Under the pieces are notes generated by a model. The model had not been told where the DNA came from, did not search any database, and was given only the letters and a program-made list of their open reading frames with translations. A DNA stretch of 64,000 nucleotides, from the NCBI RefSeq assembly GCF_017302275.1, contig NZ_JAFLDR010000001.1, positions 186,001-250,000 on the forward strand, given 5' to 3'. Both the position numbers and the translations under genes were made by a program. The stretch is from Sulfuritalea sp. (GTDB lineage: Bacteria > Pseudomonadota > Gammaproteobacteria > Burkholderiales > Rhodocyclaceae). Of the stretch, positions 1 through 64,000 are shown piece after piece. Position 1 is the stretch's first letter; every line of letters begins with the position of its first letter.

Positions 1-726
1 AGCCTTCGAGACGCACTCATTGCCGAGGTATTGCGGCGGACGGAGCACCAGCGAGGACTGGCTATCCCCGATGGCATGGATATCCATCAGTTTTCGCGGC
101 AGAAGTTCGGCGCAATGGTGAAGGGACTCTTCCCGCGGTCCGAGCAGGAGATCGTGCTGTCCGTGCTTGAGCGCTCGGTCGTGTTCCTGACGCAAGAAAA
201 TATCGTATCGGTTCTTCGAGAGATGACCTGGCTCGGCACGGCATGGGACCTGGCGAACCTTTATCTGGCAAGCTGCTCGGTGGAACTACTTGCGGAGGAT
301 GCCCCCCAGCTTCTCGGGCTCGGTATTGGAACCACCTGCTATGTCTCGACTGACTATTTCCATACCAAGAACCACTTCGAGGACTACGTACTTCACGAGG
401 CCGCGCATGTTTTTCACAACTGCAAGCGCGAAACCCTGGGGCTGCCGTCCTCACGTCGCAGGGAATGGTTGCTCGAGATCGAGTTTCGGAAGCGCGAAAC
501 CTTCGCCTATGCCTGCGAGGCTTACAGCCGGATTCTCGAACTGGGTGTTGATCAGAAACATCGACAAAAACTATTGGCGGAATTGGCGCTGAAACCATTA
601 CCCGGGGATGACCGCGTCGACGGCGAAGAGTATCTCGACATTCTTGGCGAAGCCGTAGCAGCTCGAAATGGTTGGAAGCGTATTCTCAGCCGCTGTTCGA
701 CTGATATTGATGAGTCGGTGCAGTGA
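1..726 (+). CDS. Hypothetical protein with zincin-like HEAAH motif (5' end outside window)
   Basis: The reading frame is open from base 1, so the true start may lie outside the window; a TTG at 31 preceded by GAGG and an ATG at 76 are internal candidates. The visible product has about 240 residues. It contains HEAAH followed by an acidic, Arg-rich stretch (EIEFRKRE), which resembles a zinc-metallopeptidase signature (HExxH with a downstream Glu). No signal peptide or membrane segment is seen. I do not recognise the family. It lies just outside the left inverted repeat and ends 40 bases before it, so it may mark the unduplicated flank. The peptidase idea rests only on the motif. Confidence 0.6.
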   Translation, partial: SLRDALIAEVLRRTEHQRGLAIPDGMDIHQFSRQKFGAMVKGLFPRSEQEIVLSVLERSVVFLTQENIVSVLREMTWLGTAWDLANLYLASCSVELLAEDAPQLLGLGIGTTCYVSTDYFHTKNHFEDYVLHEAAHVFHNCKRETLGLPSSRRREWLLEIEFRKRETFAYACEAYSRILELGVDQKHRQKLLAELALKPLPGDDRVDGEEYLDILGEAVAARNGWKRILSRCSTDIDESVQ

Positions 727-1113
727 CAATTGGGTTCGCCGAAGCTGCCGGTGGCCACTGAGTACAACCGGCCATTACCGGCCGGTCAAGGTAGTCATCC
801 AATTTCTAAAAGCGAGGCGCCATCTGCCGCCGCTGAATGTCCGGATTACAGCGAGCAAATTGACGTCGACTGCTTCGACTCGGCAGAAGCGGGCAACGCT
901 GTTAAACACAATTGAAGCGATCAATTGTCCGGTCTACCGGTGGTACGAGGCGTCAATCTTCGTGTCGCAATGACACTTCAGTGCCCAGGTAGATGGATAG
1001 TGCGGACCTGACCGAGAGCGGCAGCGCAGATAAGCTACCATTGGTCGAAAGAATTTTCGTCGTTACCACCATGCAATACCGCCAACATTCCCAAGCCCCA
1101 AGAGCCTTCTGAC

Positions 1114-2844
1114 GTGGAACAAGTCAATACCCTGCTGCTGCTGTCGGGCGTCTTGTTGTTCCTCGGCGTGCTGGCCAGTACCCTGTCGGCGCGCCTCGGC
1201 CTTCCCTTCCTGCTGATCTTTCTTGTCGTCGGCATGCTGGCCGGCGAAGATGGTCCCGGCGGCATCCGCTTCGACGATTTCGGTGCCTCGTTTTTTGTCG
1301 GCAATCTGGCGCTGGCGATCATCCTGCTCGATGGCGGCCTGCGCACGCGCATCTCCACCTTTCGCGTCGCGCTTTGGCCGGCGACGGCACTCGCCACCTG
1401 GGGCGTGATTGCCACCGCCGCGCTGCTGGGCGCCTTCTGTACCTGGCTGCTCGGCGTGGACTGGCGCTACGGACTCCTGATGGGGTCCATCGTCGGTTCG
1501 ACCGATGCCGCCGCCGTCTTCAATCTCTTGCGCCACAGCGGCGTGCGTCTCAACGAGCGCGTCGGCGCAACGCTGGAAATCGAATCCGGCGCCAATGATC
1601 CGATGGCTATCCTGCTGGTTACGGTGCTGGTAGGCATCATCGCCGGCACCGGCGTGTCCACGCCGGAGGGTGTCCTTCTGCAACTGGTAACGCAGTTCGT
1701 GATCGGCGCCGCACTCGGCATCGGCGCTGGGCGCTTGCTTGCCGAGTTGCTGCGGCGCGTGCGCCTGGCCGAGGGGCTTTACGCCTTGTTGATCGTCTCG
1801 GGCGGCCTGACGGTATTCGCCGCCACCAACCAACTCGGCGGCAGCGGCTTCCTTGCGATTTATCTTGCCGGTGTGATCGTCGGCAACCAGCGCACGCGCG
1901 CCACCTCACACGTGCTGAAGGTGATGGACGGCATGGCCTGGCTGGCGCAGGCCGGCATGTTCCTGCTGCTCGGCCTGCTGGTGACGCCTTCGCATCTGGT
2001 CAATTATTTCTGGGAGTCGCTCGCCGTCGCGCTGTTCCTGACCTTCGTCGCGCGACCGCTGGTGGTCGCCGTGACGCTGAAGCCATTCCGCTTTCCCAAT
2101 CGGGAAATCGCCTATATCTCATGGGTCGGCCTGCGTGGCGCAGTACCCATCGTGCTGGCCGTGTTCCCGGTCATGGCGGGTATTCCGGAGTCGCGCCTGC
2201 TGTTCGACGTCACCTTTGCCGTGGTGCTGTTTTCGCTGCTGGTGCAAGGCGCCACAGTGCCGTGGGCCGCGCGCCGACTGAATGTGGAAGTTCCCCATAG
2301 CGCCGAACCGCTCGAATCGAAAGAGGTTTGGATCGGACGGGAAACCGTGCTGGCGCTGGTCGCCTTCCGTGTCGAGACGCAGTCACTGGCCATCGGCATG
2401 TTGCCGAGCTCGCTCACGGATCTGCGCGGCCGGCCCGTGCGCTGCGCCGCCCTGGTGCGTCGGGGGCGTCCCTTGTTGGCGCCCAGCGCGACAGCACTCA
2501 AGGCTGACGATGTCGTCTGGTTGCTGGCCTCGCCCGAACAGGTCGAAAACCTCACAGCGCTATTTGGTCGCCAGGAGCAAAGCGACCACCTCGCGGTGCG
2601 CAACTTCTTCGGCGAATTCGTGCTCGACGCCGACTCCTCGGCGGCCGCACTTGCTGCGACCTATGGCATGGAACTCGACGCTGCCGAATCTGAGGGCAGC
2701 ATTGGCGAACTGTTGGCGAAGCGACTGGGCCGTCGTCCGGTGGTCGGCGACCGCGTCGGGATTGGAAGCATGGAGCTCACGGTGCGTGCGGTAAGCGGCA
2801 ACCGCGTCGCCTCCGTCGGTCTCAAGATGTCGAAGAGTCACTAA
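1114..2844 (+). CDS. cvrA: Potassium/proton antiporter, CPA1 family (CvrA/NhaP2-like), copy 1
   Basis: An inner-membrane cation/proton exchanger of 576 residues. About 12-13 hydrophobic segments fill residues 1-390 and include the family-typical motifs LDGGLRTR, ESGANDPMA and GLRGAVPIV. A TrkA-C/RCK_C regulatory domain follows (about 400-480), then a CorC/HlyC-type transporter-associated domain at the C-terminus. This is the domain order of CvrA/NhaP2 K+/H+ antiporters. Translation starts at GTG. The gene is carried within the inverted repeat and has an almost identical copy at 40320-42050. A link to sulfonate metabolism is not evident, though extruding cations during uptake of anionic substrates is conceivable. 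Confidence 0.92.
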   Translation: MEQVNTLLLLSGVLLFLGVLASTLSARLGLPFLLIFLVVGMLAGEDGPGGIRFDDFGASFFVGNLALAIILLDGGLRTRISTFRVALWPATALATWGVIATAALLGAFCTWLLGVDWRYGLLMGSIVGSTDAAAVFNLLRHSGVRLNERVGATLEIESGANDPMAILLVTVLVGIIAGTGVSTPEGVLLQLVTQFVIGAALGIGAGRLLAELLRRVRLAEGLYALLIVSGGLTVFAATNQLGGSGFLAIYLAGVIVGNQRTRATSHVLKVMDGMAWLAQAGMFLLLGLLVTPSHLVNYFWESLAVALFLTFVARPLVVAVTLKPFRFPNREIAYISWVGLRGAVPIVLAVFPVMAGIPESRLLFDVTFAVVLFSLLVQGATVPWAARRLNVEVPHSAEPLESKEVWIGRETVLALVAFRVETQSLAIGMLPSSLTDLRGRPVRCAALVRRGRPLLAPSATALKADDVVWLLASPEQVENLTALFGRQEQSDHLAVRNFFGEFVLDADSSAAALAATYGMELDAAESEGSIGELLAKRLGRRPVVGDRVGIGSMELTVRAVSGNRVASVGLKMSKSH

Positions 2845-2944
2845 ATTGTTAGGTTGCATTGATCGACATCGCGGAGCCCTTGCACGTCCCTTCGCCATAG
2901 CGATGGCGGTATGACTGTCTGGGCATTGAGCAATCAGTAACAAC

Positions 2945-3025
2945 CGACCGCTTCCAGGAAGTGAAATCTCACAGGCCGCATTTTGGCAATGAATTGTGGA
3001 AGGCGACGGTCGCATCGGTGCCCAA
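2945..3025 (+). repeat. Dispersed noncoding repeat, family 1 (left copy)
   Basis: An approximately 80-base element running from GACCGCTTCCAGGAA to GGTGCCCA. It recurs inverted at 40139-40219 as part of the large repeat, and independently, more diverged, at 22990-23070. That shows it is a dispersed genomic repeat older than the 2.26-kb duplication. Confidence 0.65.
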
Positions 3026-3093
3026 TCCGGTCAGTGGAGCAAAATGGAAGCGGCCATTGGTGCCAGACATTCAAATTCGGAAGCGGCCGTTCG

Positions 3094-3876
3094 TTAAGCC
3101 ATGTTCCAACCATGGCTGACGTTGATTGATTGGCCAGTCAGTGCGGTAGAAGGGAAGGCTGCTAGAAAGACTGCGACTTCAGCGATGTCCGTACTGGTTG
3201 TAAATTCGCCATCAACAGTCGTCCTCAGGATCACCTCGCGAATTACTTCCGATTCACTCATTCCCATTCGCGTTGCGAGTTCTGGGATCTGATTTTCGAC
3301 AAGCGGCGTGCGTACAAAGCCCGGGCAAATCAGATTGGCTCTTACCCCATGTGCCGCTCCTTCCTTGGCTACAGTCCGGCACAATCCAAGCAGCCCATGT
3401 TTGGCAACCACATACGGGCCCTTGCTTACCGAGGCTTCTTTGGAGTGCACCGACCCCATCAGGATGATCGCGCCGCCGCGCTCTTGTCGATACATATGAC
3501 GCAAGCACTCGCGAGTTGTCAGAAAGCCTCCGTCAAGATGCACGGCGAGGATGCGTTTCCAATTTTCGAAGGACACGTCGGCGATCGTATCGAGATGTTG
3601 GAATCCGGCGTTGCTGACCAGAATATCGACTCCACCAAAGGCAGCGACCACAGAATCCACCCCCGCGCGAACCTGCGTCTCGTCGGTGACATCCATCTTC
3701 ACCGCTACAGCCTGACTGCCTTCAGCACGAAGTTCCGCAGCGACCTCTTCGGCCGACCCCAGATCCAGATCTGCGATCCCGACCCGCGCGCCCTGGCGCG
3801 CGAAGGCTCGCGCAATCGAGGCGCCAATACCACTGCCTGCACCGGTTACTACAGCTACCCGATTATCAAGATTCAT
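3094..3876 (-). CDS. bdhA: 3-hydroxybutyrate dehydrogenase (short-chain dehydrogenase)
   Basis: An SDR of 260 residues with the N-terminal NAD-binding glycine motif GAGSGIG, the NAG motif (VSNAGFQH) and the catalytic Tyr/Lys pair in YVVAKHG. The FQH and YVVAKHGLLGL motifs and the GFVRTPLV segment are characteristic of D-3-hydroxybutyrate dehydrogenases, which interconvert 3-hydroxybutyrate and acetoacetate with NAD. It is the last gene of a leftward group IclR-bioB-tauE-bdhA. Acetoacetate is the co-product of the BKACE encoded at 13661-14491, so this enzyme could handle it or link it to PHB metabolism. Exact substrate specificity is inferred. Confidence 0.82.
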   Translation of the reverse strand: MNLDNRVAVVTGAGSGIGASIARAFARQGARVGIADLDLGSAEEVAAELRAEGSQAVAVKMDVTDETQVRAGVDSVVAAFGGVDILVSNAGFQHLDTIADVSFENWKRILAVHLDGGFLTTRECLRHMYRQERGGAIILMGSVHSKEASVSKGPYVVAKHGLLGLCRTVAKEGAAHGVRANLICPGFVRTPLVENQIPELATRMGMSESEVIREVILRTTVDGEFTTSTDIAEVAVFLAAFPSTALTGQSINVSHGWNMA

Positions 3877-3903
3877 CGATTTTCCCCAATGGGATGGTAC
3901 AAG

Positions 3904-4629
3904 TCAGAGTGCCAGCACCGTTGCCGAAACGATCACAAGGAATATCAGCGTCCACAGCCGCATCACGGAAGCGTTGACACGGCCGAATAGGTGGTTGCCT
4001 AGCCACACGCCGCCAAAATAACAAGGGCTAAGCGCTAATGCCCTCAGCGCGTTGGTTCGGTCTAGCATGCCGTTCCAGGTCATCACTATTAGGGCAGCCA
4101 GGGAAATAATTGTTACGAACAGCGTCAAATTGGCACGCGTTACTTCAGACCGGTCTGAACTGGCCAGCAAGTAGACGATCACCGGAGGCGCACCGACACT
4201 CGTGGCTCCAACCAGCACACCGCTCAAAGCGCCAAGCGCAATTGACGTTCCCACCCGCTGCGTACCTCGATATCGCAGTCCGGCGAGCAGCAACAACGAA
4301 AACACCACTACGGTTGCCGCAATAGCGCGCCGCATTAGCTGCGGATCGAGCGTCATCAAGAGGTAACCACCGAGGGGCGCGGTCATACACGCGGCGGCGC
4401 CGATCGGTGCGATCGTGCTCCAGTTGGCCGTCCGCACCGCAGTTGGAATCATCTTGAATGCCGCAAACGTTTCTAGCAGCAGGGCGATGACCACGGCAGG
4501 AATTGGGCCAAGCAGCAGGGACATTGTCGGTGTCATCACCATGGCGCCGCCGAATCCGGTTGCACCCCGGATCACACCCCCAATCGCTGCAACCGCGATG
4601 CTTCCGGCTATCACCGCGGACATTTGCAT
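3904..4629 (-). CDS. Sulfite exporter TauE/SafE family membrane protein
   Basis: A 241-residue membrane protein with 7-8 hydrophobic segments and the family's N-terminal GATGFGGA motif repeated in degenerate form in the second half (GATSVGAPP), as in TauE/SafE (formerly DUF81) permeases. Members near xsc genes export sulfite or take up or export sulfonates and sulfoacetate. Here sulfite is produced by Xsc at 31714-33525, so anion efflux is a natural role. Two in-frame ATG codons (4629 and 4623) are possible starts. It lies 27 bases upstream of bdhA and a separate promoter may lie in the 280-base gap before it. Confidence 0.85.
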   Translation of the reverse strand: MQMSAVIAGSIAVAAIGGVIRGATGFGGAMVMTPTMSLLLGPIPAVVIALLLETFAAFKMIPTAVRTANWSTIAPIGAAACMTAPLGGYLLMTLDPQLMRRAIAATVVVFSLLLLAGLRYRGTQRVGTSIALGALSGVLVGATSVGAPPVIVYLLASSDRSEVTRANLTLFVTIISLAALIVMTWNGMLDRTNALRALALSPCYFGGVWLGNHLFGRVNASVMRLWTLIFLVIVSATVLAL

Positions 4630-4879
4630 TCAACCTGTCGCGGCACTCGTGTATCGGGATTCACTTCCAACCTCATAGTGGATCTGGTGGATGAAGACGG
4701 TACTGGTTGGTACTGGTCTCTATCGGCGATAGACTTGAAATAGCGATTACCGGACCAAGACTGCAATTTACTCCCCTATTTAACGGACGTGCGCCGGATT
4801 ATGTCCATGGCAAGCAGGCTAGTACGCCGACGATCAAAGCTGTCGCCTCTTGCCGAGACTCGTCGTTTACCGGTACGAT

Positions 4880-5908
4880 CTAAGCGACTTCACGCGCACG
4901 CAGACCCAGTCTGGCCAGTAAGGCTAGATCTTCGGCAGCATTCGGGTTATCTGTGGTCAACAGTTTATCTCCGTAAAAAATCGAGTTGGCGCCCGCCAAA
5001 AAGCACATCGCCTGCACCGTATCGCCCATCTCGCGTCTGCCGGCAGAAAGCCTTACCCGCGCCTTCGGCATTGTGATACGCGCCACAGCTATGGTTCGCA
5101 CGAACTCCAGCGGATCGAGCGGAGCAAGCCCATGCAAAGGCGTACCTTCAACCTGAACAAGATGGTTAATCGGCACCGACTCTGGGTAGGGGTTCAAGTT
5201 CGCCAACTGGGCAATCAGGCCCGCACGTTGGAGTCTAGATTCACCCATCCCGACGATTCCACCGCAGCAAACCTTTAGGCCGGCTTCGCGCACCCGACCG
5301 AGTGTATCGAGTCGGTCGGAGTATTGACGTGTGGAAATAACATTGCCGTAGAACTCGGGCGCCGTGTCGAGATTGTGATTGTAGTAGTCGAGTCCTGCGT
5401 TCTTCAGACGCCTCGCCTGGTCATCCTTTAGCATACCGAGCGTCGCGCAGGTTTCCAGGCCAAGTGCGCTCACCTGGCTGACCATTTCTTCGATCTTTCC
5501 CATGTCGCGATCCTTTGGCTCACGCCAAGCTGCCCCCATGCAAAATCGAGTGGCACCACTGTTTTTCGCGGCTCGCGCCGCGTTCAGTACTTCTTCAGTT
5601 GATAGCAGCTTTTTCGCGACTAGACCGGTGGCGTGGCGTGCCGACTGTGGACAGTAGCCACAGTCTTCCTCACAACCACCGGACTTGATGGATAGCAGCG
5701 TTGCCAATTCGACCTCGGTCGGATCGAAATGGACGCGATGTATCTGCTGCGCGCGAAACATCAACTCGTTCAGCGGAAGTTCAAAGAGTGCGTTGACGTC
5801 CCTGATTGGCCAAGTTTCACCAACGGTCATCTTGTCGTTATCGGACAGATTCAACATCGGCGGAGGCGCCGTGGTGACGTCCTTCATTGTCAGATCTGAT
5901 TGCGACAT
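4880..5908 (-). CDS. bioB: Biotin synthase BioB
   Basis: A radical-SAM enzyme converting dethiobiotin to biotin. The cluster-binding motif CxxxCxxC is present in [15 protein letters not shown] (about residue 75-90), followed by typical BioB segments ([28 protein letters not shown]). The 342-residue length is normal. I chose ATG 5908 (preceded by AAGGGA) over an upstream GTG at 5935. It follows an IclR regulator by 35 bases in the same direction. Its presence inside a sulfonate catabolic cluster, with bioF at 19222-20382, fits a high local biotin demand set by the AccB-type carrier at 12951-13463. Confidence 0.95.
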
Positions 5909-5943
5909 TAGCGTTTTCCCTTGATTAAGTGCCACAGCTGAAT

Positions 5944-6789
5944 CTATGCACGTTTCGCAGCGCGCGAAGCCTTTTGTGTAAGGCCGGTAACTGCGTCACT
6001 GCTAGTATCAGCGACCGGTGACATCGTAGAAGATATGGTGGATGCTGCCTTCCGCAGGCTGTCTATGAATCCCAGACAGGTATCAATGCTTGCGCGGGAG
6101 GAAGGTGCATGCATGGCAACGGCGGCGACAATTTCTCCTTTTCGCCCGAGCACTGGGACCGCTATTGCAACCGAATCGTTGAAAAGCTCAGAGTCGTGGG
6201 TGCCAACTCCAGTCTTGCGCACCTTTTCGAGATCAAGCTGAAGCTTTCCGAAACTTACAATGGTCTTGGATGTGAAGCGTTCATAGGGTTCGTCACCCAA
6301 CGTGCGTTTCGCATCTTCGGGGCTCATCTGACTTAGGAACAGCTTGCCGCTTGCGGTGCAGTGAAGAGGTACCCGGGTTCCCGGATCCAGATGCAATCGG
6401 AGAGGATGACTGGTTTCCACTCTGTCAATGTAGAGCACCTGGTTTCCCTCAAGTAAGGTCAAGTTGCAGCACTCGCCGCATTCCGCTACGGTGTCTTCCA
6501 GTGCTCGATGCCATTGCACTCGTAGAGTATTGCTGCGCCACATGTCGATGCCGAAGGAGAGTAGTCGGGGGCCGGCCACATACCGTTTGCCGGCGGATTC
6601 CCGAAGAAGCAGATCGGCTTCCTTCAGCATGGTGACGATTCGAAACACCGTTGGCTTTGGCAGTTTCAGTTCGGACGTGAGTTCGTCGAGCGACATCGGT
6701 CCTGGCGCATTGACTATCGCTTCTAGCATCGCGAATGCACGCAAAGCGATGGATGTGTTCGTTTCCGAATTGGTAGGCGTCGGTGTCAT
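5944..6789 (-). CDS. IclR family transcriptional regulator (first of three paralogues)
   Basis: A 281-residue regulator with an N-terminal winged helix-turn-helix (about residues 15-75, including [15 protein letters not shown]) and a C-terminal IclR effector-binding domain with the [11 protein letters not shown] motif. A good AGGAG lies just before ATG 6789. It heads the leftward bioB-tauE-bdhA group and lies next to the carboxylase/transporter operon, so it is the likely local regulator of one or both. It resembles the IclR proteins at 23509-24363 and 27670-28461, which match the positions of IseR and SauR. The effector is unknown. Confidence 0.9.
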
Positions 6790-6916
6790 TGGTACTCCTA
6801 GAAGGTCGGGTTACGAATAAGAGCAACCCGGTCCCTAAAATAAAAGACCAAGTGCCTATAAGTACGCCGGGAACAGTTTCGGGTAGCCGATTGCCTAGTT
6901 AGTCGAACGCTACGAA

Positions 6917-7714
6917 TCATGCCTTCGCTTCCACTTCTTCATCTTCCACTTCTTCATTGATGAGCTCGCGCAGGCGGTGCCGCAAAGCGATAAAGCGGGG
7001 GTCGTCTTCGTCACGAGGGCGTGGCAGGTCGACCTTCATAATCTCCTTGATGCGTCCAGGGCGACTGGAAAGAACAATGATACGGTCCGAAAGAAGGATT
7101 GCTTCTTCGATGCTATGAGTGACCAGCACCATCGTCTTACGCACAGCAGTGTCTGTCTGGGCCAGTAGGCGCCCCATTTCCTGTTGCATGACTGCGCGGT
7201 TCTGTGCGTCCAACGCCGCGAAGGGTTCGTCCATTAGCAGAACTTCAGGGTTGACCGATAGCGCCCGCGCGATCGAAACGCGTTGCTTCATTCCGCCCGA
7301 CAACTGGTGCGGATAACGCTTCTCGAAGCCGACGAGACCGACGAGGCGGATCTGCTCGTCGATTATCGTCCGACGCTTTTCGATATCCACCTGTTTCATC
7401 TCTAGGCCGAATGAAATGTTTTGTTCGACGGTGAGCCATGGAAACAGGGCGTAATCCTGGAATACCATGGCCCTCTGCCACGTTGGCCGTCCTACTGCTT
7501 CCCCATGCACCTTTATGTTTCCGGCCGTTGGCTGTTCGAATCCCGCCAACATGTTCAGCAGAGTCGTCTTGCCACAACCGCTGTGGCCTACAATCGAACA
7601 AAACTCCTTGTCAGCGATGTCTACGCTGATATCGTCGAGGGCCAGTACCGGCGCGTCTTTCGCACCATGCCCTGGATAGATCTTGGTCACGTTCCGAATA
7701 TTGACTTCGCTCAT
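6917..7714 (-). CDS. ABC transporter ATP-binding protein, sulfonate/nitrate type (SsuB/TauB-like)
   Basis: The ATPase subunit of an organosulfonate-type importer, 265 residues from ATG 7714. That start has AAGGAG about 7 bases upstream and is preferred to an in-frame GTG/ATG further up that would overlap the permease gene. Walker A (GHSGCGKTT), the signature LSGGMKQR, Walker B (VLLMDEPFAALD) and the H-loop (VTHS) are all present. The C-terminus is acidic. It is the third gene of the importer (SBP, permease, ATPase), transcribed with the biotin carboxylase genes. Family members import sulfonates, taurine, nitrate or aromatic carboxylates; context favours a sulfonate. Confidence 0.92.
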   Translation of the reverse strand: MSEVNIRNVTKIYPGHGAKDAPVLALDDISVDIADKEFCSIVGHSGCGKTTLLNMLAGFEQPTAGNIKVHGEAVGRPTWQRAMVFQDYALFPWLTVEQNISFGLEMKQVDIEKRRTIIDEQIRLVGLVGFEKRYPHQLSGGMKQRVSIARALSVNPEVLLMDEPFAALDAQNRAVMQQEMGRLLAQTDTAVRKTMVLVTHSIEEAILLSDRIIVLSSRPGRIKEIMKVDLPRPRDEDDPRFIALRHRLRELINEEVEDEEVEAKA

Positions 7715-7728
7715 TTCTGGCTCCTTGT

Positions 7729-8619
7729 CTAGCGATGCAATGACCGTGACCACGGCAACAGGCGGTGGCTAATTTCACGGATCAACAGGTCCAATACAAG
7801 GCCGACTAAGCCAATTGTGATCATTCCGACGATAACGATATCGGTTCGTAGCAACGTACGCGCATCGTTAATCAGAAAGCCGAGACCTGAACTCGCTCCG
7901 ACGAGCTCAGCGGCGACGAGCGCCATCCACCCCACTCCGAGCCCAATACGTATGCCGGTAACGATCTGCGGCAAAGCAGCGAGAAGGACCACCCGACGCA
8001 ACACGTCGCCTTCTCCGGCGCCCAAGCAGCGCGCGGCTCGCACCAGATTCAAATCGACGCCCTTTACGCCAGTAATTGTATTGAGCAGAATGGGAAAGAA
8101 AATGCCCAGAAATATGATGAACTGGTTCTGTATGTCGCCGATGCCGAACCATAATATCGACAGCGGAATCCACGCTAGGGGAGGAATAGGCCGCAGGATT
8201 TCGACAAGGGAATCGAGTTGCTCATTGACCGACTTCCACCATCCCATGGCAACGCCCACGGGAATTGCAACCAACGACCAAGAGAATGCAATGAACTCCC
8301 GCCTCAATGAATCCGCGAGGTGGCGAAATAACTCTCCAGATGACACCAGTTCCCAGGCGGCGACCGCTACAACCGTGGGGGCAGGCAAAAGTGCCCTGGT
8401 TGTATCGTCAAGGACTAGCTTGCTGACTATTTGCCAGGCGGCGACCAACAATATCGGGAGCGCTAGTCGCCTTAAACGAGCCAACATGACTGCGCCGACT
8501 CCGGGTGGCAAAGGTAACGTAACTGTCGGACGCGAGTTTCCCGCGGACTTATGCACGGCATCGACAGATGATGTCCCCGTATTGGCGAAGGCGCGCGTTA
8601 TGTTGTCAAGCTCTTCCAT
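7729..8619 (-). CDS. ABC transporter permease, sulfonate/nitrate type (SsuC/TauC-like)
   Basis: A 296-residue inner-membrane permease with about six transmembrane segments after a 45-residue polar N-terminal extension. The cytoplasmic coupling loop that contacts the ATPase is seen as RAARCLGAGEGDVLRRV. A GGGGGA ribosome site precedes ATG 8619. It lies between the ATPase (14-base gap) and the solute-binding protein genes, as in ssu and tau operons. The substrate cannot be read from the sequence; a C3 sulfonate is proposed from the neighbouring enzymes. Confidence 0.92.
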   Translation of the reverse strand: MEELDNITRAFANTGTSSVDAVHKSAGNSRPTVTLPLPPGVGAVMLARLRRLALPILLVAAWQIVSKLVLDDTTRALLPAPTVVAVAAWELVSSGELFRHLADSLRREFIAFSWSLVAIPVGVAMGWWKSVNEQLDSLVEILRPIPPLAWIPLSILWFGIGDIQNQFIIFLGIFFPILLNTITGVKGVDLNLVRAARCLGAGEGDVLRRVVLLAALPQIVTGIRIGLGVGWMALVAAELVGASSGLGFLINDARTLLRTDIVIVGMITIGLVGLVLDLLIREISHRLLPWSRSLHR

Positions 8620-8698
8620 GTATCCCCCTAAATATTCTATTCTTGTTCTGTGAGACTCTCGCTACGGTCGACCCAAATCGGCCGTAGCGAGCCAGCGA

Positions 8699-9982
8699 TC
8701 AGGGTTGGTAAGTCCGTCCGCCGAAGGTCCAGGACGCCGTCAGGTCACCTGCCTCTGGAAATGGCTGCGGATCTTTGGCATTCAGGACGGTTATGTAATC
8801 AGGGTAGGGCGGCTGATCAGGTTTTCCGCTCCAGCCAGGCGGCAAGAACGGTGGCTGCTTGGGGATCGCCCAGCCCAGCTTGCCGAAGGTCTTACGCATG
8901 AATCGCTCGTCGACAGCAGCTGTGAAGTCGGCAGCGCTGAGCGGTCGCGTGGTCCGCTTGGCTGAATACAGCCATTTGTATATCGGTTCGCAAACCTTCC
9001 CGTAGAACTCGCCATGCGGAAAAATGTGAGTAGGCTTGTATAGGATGTTGTAGGCCTTTACTTGCTGCAACAGTATTTCCTTGGAGTAGTTTTTCAGATT
9101 CGGATCTTCGGCCATTAGCGTGACCGCCTTTTCCGGATTGAGGCGTATCCATAACGTGGCCTCGGCAAAGGCGTCGGAGAAAGCTTGAACTACATCTGGG
9201 ACGTTTTCGATAAGTTCATCGCGCAGGTAGAACTGCCCTTCGTACATGTTGTAAGGGAATATGCTGTCTACGATACGGCCGGTCTTGCGCTCATTTACCA
9301 TCATTGCCGGACCCGGGTCCCATGAAACGACGCCGGTGATACCACGCGGCAAGCTCATCTGTTCGCCGGGTGGCATATTCTTCAGGATCAAATCCTTGCC
9401 AATCTCGAGGCCATTCACTTGCGCAGCCATCTGGATATAGAATTCAGCAGATGATCCGGTGACTAGCCCGATAACCGCAGGCGGACTCATTCCTTTGAGA
9501 TCCTTGATGGACTTGACCGGCGAGTCCTTTGGGACAACCAGCGCATGCATGAGGTTGGGGCTCACCATCGCAATAGCCTTCACCGGAATTTTTCTATCTA
9601 CTAGCGTCGTAAATGGAAAGTTACCTCCGTTGCCAACCTGATAGCGGCCCGAAATCAATACCTCATTAATTGCCGGGCCAGAAGCAAAAGCAGTCCAATT
9701 GGCATCGACGCCACGCTGCTTAAGAAGCCCCATCCGGTCCATCACGATGTTGACCGTGTTCTGCCCCGACCACGGTGCCTGAAACGCAACCTGAATTGGC
9801 CACCAGCCCTTATCCTTCAGCCACTTTACCGACTTGTCCGACACCTTTTCGTACGGCGTTGGCCAACCCCAATCAGTTGCCCCCCCGGCCGCTTGTGCGC
9901 CCGTCACGCCAAGTAGCATTGCTGCCGCCGCTGTTGCAATGAGTTGGCGGCGCATTGGACTATGAAGTCGGGCGCTTTTCAT
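8699..9982 (-). CDS. ABC transporter substrate-binding protein, SsuA/NMT1-type with C-terminal extension
   Basis: A periplasmic binding protein of 427 residues with an N-terminal signal peptide (twin Arg near residue 11, hydrophobic core LIATAAAAMLLG, cleavage near AQA-AGG). The body has the NMT1/SsuA fold signatures. At about 400 mature residues it is roughly 80 longer than ordinary SsuA or TauA; the extra part is a Pro-rich tail. Two ATG codons, at 10000 and 9982, are each preceded by an almost identical AAGGAGA site, so two start forms six residues apart are possible; I list the inner one. It is the first transporter gene after the carboxylase genes. Confidence 0.88.
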   Translation of the reverse strand: MKSARLHSPMRRQLIATAAAAMLLGVTGAQAAGGATDWGWPTPYEKVSDKSVKWLKDKGWWPIQVAFQAPWSGQNTVNIVMDRMGLLKQRGVDANWTAFASGPAINEVLISGRYQVGNGGNFPFTTLVDRKIPVKAIAMVSPNLMHALVVPKDSPVKSIKDLKGMSPPAVIGLVTGSSAEFYIQMAAQVNGLEIGKDLILKNMPPGEQMSLPRGITGVVSWDPGPAMMVNERKTGRIVDSIFPYNMYEGQFYLRDELIENVPDVVQAFSDAFAEATLWIRLNPEKAVTLMAEDPNLKNYSKEILLQQVKAYNILYKPTHIFPHGEFYGKVCEPIYKWLYSAKRTTRPLSAADFTAAVDERFMRKTFGKLGWAIPKQPPFLPPGWSGKPDQPPYPDYITVLNAKDPQPFPEAGDLTASWTFGGRTYQP

Positions 9983-10088
9983 GCTGTCTCCTTTGTTCAT
10001 GCTATCTCCTTCGTTGTTGTTGAGAGAACTTGTCGTAGCAACACTACAGGTCTGGTTTCAGCGCTTTCGTTCGTACGGATATTCCCAC

Positions 10089-11573
10089 TCAGGCCGTCAG
10101 GGAGATTTCAGTGTCGCAAAATTTGACACGCGCCTGGCGCACGTCGGTGCGCGACTCCAGAAATAGCATCAGCTCCATTAGAGGAGTCGTAGTGAATCGA
10201 TACGGTACGGGTTTAACCTTTAAAGGATCAAGCAGGCTTCGGTCATAGAAGGCTGCCAGCAGAATATCCTCGTCGGAAACCGAGGCGCCCAACTCCCGAC
10301 GTAGTCTAGGGAGCGCCGGCTCCAGATCGGCTCCTGCACGAGTCGTCAAGATCTCATTCCTATCGATCCCGGCCTTAGCCAGGAATTCCTCGGAGGGCTG
10401 GGCGGCAAGCCGTCCATAGAAGCCCATAGCGTACTTGCGCACCTCGTCTGGAATCGTTTTGTAACGCTCGCCCTGAACGACGTTGAGCACTGACTGCGTG
10501 ACAATGTACTGCGCGAAGGGGCTCACCAGTATCGGGTACCCGAGGTCCTTGCGCACGCGTGCAGCCTCTTCGAGAATCTCGGGCAAGCGGTGCTCCATGC
10601 GCATGGTGGCAAGCTGTGAGCGCAGGTTGGAGATCATTCCGCCCGGCACTTGGTGCTCGTATAGCGCAGCGTCATAGGCCTGGACCTTGCCGCGAGGCCT
10701 GCCTTCACGTTCGGCAAGAATGCCGAAATATGCGCTCACGTCGGCTAGCGCGCCTCGATCGATACCCGTGGCGAAACCCAATGCACGCGCGCGATCGTCT
10801 ATTTCTTCGGTTGCAGGATGGGAGGCTCCGTTCGCCAGAGGCTCTGAGGCGGTATGTCCATAGCGAAAGCCACTTTGTATGGCCACTTCATGGACCTGCG
10901 TTGCCAGGCCTGACTGGCAGTGCATGTGCAATTGCAGCGGAATTCCGTCCGCGGCTGCGAGCAGCGCCGGGAAAAGTGTTTTTGCACGCTCCGGCGTCAG
11001 CAGTCCGGTTGGATCCTTAACGGATATGAAGTCGGATTGCAGGGCAACCAGTTCGCGCGCGCGCTCCACGTAGTAGTCATCGGTGTGTACGGGCGATAAT
11101 GTATAGGTCATCATCGCGTTCACCAGCATCCCGGCCTCGTGGGCAGACCGTACTGAAGATTCGATGTTGCGGTTGTCGTTCAGGGCGTCGTACACTGTGA
11201 GCACCTTCAGGCCACGGCGCGCCAGCACCTTTGAATTTAGCTCGATGATGTCATCTGGGAACAGTTCGAAGGTATAGAGGCTCTGCCCGCGAGTCAGTCC
11301 GTCGCAGGGAGTACGCAAGCGTTCGCACAGCAGGCCGACGCGTTCCCAGGGATTTTCGTGCAGGAAGCGCACCTGTACATCGAATACGGCGCCACCGAGG
11401 ATGTTGATGTACTCATAGCCGACTGCGTCGATTCGCGTGAGTATCGGCGTCATTGCCGATGTGGTCATGCGAGTCGACCACAGGCACTGATGGGCGTCGC
11501 GCAAAGTGACGTCAACCAGGCCGTAGTGTCTGTCACCGTCCCCAACCGAAAGTCCCTGAGAGCTGACGTTCAT
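10089..11573 (-). CDS. Biotin-dependent carboxyltransferase, pyruvate carboxylase B / oxaloacetate decarboxylase alpha type
   Basis: A 494-residue carboxyltransferase (HMGL-like TIM barrel plus PYC/OADA domain) without its own biotinyl domain. It has the family opening DVTLRDAHQ, the metal-ligand HMH pair (LQLHMHCQSG) and the lysine expected to be carbamylated (SVKDPTGLL). It departs from pyruvate enzymes in a conserved segment: where these read about SPLAGGTSQP, this one reads EPLANGASHP. The catalytic Thr is thus Ala and the following Gln is His. That argues for a substrate other than pyruvate. The start overlaps the accC stop (ATGA), so the subunits are translationally coupled. Proposed substrate: acetonesulfonate (inference). 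Confidence 0.85.
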   Translation of the reverse strand: MNVSSQGLSVGDGDRHYGLVDVTLRDAHQCLWSTRMTTSAMTPILTRIDAVGYEYINILGGAVFDVQVRFLHENPWERVGLLCERLRTPCDGLTRGQSLYTFELFPDDIIELNSKVLARRGLKVLTVYDALNDNRNIESSVRSAHEAGMLVNAMMTYTLSPVHTDDYYVERARELVALQSDFISVKDPTGLLTPERAKTLFPALLAAADGIPLQLHMHCQSGLATQVHEVAIQSGFRYGHTASEPLANGASHPATEEIDDRARALGFATGIDRGALADVSAYFGILAEREGRPRGKVQAYDAALYEHQVPGGMISNLRSQLATMRMEHRLPEILEEAARVRKDLGYPILVSPFAQYIVTQSVLNVVQGERYKTIPDEVRKYAMGFYGRLAAQPSEEFLAKAGIDRNEILTTRAGADLEPALPRLRRELGASVSDEDILLAAFYDRSLLDPLKVKPVPYRFTTTPLMELMLFLESRTDVRQARVKFCDTEISLTA

Positions 11574-12940
11574 TTGGCTGACTCCTGAATGAATTGTTCG
11601 ACGAACCGCGTGTGTACCGAGCCCTGTCTGAATGTGTCGCTGGCAAGTAGGCGCGCGAGGAAGGGTGCCGTAGTCTTTACGCCTTCGACGCGCAATTCGG
11701 CTAGCGCGCGCTGCATGCGGGCTAACGCCTCGTCGCGATCGCTACCCCAGCAGATGAGTTTCGCGATCAAGGAATCGTAATTGGGTGGTACTGTATAACC
11801 GGCGTACGCGTGTGAATCGACGCGCACCCCCGGCCCTCCCGGGAAGTGCAACTGACTTAGCAGACCGGGGCTGGGTGCAAAGTCACGATCAGGATCTTCG
11901 GCGTTGATGCGGCATTCGATCGAGTGGCCGCGCAGGTGTACGTCGGGCTGCTTTATTGCAAGACGTTCCCCTTGGGCGATGCGGATCTGCTCCTTGACGA
12001 TGTCGATGCCAGTGACGGCTTCAGTCACCGGATGTTCGACCTGGACGCGTGTATTCATCTCCATGAAATAGAAGTTTTTGCCGACCGGATCGACAATGCA
12101 CTCGATTGTGCCTGCGCTGCGGTAACCCACATGCCGACATAGACTCACCGCAGACTCTCCCATAGCGGCGCGCATGGCTGCAGACAAACCTGGCGAGGGA
12201 CTTTCCTCGACCAGCTTCTGATTCCGCCGTTGCGAAGAACAGTCACGCTCGCCGAGGTGCAAAACGTTGTCCCCGTCCGACAGAATCTGAATTTCGACAT
12301 GCCGGATGTTGACGAGATATTTCTCCAGATACATTGAGCCGTCGCCGAAAGCCGCTTTCGCTTCCCGCGACGCATCATCAAAATGTCCGGTAAGAGTGGT
12401 CTTGTGTTCGACTATACGCAGTCCGCGTCCGCCCCCGCCCGCGACAGCCTTCAGGATGACTGGATAGCCTATCGTCTCGGCGATTGCTAGTGCGTCGTCG
12501 GCCGAAGTGACGATGCCCGAAGAGCCCGGGGTTATCGGCATTCCTGACGCCAACGCCATCGCACGAGCAGATGCCTTGTCTCCCATCGTTGCGATTACAT
12601 CGCTCGGCGGTCCAATGAATATGACGTCTCGCTGCTCGCAAAGTCTCGCAAAAGACGCGCTTTCGGACAAGAAGCCGTAGCCAGGATGGATTGCATCAGC
12701 ATTAAATGCTGTTGCGGCTTCTATTACCGTATCTGCTTTGAGATAACTCTCGCTGGAGCGCGCCGCGCCAATGCAGACGGCGTGGTCGGCGAGTTGCACG
12801 GCCATTGAATTACGATCGGCTTCGGAGTAGACCTGCACCACCTCGATGCCGAGTTCGCGACAAGCTCGCTGAATGCGCACAGCGATTTCGCCGCGATTGG
12901 CGATAAGCACCCGGCGAATTGGGCGTGTTGGATTCTTCAT
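11570..12940 (-). CDS. accC: Biotin carboxylase (AccC-like)
   Basis: The ATP-grasp biotin carboxylase subunit, 456 residues, which carboxylates the biotin on AccB using ATP and bicarbonate. Visible motifs are the N-terminal domain (RVLIANRGEIAVRI), the glycine-rich ATP loop (AVAGGGGRGLRIV), MEMNTRVQVEHPVTE with the catalytic Arg and Glu, and the C-terminal cap. Length is standard. It lies between accB (10-base gap) and the carboxyltransferase (4-base overlap). As the partner is a PYC/OADA-type carboxyltransferase rather than AccA/AccD, this is probably not the housekeeping acetyl-CoA carboxylase despite the AccC similarity. Confidence 0.93.
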   Translation of the reverse strand: MKNPTRPIRRVLIANRGEIAVRIQRACRELGIEVVQVYSEADRNSMAVQLADHAVCIGAARSSESYLKADTVIEAATAFNADAIHPGYGFLSESASFARLCEQRDVIFIGPPSDVIATMGDKASARAMALASGMPITPGSSGIVTSADDALAIAETIGYPVILKAVAGGGGRGLRIVEHKTTLTGHFDDASREAKAAFGDGSMYLEKYLVNIRHVEIQILSDGDNVLHLGERDCSSQRRNQKLVEESPSPGLSAAMRAAMGESAVSLCRHVGYRSAGTIECIVDPVGKNFYFMEMNTRVQVEHPVTEAVTGIDIVKEQIRIAQGERLAIKQPDVHLRGHSIECRINAEDPDRDFAPSPGLLSQLHFPGGPGVRVDSHAYAGYTVPPNYDSLIAKLICWGSDRDEALARMQRALAELRVEGVKTTAPFLARLLASDTFRQGSVHTRFVEQFIQESAK

Positions 12941-12950
12941 CGGCTAATCC

Positions 12951-13463
12951 TCAGCGGCCGGCGATGACAAAGAGTTCTTGGCCATGCTCGACCATCTCTG
13001 CATCTGCGACCAATATTTCTGTGACTACTCCGTGGCACTCGGCCTTGATGGCGGTCAACAGTTTCATTACTTCGATGATGCAGATCTGGTCACCGGGGGA
13101 TACCGACTGTCCGACGGTGACAAATGGCGCAGCCCCCGGTTCCGGCGCGTGGTAGACAGTCCCGACCATCGGGGACCTAATCACTGAATGGCCCTTGGTC
13201 GGCACCCTTGGTGCGACTTCGACGGGGGTAGGCCCGGAAGACTTGCCTTCATTGCCGGCATGATCATCAATCACCGATGGCTCGGAGAGCGCTGCCGGGA
13301 TAGATCGGTTCGTTAATACCTTCTCCAGCGGTGAGTGGCTGTCGCGTCGCAGTTCGACTTCGAGATTGCCCGTACGCAGACGAATCTCGCTGAAGTTTGA
13401 TGATGATTTTATTAGTTCGACGAGATGCAATACGTCCTGAAAATCTATCTTTCCGTTGCTCAC
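12951..13463 (-). CDS. accB: Biotin carboxyl carrier protein (AccB-like)
   Basis: The carrier subunit, 170 residues. The N-terminal 40 residues match the AccB dimerisation region. After a Pro/Ala-rich linker comes a biotinyl-lipoyl domain (about 95-168) with the modified lysine in IIEVMKLL. It starts at GTG 13463 with AAGGGA upstream. It is the first gene of the leftward accB-accC-carboxyltransferase-ABC importer operon and faces the BKACE operon across a 200-base promoter region. The biotin it needs may be supplied by the nearby bioB and bioF. Confidence 0.92.
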   Translation of the reverse strand: MSNGKIDFQDVLHLVELIKSSSNFSEIRLRTGNLEVELRRDSHSPLEKVLTNRSIPAALSEPSVIDDHAGNEGKSSGPTPVEVAPRVPTKGHSVIRSPMVGTVYHAPEPGAAPFVTVGQSVSPGDQICIIEVMKLLTAIKAECHGVVTEILVADAEMVEHGQELFVIAGR

Positions 13464-13660
13464 TTGGTCTTCCCTTTGCGAAATAGGTAAGCAGATATCG
13501 CGAATTCATATTTCATTCAGCGACATTTAAATGGCACATAACGAAATATTCACACAACTCCTTGGCGATTGCAATAGAATTTCGAAATAAAGTTGATCAC
13601 CTGATGAAAGTTAGGAGCCACTTTGGCAATCGTTGTAATCCATTCATGGAAGGATCGAAC
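13464..13660. promoter_or_regulatory. Divergent promoter region between carboxylase and BKACE operons
   Basis: A 197-base AT-rich region separating two divergent operons whose products are proposed to act in one pathway. It contains two perfect 10-base palindromes: CATTTAAATG at 13524-13533 and ATTTCGAAAT at 13579-13588. Seven-base arms ATATTTC and GAAATAT enclose the first. These are candidate binding sites for one of the IclR-type regulators, but no operator is proven. A GGAAGGA ribosome site at 13648-13654 fixes the BKACE start at 13661. Confidence 0.5.
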
Positions 13661-14491
13661 ATGAGCAAACCCGTCATCATCACTGCGGCAATCACCGGTG
13701 CCTTGCCCCGAAAGAAAGACACGCCGGCGGTTCCGGTGACACCGATGGAGCAGATTGAATCGACTCACGAGGCCTACGAAAGTGGCGCCTCTTTGGTGCA
13801 TATCCACGTTCGTGATAGAGACGAAAATCCCAGTTCCGATCCGGACCTTTTTGCTCAAGTCCAAGAAGGTGTTCGAAAGCATTGCCCGGGAATGATTGTG
13901 CAATTCTCGACCGGTGGCCGCGGGCGAGACCAGGCCGCGCGGGCTTCAATGCTTTACCTGCGACCAGATATGGCATCCCTCGCAACGGGTTCGGTCAACT
14001 TTCCAAATGGGATTTACGAGAACGCGCCTGAGGTTGTCGAAGGGTTTGCGAAGTCCATGCTTGAGTTTGAGATTAAGCCCGAAATAGAGGTATTCGATCT
14101 AGCCATGCTTTACAACGCCGCCAATCTGGCGAAGAAGGGGCTGATCAGGGGGCCTCTTCATGTTCAGTTCGTACTTGGTATCGTCAATGCGCTACCGGCT
14201 CGTCGCAGCGTCTTCGACTTCCTGCGTGCAGAACTCGCAGAGGTACTTCCGGATGCGACATGGGTGGCCGCGGGTACCGGACGCCATCAGTGGGAAGTCA
14301 ATAAATGGTGTCTTGAAGCGGGTGGGCATGTGCGTACAGGACTCGAGGACAACATCAAGTTTTCACCGGATCGACTCGCTGCGAGTAATGCCGAACTAGT
14401 TCGCAAGGTGGCGGACGCCTGTGAAGAATATGGTCGCCATCCTGCCACGCCGGCCGAAGCCAGGGCCATCCTGAATCTGCCAGCCGCGTGA
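13661..14491 (+). CDS. Beta-keto acid cleavage enzyme (BKACE, DUF849 family)
   Basis: A 276-residue metal-dependent TIM-barrel enzyme. The family reacts a beta-keto acid with acetyl-CoA to give acetoacetate and a new acyl-CoA. Zinc ligands are visible as VHIHVRD (His47, His49) and a later Glu in TGLEDN. The family opening PVIITAAITGA is intact. I chose ATG 13661 because of its GGAAGGA site. The gene overlaps sauS by a GTGA if the longest SauS form is used. Known substrates include 3-keto-5-aminohexanoate and dehydrocarnitine. With SauS next door, sulfoacetyl-CoA is a reasonable product and 4-sulfoacetoacetate the substrate (inference). Confidence 0.88.
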   Translation: MSKPVIITAAITGALPRKKDTPAVPVTPMEQIESTHEAYESGASLVHIHVRDRDENPSSDPDLFAQVQEGVRKHCPGMIVQFSTGGRGRDQAARASMLYLRPDMASLATGSVNFPNGIYENAPEVVEGFAKSMLEFEIKPEIEVFDLAMLYNAANLAKKGLIRGPLHVQFVLGIVNALPARRSVFDFLRAELAEVLPDATWVAAGTGRHQWEVNKWCLEAGGHVRTGLEDNIKFSPDRLAASNAELVRKVADACEEYGRHPATPAEARAILNLPAA

Positions 14492-14526
14492 GCCCAAATA
14501 GTGAAGTCGAGACAAAAGGAGTGTTC

Positions 14527-15914
14527 GTGGAAGAGATAAGCATGCTGGTGGCAAAAGTGCGCAACGCTCAGCGGGTATATGAAACTTGGTCGCAGGAGCA
14601 AGTCGACATTGCAGTCGCCGCCGCCGGGTGGGCGATCATGGAGCCGGCGCGCAACCGGGAACTGGCCGAATTGTCCGTCGCCGATACGGGAATTGGCGAT
14701 GTCGAGGACAAGTTCCGAAAGAACTATCGCAAGACGCTGGGCCTGCTGCGCGATCTTGCCGGCGCGAAATCGGTCGGCGTGATCGCGGAGAATCCCGCGC
14801 TTGGGCTTATCGAGATTGCGCGGCCGGTGGGCGTGGTCTGTGCCATTACGCCATCCACCAACCCCGGTGCGACACCGGCCAACAAGATCATCAACGCGCT
14901 GAAGGGGCGCAACGCGGTGATTGTGGCCCCTTCGCCCAAGGGCTGGAGCACGGCGGATCGCCTGATCACATTCATTCATGATCAATTTGACCGCATCGGG
15001 GCGCCGCGCGATCTCGTGCAACTGCTGCCGACACCCATAAGCAAACAATCAACTGCCGAACTGATGCGCCAGTGTGATCTGGTGGTCGCCACCGGCTCAC
15101 AGGCGAACGTACGTGCGGCATACACCTGCGGCACGCCAGCCTTCGGCGTCGGCGCCGGCAACGTGGCCGGCATCGTCGATGAGACCGCTGACCTCGATGC
15201 CGCTGCGGAGCGTGTGCTGCGATCGAAGACCTTCGACAATGCCACCAGCTGTTCGTCGGAAAACAGCTTGGTGATCGTCGAGGCCGTGCGCGACAAGATG
15301 CTTGCGGCACTGGCAAAGCGCGGTGCGGTATTGCTTAGCGAGACACAGAAGACGGCGCTGCAAAAATTAATGTGGCCGGAGCAGAAGCTTTCGGCGGCGG
15401 TGACGGGTAAATCTGCACGAGTGATTGCCGAGAGCGCCGGATTCGCTGAGGTAGCGGCGACCAGTCCGCGCATACTGATGGTCGAAGAAACTGGCGTCGG
15501 TCCCGATTTTCCCTTCTCCGGGGAGAAGTTGAGCCCGGTGCTGACGATCTATACCGCGCGTGATTTCGACGACGCGTCGCGCATCGTCGAGCAGATTTAC
15601 GCTTGGCAGGGGGCCGGACATTCGGTCGGACTACACAGCGCATTGCCGGAGCGGGCACTGCAACTCGGGCTGACACTACCGGTCTCGCGCGTGATTCTCA
15701 ACCAGGCGCATTGCATCGCCACGGGTGGCAGCTTCGACAACGGACTGCCATTTTCTCTGTCAATGGGTTGCGGCACGTGGGGCGGAAACAATTTCTCGGA
15801 AAACATGAACTACCGCCACTATCTGAACATCACGCGTGTCTCGCGGCCGATCCCCGAAAGGGTCCCGAACGAAGAAGACATTTTTGGCGCATTTTTCGCC
15901 AAGGTCGGCGCACC

Positions 15915-15918
<4 letters not shown>
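14527..15918 (+). CDS. sauS: Sulfoacetaldehyde dehydrogenase (acylating), SauS
   Basis: A CoA-acylating aldehyde dehydrogenase of 463 residues that interconverts sulfoacetyl-CoA and sulfoacetaldehyde. The NAD-binding and catalytic domains are of the AdhE/EutE type: [12 protein letters not shown] near residue 110, and the catalytic Cys in TSCSSENS near residue 242. The GTG at 14527 follows AAAGGAG; an upstream GTG at 14488 overlapping the BKACE stop is an alternative. It is followed by sauT with a 4-base overlap, the order described for Cupriavidus sauST. Product identity rests on the SauS-like sequence plus xsc and soe genes in the same region. Confidence 0.85.
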
Positions 15919-17939
<2,021 letters not shown>

Positions 17940-18088
17940 ACGGGCTTTTGCGATTCCGCCGCTGGCGAGCACTAATGAGTAATTGAACGATCGATGGCCA
18001 AGGTCTGTTTTCCACACGAAATCCAACTGATGTGCATGCCATTAACCGCATAGCTCCATATTTATTGAACAAGAACAAGGACCACGCG

Positions 18089-18838
18089 ATGACCTTAAAT
18101 TTGGCTGGGAAAACGGTTGTAATAACAGGGGCCGCACATGGTATCGGGGCTCATCTCGCAGGCAAGTTTGCAGAACAAGGCTGCCATGTCATCGTCAGCG
18201 ATGTCGACTTCGATGCAGCTCAGGAACATGCACGAAATATCGGTACTAGGGCTACAGCAATTCATATGGATGTTCGCAACAGGCAGCAAATAGGATCGGC
18301 ATTGCAGAAAATTTTCCGTGATCGTGGCGCAGTCGACGTTTTAATCAACAACGCAGGTCTGATGACAATGGGACCCTGCCTAGATACAACTTATGAAGAG
18401 TGGGATGACCTGTTTGCTGTCAATTGCACTGGCATCTTCAACTGTGTGAAGGCGTTTGCGCCTTCAATGATTGAACGAAGACATGGAAGCATTATCAATA
18501 TCGCTTCAGTTTCGGCCGTGAAAGGCGGCGGGGCCATCGGCAATATCTGGTACGGAGCCAGCAAGGCCGCAGTGGTTGCGCTCACCAAAGGACTTTCTCG
18601 CGAGTTTGGTCCGAGCGGCATCCGTGTGAATGCGATTGCGCCAGGGGTAGTCGAAACCAATATGGTCAAGAAAGCAATGACGCCGGAAATTTCCCGCAAG
18701 GTGCTAGCTCGATTTCCTCTTGGTCGACTTGCGACGGTGGAGGATGTAGCAAACACCGCAATATATCTCGCTTCAGATATGTCAACTTTCGTGACCGGCG
18801 AAATGATTGCCGTTGATGGAGGCTTTCTCAAGACATAA
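18089..18838 (+). CDS. Short-chain dehydrogenase/reductase (FabG-like)
   Basis: A 249-residue SDR with GAAHGIG cofactor motif, Asp after the second strand (VSDVDFD, favouring NAD), NNAG, the catalytic Ser in NIASVS and Tyr/Lys in WYGASKAA. It begins at ATG 18089 with AAGGA upstream and follows sauT by 150 bases. The substrate is unknown. A possibility suggested by context is oxidation of a hydroxyalkanesulfonate (for example 2-hydroxypropanesulfonate) to its ketone, comparable to the SDRs that oxidise 2-hydroxypropyl-CoM. Nothing in the sequence proves that. Confidence 0.85.
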   Translation: MTLNLAGKTVVITGAAHGIGAHLAGKFAEQGCHVIVSDVDFDAAQEHARNIGTRATAIHMDVRNRQQIGSALQKIFRDRGAVDVLINNAGLMTMGPCLDTTYEEWDDLFAVNCTGIFNCVKAFAPSMIERRHGSIINIASVSAVKGGGAIGNIWYGASKAAVVALTKGLSREFGPSGIRVNAIAPGVVETNMVKKAMTPEISRKVLARFPLGRLATVEDVANTAIYLASDMSTFVTGEMIAVDGGFLKT

Positions 18839-19221
18839 ACTGCAAGTCGATCCTCCACCTCGATCCCCGTGTATTGGTTCAATTTTCCCAAAGCCGGTTT
18901 CTGATCATCAAGCTGCCGGTCACAAATACCTGTAGGAACGCTGTAACGCGTAATCCGCCGGTGAATCATTTTTCAAACTATGGGGCCAAGACCAAGATTG
19001 GATGGCCCCGTCGCACATTGCAGAAATCAGGTGGGCTGAGCACTAGGGCTATACGCGTGACAGAACGTGATGGTCGCCTTCTCTGAAAGCCAGACGAATA
19101 TGGAAATATCCAGTGCAACATTTACCGGAACTTGATACGGCCCAGGTTCGCAACGCCAGCGACATCAGATCCTTTCTACTGTCTTGCAAAGCGTGCTCAT
19201 AGACCCCGCGGCAGGCTTCCT
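18839..19221. other. Intergenic region before bioF
   Basis: About 380 bases without a convincing gene. Short frames on both strands lack good ribosome sites. It must carry the bioF promoter, but I see no clear -35/-10 pair. The ribosome site before bioF is weak. Confidence 0.4.
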
Positions 19222-20382
<1,161 letters not shown>

Positions 20383-20467
20383 CCCGAACTTCGACCGGCG
20401 AAAGTGGTTGGGGTAACCAGTCAATTCACTCGCCGAAGGCCAGCTTCTATGCAAATCAAGCACTGCT

Positions 20468-20529
20468 GAACCCCTCAACGGAGTCTGGGAACCGGCTGAA
20501 ATCCGGGTCCCAGGTGCTGAAAGGGGTTC
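20468..20529 (+). terminator. Long hairpin downstream of bioF
   Basis: Arms GAACCCCT (20468-20475) and AGGGGTTC (20522-20529) enclose a second inverted stretch (TCTGGGAACC / GGGTCCCAGG). There is no T-run, so it may be a factor-dependent end or a repeat remnant rather than a classical terminator. Confidence 0.4.
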
Positions 20530-20976
20530 GAATCGCAAAATTCATCGTCGTCAAAGGTTAATTGCCGAAGGCAGAGGGATAAATTTCACCGGTCTGTCAG
20601 ACCGTCGCTGCATAGCCAAAGTTCGGACCGACAAGACCGGTGGCCCTTATTGAATGGCAGCATTCGAGTGGCCGAGGCAAATCAATGGCCGCAATGGAGA
20701 AGAGTCACCACCGGCCGGTCATGGCCGGCAGGACCCAGTGACCACCGGCAGCTACTTGGCATCGGGACTCAGCGGCAGCAATTCGGCGGCGAGCTTGCAG
20801 AAATCAACGCGTGCTCGGTGCCCATACCTGCCGCTGGCGGAAATCGAGAGCGGTCATTCGCAGGTAACTCGGATTTTCGGAAGCGGCCGCTGGCTATGCT
20901 CTATGGATATGTTTAACTGAAGGTCGGCATTCTGGCGCTTTCCCGCCGTTGGCGTATATTTGCTCGGGGGCAGTTG

Positions 20977-21016
20977 CCGGCCATAACCGGCCGGTCGACG
21001 TAGCTATCCAATTTCA
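20977..21016 (+). repeat. Dispersed noncoding repeat, family 2 (middle copy)
   Basis: A 40-base element (CCGGCCATAACCGGCCGGTC followed by TATCCAATTTC). Related copies start the left inverted repeat (768-807) and end the right one (42355-42397, inverted). Confidence 0.6.
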
Positions 21017-21362
21017 ATAGTGATGACGTACCCTGGCCCGGTCGAACGGCTGGTATTCGGCGAGCAGGTTCATGTCGGCTCTGCCTCAACCCGGCCAGGA
21101 GCTGCCATTCGAGTCCCGAAGCACATCCCCTTCCGAACGGCCGCTCATGTTTGCATAGCTTACATGCATTGTGCATAGTAAGATGCAGATTGTTGCACAG
21201 GTTGTATCGAGTGAGCATCTGGCTGCGGCACACAGTGACAGGTGCGGAGAATTCAAGGTACGAATTCTCGGCTGACCTGTTCGGGGCTTCCCTAAGGGCG
21301 TTCGCTGACTGGCGCTAGCCAACAAAAAGTTTTTGCAAATAGGCTATGCCTACCACAACGGG

Positions 21363-22226
21363 CTACACGCGCGGCCCGAAAAACTCTTCATGACGCGACC
21401 GGCCGATTCCCGTGGGCGCCAGGGCGGAGCGGGCCGACGCGGTTCCGTGCGTCCTGAACGACACGGGACCCATCCCGCGCGTCAGCGAAGTGATGATTTG
21501 GAGCGCGTCGGCGGGTCGCAGATTGCACGGCTGCGTGTCGAGACGCGACACCGTGAAACGCAACGTCCCCGGTTCGTCCCTGTTCGCGAATGCGGACAGG
21601 ATGTTGCGACGGACTGTGCCTACGCCTTCCGCCCCCGGTGACTGCACGGCTCGGTCTACGTGGATATGTATGCCATCGTACGTTTTTCGGACAACGGCTC
21701 TTAGGATTTCATGGTCGGCTACGGCCGCCCGCCATTCCAGGGTCCCGTAATCGAACCTGTTCGATGTAGGCCATCCCGAATCGGCCAAGAACCGTTCCTC
21801 GGTCATGGCCGCCGCAGTCGCCGCACTCGCCGCCTCAGGTTCGATCACGTCGGCCCAATCCATCGCATACCGGAGCCAACGTTCTTCGCCGTGCAGATGG
21901 TCGAGGACCATTTCCTGGCATTCCTGGGCTAACGCATCGACGTGGTCGGAGCCTGCGGAGTGGCGCGCGTTCTGGAACTCGGTCATGGCCGCGAGGGCGT
22001 CTTGCGCGCTGGTTTCGCATCGTGTCGGAGGACGGCCGAGGCCCAGCACGGAGAACCAGCCGGGTTCGGACATCTCGTGCAGCTCCGCAGCCTCGGCGGC
22101 CGCGAGCAGAGCGACATCCCTACAGTTCGATCGCGAGCTGGCTCCGATCAATTCCCTGATGTGTGCGTGGTCTCCTAAGATGGTGGAGATAATGAAGCTC
22201 TGGTGAAGACTGTGTGCTGCGTGCAT
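21363..22226 (-). CDS. Hypothetical protein
   Basis: A 287-residue protein with a GGGAG ribosome site 9 bases before ATG 22226, which supports expression. It is His- and Ala-rich, without a signal peptide or membrane segment, and has no motif I can assign. The N-terminal part is helical in character with several His residues; a C-terminal stretch is Arg/Ser-rich. It stands alone between bioF and the copper-protein gene and has no evident link to sulfonate genes. I do not recognise it. Confidence 0.6.
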   Translation of the reverse strand: MHAAHSLHQSFIISTILGDHAHIRELIGASSRSNCRDVALLAAAEAAELHEMSEPGWFSVLGLGRPPTRCETSAQDALAAMTEFQNARHSAGSDHVDALAQECQEMVLDHLHGEERWLRYAMDWADVIEPEAASAATAAAMTEERFLADSGWPTSNRFDYGTLEWRAAVADHEILRAVVRKTYDGIHIHVDRAVQSPGAEGVGTVRRNILSAFANRDEPGTLRFTVSRLDTQPCNLRPADALQIITSLTRGMGPVSFRTHGTASARSALAPTGIGRSRHEEFFGPRV

Positions 22227-22359
22227 AGCGGGTCTCCCGACTAAGGTGCAGGTCAGACACCGTTTCGGTCAGCACGTTCCTCACATGTCGGTCTCGGGCG
22301 GTAGAGGGGATACCCGTTCATAAGGCCAGATAATCATTCATGCCGTTGGAGGAAACGAA

Positions 22360-22722
22360 TCACTTCTTGGTAGACATCTTCCGGCAGCTCGCTGCACAAT
22401 CACGGCAAGCTTTTACGCAATCTTCCATGTCACCTATTGCTTCGCAGTTCTTCGCACAAGCTTCGCAAATGTCGGCACAGATTCCGCAAAGCGCCTTATG
22501 AAACGATGAGCCAGACAGCTGAAAGCTGGCGGAAGTTTGGCAGATTTCGGCGCAGTTCATCATCAATCGAAAATGGTCAGCGCCAACGTGTTTGCCTCCG
22601 GTATCAAGGCAATGAACCATGGCAGTATGCAGGCATGTTGCGTGGCAGTGACTACATGCATCTATGCAAGGTTGCATTTCCTTGATGTGGTTCGCGTGGC
22701 TAGCCATCATTGCTTGGTTCAT
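22360..22722 (-). CDS. Four-helix bundle copper-binding protein (Csp/DUF326-like)
   Basis: A 120-residue cytosolic Cys/His-rich protein. It has the spaced CxxxC pairs of DUF326/Csp3 copper storage proteins (CIDACSHCHATC, CAEICQTSA, CGICADICEACAKNC, CVKACRDCAASC). I start at ATG 22722, which has AGGAG 8 bases upstream; the frame extends further upstream without support. There is no Tat or Sec signal, so it resembles the cytoplasmic Csp3 type that binds many Cu(I) ions in its core. It seems unrelated to the neighbouring pathways. Confidence 0.85.
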   Translation of the reverse strand: MNQAMMASHANHIKEMQPCIDACSHCHATCLHTAMVHCLDTGGKHVGADHFRLMMNCAEICQTSASFQLSGSSFHKALCGICADICEACAKNCEAIGDMEDCVKACRDCAASCRKMSTKK

Positions 22723-23508
22723 TTGTCGTACTCCTAAAATCGGCTTGGCGGGGAATGGCATTTCGCGGCGCCTCGCAGGTGAGGAGCTTGGTGGTGCCAG
22801 CCAGTGACGAAGATAGGAACTGACGGGTTGCGTGTCTGTTCGGCAGCGCGCATTTGTAGCTTCGGCTAGCATCGCGCTAACCATTCGTTTAGGCGGACCG
22901 CCCTGACGGGCCGTCACTTAAATATAACGTTGAGGGTCAGCTTTCACCATTGGTCAATTCCGCAGAGGGCACGTTGCACAAGGTAACGAGTGGCCGCTTC
23001 CAGGAAATCGAATTTCGCTGACCGCTTTCCGGCAATCAATGTTGAAACGCGACAGTCGCGTTGGTGCCCATAACGGCCGTCGCGGTTTCCCGATAGCAGC
23101 CAGTCAGCGAAACGCAGGCTATGCGAACTAGGATGCTCCGGTGCGGTCATTGACGACCCCACGCTGCCGGCCACGAGGGGACATTGCGGCTGCAAACAAT
23201 CGAGGGACACGAACGGCGGCTAACTGAATTCGAACCCGCCTCTCGATTCTGATGGTCTTCAGTCGATTCATCGGCCACCCCGGGCGCTCGCGCGTCACCG
23301 AATGCGGTTTATCAGGCCAGGACCAATGTCTGCTTCAGAGAAATTCCAACAGACGCGTTTGACATTATCCCCCGATTGCCAACTTTCGCTTCCACAAAGC
23401 GGATGGTCGCCACTGGGAACAAGCGATCATTTTCCGCTCAATGTATGTCGATTGCTTGAATTCACGACAAGCTATAGCTTGCACGATTCGCCATTCAGAG
23501 GACACGGC
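22723..23508. other. Intergenic region with dispersed repeat
   Basis: Nearly 790 bases without a convincing gene. The section 22990-23070 is a diverged copy of dispersed repeat family 1; the rest shows no clear coding or structural signal. Confidence 0.45.
22990..23070 (+). repeat. Dispersed noncoding repeat, family 1 (middle copy)
   Basis: It matches the 2945-3025 element over most of its length (GCTTCCAGGAA at the start, CGACAGTCGCGTTGGTGCCCA-like end), with many substitutions. It shows the element exists outside the large inverted repeats. Confidence 0.6.
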
Positions 23509-24363
23509 TTAGGTCCCATTGGAAAACAGGATCAGCCTTATTTCTTCGGCTGCGCGTTTCATTTCCGGAATCCCTTCCAGCAGTTCATCCAGTGACCTGC
23601 GCGCCGTTGGCGCGTGGCAGGCAACCGCAGCCACCAACTTGTTGTCATCTCCACGTACCGGGACGGCGACGGCGACCATGCCGCGCACAAACTCCTCGTT
23701 ATCAATACCGACGCCGCGTTTGGCAATCCTGGCAAGTTCGGCTTCGAGCTCTTTTGGGGCCACGATGGTGCGAGGGGCGTTCTTGGTCAGTTGCAGATGC
23801 GCAAGAACACTCCGTTGGTCCAGAAGTGACATGGAAGCAAGAAACAGCTTGCCGCTTGCAGTGCAATGCATTGGCACCCACGTGCCGGGCTCCAAATGCA
23901 TTCTCAGTGGCGCTGTGGTCTCGATGCGTTCAACGTAGAGCACGCGCCCTGCATCGGGCACCGTTAGATTGCAAGTTTCACCTAGCTTTCTCACCAGCGT
24001 GCGCAGTACCGCACGGCATTCCCGCCGGATATTGGAGCCACGCAACAGTCGGAGTGCAAGTGTGGTCGACTGATTGCCAGTAACAAATCCCCTATCCGCC
24101 GGCATGTACAGAACATAGCCCTGCACCTCCATAGCGCGAAGCAGGCGCATCAAGGTGCTTTTGGGCACCCGCATCATGCCGGCCAGTTGCGCCAACGTCA
24201 GCGGTTGCGACGCCTCGCTCAAATGCTCCAAGACCGTCAATGGACGCAGCCGCCTGACGTCCTCGCTCCCTTCGTCCAGATCTGCCTCTTGTCTGTCGCT
24301 GGATTCCGGCTCCACCCATGCTGCAGCGCGATATTGGTTCGCCGGTAAAGGATTTCGTTTCAT
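23509..24363 (-). CDS. iseR: IclR family transcriptional regulator, IseR-like
   Basis: A 284-residue regulator with an N-terminal winged helix (LAGMMRVPKSTLMRLLRAM) and a C-terminal ligand domain with [15 protein letters not shown] start at ATG 24363, which has GGAGG upstream, rather than 87 bases further out. It is divergent from the isethionate dehydrogenase gene with about 160 bases between. This matches the arrangement described for iseR next to iseJ and iseU in Cupriavidus necator. The effector is presumably isethionate or a product (inference). Confidence 0.82.
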   Translation of the reverse strand: MKRNPLPANQYRAAAWVEPESSDRQEADLDEGSEDVRRLRPLTVLEHLSEASQPLTLAQLAGMMRVPKSTLMRLLRAMEVQGYVLYMPADRGFVTGNQSTTLALRLLRGSNIRRECRAVLRTLVRKLGETCNLTVPDAGRVLYVERIETTAPLRMHLEPGTWVPMHCTASGKLFLASMSLLDQRSVLAHLQLTKNAPRTIVAPKELEAELARIAKRGVGIDNEEFVRGMVAVAVPVRGDDNKLVAAVACHAPTARRSLDELLEGIPEMKRAAEEIRLILFSNGT

Positions 24364-24522
24364 TCTTCGCCTCCGATGCAAATAGTTGTTGTGCTTTGTT
24401 TCTGCCTCTTGGATAGTCGCGTTCCAGAATATTGGCACAAAACGTTTCATTTATGCAGCTAGTTCTGGCAGATGTGAATATTGAATTTTCGTCTAGGCCG
24501 GAAACACCGGGAGGAGGATTTC

Positions 24523-26124
24523 ATGTCGTTGGAGGTTGATTACATCGTGGTTGGGGCCGGTTCGGCTGGTTGCGTCCTTGCCAACCGGTTGTCGGAAGAC
24601 CCGGGCACCCGAGTGCTGCTACTTGAGGCCGGCGGCAAGGACTGGAATCCTTGGATTCACGTCCCGGTCGGTTACTTCAAAACCATGCACGACCCCAAGC
24701 TGGACTGGTGCTACGTCACCGAGCCGGATCCAGGCATTGCCAATCGCCAGCTCCAGTGGCCACGGGGCAAGGTGTTGGGCGGCTCGAGTTCACTCAACGG
24801 CTTGCTCTACGTGCGCGGTCAGCGCGAAGACTACGACCGCTGGGTTGAACTGGGAAATCCGGGATGGAGCTACGCTGAAGTCCTTCCCTACTTCAAGAAA
24901 TCTGAGGATCAGGAGCGCGGGGCCAGCGAGTTCCACGGCGTCGGCGGCCCGCTGAAGGTTTCCGATCTCAGGCTGCGCCGTCCAATTGCGGACCATTTCA
25001 TTGCCGGCGCCAAGGATATCGGCATTCCCTTCAATGAGGACTACAACGGTGCTTTACAAGAAGGTGTGGGTTACTTTCAACAGACCGCCCACAAGGGCTT
25101 CCGTTGGAGCACGGCCCGTGGCTTTTTGCGGCCTGCCCGCAAGCGCCCCAACCTCATCGTCAAGACTAGAGCGCAAACCACCCGCGTGCTGTTCGAGGGC
25201 AAGCGCGCGATCGGTGTTGAGTATGTCCAAGGCGGGGAACGCCATCAAGTACGCGCGGCCGCGGAAGTGATTCTGGCTGCCGGCGCCATCGGTTCGCCGC
25301 AGTTGCTGCAATGCTCAGGCGTGGGTCCCGCAAAACTCCTTGCCAAGGTGGGGGTTCAAGTGGTGCATGCGCTACCCGGCGTAGGCGAGAACCTGCAGGA
25401 TCATCTACAGATACGTTTGGTCTTCAAAACTCGCGAGCGGACCCTGAACGACGAGGTCAACAGTTATCTCGGCCAACTGTGGGTCGGCATGCAGTACGCT
25501 TTCAACCGCACCGGCCCGCTGACGCTGGCGGCCAGCCAGGTCGCCATCTTCACCCGCTCCGGGCCGAATGTGACGCGCCCGGACATCCAGTTCCACATGC
25601 AGCCGCTAAGTGCCGACAAGCCGGGCGAAGGCGCGCACAAGTTCTCGGCCTTCACCTCGTCGGTCTGCCAGTTGCGTCCCTACAGCCGTGGCCGCATTGA
25701 GATCAAGTCGGCCGATGCGCAGACCTACCCGGCGATCCATCCCAACTACCTGTCGGATGAACGCGATCATCCAGTGGTCATCGGCGGGATCAAGGTCGCC
25801 CGCCGCATTGCGCAGGCACCGTCCATGGCGCCACACATTATTTCGGAGTTCGTACCGGGAGCCCAATTCCAGTCCGACGCCGAATTGCTCGATGCCGCCC
25901 GCCGCTACAGCCAGACCATCTACCACCCGACCAGCACTTGCAAGATGGGAATCGATGGCATGGCGGTGGTCGATCCCCGCCTGCGGGTGCATGGCATCAC
26001 GGGCCTGCGCGTAGTCGACTGCTCGATCATGCCCGAAATCGTTTCAGGTAACACCAACGCGCCAGCAATCATGATCGCGGAGAAGGCAGCCGACATGATT
26101 CTGGCAGATCGCTTCATCCGGTAA
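24523..26124 (+). CDS. iseJ: GMC-type FAD alcohol dehydrogenase, isethionate dehydrogenase IseJ
   Basis: A choline-dehydrogenase-like GMC flavoprotein of 533 residues. The FAD-binding GAGSAGC motif is at residues 10-16, followed by the GMC signatures ([18 protein letters not shown] and GAIGSPQLL) and the C-terminal HPTSTCKMG active-site region. ATG 24523 follows a strong GGAGGAGG. Between an IclR gene and an MFS transporter gene it matches IseJ, which oxidises isethionate to sulfoacetaldehyde and passes electrons to the respiratory chain. Other alcohols are possible for a GMC enzyme, but xsc downstream supports this role. Confidence 0.8.
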
Positions 26125-26179
26125 CAGTTATACCAGGGCAAACAAGCCCGCCCCTTAAACAAACGGAGGAGAGACACAC

Positions 26180-27502
26180 ATGAGTACATTGCAGCAGCAG
26201 GAAAGAACGGCTGTAAGACGGGTGGTCGCGGCCAGCCTCATCGGCGCAACTATTGAGTGGTATGACTTTTTCCTTTACGGCGTCGTGGCGGGCATCGTTT
26301 TCAACAAACTCTACTTTCCAGGTTCCGATCCGCTGGTTTCGACCATGCTCGCGTACGGAACGTTTGCGGTCGGCTTTCTCAGTCGTCCGATTGGTGGCGT
26401 GATCTTTGGCCACTTTGGCGACAAACTCGGGCGAAAAGCCATGCTGGTGATGACGCTGACGATCATGGGTGTGGCAACCGTTCTCATCGGTTGCATACCG
26501 ACCTATGAGCAGATCGGCATCTGGGCGCCGATACTATTGCTGACTCTGCGCATCGCCCAAGGCATCGGCCTCGGTGGCGAATGGGGTGGCGCCGTGCTGA
26601 TGGCATTTGAATATGCACCGAAAGAAAAGCGCGGACTATACGCCAGCATTCCGCAGATCGGTCTGGCGCTGGGACTCTGCGGGGCCTCCGGCATGGTTGC
26701 CTTGCTTTCCTATCTGCTCACCGATGCCCAGTTCCTGGCCTGGGGATGGCGCGTTGCCTTCATTTTGTCGATCTTGCTCGTAGCGGTAGGCATGTATATC
26801 CGGCTGAACGTGATGGAAACGCCCGAATTTTCGAAAGTCAAGAAAGAGGGGGCAGAAGTCAAACTTCCGATCAAGGAAGTGCTGGTCAAGTACCCAGGCA
26901 ACGTACTGGCGGGCATGGGCGCTCGCTACATCGACGGCGTGTTCTTCAACATCTTCGGCGTGTTCTCGATAGCTTATCTGACGCAGACCTTGAAAATCGC
27001 CCGGACCGATGCCTTGCTGGGCGTCATGATGGCGGCGATGGTGATGGTGATCACCATACCGCTTTTCGGCGCCCTGTCGGACAAGATCGGACGCACGCGG
27101 ATCTACTTCTGGGGCTCGCTGCTGACTGGCTTGTCTGCCTTCGCGGGCTTCTGGTTAATGAAGACGAGCGGTGGCAGCATGACGACCATCTGGCTCGCAA
27201 TCATCATTCCCTTCGGCGTGTTCTACGCCTCTGTCTATGGACCTGAGGCGGCGCTGTTTTCCGAGCTGTTCGACGCCAAGGTACGCTATTCCGGCATCTC
27301 GTTCGTCTATCAGTTCTCGGGGATATTTGCCAGCGGCATTACGCCGATCATCGCAACCTACCTGCTCAAGGAGGGCGGCGGCGAGCCTTGGCTTATCGCT
27401 TCGTATGTCATGTTCGCAGCGGTTATAAGCGCTGTGTCAGCAGCCTGGATCGGAGCGCGAAAGCGCAGGGATACCGAACTACTGGCTGCTCAATCAGCTT
27501 GA
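26180..27502 (+). CDS. iseU: MFS transporter, metabolite:H+ symporter family, probable isethionate importer IseU
   Basis: A 440-residue membrane protein with 12 predicted transmembrane segments and the MHS-family motifs EWYDFFLYG at residue 27 and [11 protein letters not shown] in the loop after helix 2. A GGAGGAG site precedes ATG 26180. It follows iseJ by 55 bases in an apparent operon, the position of IseU. Uptake of isethionate by proton symport is inferred from context; the family itself carries many organic acids and zwitterions. Confidence 0.82.
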
Positions 27503-27524
27503 GTTAGACGCGTTTCGCACTAGT

Positions 27525-27560
27525 AACCCGTGGCGGAGTTGTGCCATGCCGCCACGGGTT
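27525..27560. terminator. Hairpin between convergent iseU and sauR
   Basis: A perfect 12-base stem (AACCCGTGGCGG / CCGCCACGGGTT) around a 12-base loop, just after the iseU stop and facing the convergent IclR gene. It lacks a T-run on either strand but is well placed to end both transcripts. Confidence 0.6.
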
Positions 27561-27669
27561 CCAGTTAGCCTGATACCGCATGGCATACCCCACTGCACAT
27601 CGTGATACAGACCACAGCCGGATGGGCAACTTTGCTGCTTGGGGATGATGTATCGCGCTGATGAATCCT

Positions 27670-28461
27670 TCAAACGCAGTTGCGAGCCGGAACCTTGCTA
27701 TCGGTGGCGAACGTCTCCTTCAGGCGTTGAGCGGCTTCATTCATCGCTGGCACATGGGCTAGAAGTTGTTCGAGTGACATGCGCGAGATTGGCGCCTGCA
27801 CTGCTACCGCAGCACAGGCGCGGTTGCGGTCAAGCATGATCGGCACAGCGACGGCAATGATCCCCTCCAGGTTTTCTTGATTATTGATGCCAATCCTCCT
27901 ACGCCGCGTTTGCTCCAGTTCCTTGCCCAATGCGGCTCTATTTGTAATTGACTGTCGTGAGATCGTTGCTAGCGGCAAAGTTCGCAACAGTCGTTCTCGT
28001 TGGGCCTTTGGTAGCAGGCTCATGAGTAGCTTACCCGACGCTGTAGCGTGCAGTGGTACCCTCGATCCGGCCTGAAGGTGCACGCGCAATGCCCACTTTG
28101 TTTCAACCCGGTCGACATAAACGATTTCCGTTCCACTCAGCATCGTTATGTTGCAGGTCTCGCCAATTTGTTCGACGAGGTCCCTAAGAATTGCATTCCG
28201 CGCTGCTGTAGCGCCCGAATTGAGCATGACATTGCACGCGAAGCGATTCACACGGCTCGAACACGTGTAGTTGCGGCTACCGGGGCTACGTGTTATCAGC
28301 CAACTTTCCTGCATTTGCGTCAGGATGCGGTGAATCGTCTGTTTGGGCAAGTCGATCTGGTCGACAATCTCCGTCAGCGACAGTGGTCGCGAAGATTTGG
28401 CAAGAGTTTCGAGTATGCGAAACGTTCGAAGGGCGGCAGAGTTTTCCTGGTTGGCTCCCAT
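27670..28461 (-). CDS. sauR: IclR family transcriptional regulator, SauR-like
   Basis: A 263-residue regulator with an N-terminal winged helix (DQIDLPKQTIHRILTQM) and C-terminal IclR domain (LHATASGKLLMSLL). It is divergent from the MFS gene at 28660 with a 200-base gap, which is the sauR/sauU relationship. Together with the two other IclR genes in the region it seems to belong to a set of substrate-specific regulators of one catabolic network. The effector is unknown. Confidence 0.8.
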   Translation of the reverse strand: MGANQENSAALRTFRILETLAKSSRPLSLTEIVDQIDLPKQTIHRILTQMQESWLITRSPGSRNYTCSSRVNRFACNVMLNSGATAARNAILRDLVEQIGETCNITMLSGTEIVYVDRVETKWALRVHLQAGSRVPLHATASGKLLMSLLPKAQRERLLRTLPLATISRQSITNRAALGKELEQTRRRRIGINNQENLEGIIAVAVPIMLDRNRACAAVAVQAPISRMSLEQLLAHVPAMNEAAQRLKETFATDSKVPARNCV

Positions 28462-28659
28462 GCATCACCTTGCTGTTAAAACGGGACAAATATTATAACA
28501 AAATCGGAATTAGACGATTGCATGCATCACTTATCGCTCTAAACGAGACCCATGGTCTTGTTTTGTTTGCTCCAATGAGTCTAGCTGTTGAACCAAGAAA
28601 AATGGCCCATGTGCTCGAAGTCGCAGGGGACTCGCTAGAACAAATTGAGGAGATCGACC

Positions 28660-29913
28660 ATGAGGAAGGTGTTTAAGGTCCGCCACCTGATACTCGCGGT
28701 GCTGTGCTTGATGTACTTTATTGCTTACGTCGACCGTGTAAATATTTCGGTTGCCGCACCCTTGCTAAGAAAGGAAATGGGGCTTACGGCGACTGAACTC
28801 GGATTGATCTTCTCCGCGTTTGCTTATCCCTACGCCGCGATGCAGATCTTTGGCGGTTGGCTGTCCGACAAGTTTGGACCGCGACGCATTCTCGCAATTC
28901 TCAGCGTCATCTGGGCCGTGGCTACCATACTCACGGGCTTCGCGTGGGGATTGACTTCCTTGATCGTTTTTCGCGTACTTCTCGGCATCGGGGAAGGTGG
29001 TGCCTTCCCGTCGGCAACCCGTGCCATGACGCACTGGTTCCCCCCAGGGGAGCGCGGCTTCGCGCAAGGCATCACGCACAGCTTCGCACGCCTCGGCGGC
29101 GCGGTTACCCCGCCGATTGTCTTGGCAATTGTGGCGTATTCCGGCTGGCGCGAATCGTTCTTCATCCTCGGCGCTGTCAGCTTGGCTTGGACGGTGCTTT
29201 ATGTCTGGTTGTTCCGCAATACGCCCGTCGAACATAAGTGGATCACGCCGGCGGAGCTAAAGGAAATCGGCTTCGACGAGAAGGCAACAAAAGAGGTGGA
29301 ACAACATAAAACGCCCTGGGCGAGGATGATCCGCTGCATGTGGCTGGTGACCTTCATCGATTTCTGCTACGGCTGGTCCCTGTGGGTATTCCTGACCTGG
29401 TTGCCGTCCTACCTCAAGGATGCACGAGGCTTTGATCTGAAGCAAATGGCACTGTTTGCAACGCTACCTCTGATGGCGGGAGTCATTGGCGATACGCTGG
29501 GGGGGGTCGTTTCAGACAAGATCTACAAGCACACGGGCAACTTGAAGCTTGCGCGGCGGATCATGCTGGTACTGGGCCTTGGTGGTGCGCTAGTATTTAT
29601 TATGCCGGCAGTCTATGCGAATGATCCCATGAGTGCCGTAATGCTGCTTTCAGCATCGTTCTTTTGCCTTGAATTGACCAATGCCGTTCTTTGGAGTCTG
29701 CCGATCGATATAGCTGGACGTTTCGCCGGTACGGCTGGGGGCATGATGAACACCGGATTTGGCGTGGCGGGAATGATTTCTCCGGTAGTTTTTGGAGTGA
29801 TGATTGATCGCACAGGAAGTTACGAAATTCCATTTCTGATTTCCGCCGGATTGCTGGGCATAGGAGCGCTCTGCGCCTTATTCGTTGATCCGACGCGGAA
29901 AGCTTGCGATTAG
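28660..29913 (+). CDS. sauU: MFS transporter, anion:cation symporter family, probable sulfoacetate importer SauU
   Basis: A 417-residue protein with 12 transmembrane segments and the anion:cation symporter signature YVDRVNISVAAP near residue 25, then GGWLSDKFGPRR. ATG 28660 has GAGGAG 8 bases upstream. It lies beside the SauR-like regulator and resembles SauU, the sulfoacetate uptake protein. Relatives carry glucarate, phthalate and other organic anions, so the substrate assignment depends on context. Confidence 0.8.
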   Translation: MRKVFKVRHLILAVLCLMYFIAYVDRVNISVAAPLLRKEMGLTATELGLIFSAFAYPYAAMQIFGGWLSDKFGPRRILAILSVIWAVATILTGFAWGLTSLIVFRVLLGIGEGGAFPSATRAMTHWFPPGERGFAQGITHSFARLGGAVTPPIVLAIVAYSGWRESFFILGAVSLAWTVLYVWLFRNTPVEHKWITPAELKEIGFDEKATKEVEQHKTPWARMIRCMWLVTFIDFCYGWSLWVFLTWLPSYLKDARGFDLKQMALFATLPLMAGVIGDTLGGVVSDKIYKHTGNLKLARRIMLVLGLGGALVFIMPAVYANDPMSAVMLLSASFFCLELTNAVLWSLPIDIAGRFAGTAGGMMNTGFGVAGMISPVVFGVMIDRTGSYEIPFLISAGLLGIGALCALFVDPTRKACD

Positions 29914-30066
29914 TTCTTAGTTGCACTTAGCCCGTAGCCGAAATGAACGCACTTTGCTTACATATTCGGGTGACTCTTGAAGCGACCATAGTTTCCACTA
30001 CTTGTCGTCCTTCAAAAATAGTTGACTCTTCCTTCAAAGGTGAAAGACGCAAGAACAGGAAAGTAA

Positions 30067-30453
30067 ATGAGACTTAAGTTAATTGAATTGAATTTCGGCT
30101 ATTGCGGTGGCAGCGCGCTAGCCCACGTTTATGGGCCTGAGCGGGCGAGCATATTTGACAGGCGTCCGTATCTGGCCGTTCATATCTCGTTCACGCTGCA
30201 CCGCGATCGACCTGATTCCGATCGTACTTCCCAAGATTTACTGGTTCTACCAATAGATGCCGTAACCCCATTCTTGTGTATTGGGTTTCTTTCGGATCCA
30301 CCCATGCACACGGACCGCGACCTTAGTTGGCCACATCCAAGCGAGTACAGGACAAAGCTCGCGCACGCGATAGCCAAGATGGTAACCGCCGCATTGCAAA
30401 TTGACGGTGACGACCATTCGGGGGAGGCTCATGCAGACACCATTGCGCTGTAA
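30067..30453 (+). CDS. Small hypothetical protein
   Basis: A 128-residue frame with a plausible AGGAAA site before ATG 30067. The composition is protein-like (HISFTLHRDRPDS, VLPIDAVTPFL) but I recognise no domain. It precedes the LysR gene by 95 bases on the same strand. The predicted protein is soluble with several His and Asp residues. It may be a short unknown protein of the sulfonate region; evidence is only coding appearance and ribosome site. Confidence 0.5.
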   Translation: MRLKLIELNFGYCGGSALAHVYGPERASIFDRRPYLAVHISFTLHRDRPDSDRTSQDLLVLPIDAVTPFLCIGFLSDPPMHTDRDLSWPHPSEYRTKLAHAIAKMVTAALQIDGDDHSGEAHADTIAL

Positions 30454-30548
30454 TTCGAAGTGCTTAGTGAGGAGTCTGGAGTTGCGCCGCAGCGCAAGTA
30501 CCGAGTTGGTGCGCTATCCACAATAAAATCGTACAGACAAAATAAATT

Positions 30549-31475
30549 ATGGCTGACCATAGGCTGCAGGTATTTCACGCCGTTGCCACACATAAGTCGT
30601 TTACAAAGGCAGCGGAGGTACTCTCCCTGACCCAGCCTTCCGTCACCTACCAAGTACTTCAATTGGAGTCGCATCTAAATACACGTCTGTTTGACCGTAA
30701 TAACGGCGGTATTTCATTGACTAAGCAAGGTGCATTGGTTTTTGATTATGCCGAAAGAATCCTTTGTCTATCGTCAGAGCTGGATAATCGAATAAGCGAG
30801 CTAAGGGGTGAGATCAGTAACTCATTGGTCATTGGAGCAAGCATGACCATGGCAGAGTTCTTTTTGCCGCGTTTCCTGGTTGAGGTCAAAGTAACCTTTT
30901 CGAATATACGGCCTCGGCTGGTCGTCGCGAATTCCGAATCAATACGATCACTGGTCGCGAATCGTGAAATGGATGTGGGGTTTGTAGAGTCCCCATTAGA
31001 TCAACCCGATTCGGATGCAATTACGTGCTGCGATGACGAGTTAATGGTGATTTGCAGCCCGAACTTCCCTTTAGCAAACGCAATGGAAATTGAGCCGTCT
31101 CAGCTACTTGACCAACCTTATGTAGCGCGCGAAGCCAGTTCAGGAACTCGCAAATTTACCAATACCTATTTGCGCAAATCTGGAATAAACCCGAAAGATT
31201 TGAACGTCGTGATGGAGGTTGGTAGTCCTGGTTCGCTGAAAGACGTACTGGAAACCGGACTTGGCTATTCAATCGCATCGCACGCGTCCGTGGTCATGGA
31301 GCAGCATCTCGGAAAACTCATTGCCATCCCACTAAAACCACGACTTTTCCGCACGTTGTCGATGGTCCTCCCGACGATGAAGTATCGACCACTTCATGTA
31401 ATGGCATTTATCGACTTCGTCAGGAAGCGGTTCTCCGAGTGTCATCCACGGCGAGACAATATACGGTCACGATGA
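30549..31475 (+). CDS. LysR family transcriptional regulator
   Basis: A 308-residue LysR-type regulator. The N-terminal winged helix runs over residues 5-65 (AAEVLSLTQPSVTYQVLQLE), and the remainder is a periplasmic-binding-like effector domain. Base composition is clearly more AT-rich than the adjoining xsc and soe genes. It ends 240 bases before xsc on the same strand, and an inverted repeat centred about 62 bases before the predicted xsc transcription start lies in that gap. Control of xsc-pta-soe in response to sulfoacetaldehyde or acetyl phosphate is a reasonable guess. Confidence 0.9.
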   Translation: MADHRLQVFHAVATHKSFTKAAEVLSLTQPSVTYQVLQLESHLNTRLFDRNNGGISLTKQGALVFDYAERILCLSSELDNRISELRGEISNSLVIGASMTMAEFFLPRFLVEVKVTFSNIRPRLVVANSESIRSLVANREMDVGFVESPLDQPDSDAITCCDDELMVICSPNFPLANAMEIEPSQLLDQPYVAREASSGTRKFTNTYLRKSGINPKDLNVVMEVGSPGSLKDVLETGLGYSIASHASVVMEQHLGKLIAIPLKPRLFRTLSMVLPTMKYRPLHVMAFIDFVRKRFSECHPRRDNIRSR

Positions 31476-31571
31476 CCTAAGCATCCGCCTTCATTGCGCT
31501 TACGCACCCCATTTCTGTCACCACGCTAAAGTTTTTGTGGCTGTCTTATCCATAGCGATGACTCCTTTATC

Positions 31572-31642
31572 AGTATTAGTGAGACATGATGTCTCGTATT
31601 GTAATACTTTTTGTTGACAAGTTGTTTTTTTGTGTTTAGAGT
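31572..31642 (+). promoter_or_regulatory. xsc operon promoter with upstream operator palindrome
   Basis: TTGACA at 31614-31619 and TAGAGT at 31637-31642 with a 17-base spacer form a good sigma-70 promoter. Upstream, GAGACATGATGTCTC at 31581-31595 is a perfect 15-base inverted repeat. It is flanked by arms AGTATTA (31572-31578) and TAATACT (31602-31608). Its centre is about 62 bases before the predicted start of transcription, the usual place of a LysR-type recognition site. A ribosome site AGGAGA lies at 31701-31706. Confidence 0.65.
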
Positions 31643-31713
31643 TACACGTGTTCCAGTTATCGGAATGCTATGTTTCGTTTTATAGAATTAATAATCTATT
31701 AGGAGATAAGCAG

Positions 31714-33525
31714 ATGAGCAAGCCTGACAATCGCACCGTCCCCGTCGGCCCGACCCGCATGACCCCCTCCGAGGCCTTCGTCGAAACCATGGTCGCCAAC
31801 GGTGTGACGGACATGTTCGGCATCATGGGCTCGGCCTTCATGGACGCGATGGACATTTTCGCGCCTGCCGGCATTCGCCTGATTCCAGTGGTACACGAAC
31901 AGGGTGCCGGCCACATGGCCGACGGTTTTGCACGCGTTTCGGGGCGCCATGGCGTCACCATCGGCCAGAATGGCCCCGGCATCAGCAATTGCGTCACGGC
32001 GATCGCGGCCGCTTACTGGGCGCATACCCCGGTCGTGATCGTGACGCCGGAAACCGGCACCACGGGCATTGGCCTGGGTGGTTTCCAGGAAGCCAACCAA
32101 TTGCCGATGTTCCAGGAGTTCACCAAGTATCAGGGCCATGTCACCCATCCCGCGCGCATGGCTGAATACACCGGACGCTGCTTCGACCGTGCCATGAGTG
32201 AGATGGGACCGACCCAACTCAACATTCCCCGCGACTATTTCTACGGTGACATCACTTGTGAAATTCCCAAGCCCTCGCGCTTGGATCGCGGCCCGGGCGG
32301 CGAAAAGAGCCTCAATGAGGCCGCCGATTTGCTGGCCACGGCGAAGTTCCCGGTGATCATCTCCGGCGGTGGCGTGGTGATGGCCGATGCCGTCGAAGAA
32401 TGCAAGGCACTGGCCGAGCGCCTGGGTGCACCGGTGGTGAACAGCTATCTGCATAACGACTCCTTCCCGGCCAGCCATCCGCTGTGGTGCGGTCCGCTCG
32501 GTTACCAGGGTTCCAAGGCCGCCATGAAGCTGATGGCGCAAGCCGACGTGGTCATTGCGCTAGGTTCGCGTCTCGGCCCCTTCGGCACGCTGCCGCAACA
32601 CGGCATGGACTACTGGCCCAAGCAGGCGAAGATCATCCAGATCGATGCCGACCACAAGATGCTGGGGCTAGTGAAGAAGATCTCCGTCGGAATCTGCGGC
32701 GACGCCAAAGCGGCAGCGATTGCGCTGACGCAGCGTCTGGCTGGCCGTACCCTAGCCTGCGACGCGACCAAGGCAACACGCGCCGAGACAATCCAGACAG
32801 AAAAGGCTGCATGGGAAAAAGAGCTCGACGAATGGACCCACGAGCGTGATCCGTACAGCCTCGACATGATCGACGAGAACTCCAAGGAGAAGACCTTCAA
32901 GGGCGGTGACTACCTGCATCCGCGCCAAGTATTGCGCGAACTGGAAAAAGCCATGCCCGCCGACGTGATGGTCTCCACCGACATCGGCAATATCAATTCG
33001 GTGGCCAACAGCTACCTGCGCTTCGAGAAACCGCGCAGCTTCTTCGCGGCGATGAGCTTCGGCAACTGCGGTTATGCCTTCCCGACCATCATCGGTGCCA
33101 AGGTAGCGGCACCGCATCGCCCGGCCGTGTCCTATGCCGGCGACGGCGCCTGGGGCATGAGCCTGATGGAAACCATGACCTGCGTTCGGCACAACATTCC
33201 GGTCACGGCCGTGGTCTTCCACAATCGTCAATGGGGCGCCGAGAAGAAGAACCAGGTCGACTTCTACAACCGCCGTTTCGTCGCCGGCGAACTCGACAAC
33301 CAGAGCTTCGCCGAGATCGCCCGCGCCATGGGTGCCGAAGGCATCACGGTGGACAGACTGGAAGACGTCGGTCCGGCCCTGAAGAAGGCCATCGACATGC
33401 AGATGAACGAGGGCAAGACCTGCATCCTAGAGATCATGTGCACCCGCGAGCTGGGCGATCCCTTCCGTCGCGATGCCCTGGCCAAGCCCGTCCGCTTCCT
33501 CGAAAAGTACAAGGATTACGTTTGA
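31714..33525 (+). CDS. xsc: Sulfoacetaldehyde acetyltransferase Xsc
   Basis: A thiamine-diphosphate enzyme of 603 residues that converts sulfoacetaldehyde and phosphate to acetyl phosphate and sulfite, the desulfonation step. The N-terminal domain has the ThDP-activating Glu in VVHEQGAGHMADGFAR, and the C-terminal domain has the cofactor-binding GDGAWGMSLME followed by HNRQWGAEKKNQ. Length and sequence are typical of Xsc. ATG 31714 follows AGGAGA; an upstream extension of the frame is ignored. It leads an operon xsc-pta-CBS-soeABC and receives sulfoacetaldehyde from IseJ and SauS. Confidence 0.96.
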   Translation: MSKPDNRTVPVGPTRMTPSEAFVETMVANGVTDMFGIMGSAFMDAMDIFAPAGIRLIPVVHEQGAGHMADGFARVSGRHGVTIGQNGPGISNCVTAIAAAYWAHTPVVIVTPETGTTGIGLGGFQEANQLPMFQEFTKYQGHVTHPARMAEYTGRCFDRAMSEMGPTQLNIPRDYFYGDITCEIPKPSRLDRGPGGEKSLNEAADLLATAKFPVIISGGGVVMADAVEECKALAERLGAPVVNSYLHNDSFPASHPLWCGPLGYQGSKAAMKLMAQADVVIALGSRLGPFGTLPQHGMDYWPKQAKIIQIDADHKMLGLVKKISVGICGDAKAAAIALTQRLAGRTLACDATKATRAETIQTEKAAWEKELDEWTHERDPYSLDMIDENSKEKTFKGGDYLHPRQVLRELEKAMPADVMVSTDIGNINSVANSYLRFEKPRSFFAAMSFGNCGYAFPTIIGAKVAAPHRPAVSYAGDGAWGMSLMETMTCVRHNIPVTAVVFHNRQWGAEKKNQVDFYNRRFVAGELDNQSFAEIARAMGAEGITVDRLEDVGPALKKAIDMQMNEGKTCILEIMCTRELGDPFRRDALAKPVRFLEKYKDYV

Positions 33526-33657
33526 TCCATTTGCGATTCCGGTAATTCGAAAGCAAACCAACGCGGTTGATACGAGGCTATTGATCGCGTTGGTCAGATT
33601 GTTGGCGACGGCAGACAGGCGCCGCAGGTTCAGCAGAAAAAATTTACGAGGCAATTA

Positions 33658-34593
33658 ATGGAAAAGCATCCCCATCTTGACAAGATCATTGCCGATGCGC
33701 TGGCGTTGGAATCGCCGCGAGTCGCCGTGTGTTATCCGTGCAGTGCGAGTTCGATTGAAGCAGCGATCTCGGCCCAGCAAATGGGCTTGATCCAAGCCAT
33801 CATGATAGGGCCAAGAAAGCGGATCGAATCGATTGCCGCGAAGAGCGCCATGGACCTGACGGGAGTGGAATTTGTCGAAACTGGAGACGATCCCGTAGCA
33901 GCTGCCCAACAATCAGCCGAGCTGTCTCGCTCGGGAAGTGCCAATGTAATAATGAAAGGCAGCCTGCACACTGACGAATTGTTAGGTACCGTCGTCAGCA
34001 AGGAAGGCGGCTTACGGACCAGCCGCCGTATGAGTCACGTGTTTGTTTTCGATCTTCCGGATCAGCCACGGCTATTGTTGATGGCCGATTGTGTCATCAA
34101 CATCAATCCAGGCTTGATCGAAAAACGCGACATTGTGCAAAACGCAGTTGATGTCGCACATGCATTGAATATCGAGCGACCCTACGTCGCCATATTGTCG
34201 GCGGTCGAGATGATCAATCCGGCGATTCCCGGAACGATCGACGCGGCGGCCCTGTGCAAGATGGCGGAGCGAGGACAAATTACTGGCGCCGTTGTCGACG
34301 GTCCGCTGGGCTATGACATAGCTATTTCCCTCGAAGCGGCGCAGATCAAGGGCATCAATTGGCCTCATGCCGAACGGCCAGACATACTCATTATGCCCAA
34401 TCTCGAAGCGGGCAATATGTTGTACAAGCAGATGGTATATGTCGCCAAGGCGGAGTGCGCAGGAATCGTCCTTGGCACCAAGGTACCGATAGTTGTTACC
34501 AGCCGTGCTGACTCGCCCAAAGCCAGAGTCGCTTCCTGCGCACTGGCGATTATTCAAGCAAACGCCATGGCAAGAAATAAAGTCGCTGACTAG
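33658..34593 (+). CDS. pta: Phosphate acetyltransferase Pta
   Basis: A 311-residue member of the phosphate acetyl/butyryltransferase family, which converts the acetyl phosphate from Xsc to acetyl-CoA. Family segments are visible (VIMKGSLHTDELLG and GPLGYDIAIS). It is the short form lacking the N-terminal regulatory domains of E. coli Pta, as is usual beside xsc. A GAGG site precedes ATG 33658. It is 132 bases after xsc. A butyryl-type specificity cannot be excluded from sequence alone but context makes acetyl phosphate the likely substrate. Confidence 0.88.
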   Translation: MEKHPHLDKIIADALALESPRVAVCYPCSASSIEAAISAQQMGLIQAIMIGPRKRIESIAAKSAMDLTGVEFVETGDDPVAAAQQSAELSRSGSANVIMKGSLHTDELLGTVVSKEGGLRTSRRMSHVFVFDLPDQPRLLLMADCVININPGLIEKRDIVQNAVDVAHALNIERPYVAILSAVEMINPAIPGTIDAAALCKMAERGQITGAVVDGPLGYDIAISLEAAQIKGINWPHAERPDILIMPNLEAGNMLYKQMVYVAKAECAGIVLGTKVPIVVTSRADSPKARVASCALAIIQANAMARNKVAD

Positions 34594-34646
34594 GCAACCG
34601 GGTACAACTAAGCCAGCCAATTCCACAGAAGAGAGGAAAGAAACTG

Positions 34647-35171
34647 ATGCCAACTAAAGAAATGGAACTGAAATCCGTGCCGTGCGTTAGCCTGCCCATC
34701 CCTGGAGCAGACCCTTGGTATGTGTCCGAAGGTGACGAAGCACTATCCGTGATGATCGATTTTCGTTCGCGCTCGTCCGTGACGGTTCTTGAGAACGACA
34801 ACATTGACGATGCACTGGAACATCTAAAACACACCGGAGTTCGATGCGCCTTCGTCGTTAACCAGAAGAAACAAGAGGTTGTCGGGATGCTCACTGCCCA
34901 CGATGTTTTGGGTGAAAAACCGCAACAGCACAGCCATTTCTGCGGGGGTGACCGCAGTGACATTCAAGTCAAGGACATCATGCAGAAGATCGGCGAATGG
35001 CGAGTGGCCGACATATGGGAAATAGAGCGGTCGACCGTTGAGGATATCTTGAACATCTTCAACAATACGGGACTTTCCCATCTGCCCGTTGTCGAAACTA
35101 CGGCAGACGGCCAGCGGCGGTTACGCGGATTATTCTCATTCGCAAAAATCAAGCGGCTACTCGCCAAATAG
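34647..35171 (+). CDS. Tandem CBS-domain protein
   Basis: A 174-residue soluble protein made of two CBS motifs (about residues 40-90 and 108-172; GVRCAFVV...VVGMLTAHDVL and GLSHLPVV...LRGLFSFAKI). There is no catalytic domain. CBS pairs bind adenine nucleotides or S-adenosylmethionine and act as energy sensors. A GAGAGGAAAG site precedes ATG 34647. It sits between pta and soeA in one apparent operon, so it may adjust sulfite oxidation, or Xsc/Pta flux, to energy charge. No specific partner is known to me. Confidence 0.85.
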   Translation: MPTKEMELKSVPCVSLPIPGADPWYVSEGDEALSVMIDFRSRSSVTVLENDNIDDALEHLKHTGVRCAFVVNQKKQEVVGMLTAHDVLGEKPQQHSHFCGGDRSDIQVKDIMQKIGEWRVADIWEIERSTVEDILNIFNNTGLSHLPVVETTADGQRRLRGLFSFAKIKRLLAK

Positions 35172-35193
35172 CAGGGACCGGTCAGGCATTGAG

Positions 35194-38157
35194 ATGAGAA
35201 GCAAAACCGACGCAGCGCACCGGCGCTTCAACGTTGCCACGCAAGATCTGCAGGTTCCTCGCTCGAGTTCGGCGATCGCGCCGGATAAAGCAGGTCTTGC
35301 CGCCGTGGAAGTCAAGAACACGACCTGCTACATGTGCGCCTGCCGCTGCGGTATTCGCGTGCATCTGCGCGACGGCGTGGTGCGCTACATCGACGGCAAT
35401 CCGGATCATCCGTTGAACAAGGGCGTGATCTGCGCCAAGGGCTCGTCGGGCATCATGAAGCAGTATTCCCCGGCGCGCCTGCTGAAGCCGCTCAAGCGCA
35501 AGGCCGGGTTTGATCGCGGCGCCGGCGAGTTCGAGGAAATCGAGTGGGAGGAAGCTTTCGCCACGCTGGCCGAGCGCCTCGGAAAGATACGCGCCACCGA
35601 TCCGAAGAAGTTCGCCCTGTTCACCGGCCGCGACCAGATGCAGGCGCTGACCGGCATGTTCGCGCGCCAGTTCGGCACGCCAAACTACGCGGCACACGGC
35701 GGCTTCTGCTCGGTGAACATGGCGGCCGGCATGATCTACACGATAGGCGGTTCGTTCTGGGAGTTCGGCGGGCCCGACCTCGACCGCGCCAAGCTCTTTG
35801 TCATGATCGGCACTGCCGAGGACCACCATTCGAATCCGCTGAAGATTGCGATTTCGAAGTTCAAACGCGATGGCGGTCGCTTCATTTCGATCAACCCGGT
35901 GCGCACCGGCTATTCGGCGATTGCCGACGAATGGGTGCCGATCCGTCCCGGCACCGATGGCGCACTGCTGCTGGCCATCATTCACGAGATCATTGCCACC
36001 GGTTTGTACGACCGCGACTTCCTGGTCCAGTACAGCAATGCCGGGCAACTGGTGAATGTGAATGCAGCAACCGACGAGTTCGGCTTCTTCGTGCGCACCG
36101 AGGTGCCGACCGAAGAGGCCTGCTACGAGCCGCAGGACAAGCTCTGGTGGGACCGCACGACCAACCGCGCAGTGCTGACACACAAGGCTGGCGCCGACCC
36201 CTACCTGCTGGGCGAGTTCAAGCTTGCCGACGGCACGCCGGTCAAGCCGGCCTTCCAGTTGCTGCAGGAGCGCGTCAAGGATTACACCCCCGAATGGGCT
36301 AGCCAGATCACCGGCATTCCGGCTGAGAGCATTCGTCGCCTGGCGCACGAAATGGGCGTCACCGCGCGCGACCAGAAGATCGAACTGCCGATCGCCTGGA
36401 CCGATTCCTGGGGAAATGAGCACGAAACGGTGACTGGCAATCCGGTGGCCTTCCACGCCATGCGCGGCTTGGCGGCGCACAGCAACGGCTTCCAGACCAT
36501 CCGCGCGATGGCGATCCTGATGTCGCTGCTGGGTACCATCGATCGCCCCGGCGGTTTCCGCCACAAGGCGCCCTTCCCGCGACCGATTCCGCCCTGCGCG
36601 CGCACCCCCAACGATCCGCGCGCGGTGCAGCCCAACCGGCCGCTCGACGGCATGGCGCTGGGCTGGCCGTCGGACCCGGATGATCTCTTCGTCAATGATG
36701 ACGGCAGCCCGGTACGCATCGACAAGGCCTTCTCCTGGGAGTATCCGCTGTCGGTGCATGGCCTGATGCACAACGCCATCACCAATGCCTGGCGCGGCGA
36801 TCCCTACCGCATCGACACGCTGCTGATTTTCATGGCCAACATGGCGTGGAACTCGACCATGAACACGGCCGAAGTGCGACAGATGCTGAACGACAAGGAT
36901 GAGAGCGGCGAATTCAAGATTCCCTTCCTTGTCGTCTGCGATGCATTCCATTCCGAGATGACGGCCTTCGCCGACCTGATCCTGCCGGACACCACCTACC
37001 TTGAGCGTCACGACGTGATGTCCATGCTCGATCGGCCGATTTCCGAATTTGACGGACCGGTCGATGCCGTGCGCATTCCCGTGGTGCCGGTCTCGGGCGA
37101 CTGCAAGCCCTTCCAGGAAGTGCTCATCGAACTTGGCACGCGGCTGAAACTGCCGGCCTTCGTGACGAAGGAGGGCGCGCGCAAGTTCCGCGACTATCCG
37201 GATTTTGTCGTCAATTGGGAGTCCGAGCCGGGCTCCGGCATCGGCTTCCTCGCCGGCTGGCGCGGCAAGGGCGGCGAGAAGTCCTTGCGCGGCGAGCCGA
37301 ATCCGAACCAGTGGGAGATGTACCAGAAGAACAACTGCGTCTTCCACTACGAGTTGCCCAAGTCCTACCAGTACATGCGCAACTGGAACAAGGGCTACCT
37401 CGAATGGTCGCAGCGCAACCGCATCACGCGCTATGCCGAGCCGATCCTGATCCACATTTATTCGGAAGTACTTCAGCGCTTCCGCACTGCTGCCCAGGGT
37501 AAGGGCCTGACACGCAAACCACCGGAACACTTGAAGAAGCGCATCGACACCTATTTCGATCCCTTGCCATTCTTTTACGACACGCTCGAAGCGCAGGTCA
37601 CCGACAAGCACAAGTATCCGCTCGCCGCAGTCACGCAGCGGCCGATGGCGATGTACCACTCCTGGGATTCGCAGAACGCCTGGCTGCGTCAGATCCACAC
37701 CCATAACTACCTCTTTGTGAATACCCTTACTGCGCGCCAGCAGGGCATCGAGGACGGCGACTGGATCTGGGTCGAATCGCAATGGGGCAGGGTGCGCTGC
37801 ATGGCACGCCACTCCGAGGCGGTCGAGCCGGGAACGGTGTGGACCTGGAATGCCATCGGCAAGGCGGCAGGCGCGTGGAACCTGACGCCGGATGCCAATG
37901 AGTCGCAGAAGGGCTTCTTGCTCAATCACCTGATTTCCGAGGAGCTGCCGGCCGGCGCGCAGCGCATTTCGAACTCCGACCCGATCACCGGGCAGGCGGC
38001 GTGGTACGACGTGCGGGTAAGGATCTACAAAGTCGGCGCTGGCGAGACGGCGCCGGGTTTGCAAAATACATCGCCGCAGTTCAAGCCGATGAAGCCCTAT
38101 CCGGGAATGAAGATGCGCAGCAGCATTCTGGCCTTTCTCGGGGTCAAGTCGAAATGA
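35194..38157 (+). CDS. soeA: Molybdopterin oxidoreductase, sulfite dehydrogenase subunit SoeA
   Basis: The catalytic subunit, 987 residues, of a complex iron-sulfur molybdoenzyme. The N-terminal [4Fe-4S] motif (CYMCACRCG...GVICAKG, about residues 45-95) is followed by the molybdopterin domains and a C-terminal dinucleotide-binding domain. No twin-arginine signal is present, so it is cytoplasmic. That is the distinguishing trait of SoeABC, which oxidises sulfite to sulfate inside the cell and reduces quinone. A role in DMSO or polysulfide reduction is less likely because of the xsc-pta neighbours. The ribosome site before ATG 35194 is weak. Confidence 0.85.
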   Translation: MRSKTDAAHRRFNVATQDLQVPRSSSAIAPDKAGLAAVEVKNTTCYMCACRCGIRVHLRDGVVRYIDGNPDHPLNKGVICAKGSSGIMKQYSPARLLKPLKRKAGFDRGAGEFEEIEWEEAFATLAERLGKIRATDPKKFALFTGRDQMQALTGMFARQFGTPNYAAHGGFCSVNMAAGMIYTIGGSFWEFGGPDLDRAKLFVMIGTAEDHHSNPLKIAISKFKRDGGRFISINPVRTGYSAIADEWVPIRPGTDGALLLAIIHEIIATGLYDRDFLVQYSNAGQLVNVNAATDEFGFFVRTEVPTEEACYEPQDKLWWDRTTNRAVLTHKAGADPYLLGEFKLADGTPVKPAFQLLQERVKDYTPEWASQITGIPAESIRRLAHEMGVTARDQKIELPIAWTDSWGNEHETVTGNPVAFHAMRGLAAHSNGFQTIRAMAILMSLLGTIDRPGGFRHKAPFPRPIPPCARTPNDPRAVQPNRPLDGMALGWPSDPDDLFVNDDGSPVRIDKAFSWEYPLSVHGLMHNAITNAWRGDPYRIDTLLIFMANMAWNSTMNTAEVRQMLNDKDESGEFKIPFLVVCDAFHSEMTAFADLILPDTTYLERHDVMSMLDRPISEFDGPVDAVRIPVVPVSGDCKPFQEVLIELGTRLKLPAFVTKEGARKFRDYPDFVVNWESEPGSGIGFLAGWRGKGGEKSLRGEPNPNQWEMYQKNNCVFHYELPKSYQYMRNWNKGYLEWSQRNRITRYAEPILIHIYSEVLQRFRTAAQGKGLTRKPPEHLKKRIDTYFDPLPFFYDTLEAQVTDKHKYPLAAVTQRPMAMYHSWDSQNAWLRQIHTHNYLFVNTLTARQQGIEDGDWIWVESQWGRVRCMARHSEAVEPGTVWTWNAIGKAAGAWNLTPDANESQKGFLLNHLISEELPAGAQRISNSDPITGQAAWYDVRVRIYKVGAGETAPGLQNTSPQFKPMKPYPGMKMRSSILAFLGVKSK

Positions 38158-38885
38158 CGCAACTGGCCCTGGTCATCGACCTCAACGTTTGCGTCGGCTG
38201 CCAGGCCTGCGTGACGTCATGCAAGGAGTGGAATACTTCGGGCAGCGCCGGGCCGATGGTCGACCAGAACCCCTATGGCGCGGACCCGACCGGCACCTTC
38301 TTCAATCGCGTGCAGACTTTCGAGGTCGGCGAGTTCCCCAACACCGAGACGGTGCATTTCCCCAAGTCCTGCCTGCATTGCGAGGATCCGCCCTGCGTCC
38401 CGGTGTGCCCGACCGGGGCCTCCTACAAGCGCAAGGAAGACGGCATCGTCCTCGTCGATTACGACAAGTGCATCGGCTGCAAGTACTGCTCCTGGGCCTG
38501 TCCCTATGGCGCACGAGAGTTGGACGAGCAGCAACAGGTGATGAAGAAATGCACCCTGTGTGTCGATCGGATCTATGACATGACAATGGATGCGGACGAC
38601 CGCAAACCTTCCTGCGTCAAGGCCTGTCCGACCTCGGCGCGACTGTTCGGCGATATCCATGATCCACAGTCTGCCGTGTCGATCGCCATCCGCGAGGGCG
38701 GCGGTTATGCGCTGATGCCGGAGTGGGGCACCCATCCGGCCAATCACTATCTGCCGCGACGCAAGACCCGCATTACGATTCACGAGGACGAACTCGAGCG
38801 CGCCGACAATCCGCTCAAGGTCGACCGTCAGTTGCCGCGTCCGGCCATGAGCGAGCCGACCCTCGACGACGTCACTACCTGGTAA
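38154..38885 (+). CDS. soeB: 4Fe-4S ferredoxin-type subunit, sulfite dehydrogenase SoeB
   Basis: The electron-transfer subunit, 243 residues, with four [4Fe-4S] cysteine groups: CVGCQACVTSC, CLHCEDPPCVPVCPTG, CIGCKYCSWACPYG, and KCTLCVDR...CVKACPT. It starts at an ATGA overlapping the soeA stop, indicating coupled translation and fixed stoichiometry. It passes electrons from SoeA to the SoeC membrane anchor. The frame extends upstream into soeA but that part is not a gene. Confidence 0.9.
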   Translation: MTQLALVIDLNVCVGCQACVTSCKEWNTSGSAGPMVDQNPYGADPTGTFFNRVQTFEVGEFPNTETVHFPKSCLHCEDPPCVPVCPTGASYKRKEDGIVLVDYDKCIGCKYCSWACPYGARELDEQQQVMKKCTLCVDRIYDMTMDADDRKPSCVKACPTSARLFGDIHDPQSAVSIAIREGGGYALMPEWGTHPANHYLPRRKTRITIHEDELERADNPLKVDRQLPRPAMSEPTLDDVTTW

Positions 38886-38896
38886 GCGGATACGAC

Positions 38897-39874
38897 ATGC
38901 ACCCTGCATTCTCTGTCATTTTCCTGACCACGCTGATCGGCGCCGCGCAAGGCTTGTTTCTGGCGTTGTTTACGGCGCAGTCCTATGCCGCTTTCAAGCT
39001 GCTGCCACAACCCGACGCCCATGCCTTCTACGGTCAGGGCAGCCTGCTGGCGCTGCTGCTGCTGGTTGCCGGCCTCGTCGCCTCCTTCTTCCATCTCGGG
39101 CATCCCGAACGCGCCTGGCGCACCGCGACCAAATGGCGCACCTCGTGGCTTTCGCGCGAAGTCATCGTGCTGCCGGCCTTTATGGGCGTGGTTTTTCTCT
39201 ATGGTCTGGCGCACTGGCTGGACTGGCATCCGGTGCTGATGACCCTGCCCGGCGGGCTTCCGGTCGATCCCAGTGCCATTCTCGGTGTGGCGGGTACCTT
39301 GCTCGCCTTCGCTTTGTTCGTCTGTACGGCAATGATCTACGCCTGCCTGAAGTTTCTCGCCGAATGGCACTCGCCACTGACCGTCGTCAACTACATCCTG
39401 CTCGGTGGTGCATCCGGGTTCACGCTGGCCGCTGCCTTTGCCGCCGCGACGGCGCCGGAACTGGTCGGTTTCCTGGCCGGCTGGGCGGCGATCATCACCG
39501 TGCTGGGTCTGCTGAGTCGCGGAGCCTCGCTGGTTCGCAATGCGCGCCTGAAGCCGAAATCGACGCTGCAGACTGCGATCGGCATCAAGCACCCGAAGAT
39601 CGCGCAAAAAACCCAGGGCTTCATGGGCGGCAGCTTCAATACCCGCGAGTTCTTCCACGGCCAGCCGGTGGCGGTGCTGCGCGGGGTGAAGTGGTTTTTC
39701 CTGCTGGCGGTGTTTCCGTTGCCGCTTTTGTTGTTGTTGTCGGGAATGCAGGGAGGCATCGGCCTGCTGGTGGCGGCCTTCGTGGTGCAGTATGCAGGCC
39801 TGCTGGCCGAGAGGTGGTACTTCTTTGCCCAGGCCAATCATCCGCAAAATTTATATTACCAATCGATCGCTTGA
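38897..39874 (+). CDS. soeC: DmsC-type membrane anchor, sulfite dehydrogenase SoeC
   Basis: A 325-residue inner-membrane subunit of the DmsC family with about eight transmembrane segments and the conserved FHLGHPERAWR motif near residue 60. It anchors SoeAB and contains the quinone site. ATG 38897 is 11 bases after soeB; the ribosome site is weak. It is the last gene of the xsc operon and is followed at once by a terminator hairpin. Confidence 0.88.
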   Translation: MHPAFSVIFLTTLIGAAQGLFLALFTAQSYAAFKLLPQPDAHAFYGQGSLLALLLLVAGLVASFFHLGHPERAWRTATKWRTSWLSREVIVLPAFMGVVFLYGLAHWLDWHPVLMTLPGGLPVDPSAILGVAGTLLAFALFVCTAMIYACLKFLAEWHSPLTVVNYILLGGASGFTLAAAFAAATAPELVGFLAGWAAIITVLGLLSRGASLVRNARLKPKSTLQTAIGIKHPKIAQKTQGFMGGSFNTREFFHGQPVAVLRGVKWFFLLAVFPLPLLLLLSGMQGGIGLLVAAFVVQYAGLLAERWYFFAQANHPQNLYYQSIA

Positions 39875-39877
39875 ACG

Positions 39878-39911
39878 CCGGACGGATGCTCCCCCGTCCG
39901 GGTTGTCTTTT
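39878..39911 (+). terminator. Rho-independent terminator of the xsc-soe operon
   Basis: Stem CCGGACGG / CCGTCCGG around an 8-base loop followed by GTTGTCTTTT, three bases after the soeC stop. Confidence 0.8.
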
Positions 39912-40138
39912 AGCAACTCAAAATACAGTGGTCAACTCCCCTGCCCTTCCTGCCCTTCACTTGTTTGACATTATTGCCCGAGTGAAAGCAGACACCGGGG
40001 ATTGACTACGCCGGTCGCTGGATCAGAAGTTGCCGAGCAACTGGAGTGACCGAGTAGATGGCCGATGCATGGTTCCTGCGACCGGCAGCTTGGTGATCAG
40101 TAAGCCGCCATAGCAATTGCCGACGTCATCAGGCAGCT
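39912..40138. other. Intergenic region between soeC terminator and right inverted repeat
   Basis: About 230 bases with no gene; with the noncoding start of the right repeat the gene-free stretch is about 440 bases. It contains mixed repeat-like fragments but no clear regulatory signal. Confidence 0.4.
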
Positions 40139-42397
40139 TTGGGCACCGATGCGACCGTCGCCTTCCACAATTCATTGCCGAAAAGCGGCCTGTGAGATTT
40201 CACTTCCTGGAAGCGGTCGGTTGTTACTGATTGCTCGATGCCCAGACAGTCATACCGCCATCGCTATGGCGAAGGGACGTGCAAGGGCTCCGCGATGTCG
40301 ATCAATGCAACCTAACAATTTAGTGACTCTTCGACATCTTGAGGCCGACGGAGTCGACACGGTTGCCGCTTATCGCACGCACCGTGAGTTCCATGCTGCC
40401 GATCCCGACGCGGTCACCAACCACCGGGCGACGGCCCAGTCGTTTCGCCAACAGATCGCCAATGCTGCGCTCAGATTCGGCAGCGTCGAGCTCCATGCCA
40501 TAGGTCGCCGCCAGTGCCGCTGCCGAGGAGTCGGCGTCGAGCACGAACTCGCCGAAGAAGTTGCGCACCGCGAGGTGGCCGCTTTGTTCCTGGCGACCAA
40601 ATAGCGCGGTGAGATTTTCCACCTGTTCGGGCGAGGCCAGCAGCCAGACGATGTCGTCGGCCTTGAGCGCCGTCGCGCTGGGCGCCAACAAGGGACGCCC
40701 CCGACGCACCAGGGCGGCGCAGCGCACCGGCCGGCCGCGCAGATCGGTGAGCGAACTCGGCAACATGCCGATGGCCAGCGACTGTGCCTCGACGCGGAAG
40801 GCGACCAGCGCCAGCACGGTTTCCCGTCCGATCCAGACTTCCTTCGATTCGAGCGGTTCGGCGCCATGGGGAACTTCCACATCCAGTCGGCGCGCGGCCC
40901 ACGGCACCGTGGCGCCTTGCACCAGCAGCGAAAACAGCACCACGGCAAAGGTGACGTCGAACAGCAGGCGCGACTCGGGAATGCCCGCCATGACCGGGAA
41001 CACGGCCAGCACGATGGGGACTGCGCCACGCAGGCCGACCCATGAGATATAGGCGATTTCCCGATTGGGAAAGCGGAATGGCTTCAGCGTCACGGCGACC
41101 ACCAGCGGTCGCGCGACGAAGGTCAGGAACAGCGCGACGGCGAGCGACTCCCAGAAATAATTGACCAGATGCGAAGGCGTCACCAGCAGGCCGAGCAGCA
41201 GGAACATGCCGGCCTGCGCCAGCCAAGCCATGCCGTCCATCACCTTCAGCACGTGCGAGGTGGCGCGCGTGCGCTGGTTGCCGACGATCACACCGGCAAG
41301 ATAAATCGCAAGGAAGCCGCTGCCGCCCAGTTGGTTGGTGGCGGCGAACACCGTCAGGCCGCCCGAGATGATCAACAAGGCGTAAAGCCCCTCGGCCAGG
41401 CGCACGCGCCGCAGCAACTCGGCAAGCAAGCGCCCAGCGCCAATGCCGAGTGCGGCGCCGATCACGAACTGCGTTACCAGTTGCAGAAGGACACCCTCCG
41501 GCGTGGACACGCCGGTGCCGGCGATGATGCCTACCAGCACCGTAACCAGCAGGATGGCCATCGGATCATTGGCCCCGGATTCGATTTCCAGCGTTGCGCC
41601 GACCCGCTCGTTGAGGCGCACGCCGCTGTGGCGCAAGAGATTGAAGACGGCGGCGGCATCGGTCGAACCGACGATGGACCCCATCAGCAGTCCGTAGCGC
41701 CAGTCCACGCCGAGCAGCCAGGTACAGAATGCACCCAGCAGCGCGGCGGTGGCGATCACGCCCCAGGTGGCGAGTGCCGTCGCCGGCCAAAGCGCGACGC
41801 GAAAGGTCGAGATGCGCGTGCGCAGGCCGCCATCGAGCAGGATGATCGCCAGCGCCAGATTGCCGACAAAAAACGAGGCACCGAAATCGTCGAAGCGGAT
41901 TCCCCCCGGACCGTCTTCGCCGGCCAGCATGCCGACGACGAGAAATATCAGCAGGAAGGGAAGTCCGAGGCGCGCCGAAAGTGTGCTGGCCAGCACGCCG
42001 AGAAACAGCAGGACGCCCGAAAGCAGCAGCAGGGTATTGACTTGATCCACGTCAGAAGGCTCTTGGGGTTTGGGAATGTAGGCGGTATTGCATGGTGGTA
42101 ACGACGAAAATACTTTCGACCAATGGTAGCTTATCTGCGCTGCCGCTCTCGGTCAGGTCCGCACTATCCATCTACCTGGGCACTGAAGTGTCATTGCGAC
42201 ACGAAGATTGACGCCTCGTACCGCCGGTAGACCGGACAATTGATCGCTTCAATTGTGTTTAACAGCGTTGGCCGCTTCTGCCGAGTCGAAGCAGTCGACG
42301 TCAATTTGCTCGCTGTAATCCGGACATTCAGCGGCGGCAGATGGCGCCTCGCTTTTAGAAATTGGACGATTACCTTGACCGGCTGGTTGTGGCCGGG
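40139..42397 (-). repeat. Right copy of 2.26-kb inverted repeat (with antiporter gene)
   Basis: Inverted counterpart of 768-3025, with matching ends: TTGGGCACC at 40139 and the CCGGTC...CCGG motif near 42397. Noncoding parts differ at scattered positions, so the duplication is not brand-new or is kept similar by gene conversion. It lies directly between the sulfonate region and the ICE genes. Confidence 0.9.
40320..42050 (-). CDS. cvrA: Potassium/proton antiporter, CPA1 family (CvrA/NhaP2-like), copy 2
   Basis: A 576-residue antiporter almost identical to that at 1114-2844. Differences are scattered and mostly in the C-terminal cytosolic part (for example LNVEVPHSAE there, LDVEVPHGAE here), and the membrane domain is essentially unchanged. 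Both copies start at GTG and are intact, so both could be functional. Purifying selection on both, or gene conversion between them, is implied. Confidence 0.92.
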   Translation of the reverse strand: MDQVNTLLLLSGVLLFLGVLASTLSARLGLPFLLIFLVVGMLAGEDGPGGIRFDDFGASFFVGNLALAIILLDGGLRTRISTFRVALWPATALATWGVIATAALLGAFCTWLLGVDWRYGLLMGSIVGSTDAAAVFNLLRHSGVRLNERVGATLEIESGANDPMAILLVTVLVGIIAGTGVSTPEGVLLQLVTQFVIGAALGIGAGRLLAELLRRVRLAEGLYALLIISGGLTVFAATNQLGGSGFLAIYLAGVIVGNQRTRATSHVLKVMDGMAWLAQAGMFLLLGLLVTPSHLVNYFWESLAVALFLTFVARPLVVAVTLKPFRFPNREIAYISWVGLRGAVPIVLAVFPVMAGIPESRLLFDVTFAVVLFSLLVQGATVPWAARRLDVEVPHGAEPLESKEVWIGRETVLALVAFRVEAQSLAIGMLPSSLTDLRGRPVRCAALVRRGRPLLAPSATALKADDIVWLLASPEQVENLTALFGRQEQSGHLAVRNFFGEFVLDADSSAAALAATYGMELDAAESERSIGDLLAKRLGRRPVVGDRVGIGSMELTVRAISGNRVDSVGLKMSKSH

Positions 42398-42559
42398 TGC
42401 CGAAATTGAATCTTTCAAGTTCGCTGCCGCGAAGGAGTCATCGAAACTGAGTTATCAGGAAGCCACCGGTGGGGCCTACCGCGGCACCTTGCCAAGCTCG
42501 AAGTCTTGCAACATGGCGCACCACGCCCTTGTGGGGCGTGATGCCCCACAAGGGGTGAT
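42398..42559. other. Junction between right repeat and ICE arm
   Basis: About 160 bases between the end of the repeat and the DarB-like gene. On the ICE-gene strand a leader-type hairpin is followed by an ATG and only 12 sense codons (MLQDFELGKVPR) before a stop. The gene that should follow this leader is therefore missing or cut, marking a junction. Confidence 0.5.
42526..42554 (-). promoter_or_regulatory. Orphan ICE leader hairpin at the junction (P1 only)
   Basis: A perfect 12-base stem (CCCTTGTGGGGC / GCCCCACAAGGG) with a 5-base loop, just after the DarB stop. It has the form of the P1 hairpins that precede other ICE genes, but no second hairpin or gene follows. It may also serve as a terminator for the operon. 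Confidence 0.7.
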
Positions 42560-45500
42560 TCAAACAGTTTCAGAGGGTTCTTCCTCATCCACCGCCGACG
42601 TATCGCCCTTCGATAGATCCAGGGATGCGTCGATTTCTTTCTGACGGTAGACCAGCCATGCCAGCCGATCCGCCTTGTCAAACTCCTTTGCAATCTCAGC
42701 CTTCAGGTCGCTCATCCGCTTCTCCGTCCGGGCGAGGTAGTCGCGGTCCTCTGCAAGTCTCTGTTCCATCCGGTTCATCAGATTTTCGAGAACACGAATG
42801 AACCCGTTGGGGTTGTCCGTATGCCCGGCCTCATGCTCCACGTTGCCGATGAGCACAAGACGCTTGCCAAAGTCACGTTTCATATGCGAGCGAATGGCCA
42901 TCCGGAATCCGCCAAACAGCCCGATTACCCGGGTGTCGCCCGGCTTCACGACGCTGAACCGCAGCACCAGTTGCCTGGTGACTTCGGTACGGTCCGAATA
43001 CCACGTGCCGTCAATCTGCATGCGGAAGCTGTCTCCCGTCACGTTCTGACGGTTGGCAACATCGCCTTCCATGCCGGCGATCCGTTGCTGAATACACTCG
43101 ATGCGGCCAGGCAATGCGGCCAGCTCCGACTTGTTTCTCCATTGCTGCTGTTCCCATTGAGATTTCAGGAGCGACAGCTTGGCAAGCTCGGTATCCACAC
43201 CCGCCTTTTCCAGCACCAGGGGATTCCCTGACGCCAGTGCCTTCACCTCGGCGTATGACAACGCCGCCAGCTCCACATCCTCCGCGCTGCGCATTCCGGT
43301 GTTCCCCTGCATGACCTGGGCGATGAAACGCGCCTTGGTCTCAAGGGTCTGCCATATGTACGCATCGAAAGAGCCTTCCGTGACGTAGCGATGGATACGC
43401 ACTTCCTCGTTCAGGTTGCCCTGGCGAATGATGCGACCTTCCCGCTGTTCCACGTCAGACGGACGCCACGGGGCGTCCAGATGATGGAGCGCCGCAAGAC
43501 GGGTTTGGACGTTGGTACCGACCCCCATCTTTTGCGTGCTGCCCAGTACTACGCGCACACGCCCCTCTCGCACCGCCTTGAACAGTTCCTCCTTTTGGGA
43601 GTCACTGTCGTAGTCGTGAATAAAGGCAATATCTGCGACCGGCACTCCCATCTCGATGAGCTTCCTTCTCAGGTCCTGGTAGACGCTGAATCGCCCATCC
43701 TCAACGGGGGTGCTCAAATCACAAAATACGATCTGTGTGCCTCTGGTTGATGCGGTTTCCTTCCAGACCCCGAAGACCTTCTCGGCGCACTGGTTGGTCT
43801 TGCTTCCCTCATAGTCCTCGGCGAACGGATCTACCAGCCGCATGTCCAGCGCGGCCTTGCGACCATCGCCCGTCACCGCCAGCATGTTGTCCTGCTGAGG
43901 CGTTACCGTTCCATTCCTGATCGCTTCCGACCGCTCCACGAGGGTTTGGACGTAGGCTTTCAGTTCCAGGGTCGGCTTCGCCGTGGCCGTCTCCTTCAAA
44001 GCGCGAGGTACCGGGAGTTTCAACATCTCCGCCGTGCGTATGTCCGCCACCTGCCCGAACATGGACATCAGTTCTGGAAGATTGACGAACCGCGCGAAGC
44101 GGGTATGCATCCGGTAGCCCCGGCCATCGGGCGCCAGTTCAAGCGCGGTCACCGACTCGCCGAAGTTGCCTGCCCAGGTATCGAACTGCTGAAGCCTGAA
44201 CGCCGACAAGGTGTCGGGTTGCAGATACCGCTGCATCGTCCACATCTCCGCCATGCTGTTAGACACGGGCGTTCCAGTGGCAAACGCTACGCCGGCGCGG
44301 CCTTGATGCCTGGCCATGACACATCGCGTCTTTAGAAACATGTCGAAGGCCCGCTCGGAGTTGCTGTTGGGCAAACCCGCCACGCGCGTCATCTTGGTGA
44401 AGCGGTAGAGATTCTTGAACAGGTGAGCCTCATCAACGAAGAGCCAATCAATACCCAGCTCGTCGAACGTCAGCACGTCGTCCTTCTTCTCCCTGGCCGC
44501 AAGCTTTGTCAGCCTCGCCAGCCAGACCTTCTTCGCCCGCTCAAGCTCCTTGACGATCCTGTTGCCACGATTCTGGTTCGCGTCACGAATGGCCTGCTCA
44601 ATCTCATCGATTTGCTTCTGGATGAAATCTTCGATGAACCCATCGCCGAGCTTGATCCGCTCGAACGACGAATGCGTAATAAGCACACCATCCCAGTCGC
44701 CCGTGGCAATTCTGGACAAAAGGGTTCTGCGTTTATCCCCTTGCAGATCGTCCTTGCTCGCCATGAGGATGTTGGCCCCAGGGTAGGCACGCAGGAACTC
44801 GGCCGCGAACTGCTCAAGCATGTGATTGGGCACGACGTAGCAGGGTTTTCCGGCGACACCGAGCCTTCTCAACTCCATGCCGGCGCAGATCATGGTGAGG
44901 GTTTTCCCAGCCCCCACGACATGCGCCAGGAGCGTATTGCTCTTGCATGAGACGACTCGCCAGATGGCATCACGCTGATGGTCATGCAACCGATACACCT
45001 GCGAAAAGCCAGGGAGCACCAGATGCTTTCCGTCATAGCGACGCTGCACAATGCAATTGAACTGGTCGTTGTAACGCCGGACCAGCCGCTGTGTGCGCTC
45101 ATCGTCAAGCCACAGCCACTCCTGGAATTTTCCCTTGAGCTCCTGCAGCTTCTCCCGTGCGGCAATCGTTTCCTTCTGATTCACGATCCGTTTGCTCCGA
45201 TCATCCGGCGCTGGATCGGTAACCGTCGGTACCTGCTGATTGAGCGCCTGCTCAAACAGCGTCATCGCCCCAACTCGCTCTGTACCATAGGTCTGCGTTG
45301 CTGCCACAGACCATCGGGTAGCGTGGTTCGGGTCGATCTGCCATGCACCGGCCGTCGCATTGAACTCGACGCTGTTTCCCTCGCATTCCATGATTTCATC
45401 CAGGAATGCCTGGTAGTCCGTTGCCGGTATCCAGACAGACCCAATCCGTGCACCAATTTCATGCGGCGCAAGATCATCCGGAATGACAGCCTTTAACGCT

Positions 45501-47491
45501 TCCACGTTGGACGCAAACTTCCGTCCTGCATTTTCGGCAAACATCAACTTCTGGCGAACGTTGCCGGCGAGGTAGGTGTCCGCCGTCTCCCAGCTTCCCG
45601 AATCCGGGTTGAGGAAAATGGCTCCCACCTCTTGCAACTGGGGAATGAACTCGTACCCTGGTTGCCCAAGTAACGCTTCCATCCTCGCCACACTGACCCT
45701 CCCTGTCTGCTGGATAGAAGCAATCAGCGCTTCCTCGGGCGTTTCACAATGCTCGATCTGGCGCGCGGCCCCTACCGTTCGACGATGAAAGATGTCCATC
45801 TTTTCGGCGGCTTGAGTTTCCTCATCCCACCGTTCCAGGGACAGCAGCAACGGGAGGTCCGGGTCGCCCCGAAACGCCAGCCTGTTGGCTTTGGCGTGGA
45901 TATGGCCGCACTTTGCCGAAAAGGCATCGTAGGCCGCATTCAACACCACACGGTAGATCGCCAGCAGAGTATCGTCGTCCGTGCTGGCTTGTGCTGCCAC
46001 CAACTTGCGGGCCGCATCACGAATCTCGATCATGCCCTTGATCCGTTCAACCGCCCTGGCCGACAACCTGCCTTCAACCACCAGCAACTCGTGGCCCTCA
46101 GACACAGCCACCTTGCCATCCACCAGCTTGTAAGCACCCGGTTTGACAAAGTTCCCGGCGAGCACGCGGACTTCTGCGCAGCCCTCCGAACGATCCCTCG
46201 TTTGTTCTACATCTCGATAGACCCCTTCGGGCAACAGAGCGACGCGCTCAAGCAGCGCCGCGCCGATGTCACCCTCGAAGGTGCAGGCATTCGCCTTGCC
46301 GTAGCCGTTCTCGGCCAGGGTCAGCTTGCCTACGATCCATTCCGGGCGTTCCGCAAACCACTTGCACACGCGGACGTTACGCCACTGCCACGCGGGAATT
46401 CCTGCGTCTCTGGCAATATGGCTGGTGGGTATTTCCACCGGCCACTCTGCCCAGGCGTCACCGTTGCCGGCCTCGCCCTCCTTCAATTTCTGAAGAAAGA
46501 CGATATCGGTTGTGACTTCCGTATTGGCGATCTTCTGGAATGCCTGAAGCGGAAGACGAATGGATCCGAGCAATCGCGCGCGGTTCGCCAGATACTTCCT
46601 GGCGGCCGTATCGGATTTGTCCAGCGTTCCGGCACTCGTGATGAATGCAACGAGACCTCCCGGCCTGACCACTTCAAGCGCACGCGCAAAAAAGTAGTCG
46701 TGGATCAGAAAGTCCCGAAACGGAACATGACGGGTCTCCGGTGTCTGGTAATTGCCGAACGGAACGTTCGAGATCACCAGATCGAAGAAGTCGGCCGGTA
46801 ACCTGGCCACCTCGAACCCCTCATTCGCCACGCGAACCCCATAGTTTCCATACAGCGACGTGAGCAGTCGCGCAGAGAGTTGGTCGATCTCGACGGCCGT
46901 GACAGTCGACTTTTCTGCTACCTCCCGGGGCATGGCCCCGAGAAAGTAGCCATTTCCTGCCGACGGCTCCAGGATGCGACCACCGGTAAAACCCAGGCGG
47001 CGGACCGCCGCCCACATGGCCTCGATGATTTCCACCGACGTGTAGTGGGCGCTGTTGGTTGATGCGCGAGCACTTTCGTACTCGTCCTCGGCCAGCAAGG
47101 TCTGAAGTCGTTCGACACGGATCTTGCGGTTGCTTTCATCCTGATCCGGATTGAATGCCCAGGGAAGGCCGCCCCAACCGGTGTAGCGATTGAGAATGGT
47201 CCGCTCTTCGGTTGTCGGCCCCCTGCCCTCATCCTCCAACTTTCGCAGAAGGACGATGGCGCTGCAGTTGGCCTCGAACTTGGTGACTTCTCCGGACAGG
47301 CCATCGAAGTCGGATGCATTCAACCCTGGCCAAAAAGTCATGACGCTCGACTGTCTGGCCTCCTTCGACGGAAAGGCAATAATTTCACCTTTCCAATCCT
47401 GGCCGGCGAACCCATCAACAGCAATGGGATCATCCTCGGGCGCGAAGCCTGGCAGCCACATGACTGCTTCGGCAATTCTTTTGAATCTCAT
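42560..47491 (-). CDS. DarB-like DNA methyltransferase-helicase fusion
   Basis: A very large protein (1643 residues). An N6-adenine methyltransferase domain has motif I EPSAGNGYF near residue 176 and motif IV NVPF near 242. An SF2 helicase follows: Walker A GAGKT near 860, VDEAH near 1018, SxTGTPVSNS-like motif III, and QREGRIIRQG near 1348. This architecture is that of phage P1 DarB-type antirestriction proteins and large ICE/plasmid proteins that protect incoming DNA. I start at ATG 47491, where GGAGACAC precedes it and can pair with an upstream GTGTCTCC. A C-terminal charged coiled region closes the protein. Exact function in this ICE is inferred. Confidence 0.85.
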   Translation of the reverse strand: MRFKRIAEAVMWLPGFAPEDDPIAVDGFAGQDWKGEIIAFPSKEARQSSVMTFWPGLNASDFDGLSGEVTKFEANCSAIVLLRKLEDEGRGPTTEERTILNRYTGWGGLPWAFNPDQDESNRKIRVERLQTLLAEDEYESARASTNSAHYTSVEIIEAMWAAVRRLGFTGGRILEPSAGNGYFLGAMPREVAEKSTVTAVEIDQLSARLLTSLYGNYGVRVANEGFEVARLPADFFDLVISNVPFGNYQTPETRHVPFRDFLIHDYFFARALEVVRPGGLVAFITSAGTLDKSDTAARKYLANRARLLGSIRLPLQAFQKIANTEVTTDIVFLQKLKEGEAGNGDAWAEWPVEIPTSHIARDAGIPAWQWRNVRVCKWFAERPEWIVGKLTLAENGYGKANACTFEGDIGAALLERVALLPEGVYRDVEQTRDRSEGCAEVRVLAGNFVKPGAYKLVDGKVAVSEGHELLVVEGRLSARAVERIKGMIEIRDAARKLVAAQASTDDDTLLAIYRVVLNAAYDAFSAKCGHIHAKANRLAFRGDPDLPLLLSLERWDEETQAAEKMDIFHRRTVGAARQIEHCETPEEALIASIQQTGRVSVARMEALLGQPGYEFIPQLQEVGAIFLNPDSGSWETADTYLAGNVRQKLMFAENAGRKFASNVEALKAVIPDDLAPHEIGARIGSVWIPATDYQAFLDEIMECEGNSVEFNATAGAWQIDPNHATRWSVAATQTYGTERVGAMTLFEQALNQQVPTVTDPAPDDRSKRIVNQKETIAAREKLQELKGKFQEWLWLDDERTQRLVRRYNDQFNCIVQRRYDGKHLVLPGFSQVYRLHDHQRDAIWRVVSCKSNTLLAHVVGAGKTLTMICAGMELRRLGVAGKPCYVVPNHMLEQFAAEFLRAYPGANILMASKDDLQGDKRRTLLSRIATGDWDGVLITHSSFERIKLGDGFIEDFIQKQIDEIEQAIRDANQNRGNRIVKELERAKKVWLARLTKLAAREKKDDVLTFDELGIDWLFVDEAHLFKNLYRFTKMTRVAGLPNSNSERAFDMFLKTRCVMARHQGRAGVAFATGTPVSNSMAEMWTMQRYLQPDTLSAFRLQQFDTWAGNFGESVTALELAPDGRGYRMHTRFARFVNLPELMSMFGQVADIRTAEMLKLPVPRALKETATAKPTLELKAYVQTLVERSEAIRNGTVTPQQDNMLAVTGDGRKAALDMRLVDPFAEDYEGSKTNQCAEKVFGVWKETASTRGTQIVFCDLSTPVEDGRFSVYQDLRRKLIEMGVPVADIAFIHDYDSDSQKEELFKAVREGRVRVVLGSTQKMGVGTNVQTRLAALHHLDAPWRPSDVEQREGRIIRQGNLNEEVRIHRYVTEGSFDAYIWQTLETKARFIAQVMQGNTGMRSAEDVELAALSYAEVKALASGNPLVLEKAGVDTELAKLSLLKSQWEQQQWRNKSELAALPGRIECIQQRIAGMEGDVANRQNVTGDSFRMQIDGTWYSDRTEVTRQLVLRFSVVKPGDTRVIGLFGGFRMAIRSHMKRDFGKRLVLIGNVEHEAGHTDNPNGFIRVLENLMNRMEQRLAEDRDYLARTEKRMSDLKAEIAKEFDKADRLAWLVYRQKEIDASLDLSKGDTSAVDEEEPSETV

Positions 47492-47493
47492 GA

Positions 47494-47558
47494 GTGTCTC
47501 CAAAAGATAAAACCCATGGAGACACGTCTCCCCTTGCGGGAATGAGTGCCCGCAAGGG
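47494..47558 (-). promoter_or_regulatory. ICE two-hairpin leader of the DarB-like gene
   Basis: P1: CCCTTGCGGG / CCCGCAAGGG (47531-47558). P2: anti-Shine-Dalgarno GTGTCTCC (47518-47525) pairs over 8 bases with the ribosome site GGAGACAC (47494-47501), loop 16. The start codon follows two bases later. Confidence 0.75.
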
Positions 47559-47582
47559 TTGGTTAAAGTCGTCACGGTGTTC

Positions 47583-47723
47583 CGTGACAACCGGCTGATT
47601 GCTGTTTGTTTCAAGTCGCCAGCTGCGACCTTTCACCCCATCGGATTACCCGACAGGAAGAATTCGGCTTGCCGGGGCGTACTCATCGAGTGCGTCCGGG
47701 TAAGCCCCGTGCCGAGGCACGGG
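47583..47723 (-). ncRNA. Multi-hairpin ICE RNA element, copy A
   Basis: A 141-base element upstream of the DarB leader, related to 52687-52827, 55577-55728 and 58287-58438. Stems seen here: GTCG/CGAC around loop CCAGCTG; TCGG/CCGA; GGCTT/AAGCC; and CCCGTGC/GCACGGG at the 5' end of the RNA. Each differs in sequence from the other copies but keeps pairing. Confidence 0.65.
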
Positions 47724-47729
47724 GGTTGG

Positions 47730-48080
47730 TCAGATGTTGTGAAAGCAGCGAACCTCGACGACCCACTCGCGACGCTTGATGCGCCTCGGCAGGCCGGCAC
47801 GGGTTTGCAGGTGCCCACAACAGTCATGCTCGCAACGACAGGCTGTCGTGAATACATCCTGAAGCGCATTGATGATGTCGCCACTGGATAGACCACGCGG
47901 GGCGCGCACCGTGAAGATGCGCTCCCCGGCTTCGTCGTAACAAGCCTCCTGGTCACCGGGTGGGCGAACACGGCACTTGAGCATCACGAATTCTCCGATG
48001 AACTCGTGCGCGTCTTCCCCTTTCCAGCCATCGTTGAATTGAAACGTGAGGCGGCGATAGCCATCAAACCGGTTTCCCAT
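47730..48080 (-). CDS. Hypothetical ICE protein
   Basis: A 116-residue protein without a recognised domain. It has a Cys/His cluster near residue 82-90 (CRCEHDCCGH) that could bind a metal. It ends just before RNA element copy A and begins two bases after the stop of the gene at 48083-48538, so the two are probably cotranscribed. No signal peptide or membrane segment is present. Confidence 0.7.
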   Translation of the reverse strand: MGNRFDGYRRLTFQFNDGWKGEDAHEFIGEFVMLKCRVRPPGDQEACYDEAGERIFTVRAPRGLSSGDIINALQDVFTTACRCEHDCCGHLQTRAGLPRRIKRREWVVEVRCFHNI

Positions 48081-48082
48081 GG

Positions 48083-48538
48083 CTAGGCCTCCGCGTCCAT
48101 GATCGCCTCGATCGCGGCGTGAAGTCGCTCTACCGGCTCGGGCGCCACATCGGCATCGTAGAAACCACGCTTATAAACGTCGATGACATTGTCTTCTCCC
48201 CAGAGGGAAGGGACCGTCATGACTTCGTCGTCATCACAGCCTTCGACGTCGTAATCGAGCACAACGAATTCGAGGTTCACGTTCGCCGTGACGCCGGTTA
48301 CCAGGCCCCCTTCGAGTCCGATCACGCAGCGCACCGGCGTGCACAGATTGATGCGCTCGCACAGGGCATCGATGCCCGCGGTATCCAGTGATATCTGGAC
48401 ATCGTCATCCGTCGCAATGGCGTGAATCGCATCGCACCGACTGGACGGTTCGCCCTGGCCGTTCTGCTGGTAGAAGCGCAGTGCGGCCAGGAGGGTGGCA
48501 TGTTCGGCAGAATCGACCGAGATTATGTTTTGTGACAT
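48083..48538 (-). CDS. Hypothetical ICE protein
   Basis: A 151-residue acidic protein starting at ATG 48538, with the ribosome site GGAGCC 5 bases upstream. No known domain is seen. Its open frame continues upstream through IS630, but that longer version is an accident of the insertion. The IS630 copy sits between this gene's ribosome site and the distant half of its leader, so its expression may be disrupted or driven from the IS. Confidence 0.7.
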   Translation of the reverse strand: MSQNIISVDSAEHATLLAALRFYQQNGQGEPSSRCDAIHAIATDDDVQISLDTAGIDALCERINLCTPVRCVIGLEGGLVTGVTANVNLEFVVLDYDVEGCDDDEVMTVPSLWGEDNVIDVYKRGFYDADVAPEPVERLHAAIEAIMDAEA

Positions 48539-48553
48539 TGTCAGGCTCCAATA

Positions 48554-49655
48554 TTGAGAATCGTATAAATAACTGTCAACGCCATGATGGGTAAAAACGT
48601 TAATCTGCTTGTGTTCGTTTCGAGGTGCGACGATGAAGCACAAGCGGGATTTCAAGGCATTGGAGAAACGCCGGCTCAAGGGCGCAAAGCTCTTGGCGCG
48701 CGGCATGTCGAAGTCGGAGGTCGCTCGGGAATTGGGCGTTGCGCGACAAACGGTAGCGACCTGGGAGCAGAAACTGGCCGAGGGCGGCAAGGAATCGCTC
48801 AAGCGCGGCGATTTGGGTCGGCCACGCCAACTCGACACCGAGCAGGAGCGGGAACTGGGCAAGGTACTCATGGCGGGCGCATTGGCGGCTGGGTATCCGA
48901 CCGAACTATGGACGCTGCCTCGGATCGGCAAAGTGATCACCAAGCAGTTTGGCGTGGAATACAGCACCGGCCATTTGTGGCACCTGCTGCGCCGACTGGG
49001 TTTCTCTTGCCAGAAGCCCGAGAAGCGCGCCATCCAGCGCAACGAGGCGGAAATTGTGCGTTGGAAGCGGCACGGCTGGCCTGGGCTCAAAAAAAAGCCC
49101 AGCGAGAAGGCCGCACCATCGTCTTCATCGACGAATCCGGATTGAGCGAACGGCCCAGCGTCGCCCGTACCTGGAGCCTGCGTGGACAGACGCCAGTTCT
49201 TCAGCACAGTTTCACCTGGAAGCAACTCTCGGCCATTGCCGGTCTGTCCTTCTCGCAGTTCTACTTTCGATTCTTTCCTGGCGCGATCCGCTCGGAGCAG
49301 ATCATCGAATTTCTCGGCGCGCTCAAGCGTCAGATCAAAAGGCCGCTGCTGATCATCTGGGATGGCGCAGCGATCCATCGCAGCCGCAAGGTCAGCGCAT
49401 GGCTGGAAGAACTGAACGGACATATCGCGGTGGCGCGCCTGCCGGCCTATGCTCCCGAACTCAATCCGGTTGAAGCGATCTGGGCCTATCTCAAGAAGCA
49501 TGAGATTGCCAATCTGTGCCTCGACACCATCGGCGAAGTCGGTCAGTTCGCCCGCAATCGCCTCAAGTCCATGCAGCGGCGACCGACGTTGATCACCGCG
49601 TTTTGGAAACAGGCTGAGCTGGCGTTCTGATGTCATCTACTTATACGAGTCTCAA
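48554..49655 (+). mobile_element. IS630-family insertion sequence
   Basis: A 1102-base element with imperfect terminal inverted repeats (TTGAGAATCGTATAA left; TTGAGACTCGTATAA as the reverse complement of the right end). TA dinucleotides at 48552-48553 and 49656-49657 are the expected target duplication of IS630/Tc1-like elements. It splits the leader of the gene at 48083-48538. Confidence 0.9.
48633..49630 (+). CDS. IS630 family transposase (two frames, -1 frameshift)
   Basis: The first frame (48633-49145) encodes the helix-turn-helix DNA-binding part (ARGMSKSEVARELGVARQTV). The second, shifted by -1, encodes the catalytic DDE domain: FIDESG, then IIWDGAAIHRS, then LNPVEAIW with the final acidic residue. 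The shift occurs at an A8 run at 49090-49097, enclosed by CTGGGCT and AGCCCAG arms, so slippage could give one fused protein of about 332 residues. No other damage is seen, so the element may be active. Confidence 0.88.
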
Positions 49656-49664
49656 TAAAAAGGC

Positions 49665-49703
49665 GGAGCCATCGCCCCTTGCGGGGGTGAGTGGCCCGCA
49701 TGG
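49665..49703 (-). promoter_or_regulatory. ICE two-hairpin leader split by IS630
   Basis: P1: CCCTTGCGGG with CCCGCATGGG (about 49676-49703). The anti-Shine-Dalgarno GGCTCC (49665-49670) would pair with GGAGCC (48544-48549) before the gene at 48083-48538. The two halves are now separated by the IS630 element inserted at TA in the loop. Confidence 0.65.
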
Positions 49704-49804
49704 GTTTGAAATACTGCTGATGGTTGCTTCGTTTTCAGGCCATCGCTCTCAGCAATGCCGATCCGGCAGGCGATGCATTGGCCCTGCAGGAACAGGCACT
49801 CAGC

Positions 49805-49999
49805 CTAGCTCCTGAAAAAGTCCGCATACCCGCCACCGCTCTGGAGAATCCCGAATCTGTAATTGGGATCCTCCAATAGCCGGAGGTAATGTTCAGCATC
49901 CTTCCGCTGAAGCTCGGACAACCGGTTTCCTTTCAGAAGCTCGATCAGCCCTGCCTTGAACAGTTCCCGGTATGCGCCAGGCGTCGGAATGTGTTTCAT
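49805..49999 (-). CDS. Small hypothetical ICE protein
   Basis: A 64-residue basic protein (GAYRELFKAGLIELLKG) overlapping the end of the preceding gene by 4 bases (ATGA), which supports coupled translation. No recognised domain. The next ICE leader (split by IS630) lies about 100 bases beyond its stop. Confidence 0.6.
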   Translation of the reverse strand: MKHIPTPGAYRELFKAGLIELLKGNRLSELQRKDAEHYLRLLEDPNYRFGILQSGGGYADFFRS

Positions 50000-50241
50000 C
50001 GTCCATCTCCCTTCGGAGCGTAGTCAATGACGCACTCTCCCGTCTTCTGGTTGTAGACCGACCCCCAGTACCCCTCACCGGCCCATTTCCGGACAAGCTG
50101 GATAGCGCGGATGCGGCTTTGATTGACGACATCGTAAGCGGGAGTTCCTTCCATGCCCTCGTCGGTTCGCGGATCGCGAGATGTCGCGACGGCTTGATAG
50201 GTTTGCTCGTCCACCGGAACGATGCCTGTATCGAGTTTCAT
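49996..50241 (-). CDS. Small hypothetical ICE protein
   Basis: An 81-residue protein starting at ATG 50241 with GGAGG upstream. The frame extends 12 codons further but the leader structure fixes this start. The sequence (KLDTGIVPVDEQTYQAV, GYWGSVYNQKTGE) has no assigned domain. It forms a pair with the 64-residue gene at 49805-49999. Confidence 0.65.
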   Translation of the reverse strand: MKLDTGIVPVDEQTYQAVATSRDPRTDEGMEGTPAYDVVNQSRIRAIQLVRKWAGEGYWGSVYNQKTGECVIDYAPKGDGR

Positions 50242-50245
50242 TGTT

Positions 50246-50299
50246 GACCTCCAGAATGGTGAGAGGCCACTCCCCAACCGGGAAGTGGCCCCGGTTGGG
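50246..50299 (-). promoter_or_regulatory. ICE two-hairpin leader of the 49996 gene
   Basis: P1: CCCAACCGG / CCGGTTGGG (50273-50299). P2: GGCCTCT (50262-50268) pairs with the ribosome site GGAGGTC (50246-50252) including two G-U pairs. Confidence 0.65.
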
Positions 50300-50310
50300 A
50301 AAGGATTGCT

Positions 50311-50556
50311 TCAGATGCCGAGCGCCGCCCGTACCGCCTTTTTCCGCTGCGGATACGGCAACCCCGAAGGGGTGTTGATGCCGTAGTCCCGGCAGACCAG
50401 GATTCGCAGGCAGGCCAGGCGGGCAACGGCGGTGAACTGCCCGTTGTTCCGCGTCTTGTCCTTGAGCACGTCCTCCAGCCATTTCGATGACTGTTCGTTG
50501 GCTTGTCGGACGAGCCGGTAGAACATGGCGCGGCGAGCGGAGAGCAAAGTTCTCAT
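50311..50556 (-). CDS. Small hypothetical ICE protein
   Basis: An 81-residue basic, helical protein starting at ATG 50556 with GGAGGG upstream. It follows the 91-residue gene at 50561-50836 by 4 bases and is the last gene before the next leader. It contains LVRQANEQSSKWLEDVL and several Cys/Arg residues, with no domain recognised. Confidence 0.65.
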   Translation of the reverse strand: MRTLLSARRAMFYRLVRQANEQSSKWLEDVLKDKTRNNGQFTAVARLACLRILVCRDYGINTPSGLPYPQRKKAVRAALGI

Positions 50557-50560
50557 GCCA

Positions 50561-50836
50561 TCAGCCCTCCACGCGCAGGGTTGCAGTCGGTCTCGCAATT
50601 CCAGCGCTCTTCAGATACTCCAGAAGCCCGCCGGCATCGCGTCCGTGCCGCATGAAGCCGTTCTCGACAAGCCACAGCCCGTCTTCACTCGGCCAGCCGG
50701 TTTTCTCGTCCTCATTCGAGAACGAAAACACCGTTCGGCCGTTCTGATTCTCGACGCGCGACTTGAACCACCCGCGCTCGTCGAGATCGACCACCTGAAC
50801 CAGTTCCTGCCGGAAGGGCTTTAAGCTGCCTTTCAT
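50561..50836 (-). CDS. Small hypothetical ICE protein
   Basis: A 91-residue protein whose ATG overlaps the radC stop (ATGA), with AGGGGG upstream. The sequence (QVVDLDERGWFKSRVEN, FSFSNEDEKTGW) suggests a small globular beta-rich fold, but no family is recognised. It is probably translated together with the RadC-like protein. Confidence 0.65.
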   Translation of the reverse strand: MKGSLKPFRQELVQVVDLDERGWFKSRVENQNGRTVFSFSNEDEKTGWPSEDGLWLVENGFMRHGRDAGGLLEYLKSAGIARPTATLRVEG

Positions 50837-51441
50837 AGCAGCCCCCTTTCGGCGAACGAAAGTGTCTTGTTCCCGGCCACGATGAAGTGGTCCAGAACCT
50901 TGACATCCACCAGTGCCAGCGCAGCCTTGAGGCTAGTCGTCAGCATTTCGTCCGCCCGCGACTGGTCGGCTTCTCCGCTCGGATGGTTATGAGCGAGTAT
51001 CACCGCTGCCGCGTTGTGCACCAGCGCTCGCTTGACCACTTCCCGTGGGTAGACCGAGGTCTGGGTCAGCGTGCCGCGAAAGAGTTCTTCCGCGACGATC
51101 AACCGGTTCCTGGCGTCCATCCACAGGCACATGAATACTTCATGCTCGTAACCGCCGATCCGGCCACACAGGAATGTCGACGCCGCACTGGGCGAGGCCA
51201 GATCGATACCCGTACTGCTCATGTCTTCCTGCATTGCCCGGATGTAAAGCTCCTTCGCAGCGGCGATTTGCGGCTGCGCCGCGTAGGACGTCCGCTCTTC
51301 CCCTGCGATGAAGCTTGTCTGTCGTGCCGACCTGATCCCGAAAACTTCCGAGAGGGGACGTGTTGACAGGGCGCGACCCGACGGGCCACAGAGAACCGCC
51401 AGCAAATCGGCATTGGTCATTTCAATGGTGCGCATTTCCAT
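50833..51441 (-). CDS. radC: RadC-like JAB/MPN domain protein
   Basis: A 202-residue protein whose C-terminal domain (about 80-200) has the JAMM metal-binding signature with ligands in HNHPSGEADQSRAD. The RadC family is frequent on ICEs, phages and plasmids; its biochemical role is unsettled and the classical DNA-repair assignment is doubtful. ATG 51441 is chosen; an in-frame ATG two codons later is also possible. It leads a small operon of three genes. Confidence 0.85.
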   Translation of the reverse strand: MEMRTIEMTNADLLAVLCGPSGRALSTRPLSEVFGIRSARQTSFIAGEERTSYAAQPQIAAAKELYIRAMQEDMSSTGIDLASPSAASTFLCGRIGGYEHEVFMCLWMDARNRLIVAEELFRGTLTQTSVYPREVVKRALVHNAAAVILAHNHPSGEADQSRADEMLTTSLKAALALVDVKVLDHFIVAGNKTLSFAERGLL

Positions 51442-51499
51442 TTCATTTGCCTTTCAGGAAATGGGGCCGTGCGCATCCCCAGGGGGCGCATACGGCCCC
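51441..51499 (-). promoter_or_regulatory. ICE two-hairpin leader of the RadC-like gene
   Basis: P1: GGGGCCGT / ACGGCCCC (51463-51499) with further inner pairing. P2: CCATTTC pairs with GAAATGG, holding the start codon in the stem and the AAAGG ribosome site in the loop. Confidence 0.55.
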
Positions 51500-51599
51500 T
51501 GAGGGAGTAAATATGGAAGCCGCCGAAGCCACTCCCATCTTTTAGAAACGTGCTGCCTGCCATCCATGCCAGACCTGAACATGGGAGGCGACACGCGAA

Positions 51600-52421
51600 T
51601 TACTCATCGCGCATCGCCACCTCCTTCAAGGCCTGGGTACCCGCCTTGAGAATCTTGTCCGCCGCCGCAAACACCCGACGCGCCGACTTCTCCGGGAATT
51701 CCTTCCCATCGAGCCAGCTTTGGATGTAGCCCCGGCTTTCCTCCATGCCTGGCAACCCGAGGGTCGCGCAGCACAGGTAGGCCGTCGCCTCGGCTTCAGC
51801 CTCCTTGATGCATTTCGGCATCGTCGGGCCGTCGGCCATCACTCCTGTCTCGTCACCCGTGGCCGTGTGGCCAAGCAGGTGATGCGCAACTTCGTGGAAA
51901 AGTGTCTTCCATGGCATCGCGGCAACAGGATTGACAGCCACCTCGCGGACACCGCGTTTGGCATATCCCTGACAGTTGCCGTCGATTATCTCGAACGGAA
52001 CTTCCCGAATATCCAGCACGCCAAGCGCCTTTGCTTTGTCCCACTCCGGCGTCCACACCTCCGGCTGGAGAACATCGCCTTCCGTCTGGTCGAGACTGAA
52101 CCAGTTGCGCTTCAACAAAAAAATCATGTAAGCACCACCAGCCCCCTCTTCCAGGGTGTGTTCGTCCTTGTCCTTTCTCTTGATCGTGACCGGCATGATG
52201 AGAGAAAGGGCCTTCTCGCCTTTCCTGACCTTTCGGCCAAGATTTTTCCAGCGATTGAAGCTGGCAATGGGAGCGAGCGGAAGACCGCGCGCCGCCAGTT
52301 GAAATGCCGCAAGGATTGCGTTGCCCAGCGAGTAGTCGTGAAATACCGAGTACGCCTTTGACAGCGTTCCGGGTAGCGTCAGTGCCTGTTGCAGCAGGGC
52401 GTTCCAGTCAGGCTTTTCCAT
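51600..52421 (-). CDS. ArdC-like antirestriction protein (ssDNA-binding domain plus zincin)
   Basis: A 273-residue protein. An N-terminal ArdC/DUF1738-type domain (about 1-110, with SLGNAILAAFQ and GRKVRKGEKAL) is followed by a metallopeptidase-like domain with HEVAHHLLGH near residue 175. ArdC proteins from conjugative plasmids protect entering single-stranded DNA from restriction. ATG 52421 has AGGGAG upstream. The start overlaps the end of the 64-residue gene at 52408-52602. Confidence 0.85.
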   Translation of the reverse strand: MEKPDWNALLQQALTLPGTLSKAYSVFHDYSLGNAILAAFQLAARGLPLAPIASFNRWKNLGRKVRKGEKALSLIMPVTIKRKDKDEHTLEEGAGGAYMIFLLKRNWFSLDQTEGDVLQPEVWTPEWDKAKALGVLDIREVPFEIIDGNCQGYAKRGVREVAVNPVAAMPWKTLFHEVAHHLLGHTATGDETGVMADGPTMPKCIKEAEAEATAYLCCATLGLPGMEESRGYIQSWLDGKEFPEKSARRVFAAADKILKAGTQALKEVAMRDE

Positions 52422-52602
52422 GACCGGCTCCCTTGACTTCCTTGATCCACCAGTCCGATACACCGAGATAATTTCCGGTCACCGGGTGAACGTCGATCAA
52501 GTCGGCGCTGGCTTGCCATCCGCGCGAAGCGCGACAGGCACGAACATCGCCGCATCCATTGAACCGCCGCCAGCGTGTCGTTCCATCTTCATAGTGATAC
52601 AT
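52408..52602 (-). CDS. Small hypothetical ICE protein
   Basis: A 64-residue protein with GGAGG before ATG 52602 and a 14-base overlap with the ArdC-like gene. It contains HPVTGNYLGVSDWWIKEV and reads like a compact beta-rich domain, but I do not recognise it. It is the first gene after RNA element copy B and a two-hairpin leader. Confidence 0.65.
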   Translation of the reverse strand: MYHYEDGTTRWRRFNGCGDVRACRASRGWQASADLIDVHPVTGNYLGVSDWWIKEVKGAGHGKA

Positions 52603-52605
52603 GCT

Positions 52606-52667
52606 TGCCTCCAGACGAAAAAACCGCCGAAGGCACCAAGCCCGTCGCCGGGGTTGATGCCCCGGCG
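52606..52667 (-). promoter_or_regulatory. ICE two-hairpin leader of the 52408 gene
   Basis: P1: CGCCGGGG / CCCCGGCG (52646-52667). P2: TGCCTTC (52629-52635) pairs with the ribosome site GGAGGCA (52606-52612), one G-U. Confidence 0.7.
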
Positions 52668-52686
52668 GGGTTGTGAATGACGACCA

Positions 52687-52827
52687 GTTGCCTGAGCGCC
52701 GTTGATTGCTGATTGTTTCGAGCGGCCAGCTACCGCCTATGACACCCCTGGATTACCCGGGAGCGACAATTTCGCTTTCCGCAGCGCACCTCGCGATGCG
52801 CTCTGGAAAGTCCGCCTTTCGGCGGAC
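52687..52827 (-). ncRNA. Multi-hairpin ICE RNA element, copy B
   Basis: Stems (plus-strand notation): GCGG/CCGC around CCAGCTA; CCTGG/CCCGG; AGCGA/TCGCT; CTTTCC/GGAAAG enclosing AGCGC/GCGCT; and a 3' hairpin GTCCGCC/GGCGGAC. The motif GATTGTTTC beside the first stem is shared by all copies. Confidence 0.7.
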
Positions 52828-52834
52828 CTTCGTT

Positions 52835-52987
52835 TCATGCGATTTCCTTCAGAAGGCCCTTCTCCACAAGCGCCTTGAGTTGTGCGCTGAGTATCTGGAC
52901 CAGAAGCACCGATCCCTTGAAAAGAAGCACCCGTTTCCCGTCCGCGAGTTCTGCGACGGTTTGTGGTCCCAGGTACTGATATTTCAT
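52835..52987 (-). CDS. Small ICE protein (50 residues)
   Basis: A 50-residue frame starting at ATG 52987 with GGAGGG upstream. It reads as a basic N-terminal half (QYLGPQTVAELADGKR) then a hydrophobic/helical half (LLFKGSVLLVQILSAQLKAL). The ATG overlaps the stop of the 30-residue frame upstream (ATGA). Too short for family recognition; supported by ribosome site and coupling. Confidence 0.55.
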   Translation of the reverse strand: MKYQYLGPQTVAELADGKRVLLFKGSVLLVQILSAQLKALVEKGLLKEIA

Positions 52988-53076
52988 GATGCCCTCCTGT
53001 TACGAGGGATCCCCAACCCAATGCGTCCGGGCAGGGTTTCAATATCAACCGGGCTGACGTCAGCATTCCTGTCCAT
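52984..53076 (-). CDS. Very small ICE protein (30 residues)
   Basis: A 30-residue frame with AAGGAGG before ATG 53076, just after the primase stop, and an ATGA overlap with the next small gene. It contains DVSPVDIETLPGRIGLGIP. Either a micropeptide or a leader that couples translation of the 50-residue gene to the primase. Confidence 0.45.
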   Translation of the reverse strand: MDRNADVSPVDIETLPGRIGLGIPRNRRAS

Positions 53077-53089
53077 GGCGCCACCTCCT

Positions 53090-54166
53090 TCACGCGACGC
53101 GACGCATGGCATGTTCAACGGATTGCAAGGAAGGAAAACCTGCCTTGCCATCGCGATTGAGGATGTCGAGCCAGTCCAGTGACTTCTGACCGGCAGGAAT
53201 CTCGCCCGCAGGAACAATCGCACTGGCCTTGATACCCCGCTTCCAGAGCCTTTGGACCAGCCGTCTGGCTGCTTCCTGGCCATGCCCCCTTGGATGTTGC
53301 GTCGAGGGCTGATCCTTGTCGGCGAAGACCAGGATCTGACTCACGCCGGGTGGCGGGTAAAAGTGCTCCAGCAGATACGCATTGACCGCGCACCAGACCG
53401 GCATCTTCGTCCCTTCCATGACCGCGAGAGCCGTCTCCAGACCTTCTGCCACTGCCAGCACGGCGCCAGCCTCCACCAGTCGGATGACTCCGCCCGCCAG
53501 CTTCCGCTGACTTGGATACCGCATCAGCTTCCTGGGAGACTCGACAGGTGCCTTGTAGCCGTCCGCCGTCAGGTAGGTACGATGAATGGTGATGGCGTTG
53601 CCGCCGTGACCCTGCACCATGGCCAGCATCGCCGGAAACGTCCCGATCTCCTTTCTGTCCTCGAAATACGCGAGCGATGGATGGAGACGGAGTGTTTCCG
53701 GTTGTCGGATCGAGATACCTCTTCGGGCCAGATACAAGCGGGCCGGCTCAGCATCGGGATGAGAGAGGGCGATCGACTCGTTCCAGACACGGTTAAGCGC
53801 CTGGCGAGCCTTTTCGTCATCGTCGCCCTTGCTGGTCTGGCGAGAAATGGTTCTCCCGCCAAACGGCCTGGGGATGATGCCGACGCGCAGGTACTCGGCT
53901 ACGGACTTCAGTGCTTCCTTGAAATCCATGCCGGATACCCACATCAGCGTGGCAAATCCATCGGGATGGACGCCACAGGTATTGCAGACGCCGCCTCCCG
54001 AATCATCCACGTCGTTAAACACACGGTATCCGTCCTTGCCGCCGTGCACCGGGCAGGAAACGTGATGACCGACTCGATCAAGTGCAGGTTGAAGCTGTGG
54101 CGCAAGGGCCGAGAGAATCCCTCCCCAGCGGCCATGTGCAACAGCCTTGATTTCCTTTGCTTCCAT
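53090..54166 (-). CDS. Toprim-domain DNA primase
   Basis: A 358-residue mobile-element primase. An N-terminal zinc finger (CPVHGG...CNTCG, about residues 40-70) is followed by a linker domain and a C-terminal Toprim domain with the catalytic Glu in AVAEGLETALAV and the acidic pair in LVFADKD. It would prime the ICE strand after transfer. ATG 54166 is preceded by GGAGGC, which also overlaps an in-frame upstream ATG. The downstream genes are two micro-ORFs. Confidence 0.85.
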   Translation of the reverse strand: MEAKEIKAVAHGRWGGILSALAPQLQPALDRVGHHVSCPVHGGKDGYRVFNDVDDSGGGVCNTCGVHPDGFATLMWVSGMDFKEALKSVAEYLRVGIIPRPFGGRTISRQTSKGDDDEKARQALNRVWNESIALSHPDAEPARLYLARRGISIRQPETLRLHPSLAYFEDRKEIGTFPAMLAMVQGHGGNAITIHRTYLTADGYKAPVESPRKLMRYPSQRKLAGGVIRLVEAGAVLAVAEGLETALAVMEGTKMPVWCAVNAYLLEHFYPPPGVSQILVFADKDQPSTQHPRGHGQEAARRLVQRLWKRGIKASAIVPAGEIPAGQKSLDWLDILNRDGKAGFPSLQSVEHAMRRVA

Positions 54167-54169
54167 GAT

Positions 54170-54300
54170 TGCCTCCATGAGTAGCCCCGGACGGGACCTG
54201 CCGAAATGCCCGCGCGAGGCACTTGGGAAGGCCCCGTCGCGGGCCGGTGAATTCCCCACCGGCATAGAGGCACCCCGACCGGGGTAACTCCCCGGTGGGG
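54170..54300 (-). promoter_or_regulatory. ICE two-hairpin leader of the primase gene (long loop)
   Basis: P1: CCCCGACCGGGG / CCCCGGTGGGG (54273-54300). P2: TGCCTCT (54266-54272) can pair with GGAGGCA (54170-54176), but the loop is about 90 bases and holds another hairpin. Confidence 0.5.
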
Positions 54301-54344
54301 TTGGTAATGTCAGGCGCTAAAATCAGTGCCTGAGCGCGAAGCCA

Positions 54345-54752
54345 TCAGAATGGCCCGTCATCGAATGGCTGAGCTGCCCTGGAGTTTCCTTTCGGCGCCG
54401 ATCTGGACGCGTCAGAACCTTCCCTGGCCTTGCCGCCGCTGGGGAGCATCTTCATGCTCTCGCCGACGATTTCAGTGGTGTAGCGAGTCTCGCCATCCTT
54501 GTCCCATGAACGGGTCTGGAGACGGCCCTCGACATACACCAGCGACCCTTTCTTCAGATACTCGGCCACAATCTCGGCGAGTTTTCCGAAGAACACGACA
54601 CGGTGCCATTCCGTTTTTTCGTGCTTCTCGCCATCCTTCTTCCAGCTTTCGCTGGTGGCGATATTTGCGCGCGCAATGGCATCGCTGTCATTGGTGCGTC
54701 GAAGCTCGGGGTCAGCCCCCAGAAAACCGATCAACTGAACCTTGTTAAGCAT
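54345..54752 (-). CDS. ssb: Single-stranded DNA-binding protein
   Basis: A 135-residue SSB with an OB fold (residues 1-105, including [12 protein letters not shown] and [17 protein letters not shown]) and a short tail ending DDGPF, the acidic tip that contacts partner proteins (usually DDDIPF). It starts at ATG 54752 with AAGGAG. As an ICE-borne SSB it would work with the RecT annealing protein, nuclease and primase encoded nearby. Confidence 0.92.
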
Positions 54753-54759
54753 GATGAAC

Positions 54760-54822
54760 TCCTTGTGATGAAAAGGACGGTCACACCATGCCCCTGACGG
54801 GAGCATGACGATCCCGCCGGGT
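54760..54822 (-). promoter_or_regulatory. ICE two-hairpin leader of ssb
   Basis: P1: CGGGA / TCCCG with flanking pairs (54791-54822). P2: TCCTT (54773-54777) pairs with AAGGA (54760-54764), the ribosome site. Confidence 0.6.
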
Positions 54823-54838
54823 TGGTTGAAAAACTCGA

Positions 54839-55495
54839 CTACTGCGGCGCTTCCATGCACTCGCCGGCCATGAACGCCACCCACTGGGCTGCCTTCGCCA
54901 AAGTTCTGAAGCTTGCGTGAGGACCGCCGTCGACAAACACCGAATAGGGATCTTCGCCAACGCGCTTCGCGACAATCTGCAACTGAGGCGCCTGATATTT
55001 CGGGTGCTCCCAGAGAACCTTCCGATCTGCCACATCCATCAGCCTGACGATAGAGTGATCGAGAATGCTGACACCCCATGCCTCGCCGTTCTGTAGAAGA
55101 ATGGGAATCTTGAAAGTACCCGACGAGCGGCCTATTTTTCCCACCACGTCGTTTTCTTCCAGCCAGTCTTCGCCCCGCTCCACATCTCCGTAGAAGAGGC
55201 GAATCGCCTTGCCGCTCTTGCGGTACTGCTCCAGGATTCGGCGAACCTTGACAGGAGTGTCGAGATTGAACCAGGTCTCCTTGAGATTTGCCTTGGCAGC
55301 TTCATTGATGGCGCGCTGAAAATCAGCGTACTGACCGATGGTTCCCTTCTCATCCTCGCGAATCTGGATCGAGAGATTCAGCCGCGCCACGAGTTGCTTC
55401 AATTGCTTGAAGACATGCTCGAAGCCCAGGGTCGAATACCCCTTGCCAGCGGAAACAACGAACAACTCCTGCTCGTGATTGATTACAACGTCCAT
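54839..55495 (-). CDS. Hypothetical ICE protein of the recombination operon
   Basis: A 218-residue soluble protein starting at ATG 55495 with GGAGG. The sequence is helical in the first half ([19 protein letters not shown]) and mixed in the second; no domain recognised. It lies between the recT and ssb genes, so a role in ICE DNA replication or recombination is plausible but unproven. Confidence 0.75.
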
Positions 55496-55499
55496 TGCA

Positions 55500-55564
55500 A
55501 CCTCCAGACGAAAAACCGCCGGAGGCGCTCGTTCCCTGCCGGGAGCTTGCGCCCCACGGCGGGG
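55500..55564 (-). promoter_or_regulatory. ICE two-hairpin leader of the 54839 gene
   Basis: P1: imperfect CCCTGCCGGG with CCACGGCGGGG (55534-55564). P2: GCCTCC (55521-55526) pairs with GGAGGT (55500-55505). Confidence 0.6.
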
Positions 55565-55576
55565 TTTTAATGGCAA

Positions 55577-55728
55577 CCGGTTTCCCGATTGCAGCCAGAT
55601 GCTGTTTGTTTCAGAAGGCCAGCTACCTTCATGTCCCGTTGGCATAGCCAGGGGAACAATTTGGAATAATTTCCTTTCCGCAGCACGGACCGCTCCATGC
55701 TCTGGAAAGCCCCGTGCCGAAGCACGGG
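55577..55728 (-). ncRNA. Multi-hairpin ICE RNA element, copy C
   Basis: Stems: GAAGG/CCTTC around loop CCAGCTA; TTGG/CCAG; CTTTCC/GGAAAG enclosing AGCA/TGCT; and CCCGTGC/GCACGGG. Compared with copies A, B and D, pairing is kept while both strands change. Confidence 0.7.
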
Positions 55729-55735
55729 GAGGGGT

Positions 55736-56863
55736 TTAGATCAGTCGGCCGATGGCTGCCTTGCATGTGCGGTATTCCCGCATCAAGGCCTCCAGCTCGG
55801 ATCCATCCAGATCACCTTCGGCGCGGACATAGATCTCGTCCAGTACCTCGATGCTTGTTGCCTTGGCCATCTGTTCGTAGATCGCTTTCAGCTTGGCGCT
55901 GGGTTCCTGGTCAGAGGCATCGGAAGCGATGGCAGACACACCATCCACTTTCACCTTCTTTCTAGTTGCGTCAGCCACCTCAACCGGACCGCCACCCGGC
56001 CTGGATTGGCTGGCATCGCGGCTTGTCACCGGCTTGGCGTCTGCGATCTCGCCTGTCTCGTCGTCAATGATCGGTGCGTAGTTGCCCTCGATCACATCGG
56101 TCAAATTCAGGTTTTGCGCCTTGCCCTGCTCCGCAGCTGCGTCCAGGGCGAGTGCCGAGGCCAGCTCAGGTGATTTGGGCAGGAATTTGCACAGGCGACG
56201 AATCGCTGTCTTCAGACCCATGGCCGTAAAGTCGGAATCCCATACAGATTCCTTCTTGTATCGCTTGGCAGACTGATAGCCTCGCGAGTTGTCGCGAATC
56301 TTCTCAACCTCCTTACGCCCCATTGCCACGAACGTCCGACTTCCATCCTTGAACACAGCGACGGAATAAAAACCGGCGACATCACCACGCTCGTCGTCGG
56401 CGGCAGGAAAGCCGCCCAGCGTCGTCAATGGCTCGTGATCGAGACTGCGTTCCATGCCCAGCTTGAGGGTAAAAACATCATTCACCCTGACTTCGTGGGC
56501 ATAGATGTCCTGAACCAGTCCGGACTGTCGAGCGAGCTTCATCAGGCCCGTGTAGCCGGGGATCAACTGGCACTGGTTGCCAAACGGCACCAGATGCGCT
56601 TCCCCCATGAGACCGACTTCCAGCCCCATCTGCGAAGACTGGATGACCGCGGCGAATACGCTGCGTGGATCACACTCTCCAAGCTTGGGTGTCATTCGGA
56701 ATGCAGTAAGTGCAATGCGCGCCATGCGGTCCGGATTGATGTGCTTTGGCAGGGCGCGGGCAATTTCACCCTTGAACTGCTCCAGCATGGCCGGGAAACC
56801 TTTCGGTTGCTCAGCATCGTTGGCCGTAGTGCGATTGATGTTTTTCAAGGCTTGCAGTGACAT
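55736..56863 (-). CDS. recT: RecT family single-strand annealing protein
   Basis: A 375-residue RecT-like recombinase. The core (about residues 20-240) has the family segments MGLEVGLMGEAHLVPF, IPGYTGLMKLARQSG and KESVWDSDFTAMGLKTAIRRL. The remaining 130 residues are a variable tail. ATG 56863 has GGAGG upstream. With the nuclease at 57247-58200 and the SSB it makes a complete RecET-type annealing system, comparable to the recombination modules of SXT-type ICEs. Confidence 0.93.
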   Translation of the reverse strand: MSLQALKNINRTTANDAEQPKGFPAMLEQFKGEIARALPKHINPDRMARIALTAFRMTPKLGECDPRSVFAAVIQSSQMGLEVGLMGEAHLVPFGNQCQLIPGYTGLMKLARQSGLVQDIYAHEVRVNDVFTLKLGMERSLDHEPLTTLGGFPAADDERGDVAGFYSVAVFKDGSRTFVAMGRKEVEKIRDNSRGYQSAKRYKKESVWDSDFTAMGLKTAIRRLCKFLPKSPELASALALDAAAEQGKAQNLNLTDVIEGNYAPIIDDETGEIADAKPVTSRDASQSRPGGGPVEVADATRKKVKVDGVSAIASDASDQEPSAKLKAIYEQMAKATSIEVLDEIYVRAEGDLDGSELEALMREYRTCKAAIGRLI

Positions 56864-56868
56864 GGTAT

Positions 56869-56936
56869 TGACCTCCAGAAAAATGGAAAAGGCGGTCACA
56901 CCACGCCCCTTGCGGGAACATGGCATTCCCGCCGGG
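56869..56936 (-). promoter_or_regulatory. ICE two-hairpin leader of recT
   Basis: P1: CCCCTTGCGGGA / TCCCGCCGGG (56907-56936). P2: TGACCGCC (56891-56898) pairs with GGAGGTCA (56869-56876) at 7 of 8 positions; the TGACC/GGTCA pairs are a compensated variant of TGCCT/AGGCA in other leaders. Confidence 0.7.
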
Positions 56937-56954
56937 TTGATTACTGCTGCTGCT

Positions 56955-57245
56955 TCACCGTTTCAGACTATTCCTCGGTGCGAGGGGTTGCATAGCCTGA
57001 GGACGGAATTCCTGTCGGTTGCACATCGCATCTGCTGTTTCGATTTCCGAATCAACATAGCTATGTTTGACGCAGGCAAGGAGCAATCGACGACTTTCCT
57101 TGAGCGCGCGCCTGCAACGGACCACTTCGGCTTCTGCCTGTTTGAGGGCATCCACCTTTGCTTCCACTCGGGCAGCGATCAACAGAATCGGATCCCCGAC
57201 CTCGTAGAGATAGGGTGCGACCTTCTCGATTGGATTGCTCGGCAC
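56955..57245 (-). CDS. Small hypothetical coiled-coil ICE protein
   Basis: A 96-residue protein starting at GTG 57245, one base after the nuclease stop, with GGAGAG upstream. The middle part is a heptad-rich helix (ARVEAKVDALKQAEAEVV). It looks translationally coupled to the RecE-like nuclease. No family recognised. Confidence 0.6.
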   Translation of the reverse strand: MPSNPIEKVAPYLYEVGDPILLIAARVEAKVDALKQAEAEVVRCRRALKESRRLLLACVKHSYVDSEIETADAMCNRQEFRPQAMQPLAPRNSLKR

Positions 57246-57246
57246 T

Positions 57247-58200
57247 TCAGCTCTCCAGATCAAAGTTCGCCGCCCAGCGTGGCAATTCGATCGTTTCGAT
57301 CTCCCCGTTTGGCTGATACGCCGGCCAGCGGTTGTTCGCACGACACCATTGCAGGAGCTGCAGCGCACCGCGATACTTGGCGCGCCCGACGTCGATGACG
57401 TCCTCGCTTGCGCGATAGACCGCTGCCGCTTGCGGACCGTCCTTTTCGACGGCGATGTAGTAGAACGGGAGCGTCCTGCCGGTGATGGCTTTTATGCCGT
57501 CCTGATAGAACGCCGCTTGCAGGTCGTAACCGAGCGTGGCGATTGAACGAGCAAATCCCTCTGCCGAAGCATCGACGCAGGTTTTTACATCCACGATGCC
57601 GGTGACGATTCCATCGGCCATGACAAGCCAGTCCGGTCGGCATCTACATCCGAGCCCGGTCTCCGGATCACTCCAGAAGCCGGACATTTCAGCCATCCCG
57701 TTCGCCAGCAAACGCGCAGCGCCCGCGTGACGAGAGAGGCTTGCCTGGATGGACCGGATGGCCATCATCAGGGTGGGTGTCAGGATTTGCTTGCCGTCAT
57801 ACAACCTGGCAATTGCCTCCTCCCGAAAAACAAATCTGGACTCGACGTCGGCCACCTTGATGGCGTCCTTGATCTCTTCCTTCCTCATCTTTCCGACCTT
57901 GATACCCAGTTCCGCAGCCGCGGCCTTGTAGTCATCGAGCGACTGCAACGAACCTTCGAGTTGCGACTCGTCAAATACCGCGTAATCGGAAGCGAATGCG
58001 GCCGGTTCAAGAACCGCGGAGTGAACGGCCGTACCAAACGCCATTGCCGGGGTCGGCTCGGGCGGATGGGTGACGTATTCCTGAAAATGCGCCGGAGACC
58101 GCATGATCCGCACAAGGCTTGAATGCCCAACAGCGTCCTTGTTGCGGTGGTACTCCTCGGCCGCCATCGACAGAAGGCCGACTTGAGTTTCTATAAGCAT
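57247..58200 (-). CDS. recE: RecE/YqaJ-like PD-(D/E)XK exonuclease
   Basis: A 317-residue nuclease related to the catalytic domain of exonuclease VIII. Motifs include the N-terminal HSSLVRIMRSPAHF and the metal-binding core with CRCRPDWL followed by IVDVKTC (the D-x-K of the PD-(D/E)XK fold) near residues 185-205. It would resect double-stranded ends for RecT to anneal. ATG 58200 has GGAGG; an upstream frame extension is rejected. Confidence 0.88.
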   Translation of the reverse strand: MLIETQVGLLSMAAEEYHRNKDAVGHSSLVRIMRSPAHFQEYVTHPPEPTPAMAFGTAVHSAVLEPAAFASDYAVFDESQLEGSLQSLDDYKAAAAELGIKVGKMRKEEIKDAIKVADVESRFVFREEAIARLYDGKQILTPTLMMAIRSIQASLSRHAGAARLLANGMAEMSGFWSDPETGLGCRCRPDWLVMADGIVTGIVDVKTCVDASAEGFARSIATLGYDLQAAFYQDGIKAITGRTLPFYYIAVEKDGPQAAAVYRASEDVIDVGRAKYRGALQLLQWCRANNRWPAYQPNGEIETIELPRWAANFDLES

Positions 58201-58203
58201 TTC

Positions 58204-58271
58204 TACCTCCAGAGGCAAGATTCCCGCTGGAGGCACTTATTCCCTGCCGGGAACATGCGTCCCTGGCGGGG
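58204..58271 (-). promoter_or_regulatory. ICE two-hairpin leader of the nuclease gene
   Basis: P1: CCCTGCCGGG with CCCTGGCGGGG (58242-58271). P2: TGCCTCC (58229-58235) pairs with GGAGGTA (58204-58210), one G-U. Confidence 0.65.
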
Positions 58272-58286
58272 TTGTAAATGACAGGC

Positions 58287-58438
58287 AGTTGCCTGACTGT
58301 CGCTAATGGCTGTTTGTTTCGAGCGGCCAGCTACCGCCTCTTGATGCTCCTGGTTACCCAGAAGCGACAATCTGGCTTTCCGCAGCACACCGCAACACAC
58401 TTGCGATGCGCTCTGGAAAGCCCGCACCAAAGCGCGGG
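58287..58438 (-). ncRNA. Multi-hairpin ICE RNA element, copy D
   Basis: Stems: GCGG/CCGC around CCAGCTA; CTGG/CCAG; CTTTCC/GGAAAG enclosing a longer inner loop; CCCGC/GCGGG. The motif GCTGTTTGTTTCGAGCGG is almost the same as in copies A and B. Confidence 0.7.
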
Positions 58439-58451
58439 ATAGGTGGATCAC

Positions 58452-58488
58452 GCATCACGCAAACCAAAATATCCGGTTTGCGTGATGC
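58452..58488. terminator. Perfect 14-base inverted repeat between micropeptide 1 and RNA copy D
   Basis: GCATCACGCAAACC / GGTTTGCGTGATGC with a 9-base loop. No T-run on the gene strand. It could end the upstream transcript or bind a protein. Confidence 0.5.
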
Positions 58489-58534
58489 CTGACGATCAAG
58501 GGGTGAGACGCATCTTGACGACAGGTGCCAGTCG

Positions 58535-58618
58535 TCATCGCAGTCCCAACGCGCGAACGATGGGGCGGCTGATGATGAAACCAGAAACGGCACACATCGC
58601 GAGTATCAGAAATATCAT
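58535..58618 (-). CDS. Hydrophobic micropeptide 1 (27 residues)
   Basis: A 27-residue frame starting at ATG 58618 with AAGGAG 8 bases upstream. The first 17 residues are a membrane-spanning helix (MIFLILAMCAVSGFIIS), followed by a short basic tail RPIVRALGLR. The tail and the end of the helix are shared with micropeptide 2 at 58764-58844 (GF-x-ISRPI-x-RALGLR). Two independent frames with the same peptide motif and good ribosome sites argue strongly for real genes. Function unknown; a small inner-membrane protein or toxin-like peptide is possible. Confidence 0.7.
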   Translation of the reverse strand: MIFLILAMCAVSGFIISRPIVRALGLR

Positions 58619-58690
58619 GGCTAGGCTCCTTGTCGGGTTGATGAATGAACCCCACACGAGTTGCCAGGCTTGATGCGCGCCCGTAACAAC

Positions 58691-58736
58691 CCCGCAGGCC
58701 TAAGGACTCTCTTTCGAAAATCTTTAGGCCTGCGGG
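58691..58736. promoter_or_regulatory. Perfect 13-base hairpin between the two micropeptide genes
   Basis: CCCGCAGGCCTAA / TTAGGCCTGCGGG around a 20-base loop. It takes the place of the P1 hairpin upstream of micropeptide 1 and could also end the micropeptide 2 transcript. Confidence 0.6.
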
Positions 58737-58763
58737 ATTCCCACAGGCGAGGTTGGTGCTGGT

Positions 58764-58844
58764 TTAGCGCAGACCCAGCGCCCGAATGATCGGACGACTG
58801 ATGACGAAACCACCAATGCAGCACGCGATAAGAACGAGTTCCAT
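58764..58844 (-). CDS. Hydrophobic micropeptide 2 (26 residues)
   Basis: A 26-residue frame starting at ATG 58844 with AAGGAGA upstream. Sequence: a hydrophobic helix (MELVLIACCIGGFVIS) and the tail RPIIRALGLR, paralogous to micropeptide 1. It has a clear two-hairpin leader that would hide its ribosome site. The conservation of the C-terminal ISRPI-x-RALGLR despite a freely changed N-terminus indicates selection on the peptide. Confidence 0.7.
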   Translation of the reverse strand: MELVLIACCIGGFVISRPIIRALGLR

Positions 58845-58846
58845 GA

Positions 58847-58908
58847 TGTCTCCTTGAAAAAAATGCGGAGACACCAAGCCCCAGGCGGGGAGAGTATCCC
58901 CGCATGGG
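58847..58908 (-). promoter_or_regulatory. ICE two-hairpin leader of micropeptide 2
   Basis: P1: CCCAGGCGGGGA / TCCCCGCATGGG (58879-58908). P2: TGTCTCC (58867-58873) pairs perfectly with the ribosome site GGAGACA (58847-58853), loop 13. Confidence 0.75.
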
Positions 58909-58932
58909 TTTGAATTGCTTCAGAGCGTCGAG

Positions 58933-59292
58933 TTAGAGCACCACTTCAAACCGGGCTTCGGTTTCGGTGGGAGCAACAACTTGCGACTTTTTGACGGCCT
59001 TCTTTCTCTTGGCCGGCTTTTTCGGTTGCACGACTTCCAGCGTCGGCATCGGAATGCCGCGCCGGATAAAGGCAGGTACGTCGTACTTCGACCAGTCCTC
59101 TTCGCCATCGTCATGACTGACAGGCGAGGATGCCGACACGGATCGGTGCCATTCCGGGATCTTTTGCGCGCCGGGCCAATGTTCAGGTGTGGCCACCGGC
59201 GGTGAAAATGCCAGGTGTCCGAACCTGCCAACAGCAAGCACGAAAAGATGTACTGTCCCAATAAGCGATGCAACCAGAAGAACTTTTTCCAT
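58933..59292 (-). CDS. Hypothetical ICE membrane-anchored protein
   Basis: A 119-residue protein with one N-terminal hydrophobic segment (VLLVASLIGTVHLFVLAVG) that is a signal anchor, then an acidic stretch and a Lys-rich C-terminal part (PKKPAKRKKAVKKS). TTGGAGG precedes ATG 59292. It is the first gene of the leftward ICE operon set and faces the acaB-like gene across 290 bases. No family recognised. Confidence 0.7.
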   Translation of the reverse strand: MEKVLLVASLIGTVHLFVLAVGRFGHLAFSPPVATPEHWPGAQKIPEWHRSVSASSPVSHDDGEEDWSKYDVPAFIRRGIPMPTLEVVQPKKPAKRKKAVKKSQVVAPTETEARFEVVL

Positions 59293-59294
59293 GA

Positions 59295-59357
59295 TGCCTC
59301 CAAGTCAAGAATCCTGGAGACACCTGCTCCCATTGCGGGATGGGCATCCCGCAGGGG
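59295..59357 (-). promoter_or_regulatory. ICE two-hairpin leader of the 58933 gene
   Basis: P1: CCCATTGCGGGA / TCCCGCAGGGG (59329-59357). P2: TGTCTCC (59316-59322) pairs with GGAGGCA (59295-59301), one G-U. Confidence 0.7.
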
Positions 59358-59396
59358 TTACAGAGTACCGCCACGCACTGGCATGAACGGCACGTA

Positions 59397-59437
59397 AATG
59401 CTGATTGTTTCCAGCGGCCAGCTACCGCTTCATCGAT
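59397..59437 (-). ncRNA. Partial multi-hairpin ICE RNA element, copy E
   Basis: Only the 3' part of the element is present: the GATTGTTTC motif and the stem AGCGG/CCGCT around loop CCAGCTA. The remaining stems cannot be seen, so this is a remnant or a shortened form. Confidence 0.5.
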
Positions 59438-59582
59438 GGCACTAGGCACAACGAATGTGGAGCCATTTTCACTGAGCCGTTTGTGATTTGCAACCGCCAG
59501 ACGGTGCACTTTTGTGCGCTTTTCGCATTCGATTCTGGCGCCTGGTTTTGTAGCATGAACCTACCTCATCAGGAGTTCATAG

Positions 59583-60221
59583 ATGGCAACCAGGCCGCCC
59601 GCGTTCATTCCATCTGCATCACACGACATCAGTCGGCCCTACTTCACGCAGAAGGTAAGACTTCATTCTCTTCATGCCCAGCAGGTGTTTGATCGAGGAT
59701 TCGAGCTTTGCGCAAATGCAATTTTTTCTCTGTCAGTCGTGTTGCGTGTCATTGGCACTGACGAGCAGGCGCGCGAGGTAGAGACCATTGTTGATGATCG
59801 CCTGGACAAAATGTTCGAAGACATGCGTTCCGAGGTGGCTCGACTTGAAAAGCTGGCCGATGCGCACGGTATCGAGTTTGCCGGCGTCACCTACTCGAAC
59901 CCGAAGGAGCTTGAGGCCAGAATCACCTCTCCTCGTGCAGTCCGCTACATCGGACTCATCCGCGAGTTTGATGGATTGGTTGGCAAATTCGACACCCTTT
60001 GGTTATCGGGTTCGATCCCGGACGGAAACTATTCCAGCAGCCTGTATGAATGGAAGCGCCGCCTCTTGCGAATTGCCGGGGGCTTTCGCGGTCTGGCCAG
60101 TCGAGCGAGCATCGCCGCCCGAAAGAACGCTACCCGTGTGGCGGAGACTGATTCGGCATTCCCGGCCATTGCCGTAACCCCAACGGAAACGGAATCGCCT
60201 GCATCCGTTCTCGCGGTATAG
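59583..60221 (+). CDS. AcaB-family (DUF1845) ICE transcriptional regulator
   Basis: A 212-residue protein whose middle and C-terminal parts match the AcaB/DUF1845 family: TYSNPKELEARITSPRAV, LIREFDGLVGKFDTLWLSG and YEWKRRLLRIAGG. These proteins are encoded near the integrase end of many proteobacterial ICEs and are linked to gene regulation. AGGAG precedes ATG 59583. It leads a rightward operon with the UvrD-like helicase, whose GTG directly follows this stop. It is the best candidate here for a regulator of the leftward ICE genes. Confidence 0.8.
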   Translation: MATRPPAFIPSASHDISRPYFTQKVRLHSLHAQQVFDRGFELCANAIFSLSVVLRVIGTDEQAREVETIVDDRLDKMFEDMRSEVARLEKLADAHGIEFAGVTYSNPKELEARITSPRAVRYIGLIREFDGLVGKFDTLWLSGSIPDGNYSSSLYEWKRRLLRIAGGFRGLASRASIAARKNATRVAETDSAFPAIAVTPTETESPASVLAV

Positions 60222-61934
60222 GTGGACCTGAATCCGCACCAGGAACGTGCGGTTTCCACGGTCGGTCACTGCACTGTCCTTGCATGTCCGGGCTCCGGTA
60301 AAACCCGCGTACTTTCCGAGCGAGCCATTCGGTTGCTTGCATCGCATGACAAGGGGCGCTTGTGCGCCGTCACCTTCACACGAGACGCTGCCGAGGAACT
60401 CAAGGCACGGATCCTTCCCTCCTGTGGTGCCGATGTTGCGCGGCGTCTCGCTGTAGGGACTTTTCACTCCATCGCACTTTCGCAGCTCAAGCGATTACCT
60501 CGTGGCCAGAAGCCCAGGCGCCTGCTGTCTGACGGAGAAAGGATGGCGGTACTGCGTCGCTGCATCGCCCAGCATCCGATCGAAGCCACGTTCGAGGATG
60601 TCGTCAAAAACATCGATAGTGCAAAAGCAAGGATCAGAACGCCAGTCTTTGCGGAACCAGACATCGAGGCGGTCTATACCGCCTACCAGGACACCCTCGC
60701 ATCCGAGGGCGCGATGGACTTCGCGGACATCGTGCTGTTGGCAGTCCAGAAAATCAGCTCCGGCGAGTTGCTGCCACTGCCCGTCCGCTGGCTACTGGTC
60801 GACGAAGCGCAGGATATGGATGAAGTGCAGGTGGCATGGGTAAAAGCACATGGGCTCGCCGGCATCGAAGTCACCCTGGTAGGGGATGATGATCAAAGTC
60901 TGTACGCCTTCCGGCATGCCATGGGGTATGCGGGCCTGATCGAGGTCACCGAATCCCTGGCGTCGACCGAGACAACCCTGCCGCTGAATTACCGCTGCGC
61001 ACCCAACATCCTGGGACATGCCGCAAAGCTGATCACCCACAACAAGGAGCGAGCACCAAAGCGCATAGAGGCGTTCAGGACATCCACCGGCGATATCCAG
61101 ATAGTCAGAGCATCTGACCGCTGGGATGAGGCCGATATTGTGGTGGACCGGATAAGGTTGTTCGGCATCGACTCCGAATGGGGGATTTTCGGGCGAACCA
61201 ATAGCCAGCTGGACCCAATCGAAATTTGCCTCAGCGGATCGGGGATCCCTTACAAGCGTACCGGAGGCAAGAGGATATGGGACCGGAAACTCGGAAGCGC
61301 ATTTCTGGGTATCCAGCGTAGCGTTCTCGACGGCGGCTGGACTGGCGCCGCCAATGCTCTGGCCTTTGCCGGTGTGGCGCCTGCCTACTTGAATTCACGC
61401 GAAGTTCAAGGCGAAGGTGATTGCATGCAGTACCTCACCAGGGTCCTCGAATTGCGTGGCCCCGAAGGCGATTACCACCAGCGAGTGGCTGGATTGCTGG
61501 CCGGTTTCTCGTCATGGACCGAGCAAGCGAGAAAAGGCCGGGTTGAACTGGTGGTGCATGGAGTATCAGCCTGGCTTCTACCTCACTGCAAGAACGATCA
61601 GCACGTTGCCATGCTGAATCGACTGGAGTCATCCGTCGCCAAACTGTCTGGCTCACTGGGGCAGCGCTTGCGGTTCCTCACGACAACCGACAACAAGCAG
61701 AAGTCGGCTGGAATTCATCTGATGACCCTCCATTCCTCCAAGGGGCTTGAGTTCGACAACGTGTGGATCATGGGCACCGAGGACGGAAATCTTCCGCATA
61801 CCGATTCTTCCGAAGAGGAAGAGCGCAGGCTGATGTACGTCGGCATGACTCGCGCCAAGAATCGCTTGATTCTCAGCAGCGCCATGAACGAGGGTTTTGA
61901 GTCGCGATTTCTGGAGGAAGCTGGATTAGTTTGA
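60222..61934 (+). CDS. UvrD/Rep-like SF1 helicase
   Basis: A 570-residue SF1A helicase: Walker A ACPGSGKT near residue 22, Walker B VDEAQD near 195, motif III GDDDQSLYAFR near 220, motif V LMTLHSSKGLEFDNVW near 500 and motif VI MYVGMTRAK near 545. It starts at GTG 60222 directly after the acaB-like stop, indicating coupled translation. ICE helicases of this type likely assist excised-element replication or recombination. Confidence 0.9.
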   Translation: MDLNPHQERAVSTVGHCTVLACPGSGKTRVLSERAIRLLASHDKGRLCAVTFTRDAAEELKARILPSCGADVARRLAVGTFHSIALSQLKRLPRGQKPRRLLSDGERMAVLRRCIAQHPIEATFEDVVKNIDSAKARIRTPVFAEPDIEAVYTAYQDTLASEGAMDFADIVLLAVQKISSGELLPLPVRWLLVDEAQDMDEVQVAWVKAHGLAGIEVTLVGDDDQSLYAFRHAMGYAGLIEVTESLASTETTLPLNYRCAPNILGHAAKLITHNKERAPKRIEAFRTSTGDIQIVRASDRWDEADIVVDRIRLFGIDSEWGIFGRTNSQLDPIEICLSGSGIPYKRTGGKRIWDRKLGSAFLGIQRSVLDGGWTGAANALAFAGVAPAYLNSREVQGEGDCMQYLTRVLELRGPEGDYHQRVAGLLAGFSSWTEQARKGRVELVVHGVSAWLLPHCKNDQHVAMLNRLESSVAKLSGSLGQRLRFLTTTDNKQKSAGIHLMTLHSSKGLEFDNVWIMGTEDGNLPHTDSSEEEERRLMYVGMTRAKNRLILSSAMNEGFESRFLEEAGLV

Positions 61935-62046
61935 AATGCGCCCGGCCTGTGCGCTTTTAGCCATCCGAATTACTGGCGATCTGGCTAATATTTGCTTGAC
62001 TGCAATGCCCACAAAGTTGCGTTCCCAGAGACATCTCGAAACTGAA

Positions 62047-62352
62047 ATGAAAACCTACACATCAGATGAGGCCGCCAAGTTTCTGGCGACAGACGTTTCG
62101 ACCGTTCGAGCCCTAATCGACGACGGCTTCTTGCCAGCAGCGAAGATTGGCCGAGCATGGGTAATGCTCGAATCAGACCTCGTCGACTTTTTGTCGGTAC
62201 GAATCCGAGAGCAAACAGCCGAGCGAATTGAACGCGCCGTTATCACTGACAGGAATCGCAATCAGAGCGAGGTTAGTCAAACTCGCCGCTATCGCGGCCG
62301 GCGAAGACTCCCCGAATTACCAGAGCTTCCCGGCGAGCGTGGTACCGCGTAG
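62047..62352 (+). CDS. Excisionase-like helix-turn-helix DNA-binding protein
   Basis: A 101-residue protein with an N-terminal MerR/AlpA-type excisionase fold (YTSDEAAKFLATDVSTVRAL then KIGRAWVMLESDLVDFL) and a basic C-terminal tail. It is the partner expected beside a tyrosine integrase, biasing the reaction toward excision. Its 3' end overlaps the convergent integrase gene by 36 bases. The ribosome site before ATG 62047 is weak; an antitoxin role is an alternative. Confidence 0.75.
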   Translation: MKTYTSDEAAKFLATDVSTVRALIDDGFLPAAKIGRAWVMLESDLVDFLSVRIREQTAERIERAVITDRNRNQSEVSQTRRYRGRRRLPELPELPGERGTA

Positions 62353-63435
62353 ATTCGCATAACGCATCAACATTCTGGGTGATCGATGTCCGGTGATCTT
62401 CGCAATTTCCAAGTCCGAGAGCGATGTACGTTCAAAAAATCGACTGGTGGCTTCGTGTCGAAGGTCATGGAAATTCAGACCCACAACTTTTGAGTAGTCA
62501 AAAATGCGGGAAAACTGACGTGACAATTTACTCGTGGTTTTTCGTAAAGATTCTTGTGTCGGGACGCCGTCCCACCACGGGAACAGACGTTCATTCGCTT
62601 TCATCCTTTCAAGAACCGGCTGAAGTTTGGCGATAGCCACCGATGAAAGCGGGATCTGTCTCTTGTCGCCATTTTTTGTCTTGTCGAGAAAAATCGTTCG
62701 CTGTGACAAATCGACCTGAGCCACGGAGAGGGTGAACATTTCCCGCAGGCGCATTGCCGTTTCTAGCGCAAGGTCAAAAAGGAGTACCAAGAGCTCCCTG
62801 TCCTTCATTGCCAACGATCGCTCGCGATCATCGCGCTTGTGCCCGGCCATCGCTTGTCGGATTGCGTCTTCTTCAGCTTGAGTCAAACGACGATCCCGTT
62901 CCTGATCTACTTTGGATTTTCGATCAAGCGCGCGAAGAACAGCCCCATCTGCCGCGGTATAGGTTGCGTATCCCTTGGGTAATAGTCGCAACGGATTTGC
63001 TATAAGGTCCCCACGCCGACAAAGCCAGTCCAGCATTCGTGCCAAGGCTCCCACGTGATGCCGAATCGTGGACGGCGAAAGGTTGCGAATCTGTTTCGAT
63101 TCCTTGACGTACTTCTCAGCCCAGGGATAGTCGACCTGCGATAGCAGCACCTTGCCTATCCGCTCATATATGACATCCAGAACCAACTTGTCCGACTCGG
63201 ATATCGATACTCTTTGGATGTAAAGGTGGATGCCAGCGCCAACCGTTGCAGGCTTATCCGCATTCTCTTGAAACTCTGCTGGAACTACCCCTGCATCAAG
63301 TAAGCACTCGAGCCGTGCGACGTACGAATCGCCTTCCTTTTCGTCGGTGAAAGTAAGCGAAATTGGGCGTGACAGCAGTCCTTTGCGCTTGACGACATAT
63401 TCCCAGGAAGAAGCACGGCGGCGCTTTGTAGACAT
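62317..63435 (-). CDS. int: Tyrosine recombinase integrase of the ICE
   Basis: A 372-residue tyrosine recombinase. An N-terminal core-binding domain (about 95-165) is followed by the catalytic domain with Arg in ALETAMRLREMF, Lys in DKTKNGDKRQIPL, HxxR in FHDLRHEA, His in ITGHRSP and the nucleophile Tyr in MLMRYANL. It begins about 160 bases from the 3' end of tRNA-Cys, the probable attachment site. ATG 63435 is preferred to a frame start at 63450; neither has a strong ribosome site. Confidence 0.92.
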   Translation of the reverse strand: MSTKRRRASSWEYVVKRKGLLSRPISLTFTDEKEGDSYVARLECLLDAGVVPAEFQENADKPATVGAGIHLYIQRVSISESDKLVLDVIYERIGKVLLSQVDYPWAEKYVKESKQIRNLSPSTIRHHVGALARMLDWLCRRGDLIANPLRLLPKGYATYTAADGAVLRALDRKSKVDQERDRRLTQAEEDAIRQAMAGHKRDDRERSLAMKDRELLVLLFDLALETAMRLREMFTLSVAQVDLSQRTIFLDKTKNGDKRQIPLSSVAIAKLQPVLERMKANERLFPWWDGVPTQESLRKTTSKLSRQFSRIFDYSKVVGLNFHDLRHEATSRFFERTSLSDLEIAKITGHRSPRMLMRYANLRGTTLAGKLW

Positions 63436-63546
63436 TCGCGTACACGGCAAATTGTATAGTGGACGGGTGGTTTGCCACCTTTCCCGGGTGGCAAGTACCC
63501 CTTTTTACCATGTTTTGCCGCGATAACCAACCCGGTGACGGGCAAC

Positions 63547-63574
63547 AAAAAAGCCCGCAGAAGCGGGCTTTTTT
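63547..63574. terminator. Bidirectional rho-independent terminator
   Basis: AAAAAA-GCCCGC-AGAA-GCGGGC-TTTTTT between the integrase start and tRNA-Cys. It can terminate the tRNA transcript (minus strand) and also transcripts from the other side. Confidence 0.9.
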
Positions 63575-63596
63575 GTCTATATTCAGTAACTTATTT

Positions 63597-63625
63597 TGGA
63601 GGCGCGACCCGGAATCGAACCGAGG
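63597..63625 (-). other. Probable ICE attachment site core in the 3' end of tRNA-Cys
   Basis: Tyrosine integrases usually use the T-arm and acceptor end of a tRNA. The integrase gene lies next to this 3' end. The matching direct repeat at the far end of the element is not found in this window, so the core length is not defined. Confidence 0.45.
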
Positions 63626-63670
63626 TACACGGCTTTGCAGGCCGCTGCATAACCACTCTGCCATCGCGCC
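63597..63670 (-). tRNA. tRNA-Cys (GCA)
   Basis: 74 bases with encoded CCA. The anticodon loop reads CTGCAAA (anticodon GCA), and acceptor arms GGCGCGA and TCGCGCC pair. Its 3' end faces the ICE and is the likely attachment target. It is followed on the same strand by tRNA-Gly upstream and pgsA, the conserved order in many proteobacteria. Confidence 0.96.
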
Positions 63671-63732
63671 GAAACCCTGCGAACAGGGCTATCAAGCTAA
63701 AAGGGGGAAAGCAATGCTTTCCCCCGGGTATC

Positions 63733-63808
63733 TGGAGCGGCAGAAGAGTCTCGAACTCTCGACCTCAACCTTGGCAAGGTTGCGCTCTACCAACTGAGCT
63801 ACTGCCGC
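63733..63808 (-). tRNA. tRNA-Gly (GCC)
   Basis: 76 bases with encoded CCA, anticodon GCC in the loop TTGCCAA; acceptor arms GCGGCAG and CTGCCGC pair. It lies 62 bases upstream of tRNA-Cys and is probably cotranscribed. Confidence 0.96.
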
Positions 63809-63845
63809 AAAACAGCCGCGCATTATAGCCGGCGAAAACATTGTG

Positions 63846-64000
63846 TCAACGACTGCGCGCCGAGATTTCCGGCCATGCCTTGCGCAGGTAATAGGCCATC
63901 GACCAGAGCGTCAGCACCGCCGCAATCCAGAGCGACCACGTGCCCAGAAGTCTCACGTCAAGCGGTCCGATCGACCGATCCCAAAGAAGCAGCGGGATCG
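63846..64000 (-). CDS. pgsA: CDP-diacylglycerol-glycerol-3-phosphate 3-phosphatidyltransferase PgsA (C-terminal part)
   Basis: The 3' end of a gene that continues outside the window; 50 residues and the stop are visible. They read as the last transmembrane helix (TWSLWIAAVLTLWSMAYYLR) and a short cytoplasmic tail, typical of PgsA, which makes phosphatidylglycerol phosphate. The order pgsA-tRNA-Gly-tRNA-Cys supports the assignment. The sequence itself is short, so context carries much of the weight. Confidence 0.75.
   Translation of the reverse strand, partial: IPLLLWDRSIGPLDVRLLGTWSLWIAAVLTLWSMAYYLRKAWPEISARSR

Follow-up and report, generated by a model that had tools for sequence, protein, structure and literature searches.

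A candidate pseudoknot-bearing RNA leader family in a Sulfuritalea mobile element, IncC plasmids and an SGI1-family island

The window, a 64,000-nucleotide stretch of DNA from Sulfuritalea sp. (contig NZ_JAFLDR010000001.1, positions 186,001 to 250,000), raises the question of what a multi-hairpin element does when it recurs, 1.1-5.1 kb apart, in front of different genes. The original prediction described four elements and a fifth, related motif. All of them sit where they had been placed, on the minus strand, and all five are recovered at a cut-off of E ≤ 5 (45.9-55.5 bits) by R1, a model of the shared core that counts the window copies among the rows from which it was built.

A repeated core with a covarying stem

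The five copies (A-E, Table 1) share a core composed of a hairpin, with the covarying stem S1 and the loop YAGCTGG, and a conserved tail (AAAYAAnCAGC) 3' of the stem. With up to three mismatches, this pattern occurs five times in the organism's own genome, always inside the window, and the reversed control pattern has no occurrence there. The GCTG of the loop can pair with the CAGC of the tail, making an H-type pseudoknot possible. To judge from the sequence, the core probably adopts such a pseudoknot (PK), with S1, a second stem (S2, loop GCTG with tail CAGC) and an A-rich third loop.

Each element had been credited with about five hairpins. These resolve into two modules, one of hairpin H3 and the PK, found in every copy, and one of hairpins H1 and H2, found in internal copies. 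H2 is an imperfect helix (median 16 bp), and a GC-rich hairpin lies 5' of it in 45 of the 54 copies that a crude folding rule classed as H2-bearing. The fifth motif (copy E) had been taken for a remnant and indeed lacks the upstream hairpins H1 and H2, but its core is intact and has the second-best R1 score in the window.

Table 1. Features of the five copies, in positions of the window
Feature	Position	Strand	Details
Copy A core	47601..47630	-	stem GTCG/CGAC around CAGCTGG, tail GAAACAAACAGC; R1 47597-47637, 45.9 bits
Copy A role			leader of DarB-like gene 42560-47491 (helicase/N6-methylase domains)
Copy A hairpin H3	47632..47659	-	from sequence
Copy A H1 then H2	47666..47724	-	H1 CCCCGTGC-CTCG-GCACGGGG; H2 GGCTTACCCGG...CCGGCAAGCC
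Copy B core	52708..52737	-	R1 52704-52744, 50.7 bits
Copy B role			fronts small ORF, then ArdC (51600-52463; Pfam ArdcN)
Copy B hairpin H3	52741..52767	-	
Copy B H1 then H2	52775..52827	-	H1 GTCCGCC-GAAA-GGCGGAC; H2 CTTTCC...GGAAAG
Copy C core	55601..55630	-	stem GAAGG/CCTTC; R1 55597-55637, 55.5 bits (window best)
Copy C role			fronts 217 aa gene (54839-55492), then SSB (54345-54752; Pfam SSB)
Copy C hairpin H3	55632..55657	-	
Copy C H1 then H2	55674..55729	-	H1 CCCCGTGC-TTCG-GCACGGGG
Copy D core	58309..58338	-	R1 58305-58345, 53.0 bits
Copy D role			leader of DUF3799 PDDEXK nuclease (57247-58200; Pfam DUF3799)
Copy D hairpin H3	58341..58370	-	CTTCTGG-GTAA-CCAGGAG
Copy D H1 then H2	58374..58438	-	H1 CCCGCGC-TTTG-GTGCGGG; H2 GGCTTTCC...GGAAAGCC
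Copy D downstream leader (example)	58198..58270	-	AACCC hairpin; arm CCTCCAG can pair with Shine-Dalgarno stretch CTGGAGG
Copy E core	59400..59430	-	intact, without H1/H2; R1 59396-59436, 53.6 bits
Copy E hairpin H3	59431..59457	-	CATTCG...CGATG; from sequence

The original prediction had pointed to compensating changes around a fixed loop and had named covariation in a larger set as a test. Such covariation is present: all five pairs of S1 vary on both sides in 77 aligned sequences, and none of 500 shuffles reached the covariation score. The number of additional pair types is within expectation, as 76 of the 500 shuffles reach it. The alignment (A3) leaves out copies L008, L058 and L130, rows with less than 10 nt upstream and near-identical rows. 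The four pairs of S2 are all invariant in A3 and are uninformative alone; the pattern used to collect A3 fixes loop and tail, whose invariance is thus partly by construction. One further scan for copies likewise presupposes loop and tail, and departures were seen in the R1 searches. Two copies found with R1 carry one-sided changes in S2, CAGT (L105:4148) and TAGC (L064:5016), both of which leave G.U pairs. No two-sided change was seen in S2, and the divergent copy L008 (CAGA) breaks one pair. Furthermore, a variant type (the near-identical L082:3009 and L095:5164) has a hairpin in place of the A-rich loop and keeps CAGC, and a short type (L132:27062 and L124:252) keeps both GCTG and CAGC with a 2-bp S1 and a shortened third loop. 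Pairs inside the long hairpin covary as well: across 39 distinct anchored copies they are 75.2% paired versus 56.3% when partners are shuffled (a level reached in none of 1000 shuffles), a 3x3 register being equally good (76.5%).

Leader position and folding of the sense strand

The copies recur before unrelated genes. Of 83 usable copies (from a set of 89), 54 have a Shine-Dalgarno-like start with an open reading frame of at least 60 amino acids at 55-140 nt downstream; the opposite strand gives 4 of 81, and random positions give 247 of 1660. An earlier, looser scan found starts for 77 of the 89 copies at a median of 110 nt. This set leaves out 63 of 152 distinct copies as redundant or cut. 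Although mechanical open frames overlap some copies, such a position before Shine-Dalgarno-led starts, together with the unrelated genes downstream, leaves without support the idea that the elements are fragments of a coding or IS-type repeat, the outcome that had been proposed as a refutation. The sense strand also folds better than the antisense strand (z of -4.34 versus -3.02, n=89; Wilcoxon p ~6e-9, with copies that are not independent). In the window, copy A leads the gene that the original prediction named DarB. Leader hairpins without a PK exist there as well, so the PK does not precede every gene; the scan for them is noisy and serves solely to state their existence.

Promoter signals differ between copies with and without H2, as classed by the crude folding rule. 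AcaCD-like boxes with one mismatch accompany 18 of 35 copies without H2 versus 10 of 54 with H2 (p 0.002), and strict boxes 8 of 35 versus 2 of 54 (p 0.01). A promoter fit of at least 9/12 shows a similar contrast (8 of 35 versus 3 of 54, p 0.02), with p 0.07 and 0.08 at limits of 8/12 and 10/12. On the 5' side of copy E, the best fit (TTGCAA-17-GAAAAT) scores just 8/12, and a scan with the limit at 9/12 returned no promoter at this copy. The U-runs that follow H1 are short (none in 13, three in 21, four in 9 and five in 2 of 45 copies). H1 is absent from the minus-strand terminators listed by one scan, and a stricter scan returned no terminator on that strand between 47400 and 59500. On the coding strand of an IncC plasmid, terminator-like hairpins number 7 in the 27.1-kb PK region and 5 in 28.2 kb of tra region, counts that fail to separate the two.

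Relatives on IncC plasmids and SGI1

Copies are clustered in elements of beta- and gammaproteobacteria, in IncC plasmids and in one SGI1-family island. Both IncC plasmids and SGI1 are of importance in carrying multidrug resistance between enteric bacteria. One IncC plasmid has eight copies in 24 kb and no PK in its tra operons. A 281-nt stretch that surrounds one IncC copy has matches in 806 of 72,556 plasmid records, 680 of which cover 80% or more of its length, and in 98 of 5,426 complete E. coli genomes, 79 of which do so. Genes for SSB, RecT, ArdC and the DUF3799 nuclease lie in or beside PK-led segments, and PK-linked genes include those of the leading-region kind (SSB, antirestriction, methylases). 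Some copies lie upstream of mpsA-like genes. The PK does not accompany such genes generally: of ten plasmid regions examined that carry one (from 120 records), one has the PK.

In the SGI1-family record OX345320 (L159), R1 matches positions 5235-5265 (E 0.0022) and 7389-7429 (E 1.3e-12). For mobSGI1, the relevant passages of Nagy (2021, PMC9299015) give 2,014 as the transcription start site (TSS) and locate an inverted repeat at 1,923-1,948. We place the repeat at L159:5301-5326, which puts the TSS near 5235, 7 nt before the PK. The same passages report that, in a strain described without mention of a helper, the bulk of transcription stalled 70-80 nt from the TSS, that transfer was two orders of magnitude lower without this promoter, and that 5' ends near +57 and +103 are proposed to reflect cleavage (PMC9299015). 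The stall falls near or inside the next hairpin, which has no U-tract (CCCTCAGGGGGACTGTCCCCTAGGGG then CACTCC). A position 70-80 nt from the TSS inside a hairpin of this kind suggests that the short RNA could stem from RNase cleavage. In OX345320, the transcript matching the sgm-sRNA primary transcript would have a PK copy at its start and then the leader hairpin. However, the functional domain described for sgm-sRNA is the far 3' part (PMC9299015), and the word "pseudoknot" is absent from that paper.

Searches of the window and 17 loci with Rfam 15 yielded scores above the gathering threshold for tRNAs alone. The SAH riboswitch (RF01057) reached 26.5 bits (E 0.27, 52687-52798) against a gathering score of 37 bits, and we rejected a known riboswitch class. 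We also rejected an ops/RfaH recruitment site. The GGTAGC of the core resembles ops, but copies with CGTAGCTGGCG, GATAGCTGGTC and CCTAGCTGGGG lose it and keep the hairpin. The put RNA of phage HK022 is a short structured RNA, made of two simple hairpins, beside the promoter of a long operon. The best R1 match in HK022 (NC_002166, 25000-40751; 15.8 of 40.8 kb, where put is not annotated) has E 0.49. This RNA is named in a paper on conAn of pLS20 (PMC8955417), whose passages on conAn describe a structured RNA at the start of a conjugative-element operon with internal terminators; the PK, too, is a structured RNA in front of genes of conjugative elements. In contrast to the many PK copies outside tra operons, conAn serves Gram-positive conjugation operons and combines an RNA with the protein ConAn1 at the operon start (PMC8955417). 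STAXI RNAs, as described by Weinberg (2010, PMC2864571), are also pseudoknotted, repeated and near genes for SSB, topoisomerase and antirestriction proteins, with UUCG loops that argue for an RNA. Their pseudoknot, however, is repeated in tandem, twice or usually three times (PMC2864571), whereas the PK stands singly, kilobases apart, in leaders. Furthermore, STAXI (RF01728) reached its cut-off in none of six genomes or records, with a best E of 4.5 in the organism's own genome. We found no description of the motif in the open-licence PMC literature searched. In two surveys of new bacterial RNAs (PMC11109978, PMC8632094), no passage on conjugation, plasmids or pseudoknots describes it; the former lists 250 mobile or repeat candidates.

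Proposed control after initiation and its rivals

The reading of these elements as ICE-encoded regulatory RNAs or long cis-elements is upheld in part: leader position, sense-strand folding and the SGI1-family TSS speak for it. It did not extend to the pseudoknot, the promoter-type copies, the IncC/SGI1 distribution or the copies before mpsA-like genes. That they form an RNA leader family is well supported by the conservation of core, loop and tail, by S1 covariation, by their position in leaders and their distribution, and by the better folding of the sense strand. We put at roughly even odds (0.5) the fuller reading of a cis-acting 5'-leader RNA family of IncC-related conjugative elements and their satellites that works as follows. 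The PK would form at the start of the growing RNA, once RNA polymerase is moving off a promoter or has read past the terminator-like H1 that ends the preceding genes. It would then recruit a putative conserved partner, either RNA polymerase itself or a factor of the host or element, which would decide whether transcription and processing pass the next hairpin. A Shine-Dalgarno-blocking hairpin could add a second gate, at translation, and H2 of internal copies is a plausible RNase III-type processing site. We infer, at slightly less than even odds, that control is exerted after initiation by attenuation or antitermination and not just on stability or translation. Counting against the fuller reading are the lack of two-sided changes in S2, the SGI1 hairpin without a U-tract, the short U-runs after H1, the terminator scans of the minus strand and the PK-free tra operons of the IncC plasmid.

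Published passages attribute IncC/SGI1 control to transcription activation by AcaCD/SgaCD. A conserved RNA leader common to plasmid and satellite would add a further layer. A doubtful extension is that IncC-type elements and SGI1-like satellites share an RNA-level password, a 5' PK on early operons that a partner must recognise to pass a built-in stop. In that case satellites would carry the PK so as to be expressed along with the helper, which would put a post-initiation layer atop AcaCD and explain the premature stop reported in SGI1. The PK reading may account for the early stop, so far unexplained, in the primary transcript of SGI1 sgm. The PK fronts DNA-handling and anti-defence genes in the window's mobile element and is present in major drug-resistance plasmids and an island that travels with them, which suggests an overlooked RNA step in switching on such DNA. 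Existing transcriptome data sets could test the RNA leader at once.

Among the alternatives, RNase III may simply dice operons at H2, leaving H1 to guard the upstream 3' end and H3 with the PK the new 5' end, with no switch involved. The GC-rich hairpin preceding H2, the covariation of the inner part of H2 and the proposed cleavage ends of SGI1 are consistent with such processing. Yet any stable hairpin would shield a 5' end, and the conservation of loop and tail across beta- and gammaproteobacteria would go unexplained; this reading is unlikely. A second alternative is that an element-encoded nucleic-acid-binding protein (SSB or RecT-like) binds the PK and represses translation. The gp32 protein of phage T4 represses translation at a 5' pseudoknot in this manner. 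The SSB, RecT, ArdC and nuclease genes associated with PK-led segments fit such a site, as do the A-rich stretch and Shine-Dalgarno-blocking arm that follow the PK. However, where a PK and an mpsA-like gene occur together (15 loci), the stretch examined contains no homologue of the SSB, RecT, ArdC or nuclease of the window. We regard this alternative as quite improbable.

A PK-bearing short RNA could also act in trans, with the leaders as its source or target. Six rows of alignment A4 (L012, L020, L021, L041, L043 and L071) share a promoter-like region and the PK, and five of them share a terminator-like stem with a compensatory change. Moreover, L012 and L021 show no Shine-Dalgarno-led start within the 220 nt read, and the reported stop of most SGI1 transcription at 70-80 nt (PMC9299015) would yield a short RNA. 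Mechanical open frames nevertheless follow or overlap these A4 copies. In addition, passages on the sgm-sRNA place its functional core 440 nt or more beyond the TSS and report its 5' part as unnecessary for function, though deleting that part lowered transfer (PMC9299015). A trans-acting role is very unlikely. Least probable is a DNA-level element, such as a priming hairpin on the transferred strand in the recipient or a single-strand promoter of the Frpo/ssi type, whose described hairpins also lie upstream of leading-region anti-defence genes but fold on single strands and contain the -35/-10 (passages of PMC11541004). The leading-region kind of the PK-linked genes fits such an element. However, if the folded strand is the template, antisense folding would be expected, whereas the PK favours the sense strand; some H1 and H3 have UUCG and GTAA loops, which favour RNA; and the fold lies downstream of the start, the mapped SGI1 TSS being upstream of the PK.

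As for the form that antitermination might take in the proposed leader family, one copy per operon would be enough for classical processive antitermination, and the eight in 24 kb of IncC count against it.

Leader anatomy and the predicted pseudoknot

The four multi-hairpin elements of the original prediction are intergenic and on the minus strand, and a separate repeat search also recovered them (families D1–D4, D13, and D20). Alignment bore out their common order and spacing of hairpins. A covariance model of the core (stem S1 with its loop and tail) found five copies in the window, and the core pattern is confined to the window in its own genome, where the reversed control gave no matches. 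The fifth copy had been taken for a remnant; it lacks the two upstream hairpins (H1 and H2), but its core is complete. Its best promoter fit (8/12) falls short of the threshold used in the promoter scan; that scan listed 4 sites in the region versus 5.5 expected.

Parts of the leader, in 5′ to 3′ order, and coordinates of associated features (window positions unless a contig is named)
Feature	Position	Strand	Description
H1	most 5′ part	minus	GC-rich hairpin, short U-run
H2	3′ of H1		imperfect helix: outer CTTTCC/GGAAAG, small internal loop, inner stem
H3	between H2 and core		hairpin; GTAA or UUCG loop in some copies
Core	3′ of H3		stem S1, loop YAGCTGG, tail AAAYAAnCAGC
Extra hairpin	3′ of core		some copies only
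Downstream leader	after core		hairpin beginning AACCC, then arm complementary to Shine-Dalgarno stretch
Second repeated leader (AACCC hairpin, same arm)	47400-59400	minus	examples at 58890-58924, 56890-56940, 54770-54830, 50270-50320
Open frame	48083-49636		between copies A and B; putative IS630-type transposase
Sub-threshold Rfam match	46398-46444	plus	Pseudomonas sRNA P26 (27.7 bits, cut-off 36); probably chance
Integrase	62317-63450		two tRNA genes adjoin it
MOBH relaxase domain	contig C1, 84767-85687		own genome; ~148 kb from pseudoknot cluster, same contig (window 59400-63808)

The compensating changes claimed for the stems are evident in S1, whose third pair, over 77 aligned copies, is CG in 33, AU in 32, and UA in 11, with one copy unpaired. 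The closing pair also varies (GC 138, AT 7, and CG 7 in 152 distinct copies). The tail lies at a fixed offset from the loop start, 14 nt in 150 of these 152; the scan behind this count required the loop along with four standard pairs and an AAAYAAnCAGC-type tail. The inner stem of H2 covaries, and the outer TTTCC/GGAAA is almost invariant. The palindrome TTTCACATGTGAAA, a recurrent feature of gammaproteobacterial copies within H2 (L105, L110, and L132) or the leader hairpin (L053, L061, and L098), could be a candidate operator.

Judged from sequence, the loop GCTG can pair with the tail CAGC (S2) to form a pseudoknot. The four S2 pairs are invariant in the A3 alignment and, taken alone, uninformative. 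Further hints rest on copies recovered by the model rather than by the seed pattern. Two single-base departures both retain a G.U pair; the near-identical loci L082 and L095 have a small hairpin in place of the A-rich linker and keep CAGC; and two copies (L132:27062 and L124:252) keep GCTG/CAGC with S1 reduced to two pairs and a shorter linker. The CAGA tail of L008, which was excluded from the alignment, breaks one S2 pair.

Folding was stronger on the sense strand (mean z of −4.34 versus −3.02 for the reverse complement; 89 non-redundant copies, −130 to +115), which was the more stable strand in 59 copies versus 29 for the antisense, although the p-value is optimistic because the copies are related. 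The excess of G.T over A.C cells within H2 (8 versus 4) agrees weakly with sense-strand folding. Of 83 usable copies, 54 are followed 55–140 nt downstream by a Shine-Dalgarno-led start that opens an ORF of at least 60 amino acids, compared to 4/81 on the opposite strand and 247/1660 random same-strand positions.

Neighboring genes and upstream signals

The first genes 3′ of the copies encode, among other products, a DUF3799 nuclease, SSB, a DarB-like N6-methylase, RadC, an AAA ATPase, DUF3150, a PAPS reductase domain, a cytosine methylase, DUF4942, and several products without a Pfam match. The AACCC-hairpin leader precedes genes with and without the pseudoknot and occurs in IncC plasmids and before S022 of SGI1. 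A promoter or AcaCD-like box (box consensus CCSAAAWW; PMC8409611) was commoner in copies without H2 than in those with it; the strict form of the box also accepted CCSAGAWW and either strand. The promoter contrast was significant at only one of three limits, and the two classes were set by a rough folding rule.

Fifteen core-bearing loci also carry an mpsA-like gene, with the Integrase_1 domain (PF12835) in most scanned members. The core lies 424–829 nt upstream of the mpsA-like stretch in nine loci and downstream in six, all six with an AcaCD-like box 5′ of the core (exact in L038, L042, and L099; one mismatch in L053, L100, and L106). A promoter-like region and the pseudoknot are common to six rows of the A4 alignment, five of these with a terminator-like stem next, which has a compensatory change in L021. 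Upstream of mpsA-like genes, the pseudoknot, with promoter-like and terminator-like regions, resembles a standalone transcript (L071:737-1137, L012, L020, L021, and L041); the conserved CAAAGAGACGG stretch 3′ of it may be part of an origin of transfer. The model search recovered two copies in OX345320, a record of the SGI1 family: a full one downstream of mpsB and one of the short type 741 nt upstream of mpsA. Among 10 examined plasmid regions with mpsA-like genes (of 120 records), only this one contains the core. The mpsA-like DNA of L042 had no match in E. coli genomes.

Transcript data from SGI1 and a possible mode of action

Nagy et al. (2021; PMC9299015) reported a transcription start upstream of S022 at mobSGI1 2,014 and an 11-bp imperfect repeat at 1,923–1,948. 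These positions, together with 1,881 for the start of S022, agree with locus L159 of OX345320 (repeat 5301–5326, start codon 5368 in L159); from the matching distances, OX345320 appears to be their SGI1-C. On this fit the L159 core (5242–5261) occupies approximately +8 to +27 in an actual transcript. According to the same paper, the great bulk of transcription stalls 70–80 nt from the start, the full-length RNA measures 650–700 nt, 5′ ends of the cleavage type map near 1,957 and 1,911, and removing the promoter lowers transfer by two orders of magnitude. Its strain description for the Northern names no helper plasmid, and the word "pseudoknot" is absent from the paper.

The pseudoknot has a 5′-end position with an early stop near the next hairpin, it is missing before some genes that do have this leader hairpin, and its loop and tail are conserved in two classes. 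These features suggest that the nascent RNA would be recognized and expression controlled after initiation. Attenuation or antitermination is the likeliest function (probability of about 0.45); the stop could be termination or cleavage. Only tRNA reached the gathering score in a search of Rfam 15 with the window and 17 loci, and the open-licence literature searched yielded no description of the motif. For STAXI, the family nearest in kind, no genome or record of the six searched reached the cut-off.

Distribution

The core is present in 18 of 200 related genomes, own genome counted, and in a class-wide sample only in the own genome (1/274). The exact pattern occurred in 94 stretches from a collection of 84,980 species genomes and in 2 from viral contigs; copy D had no match in phage records. 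A 281-nt stretch around an Edwardsiella IncC copy matched 806 of 72,556 plasmid records (796 typed conjugative; 680 covering at least 80% of the query). Among 5,426 genomes of E. coli it matched 98, with at least 80% coverage in 79. Both are counts of matches to the stretch rather than core-by-core confirmations. Whole-record searches (E ≤ 0.01) found 7 copies in pSTJ2 and 8 in the IncC plasmid CP012668 (weakest E 0.009), the latter all on one strand at 89.7–113.9 kb, with none in the tra region (59–88 kb). The MOBH relaxase domain TraI_2 was found in 19 of 34 core-bearing genomes or records, own genome included; among the 15 without it, five have a single core copy (G479, G480, G485, G486, and G487) and several are fragmented assemblies. 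The element in the window may span a great length, metabolic cargo separating the relaxase domain from the pseudoknot cluster.
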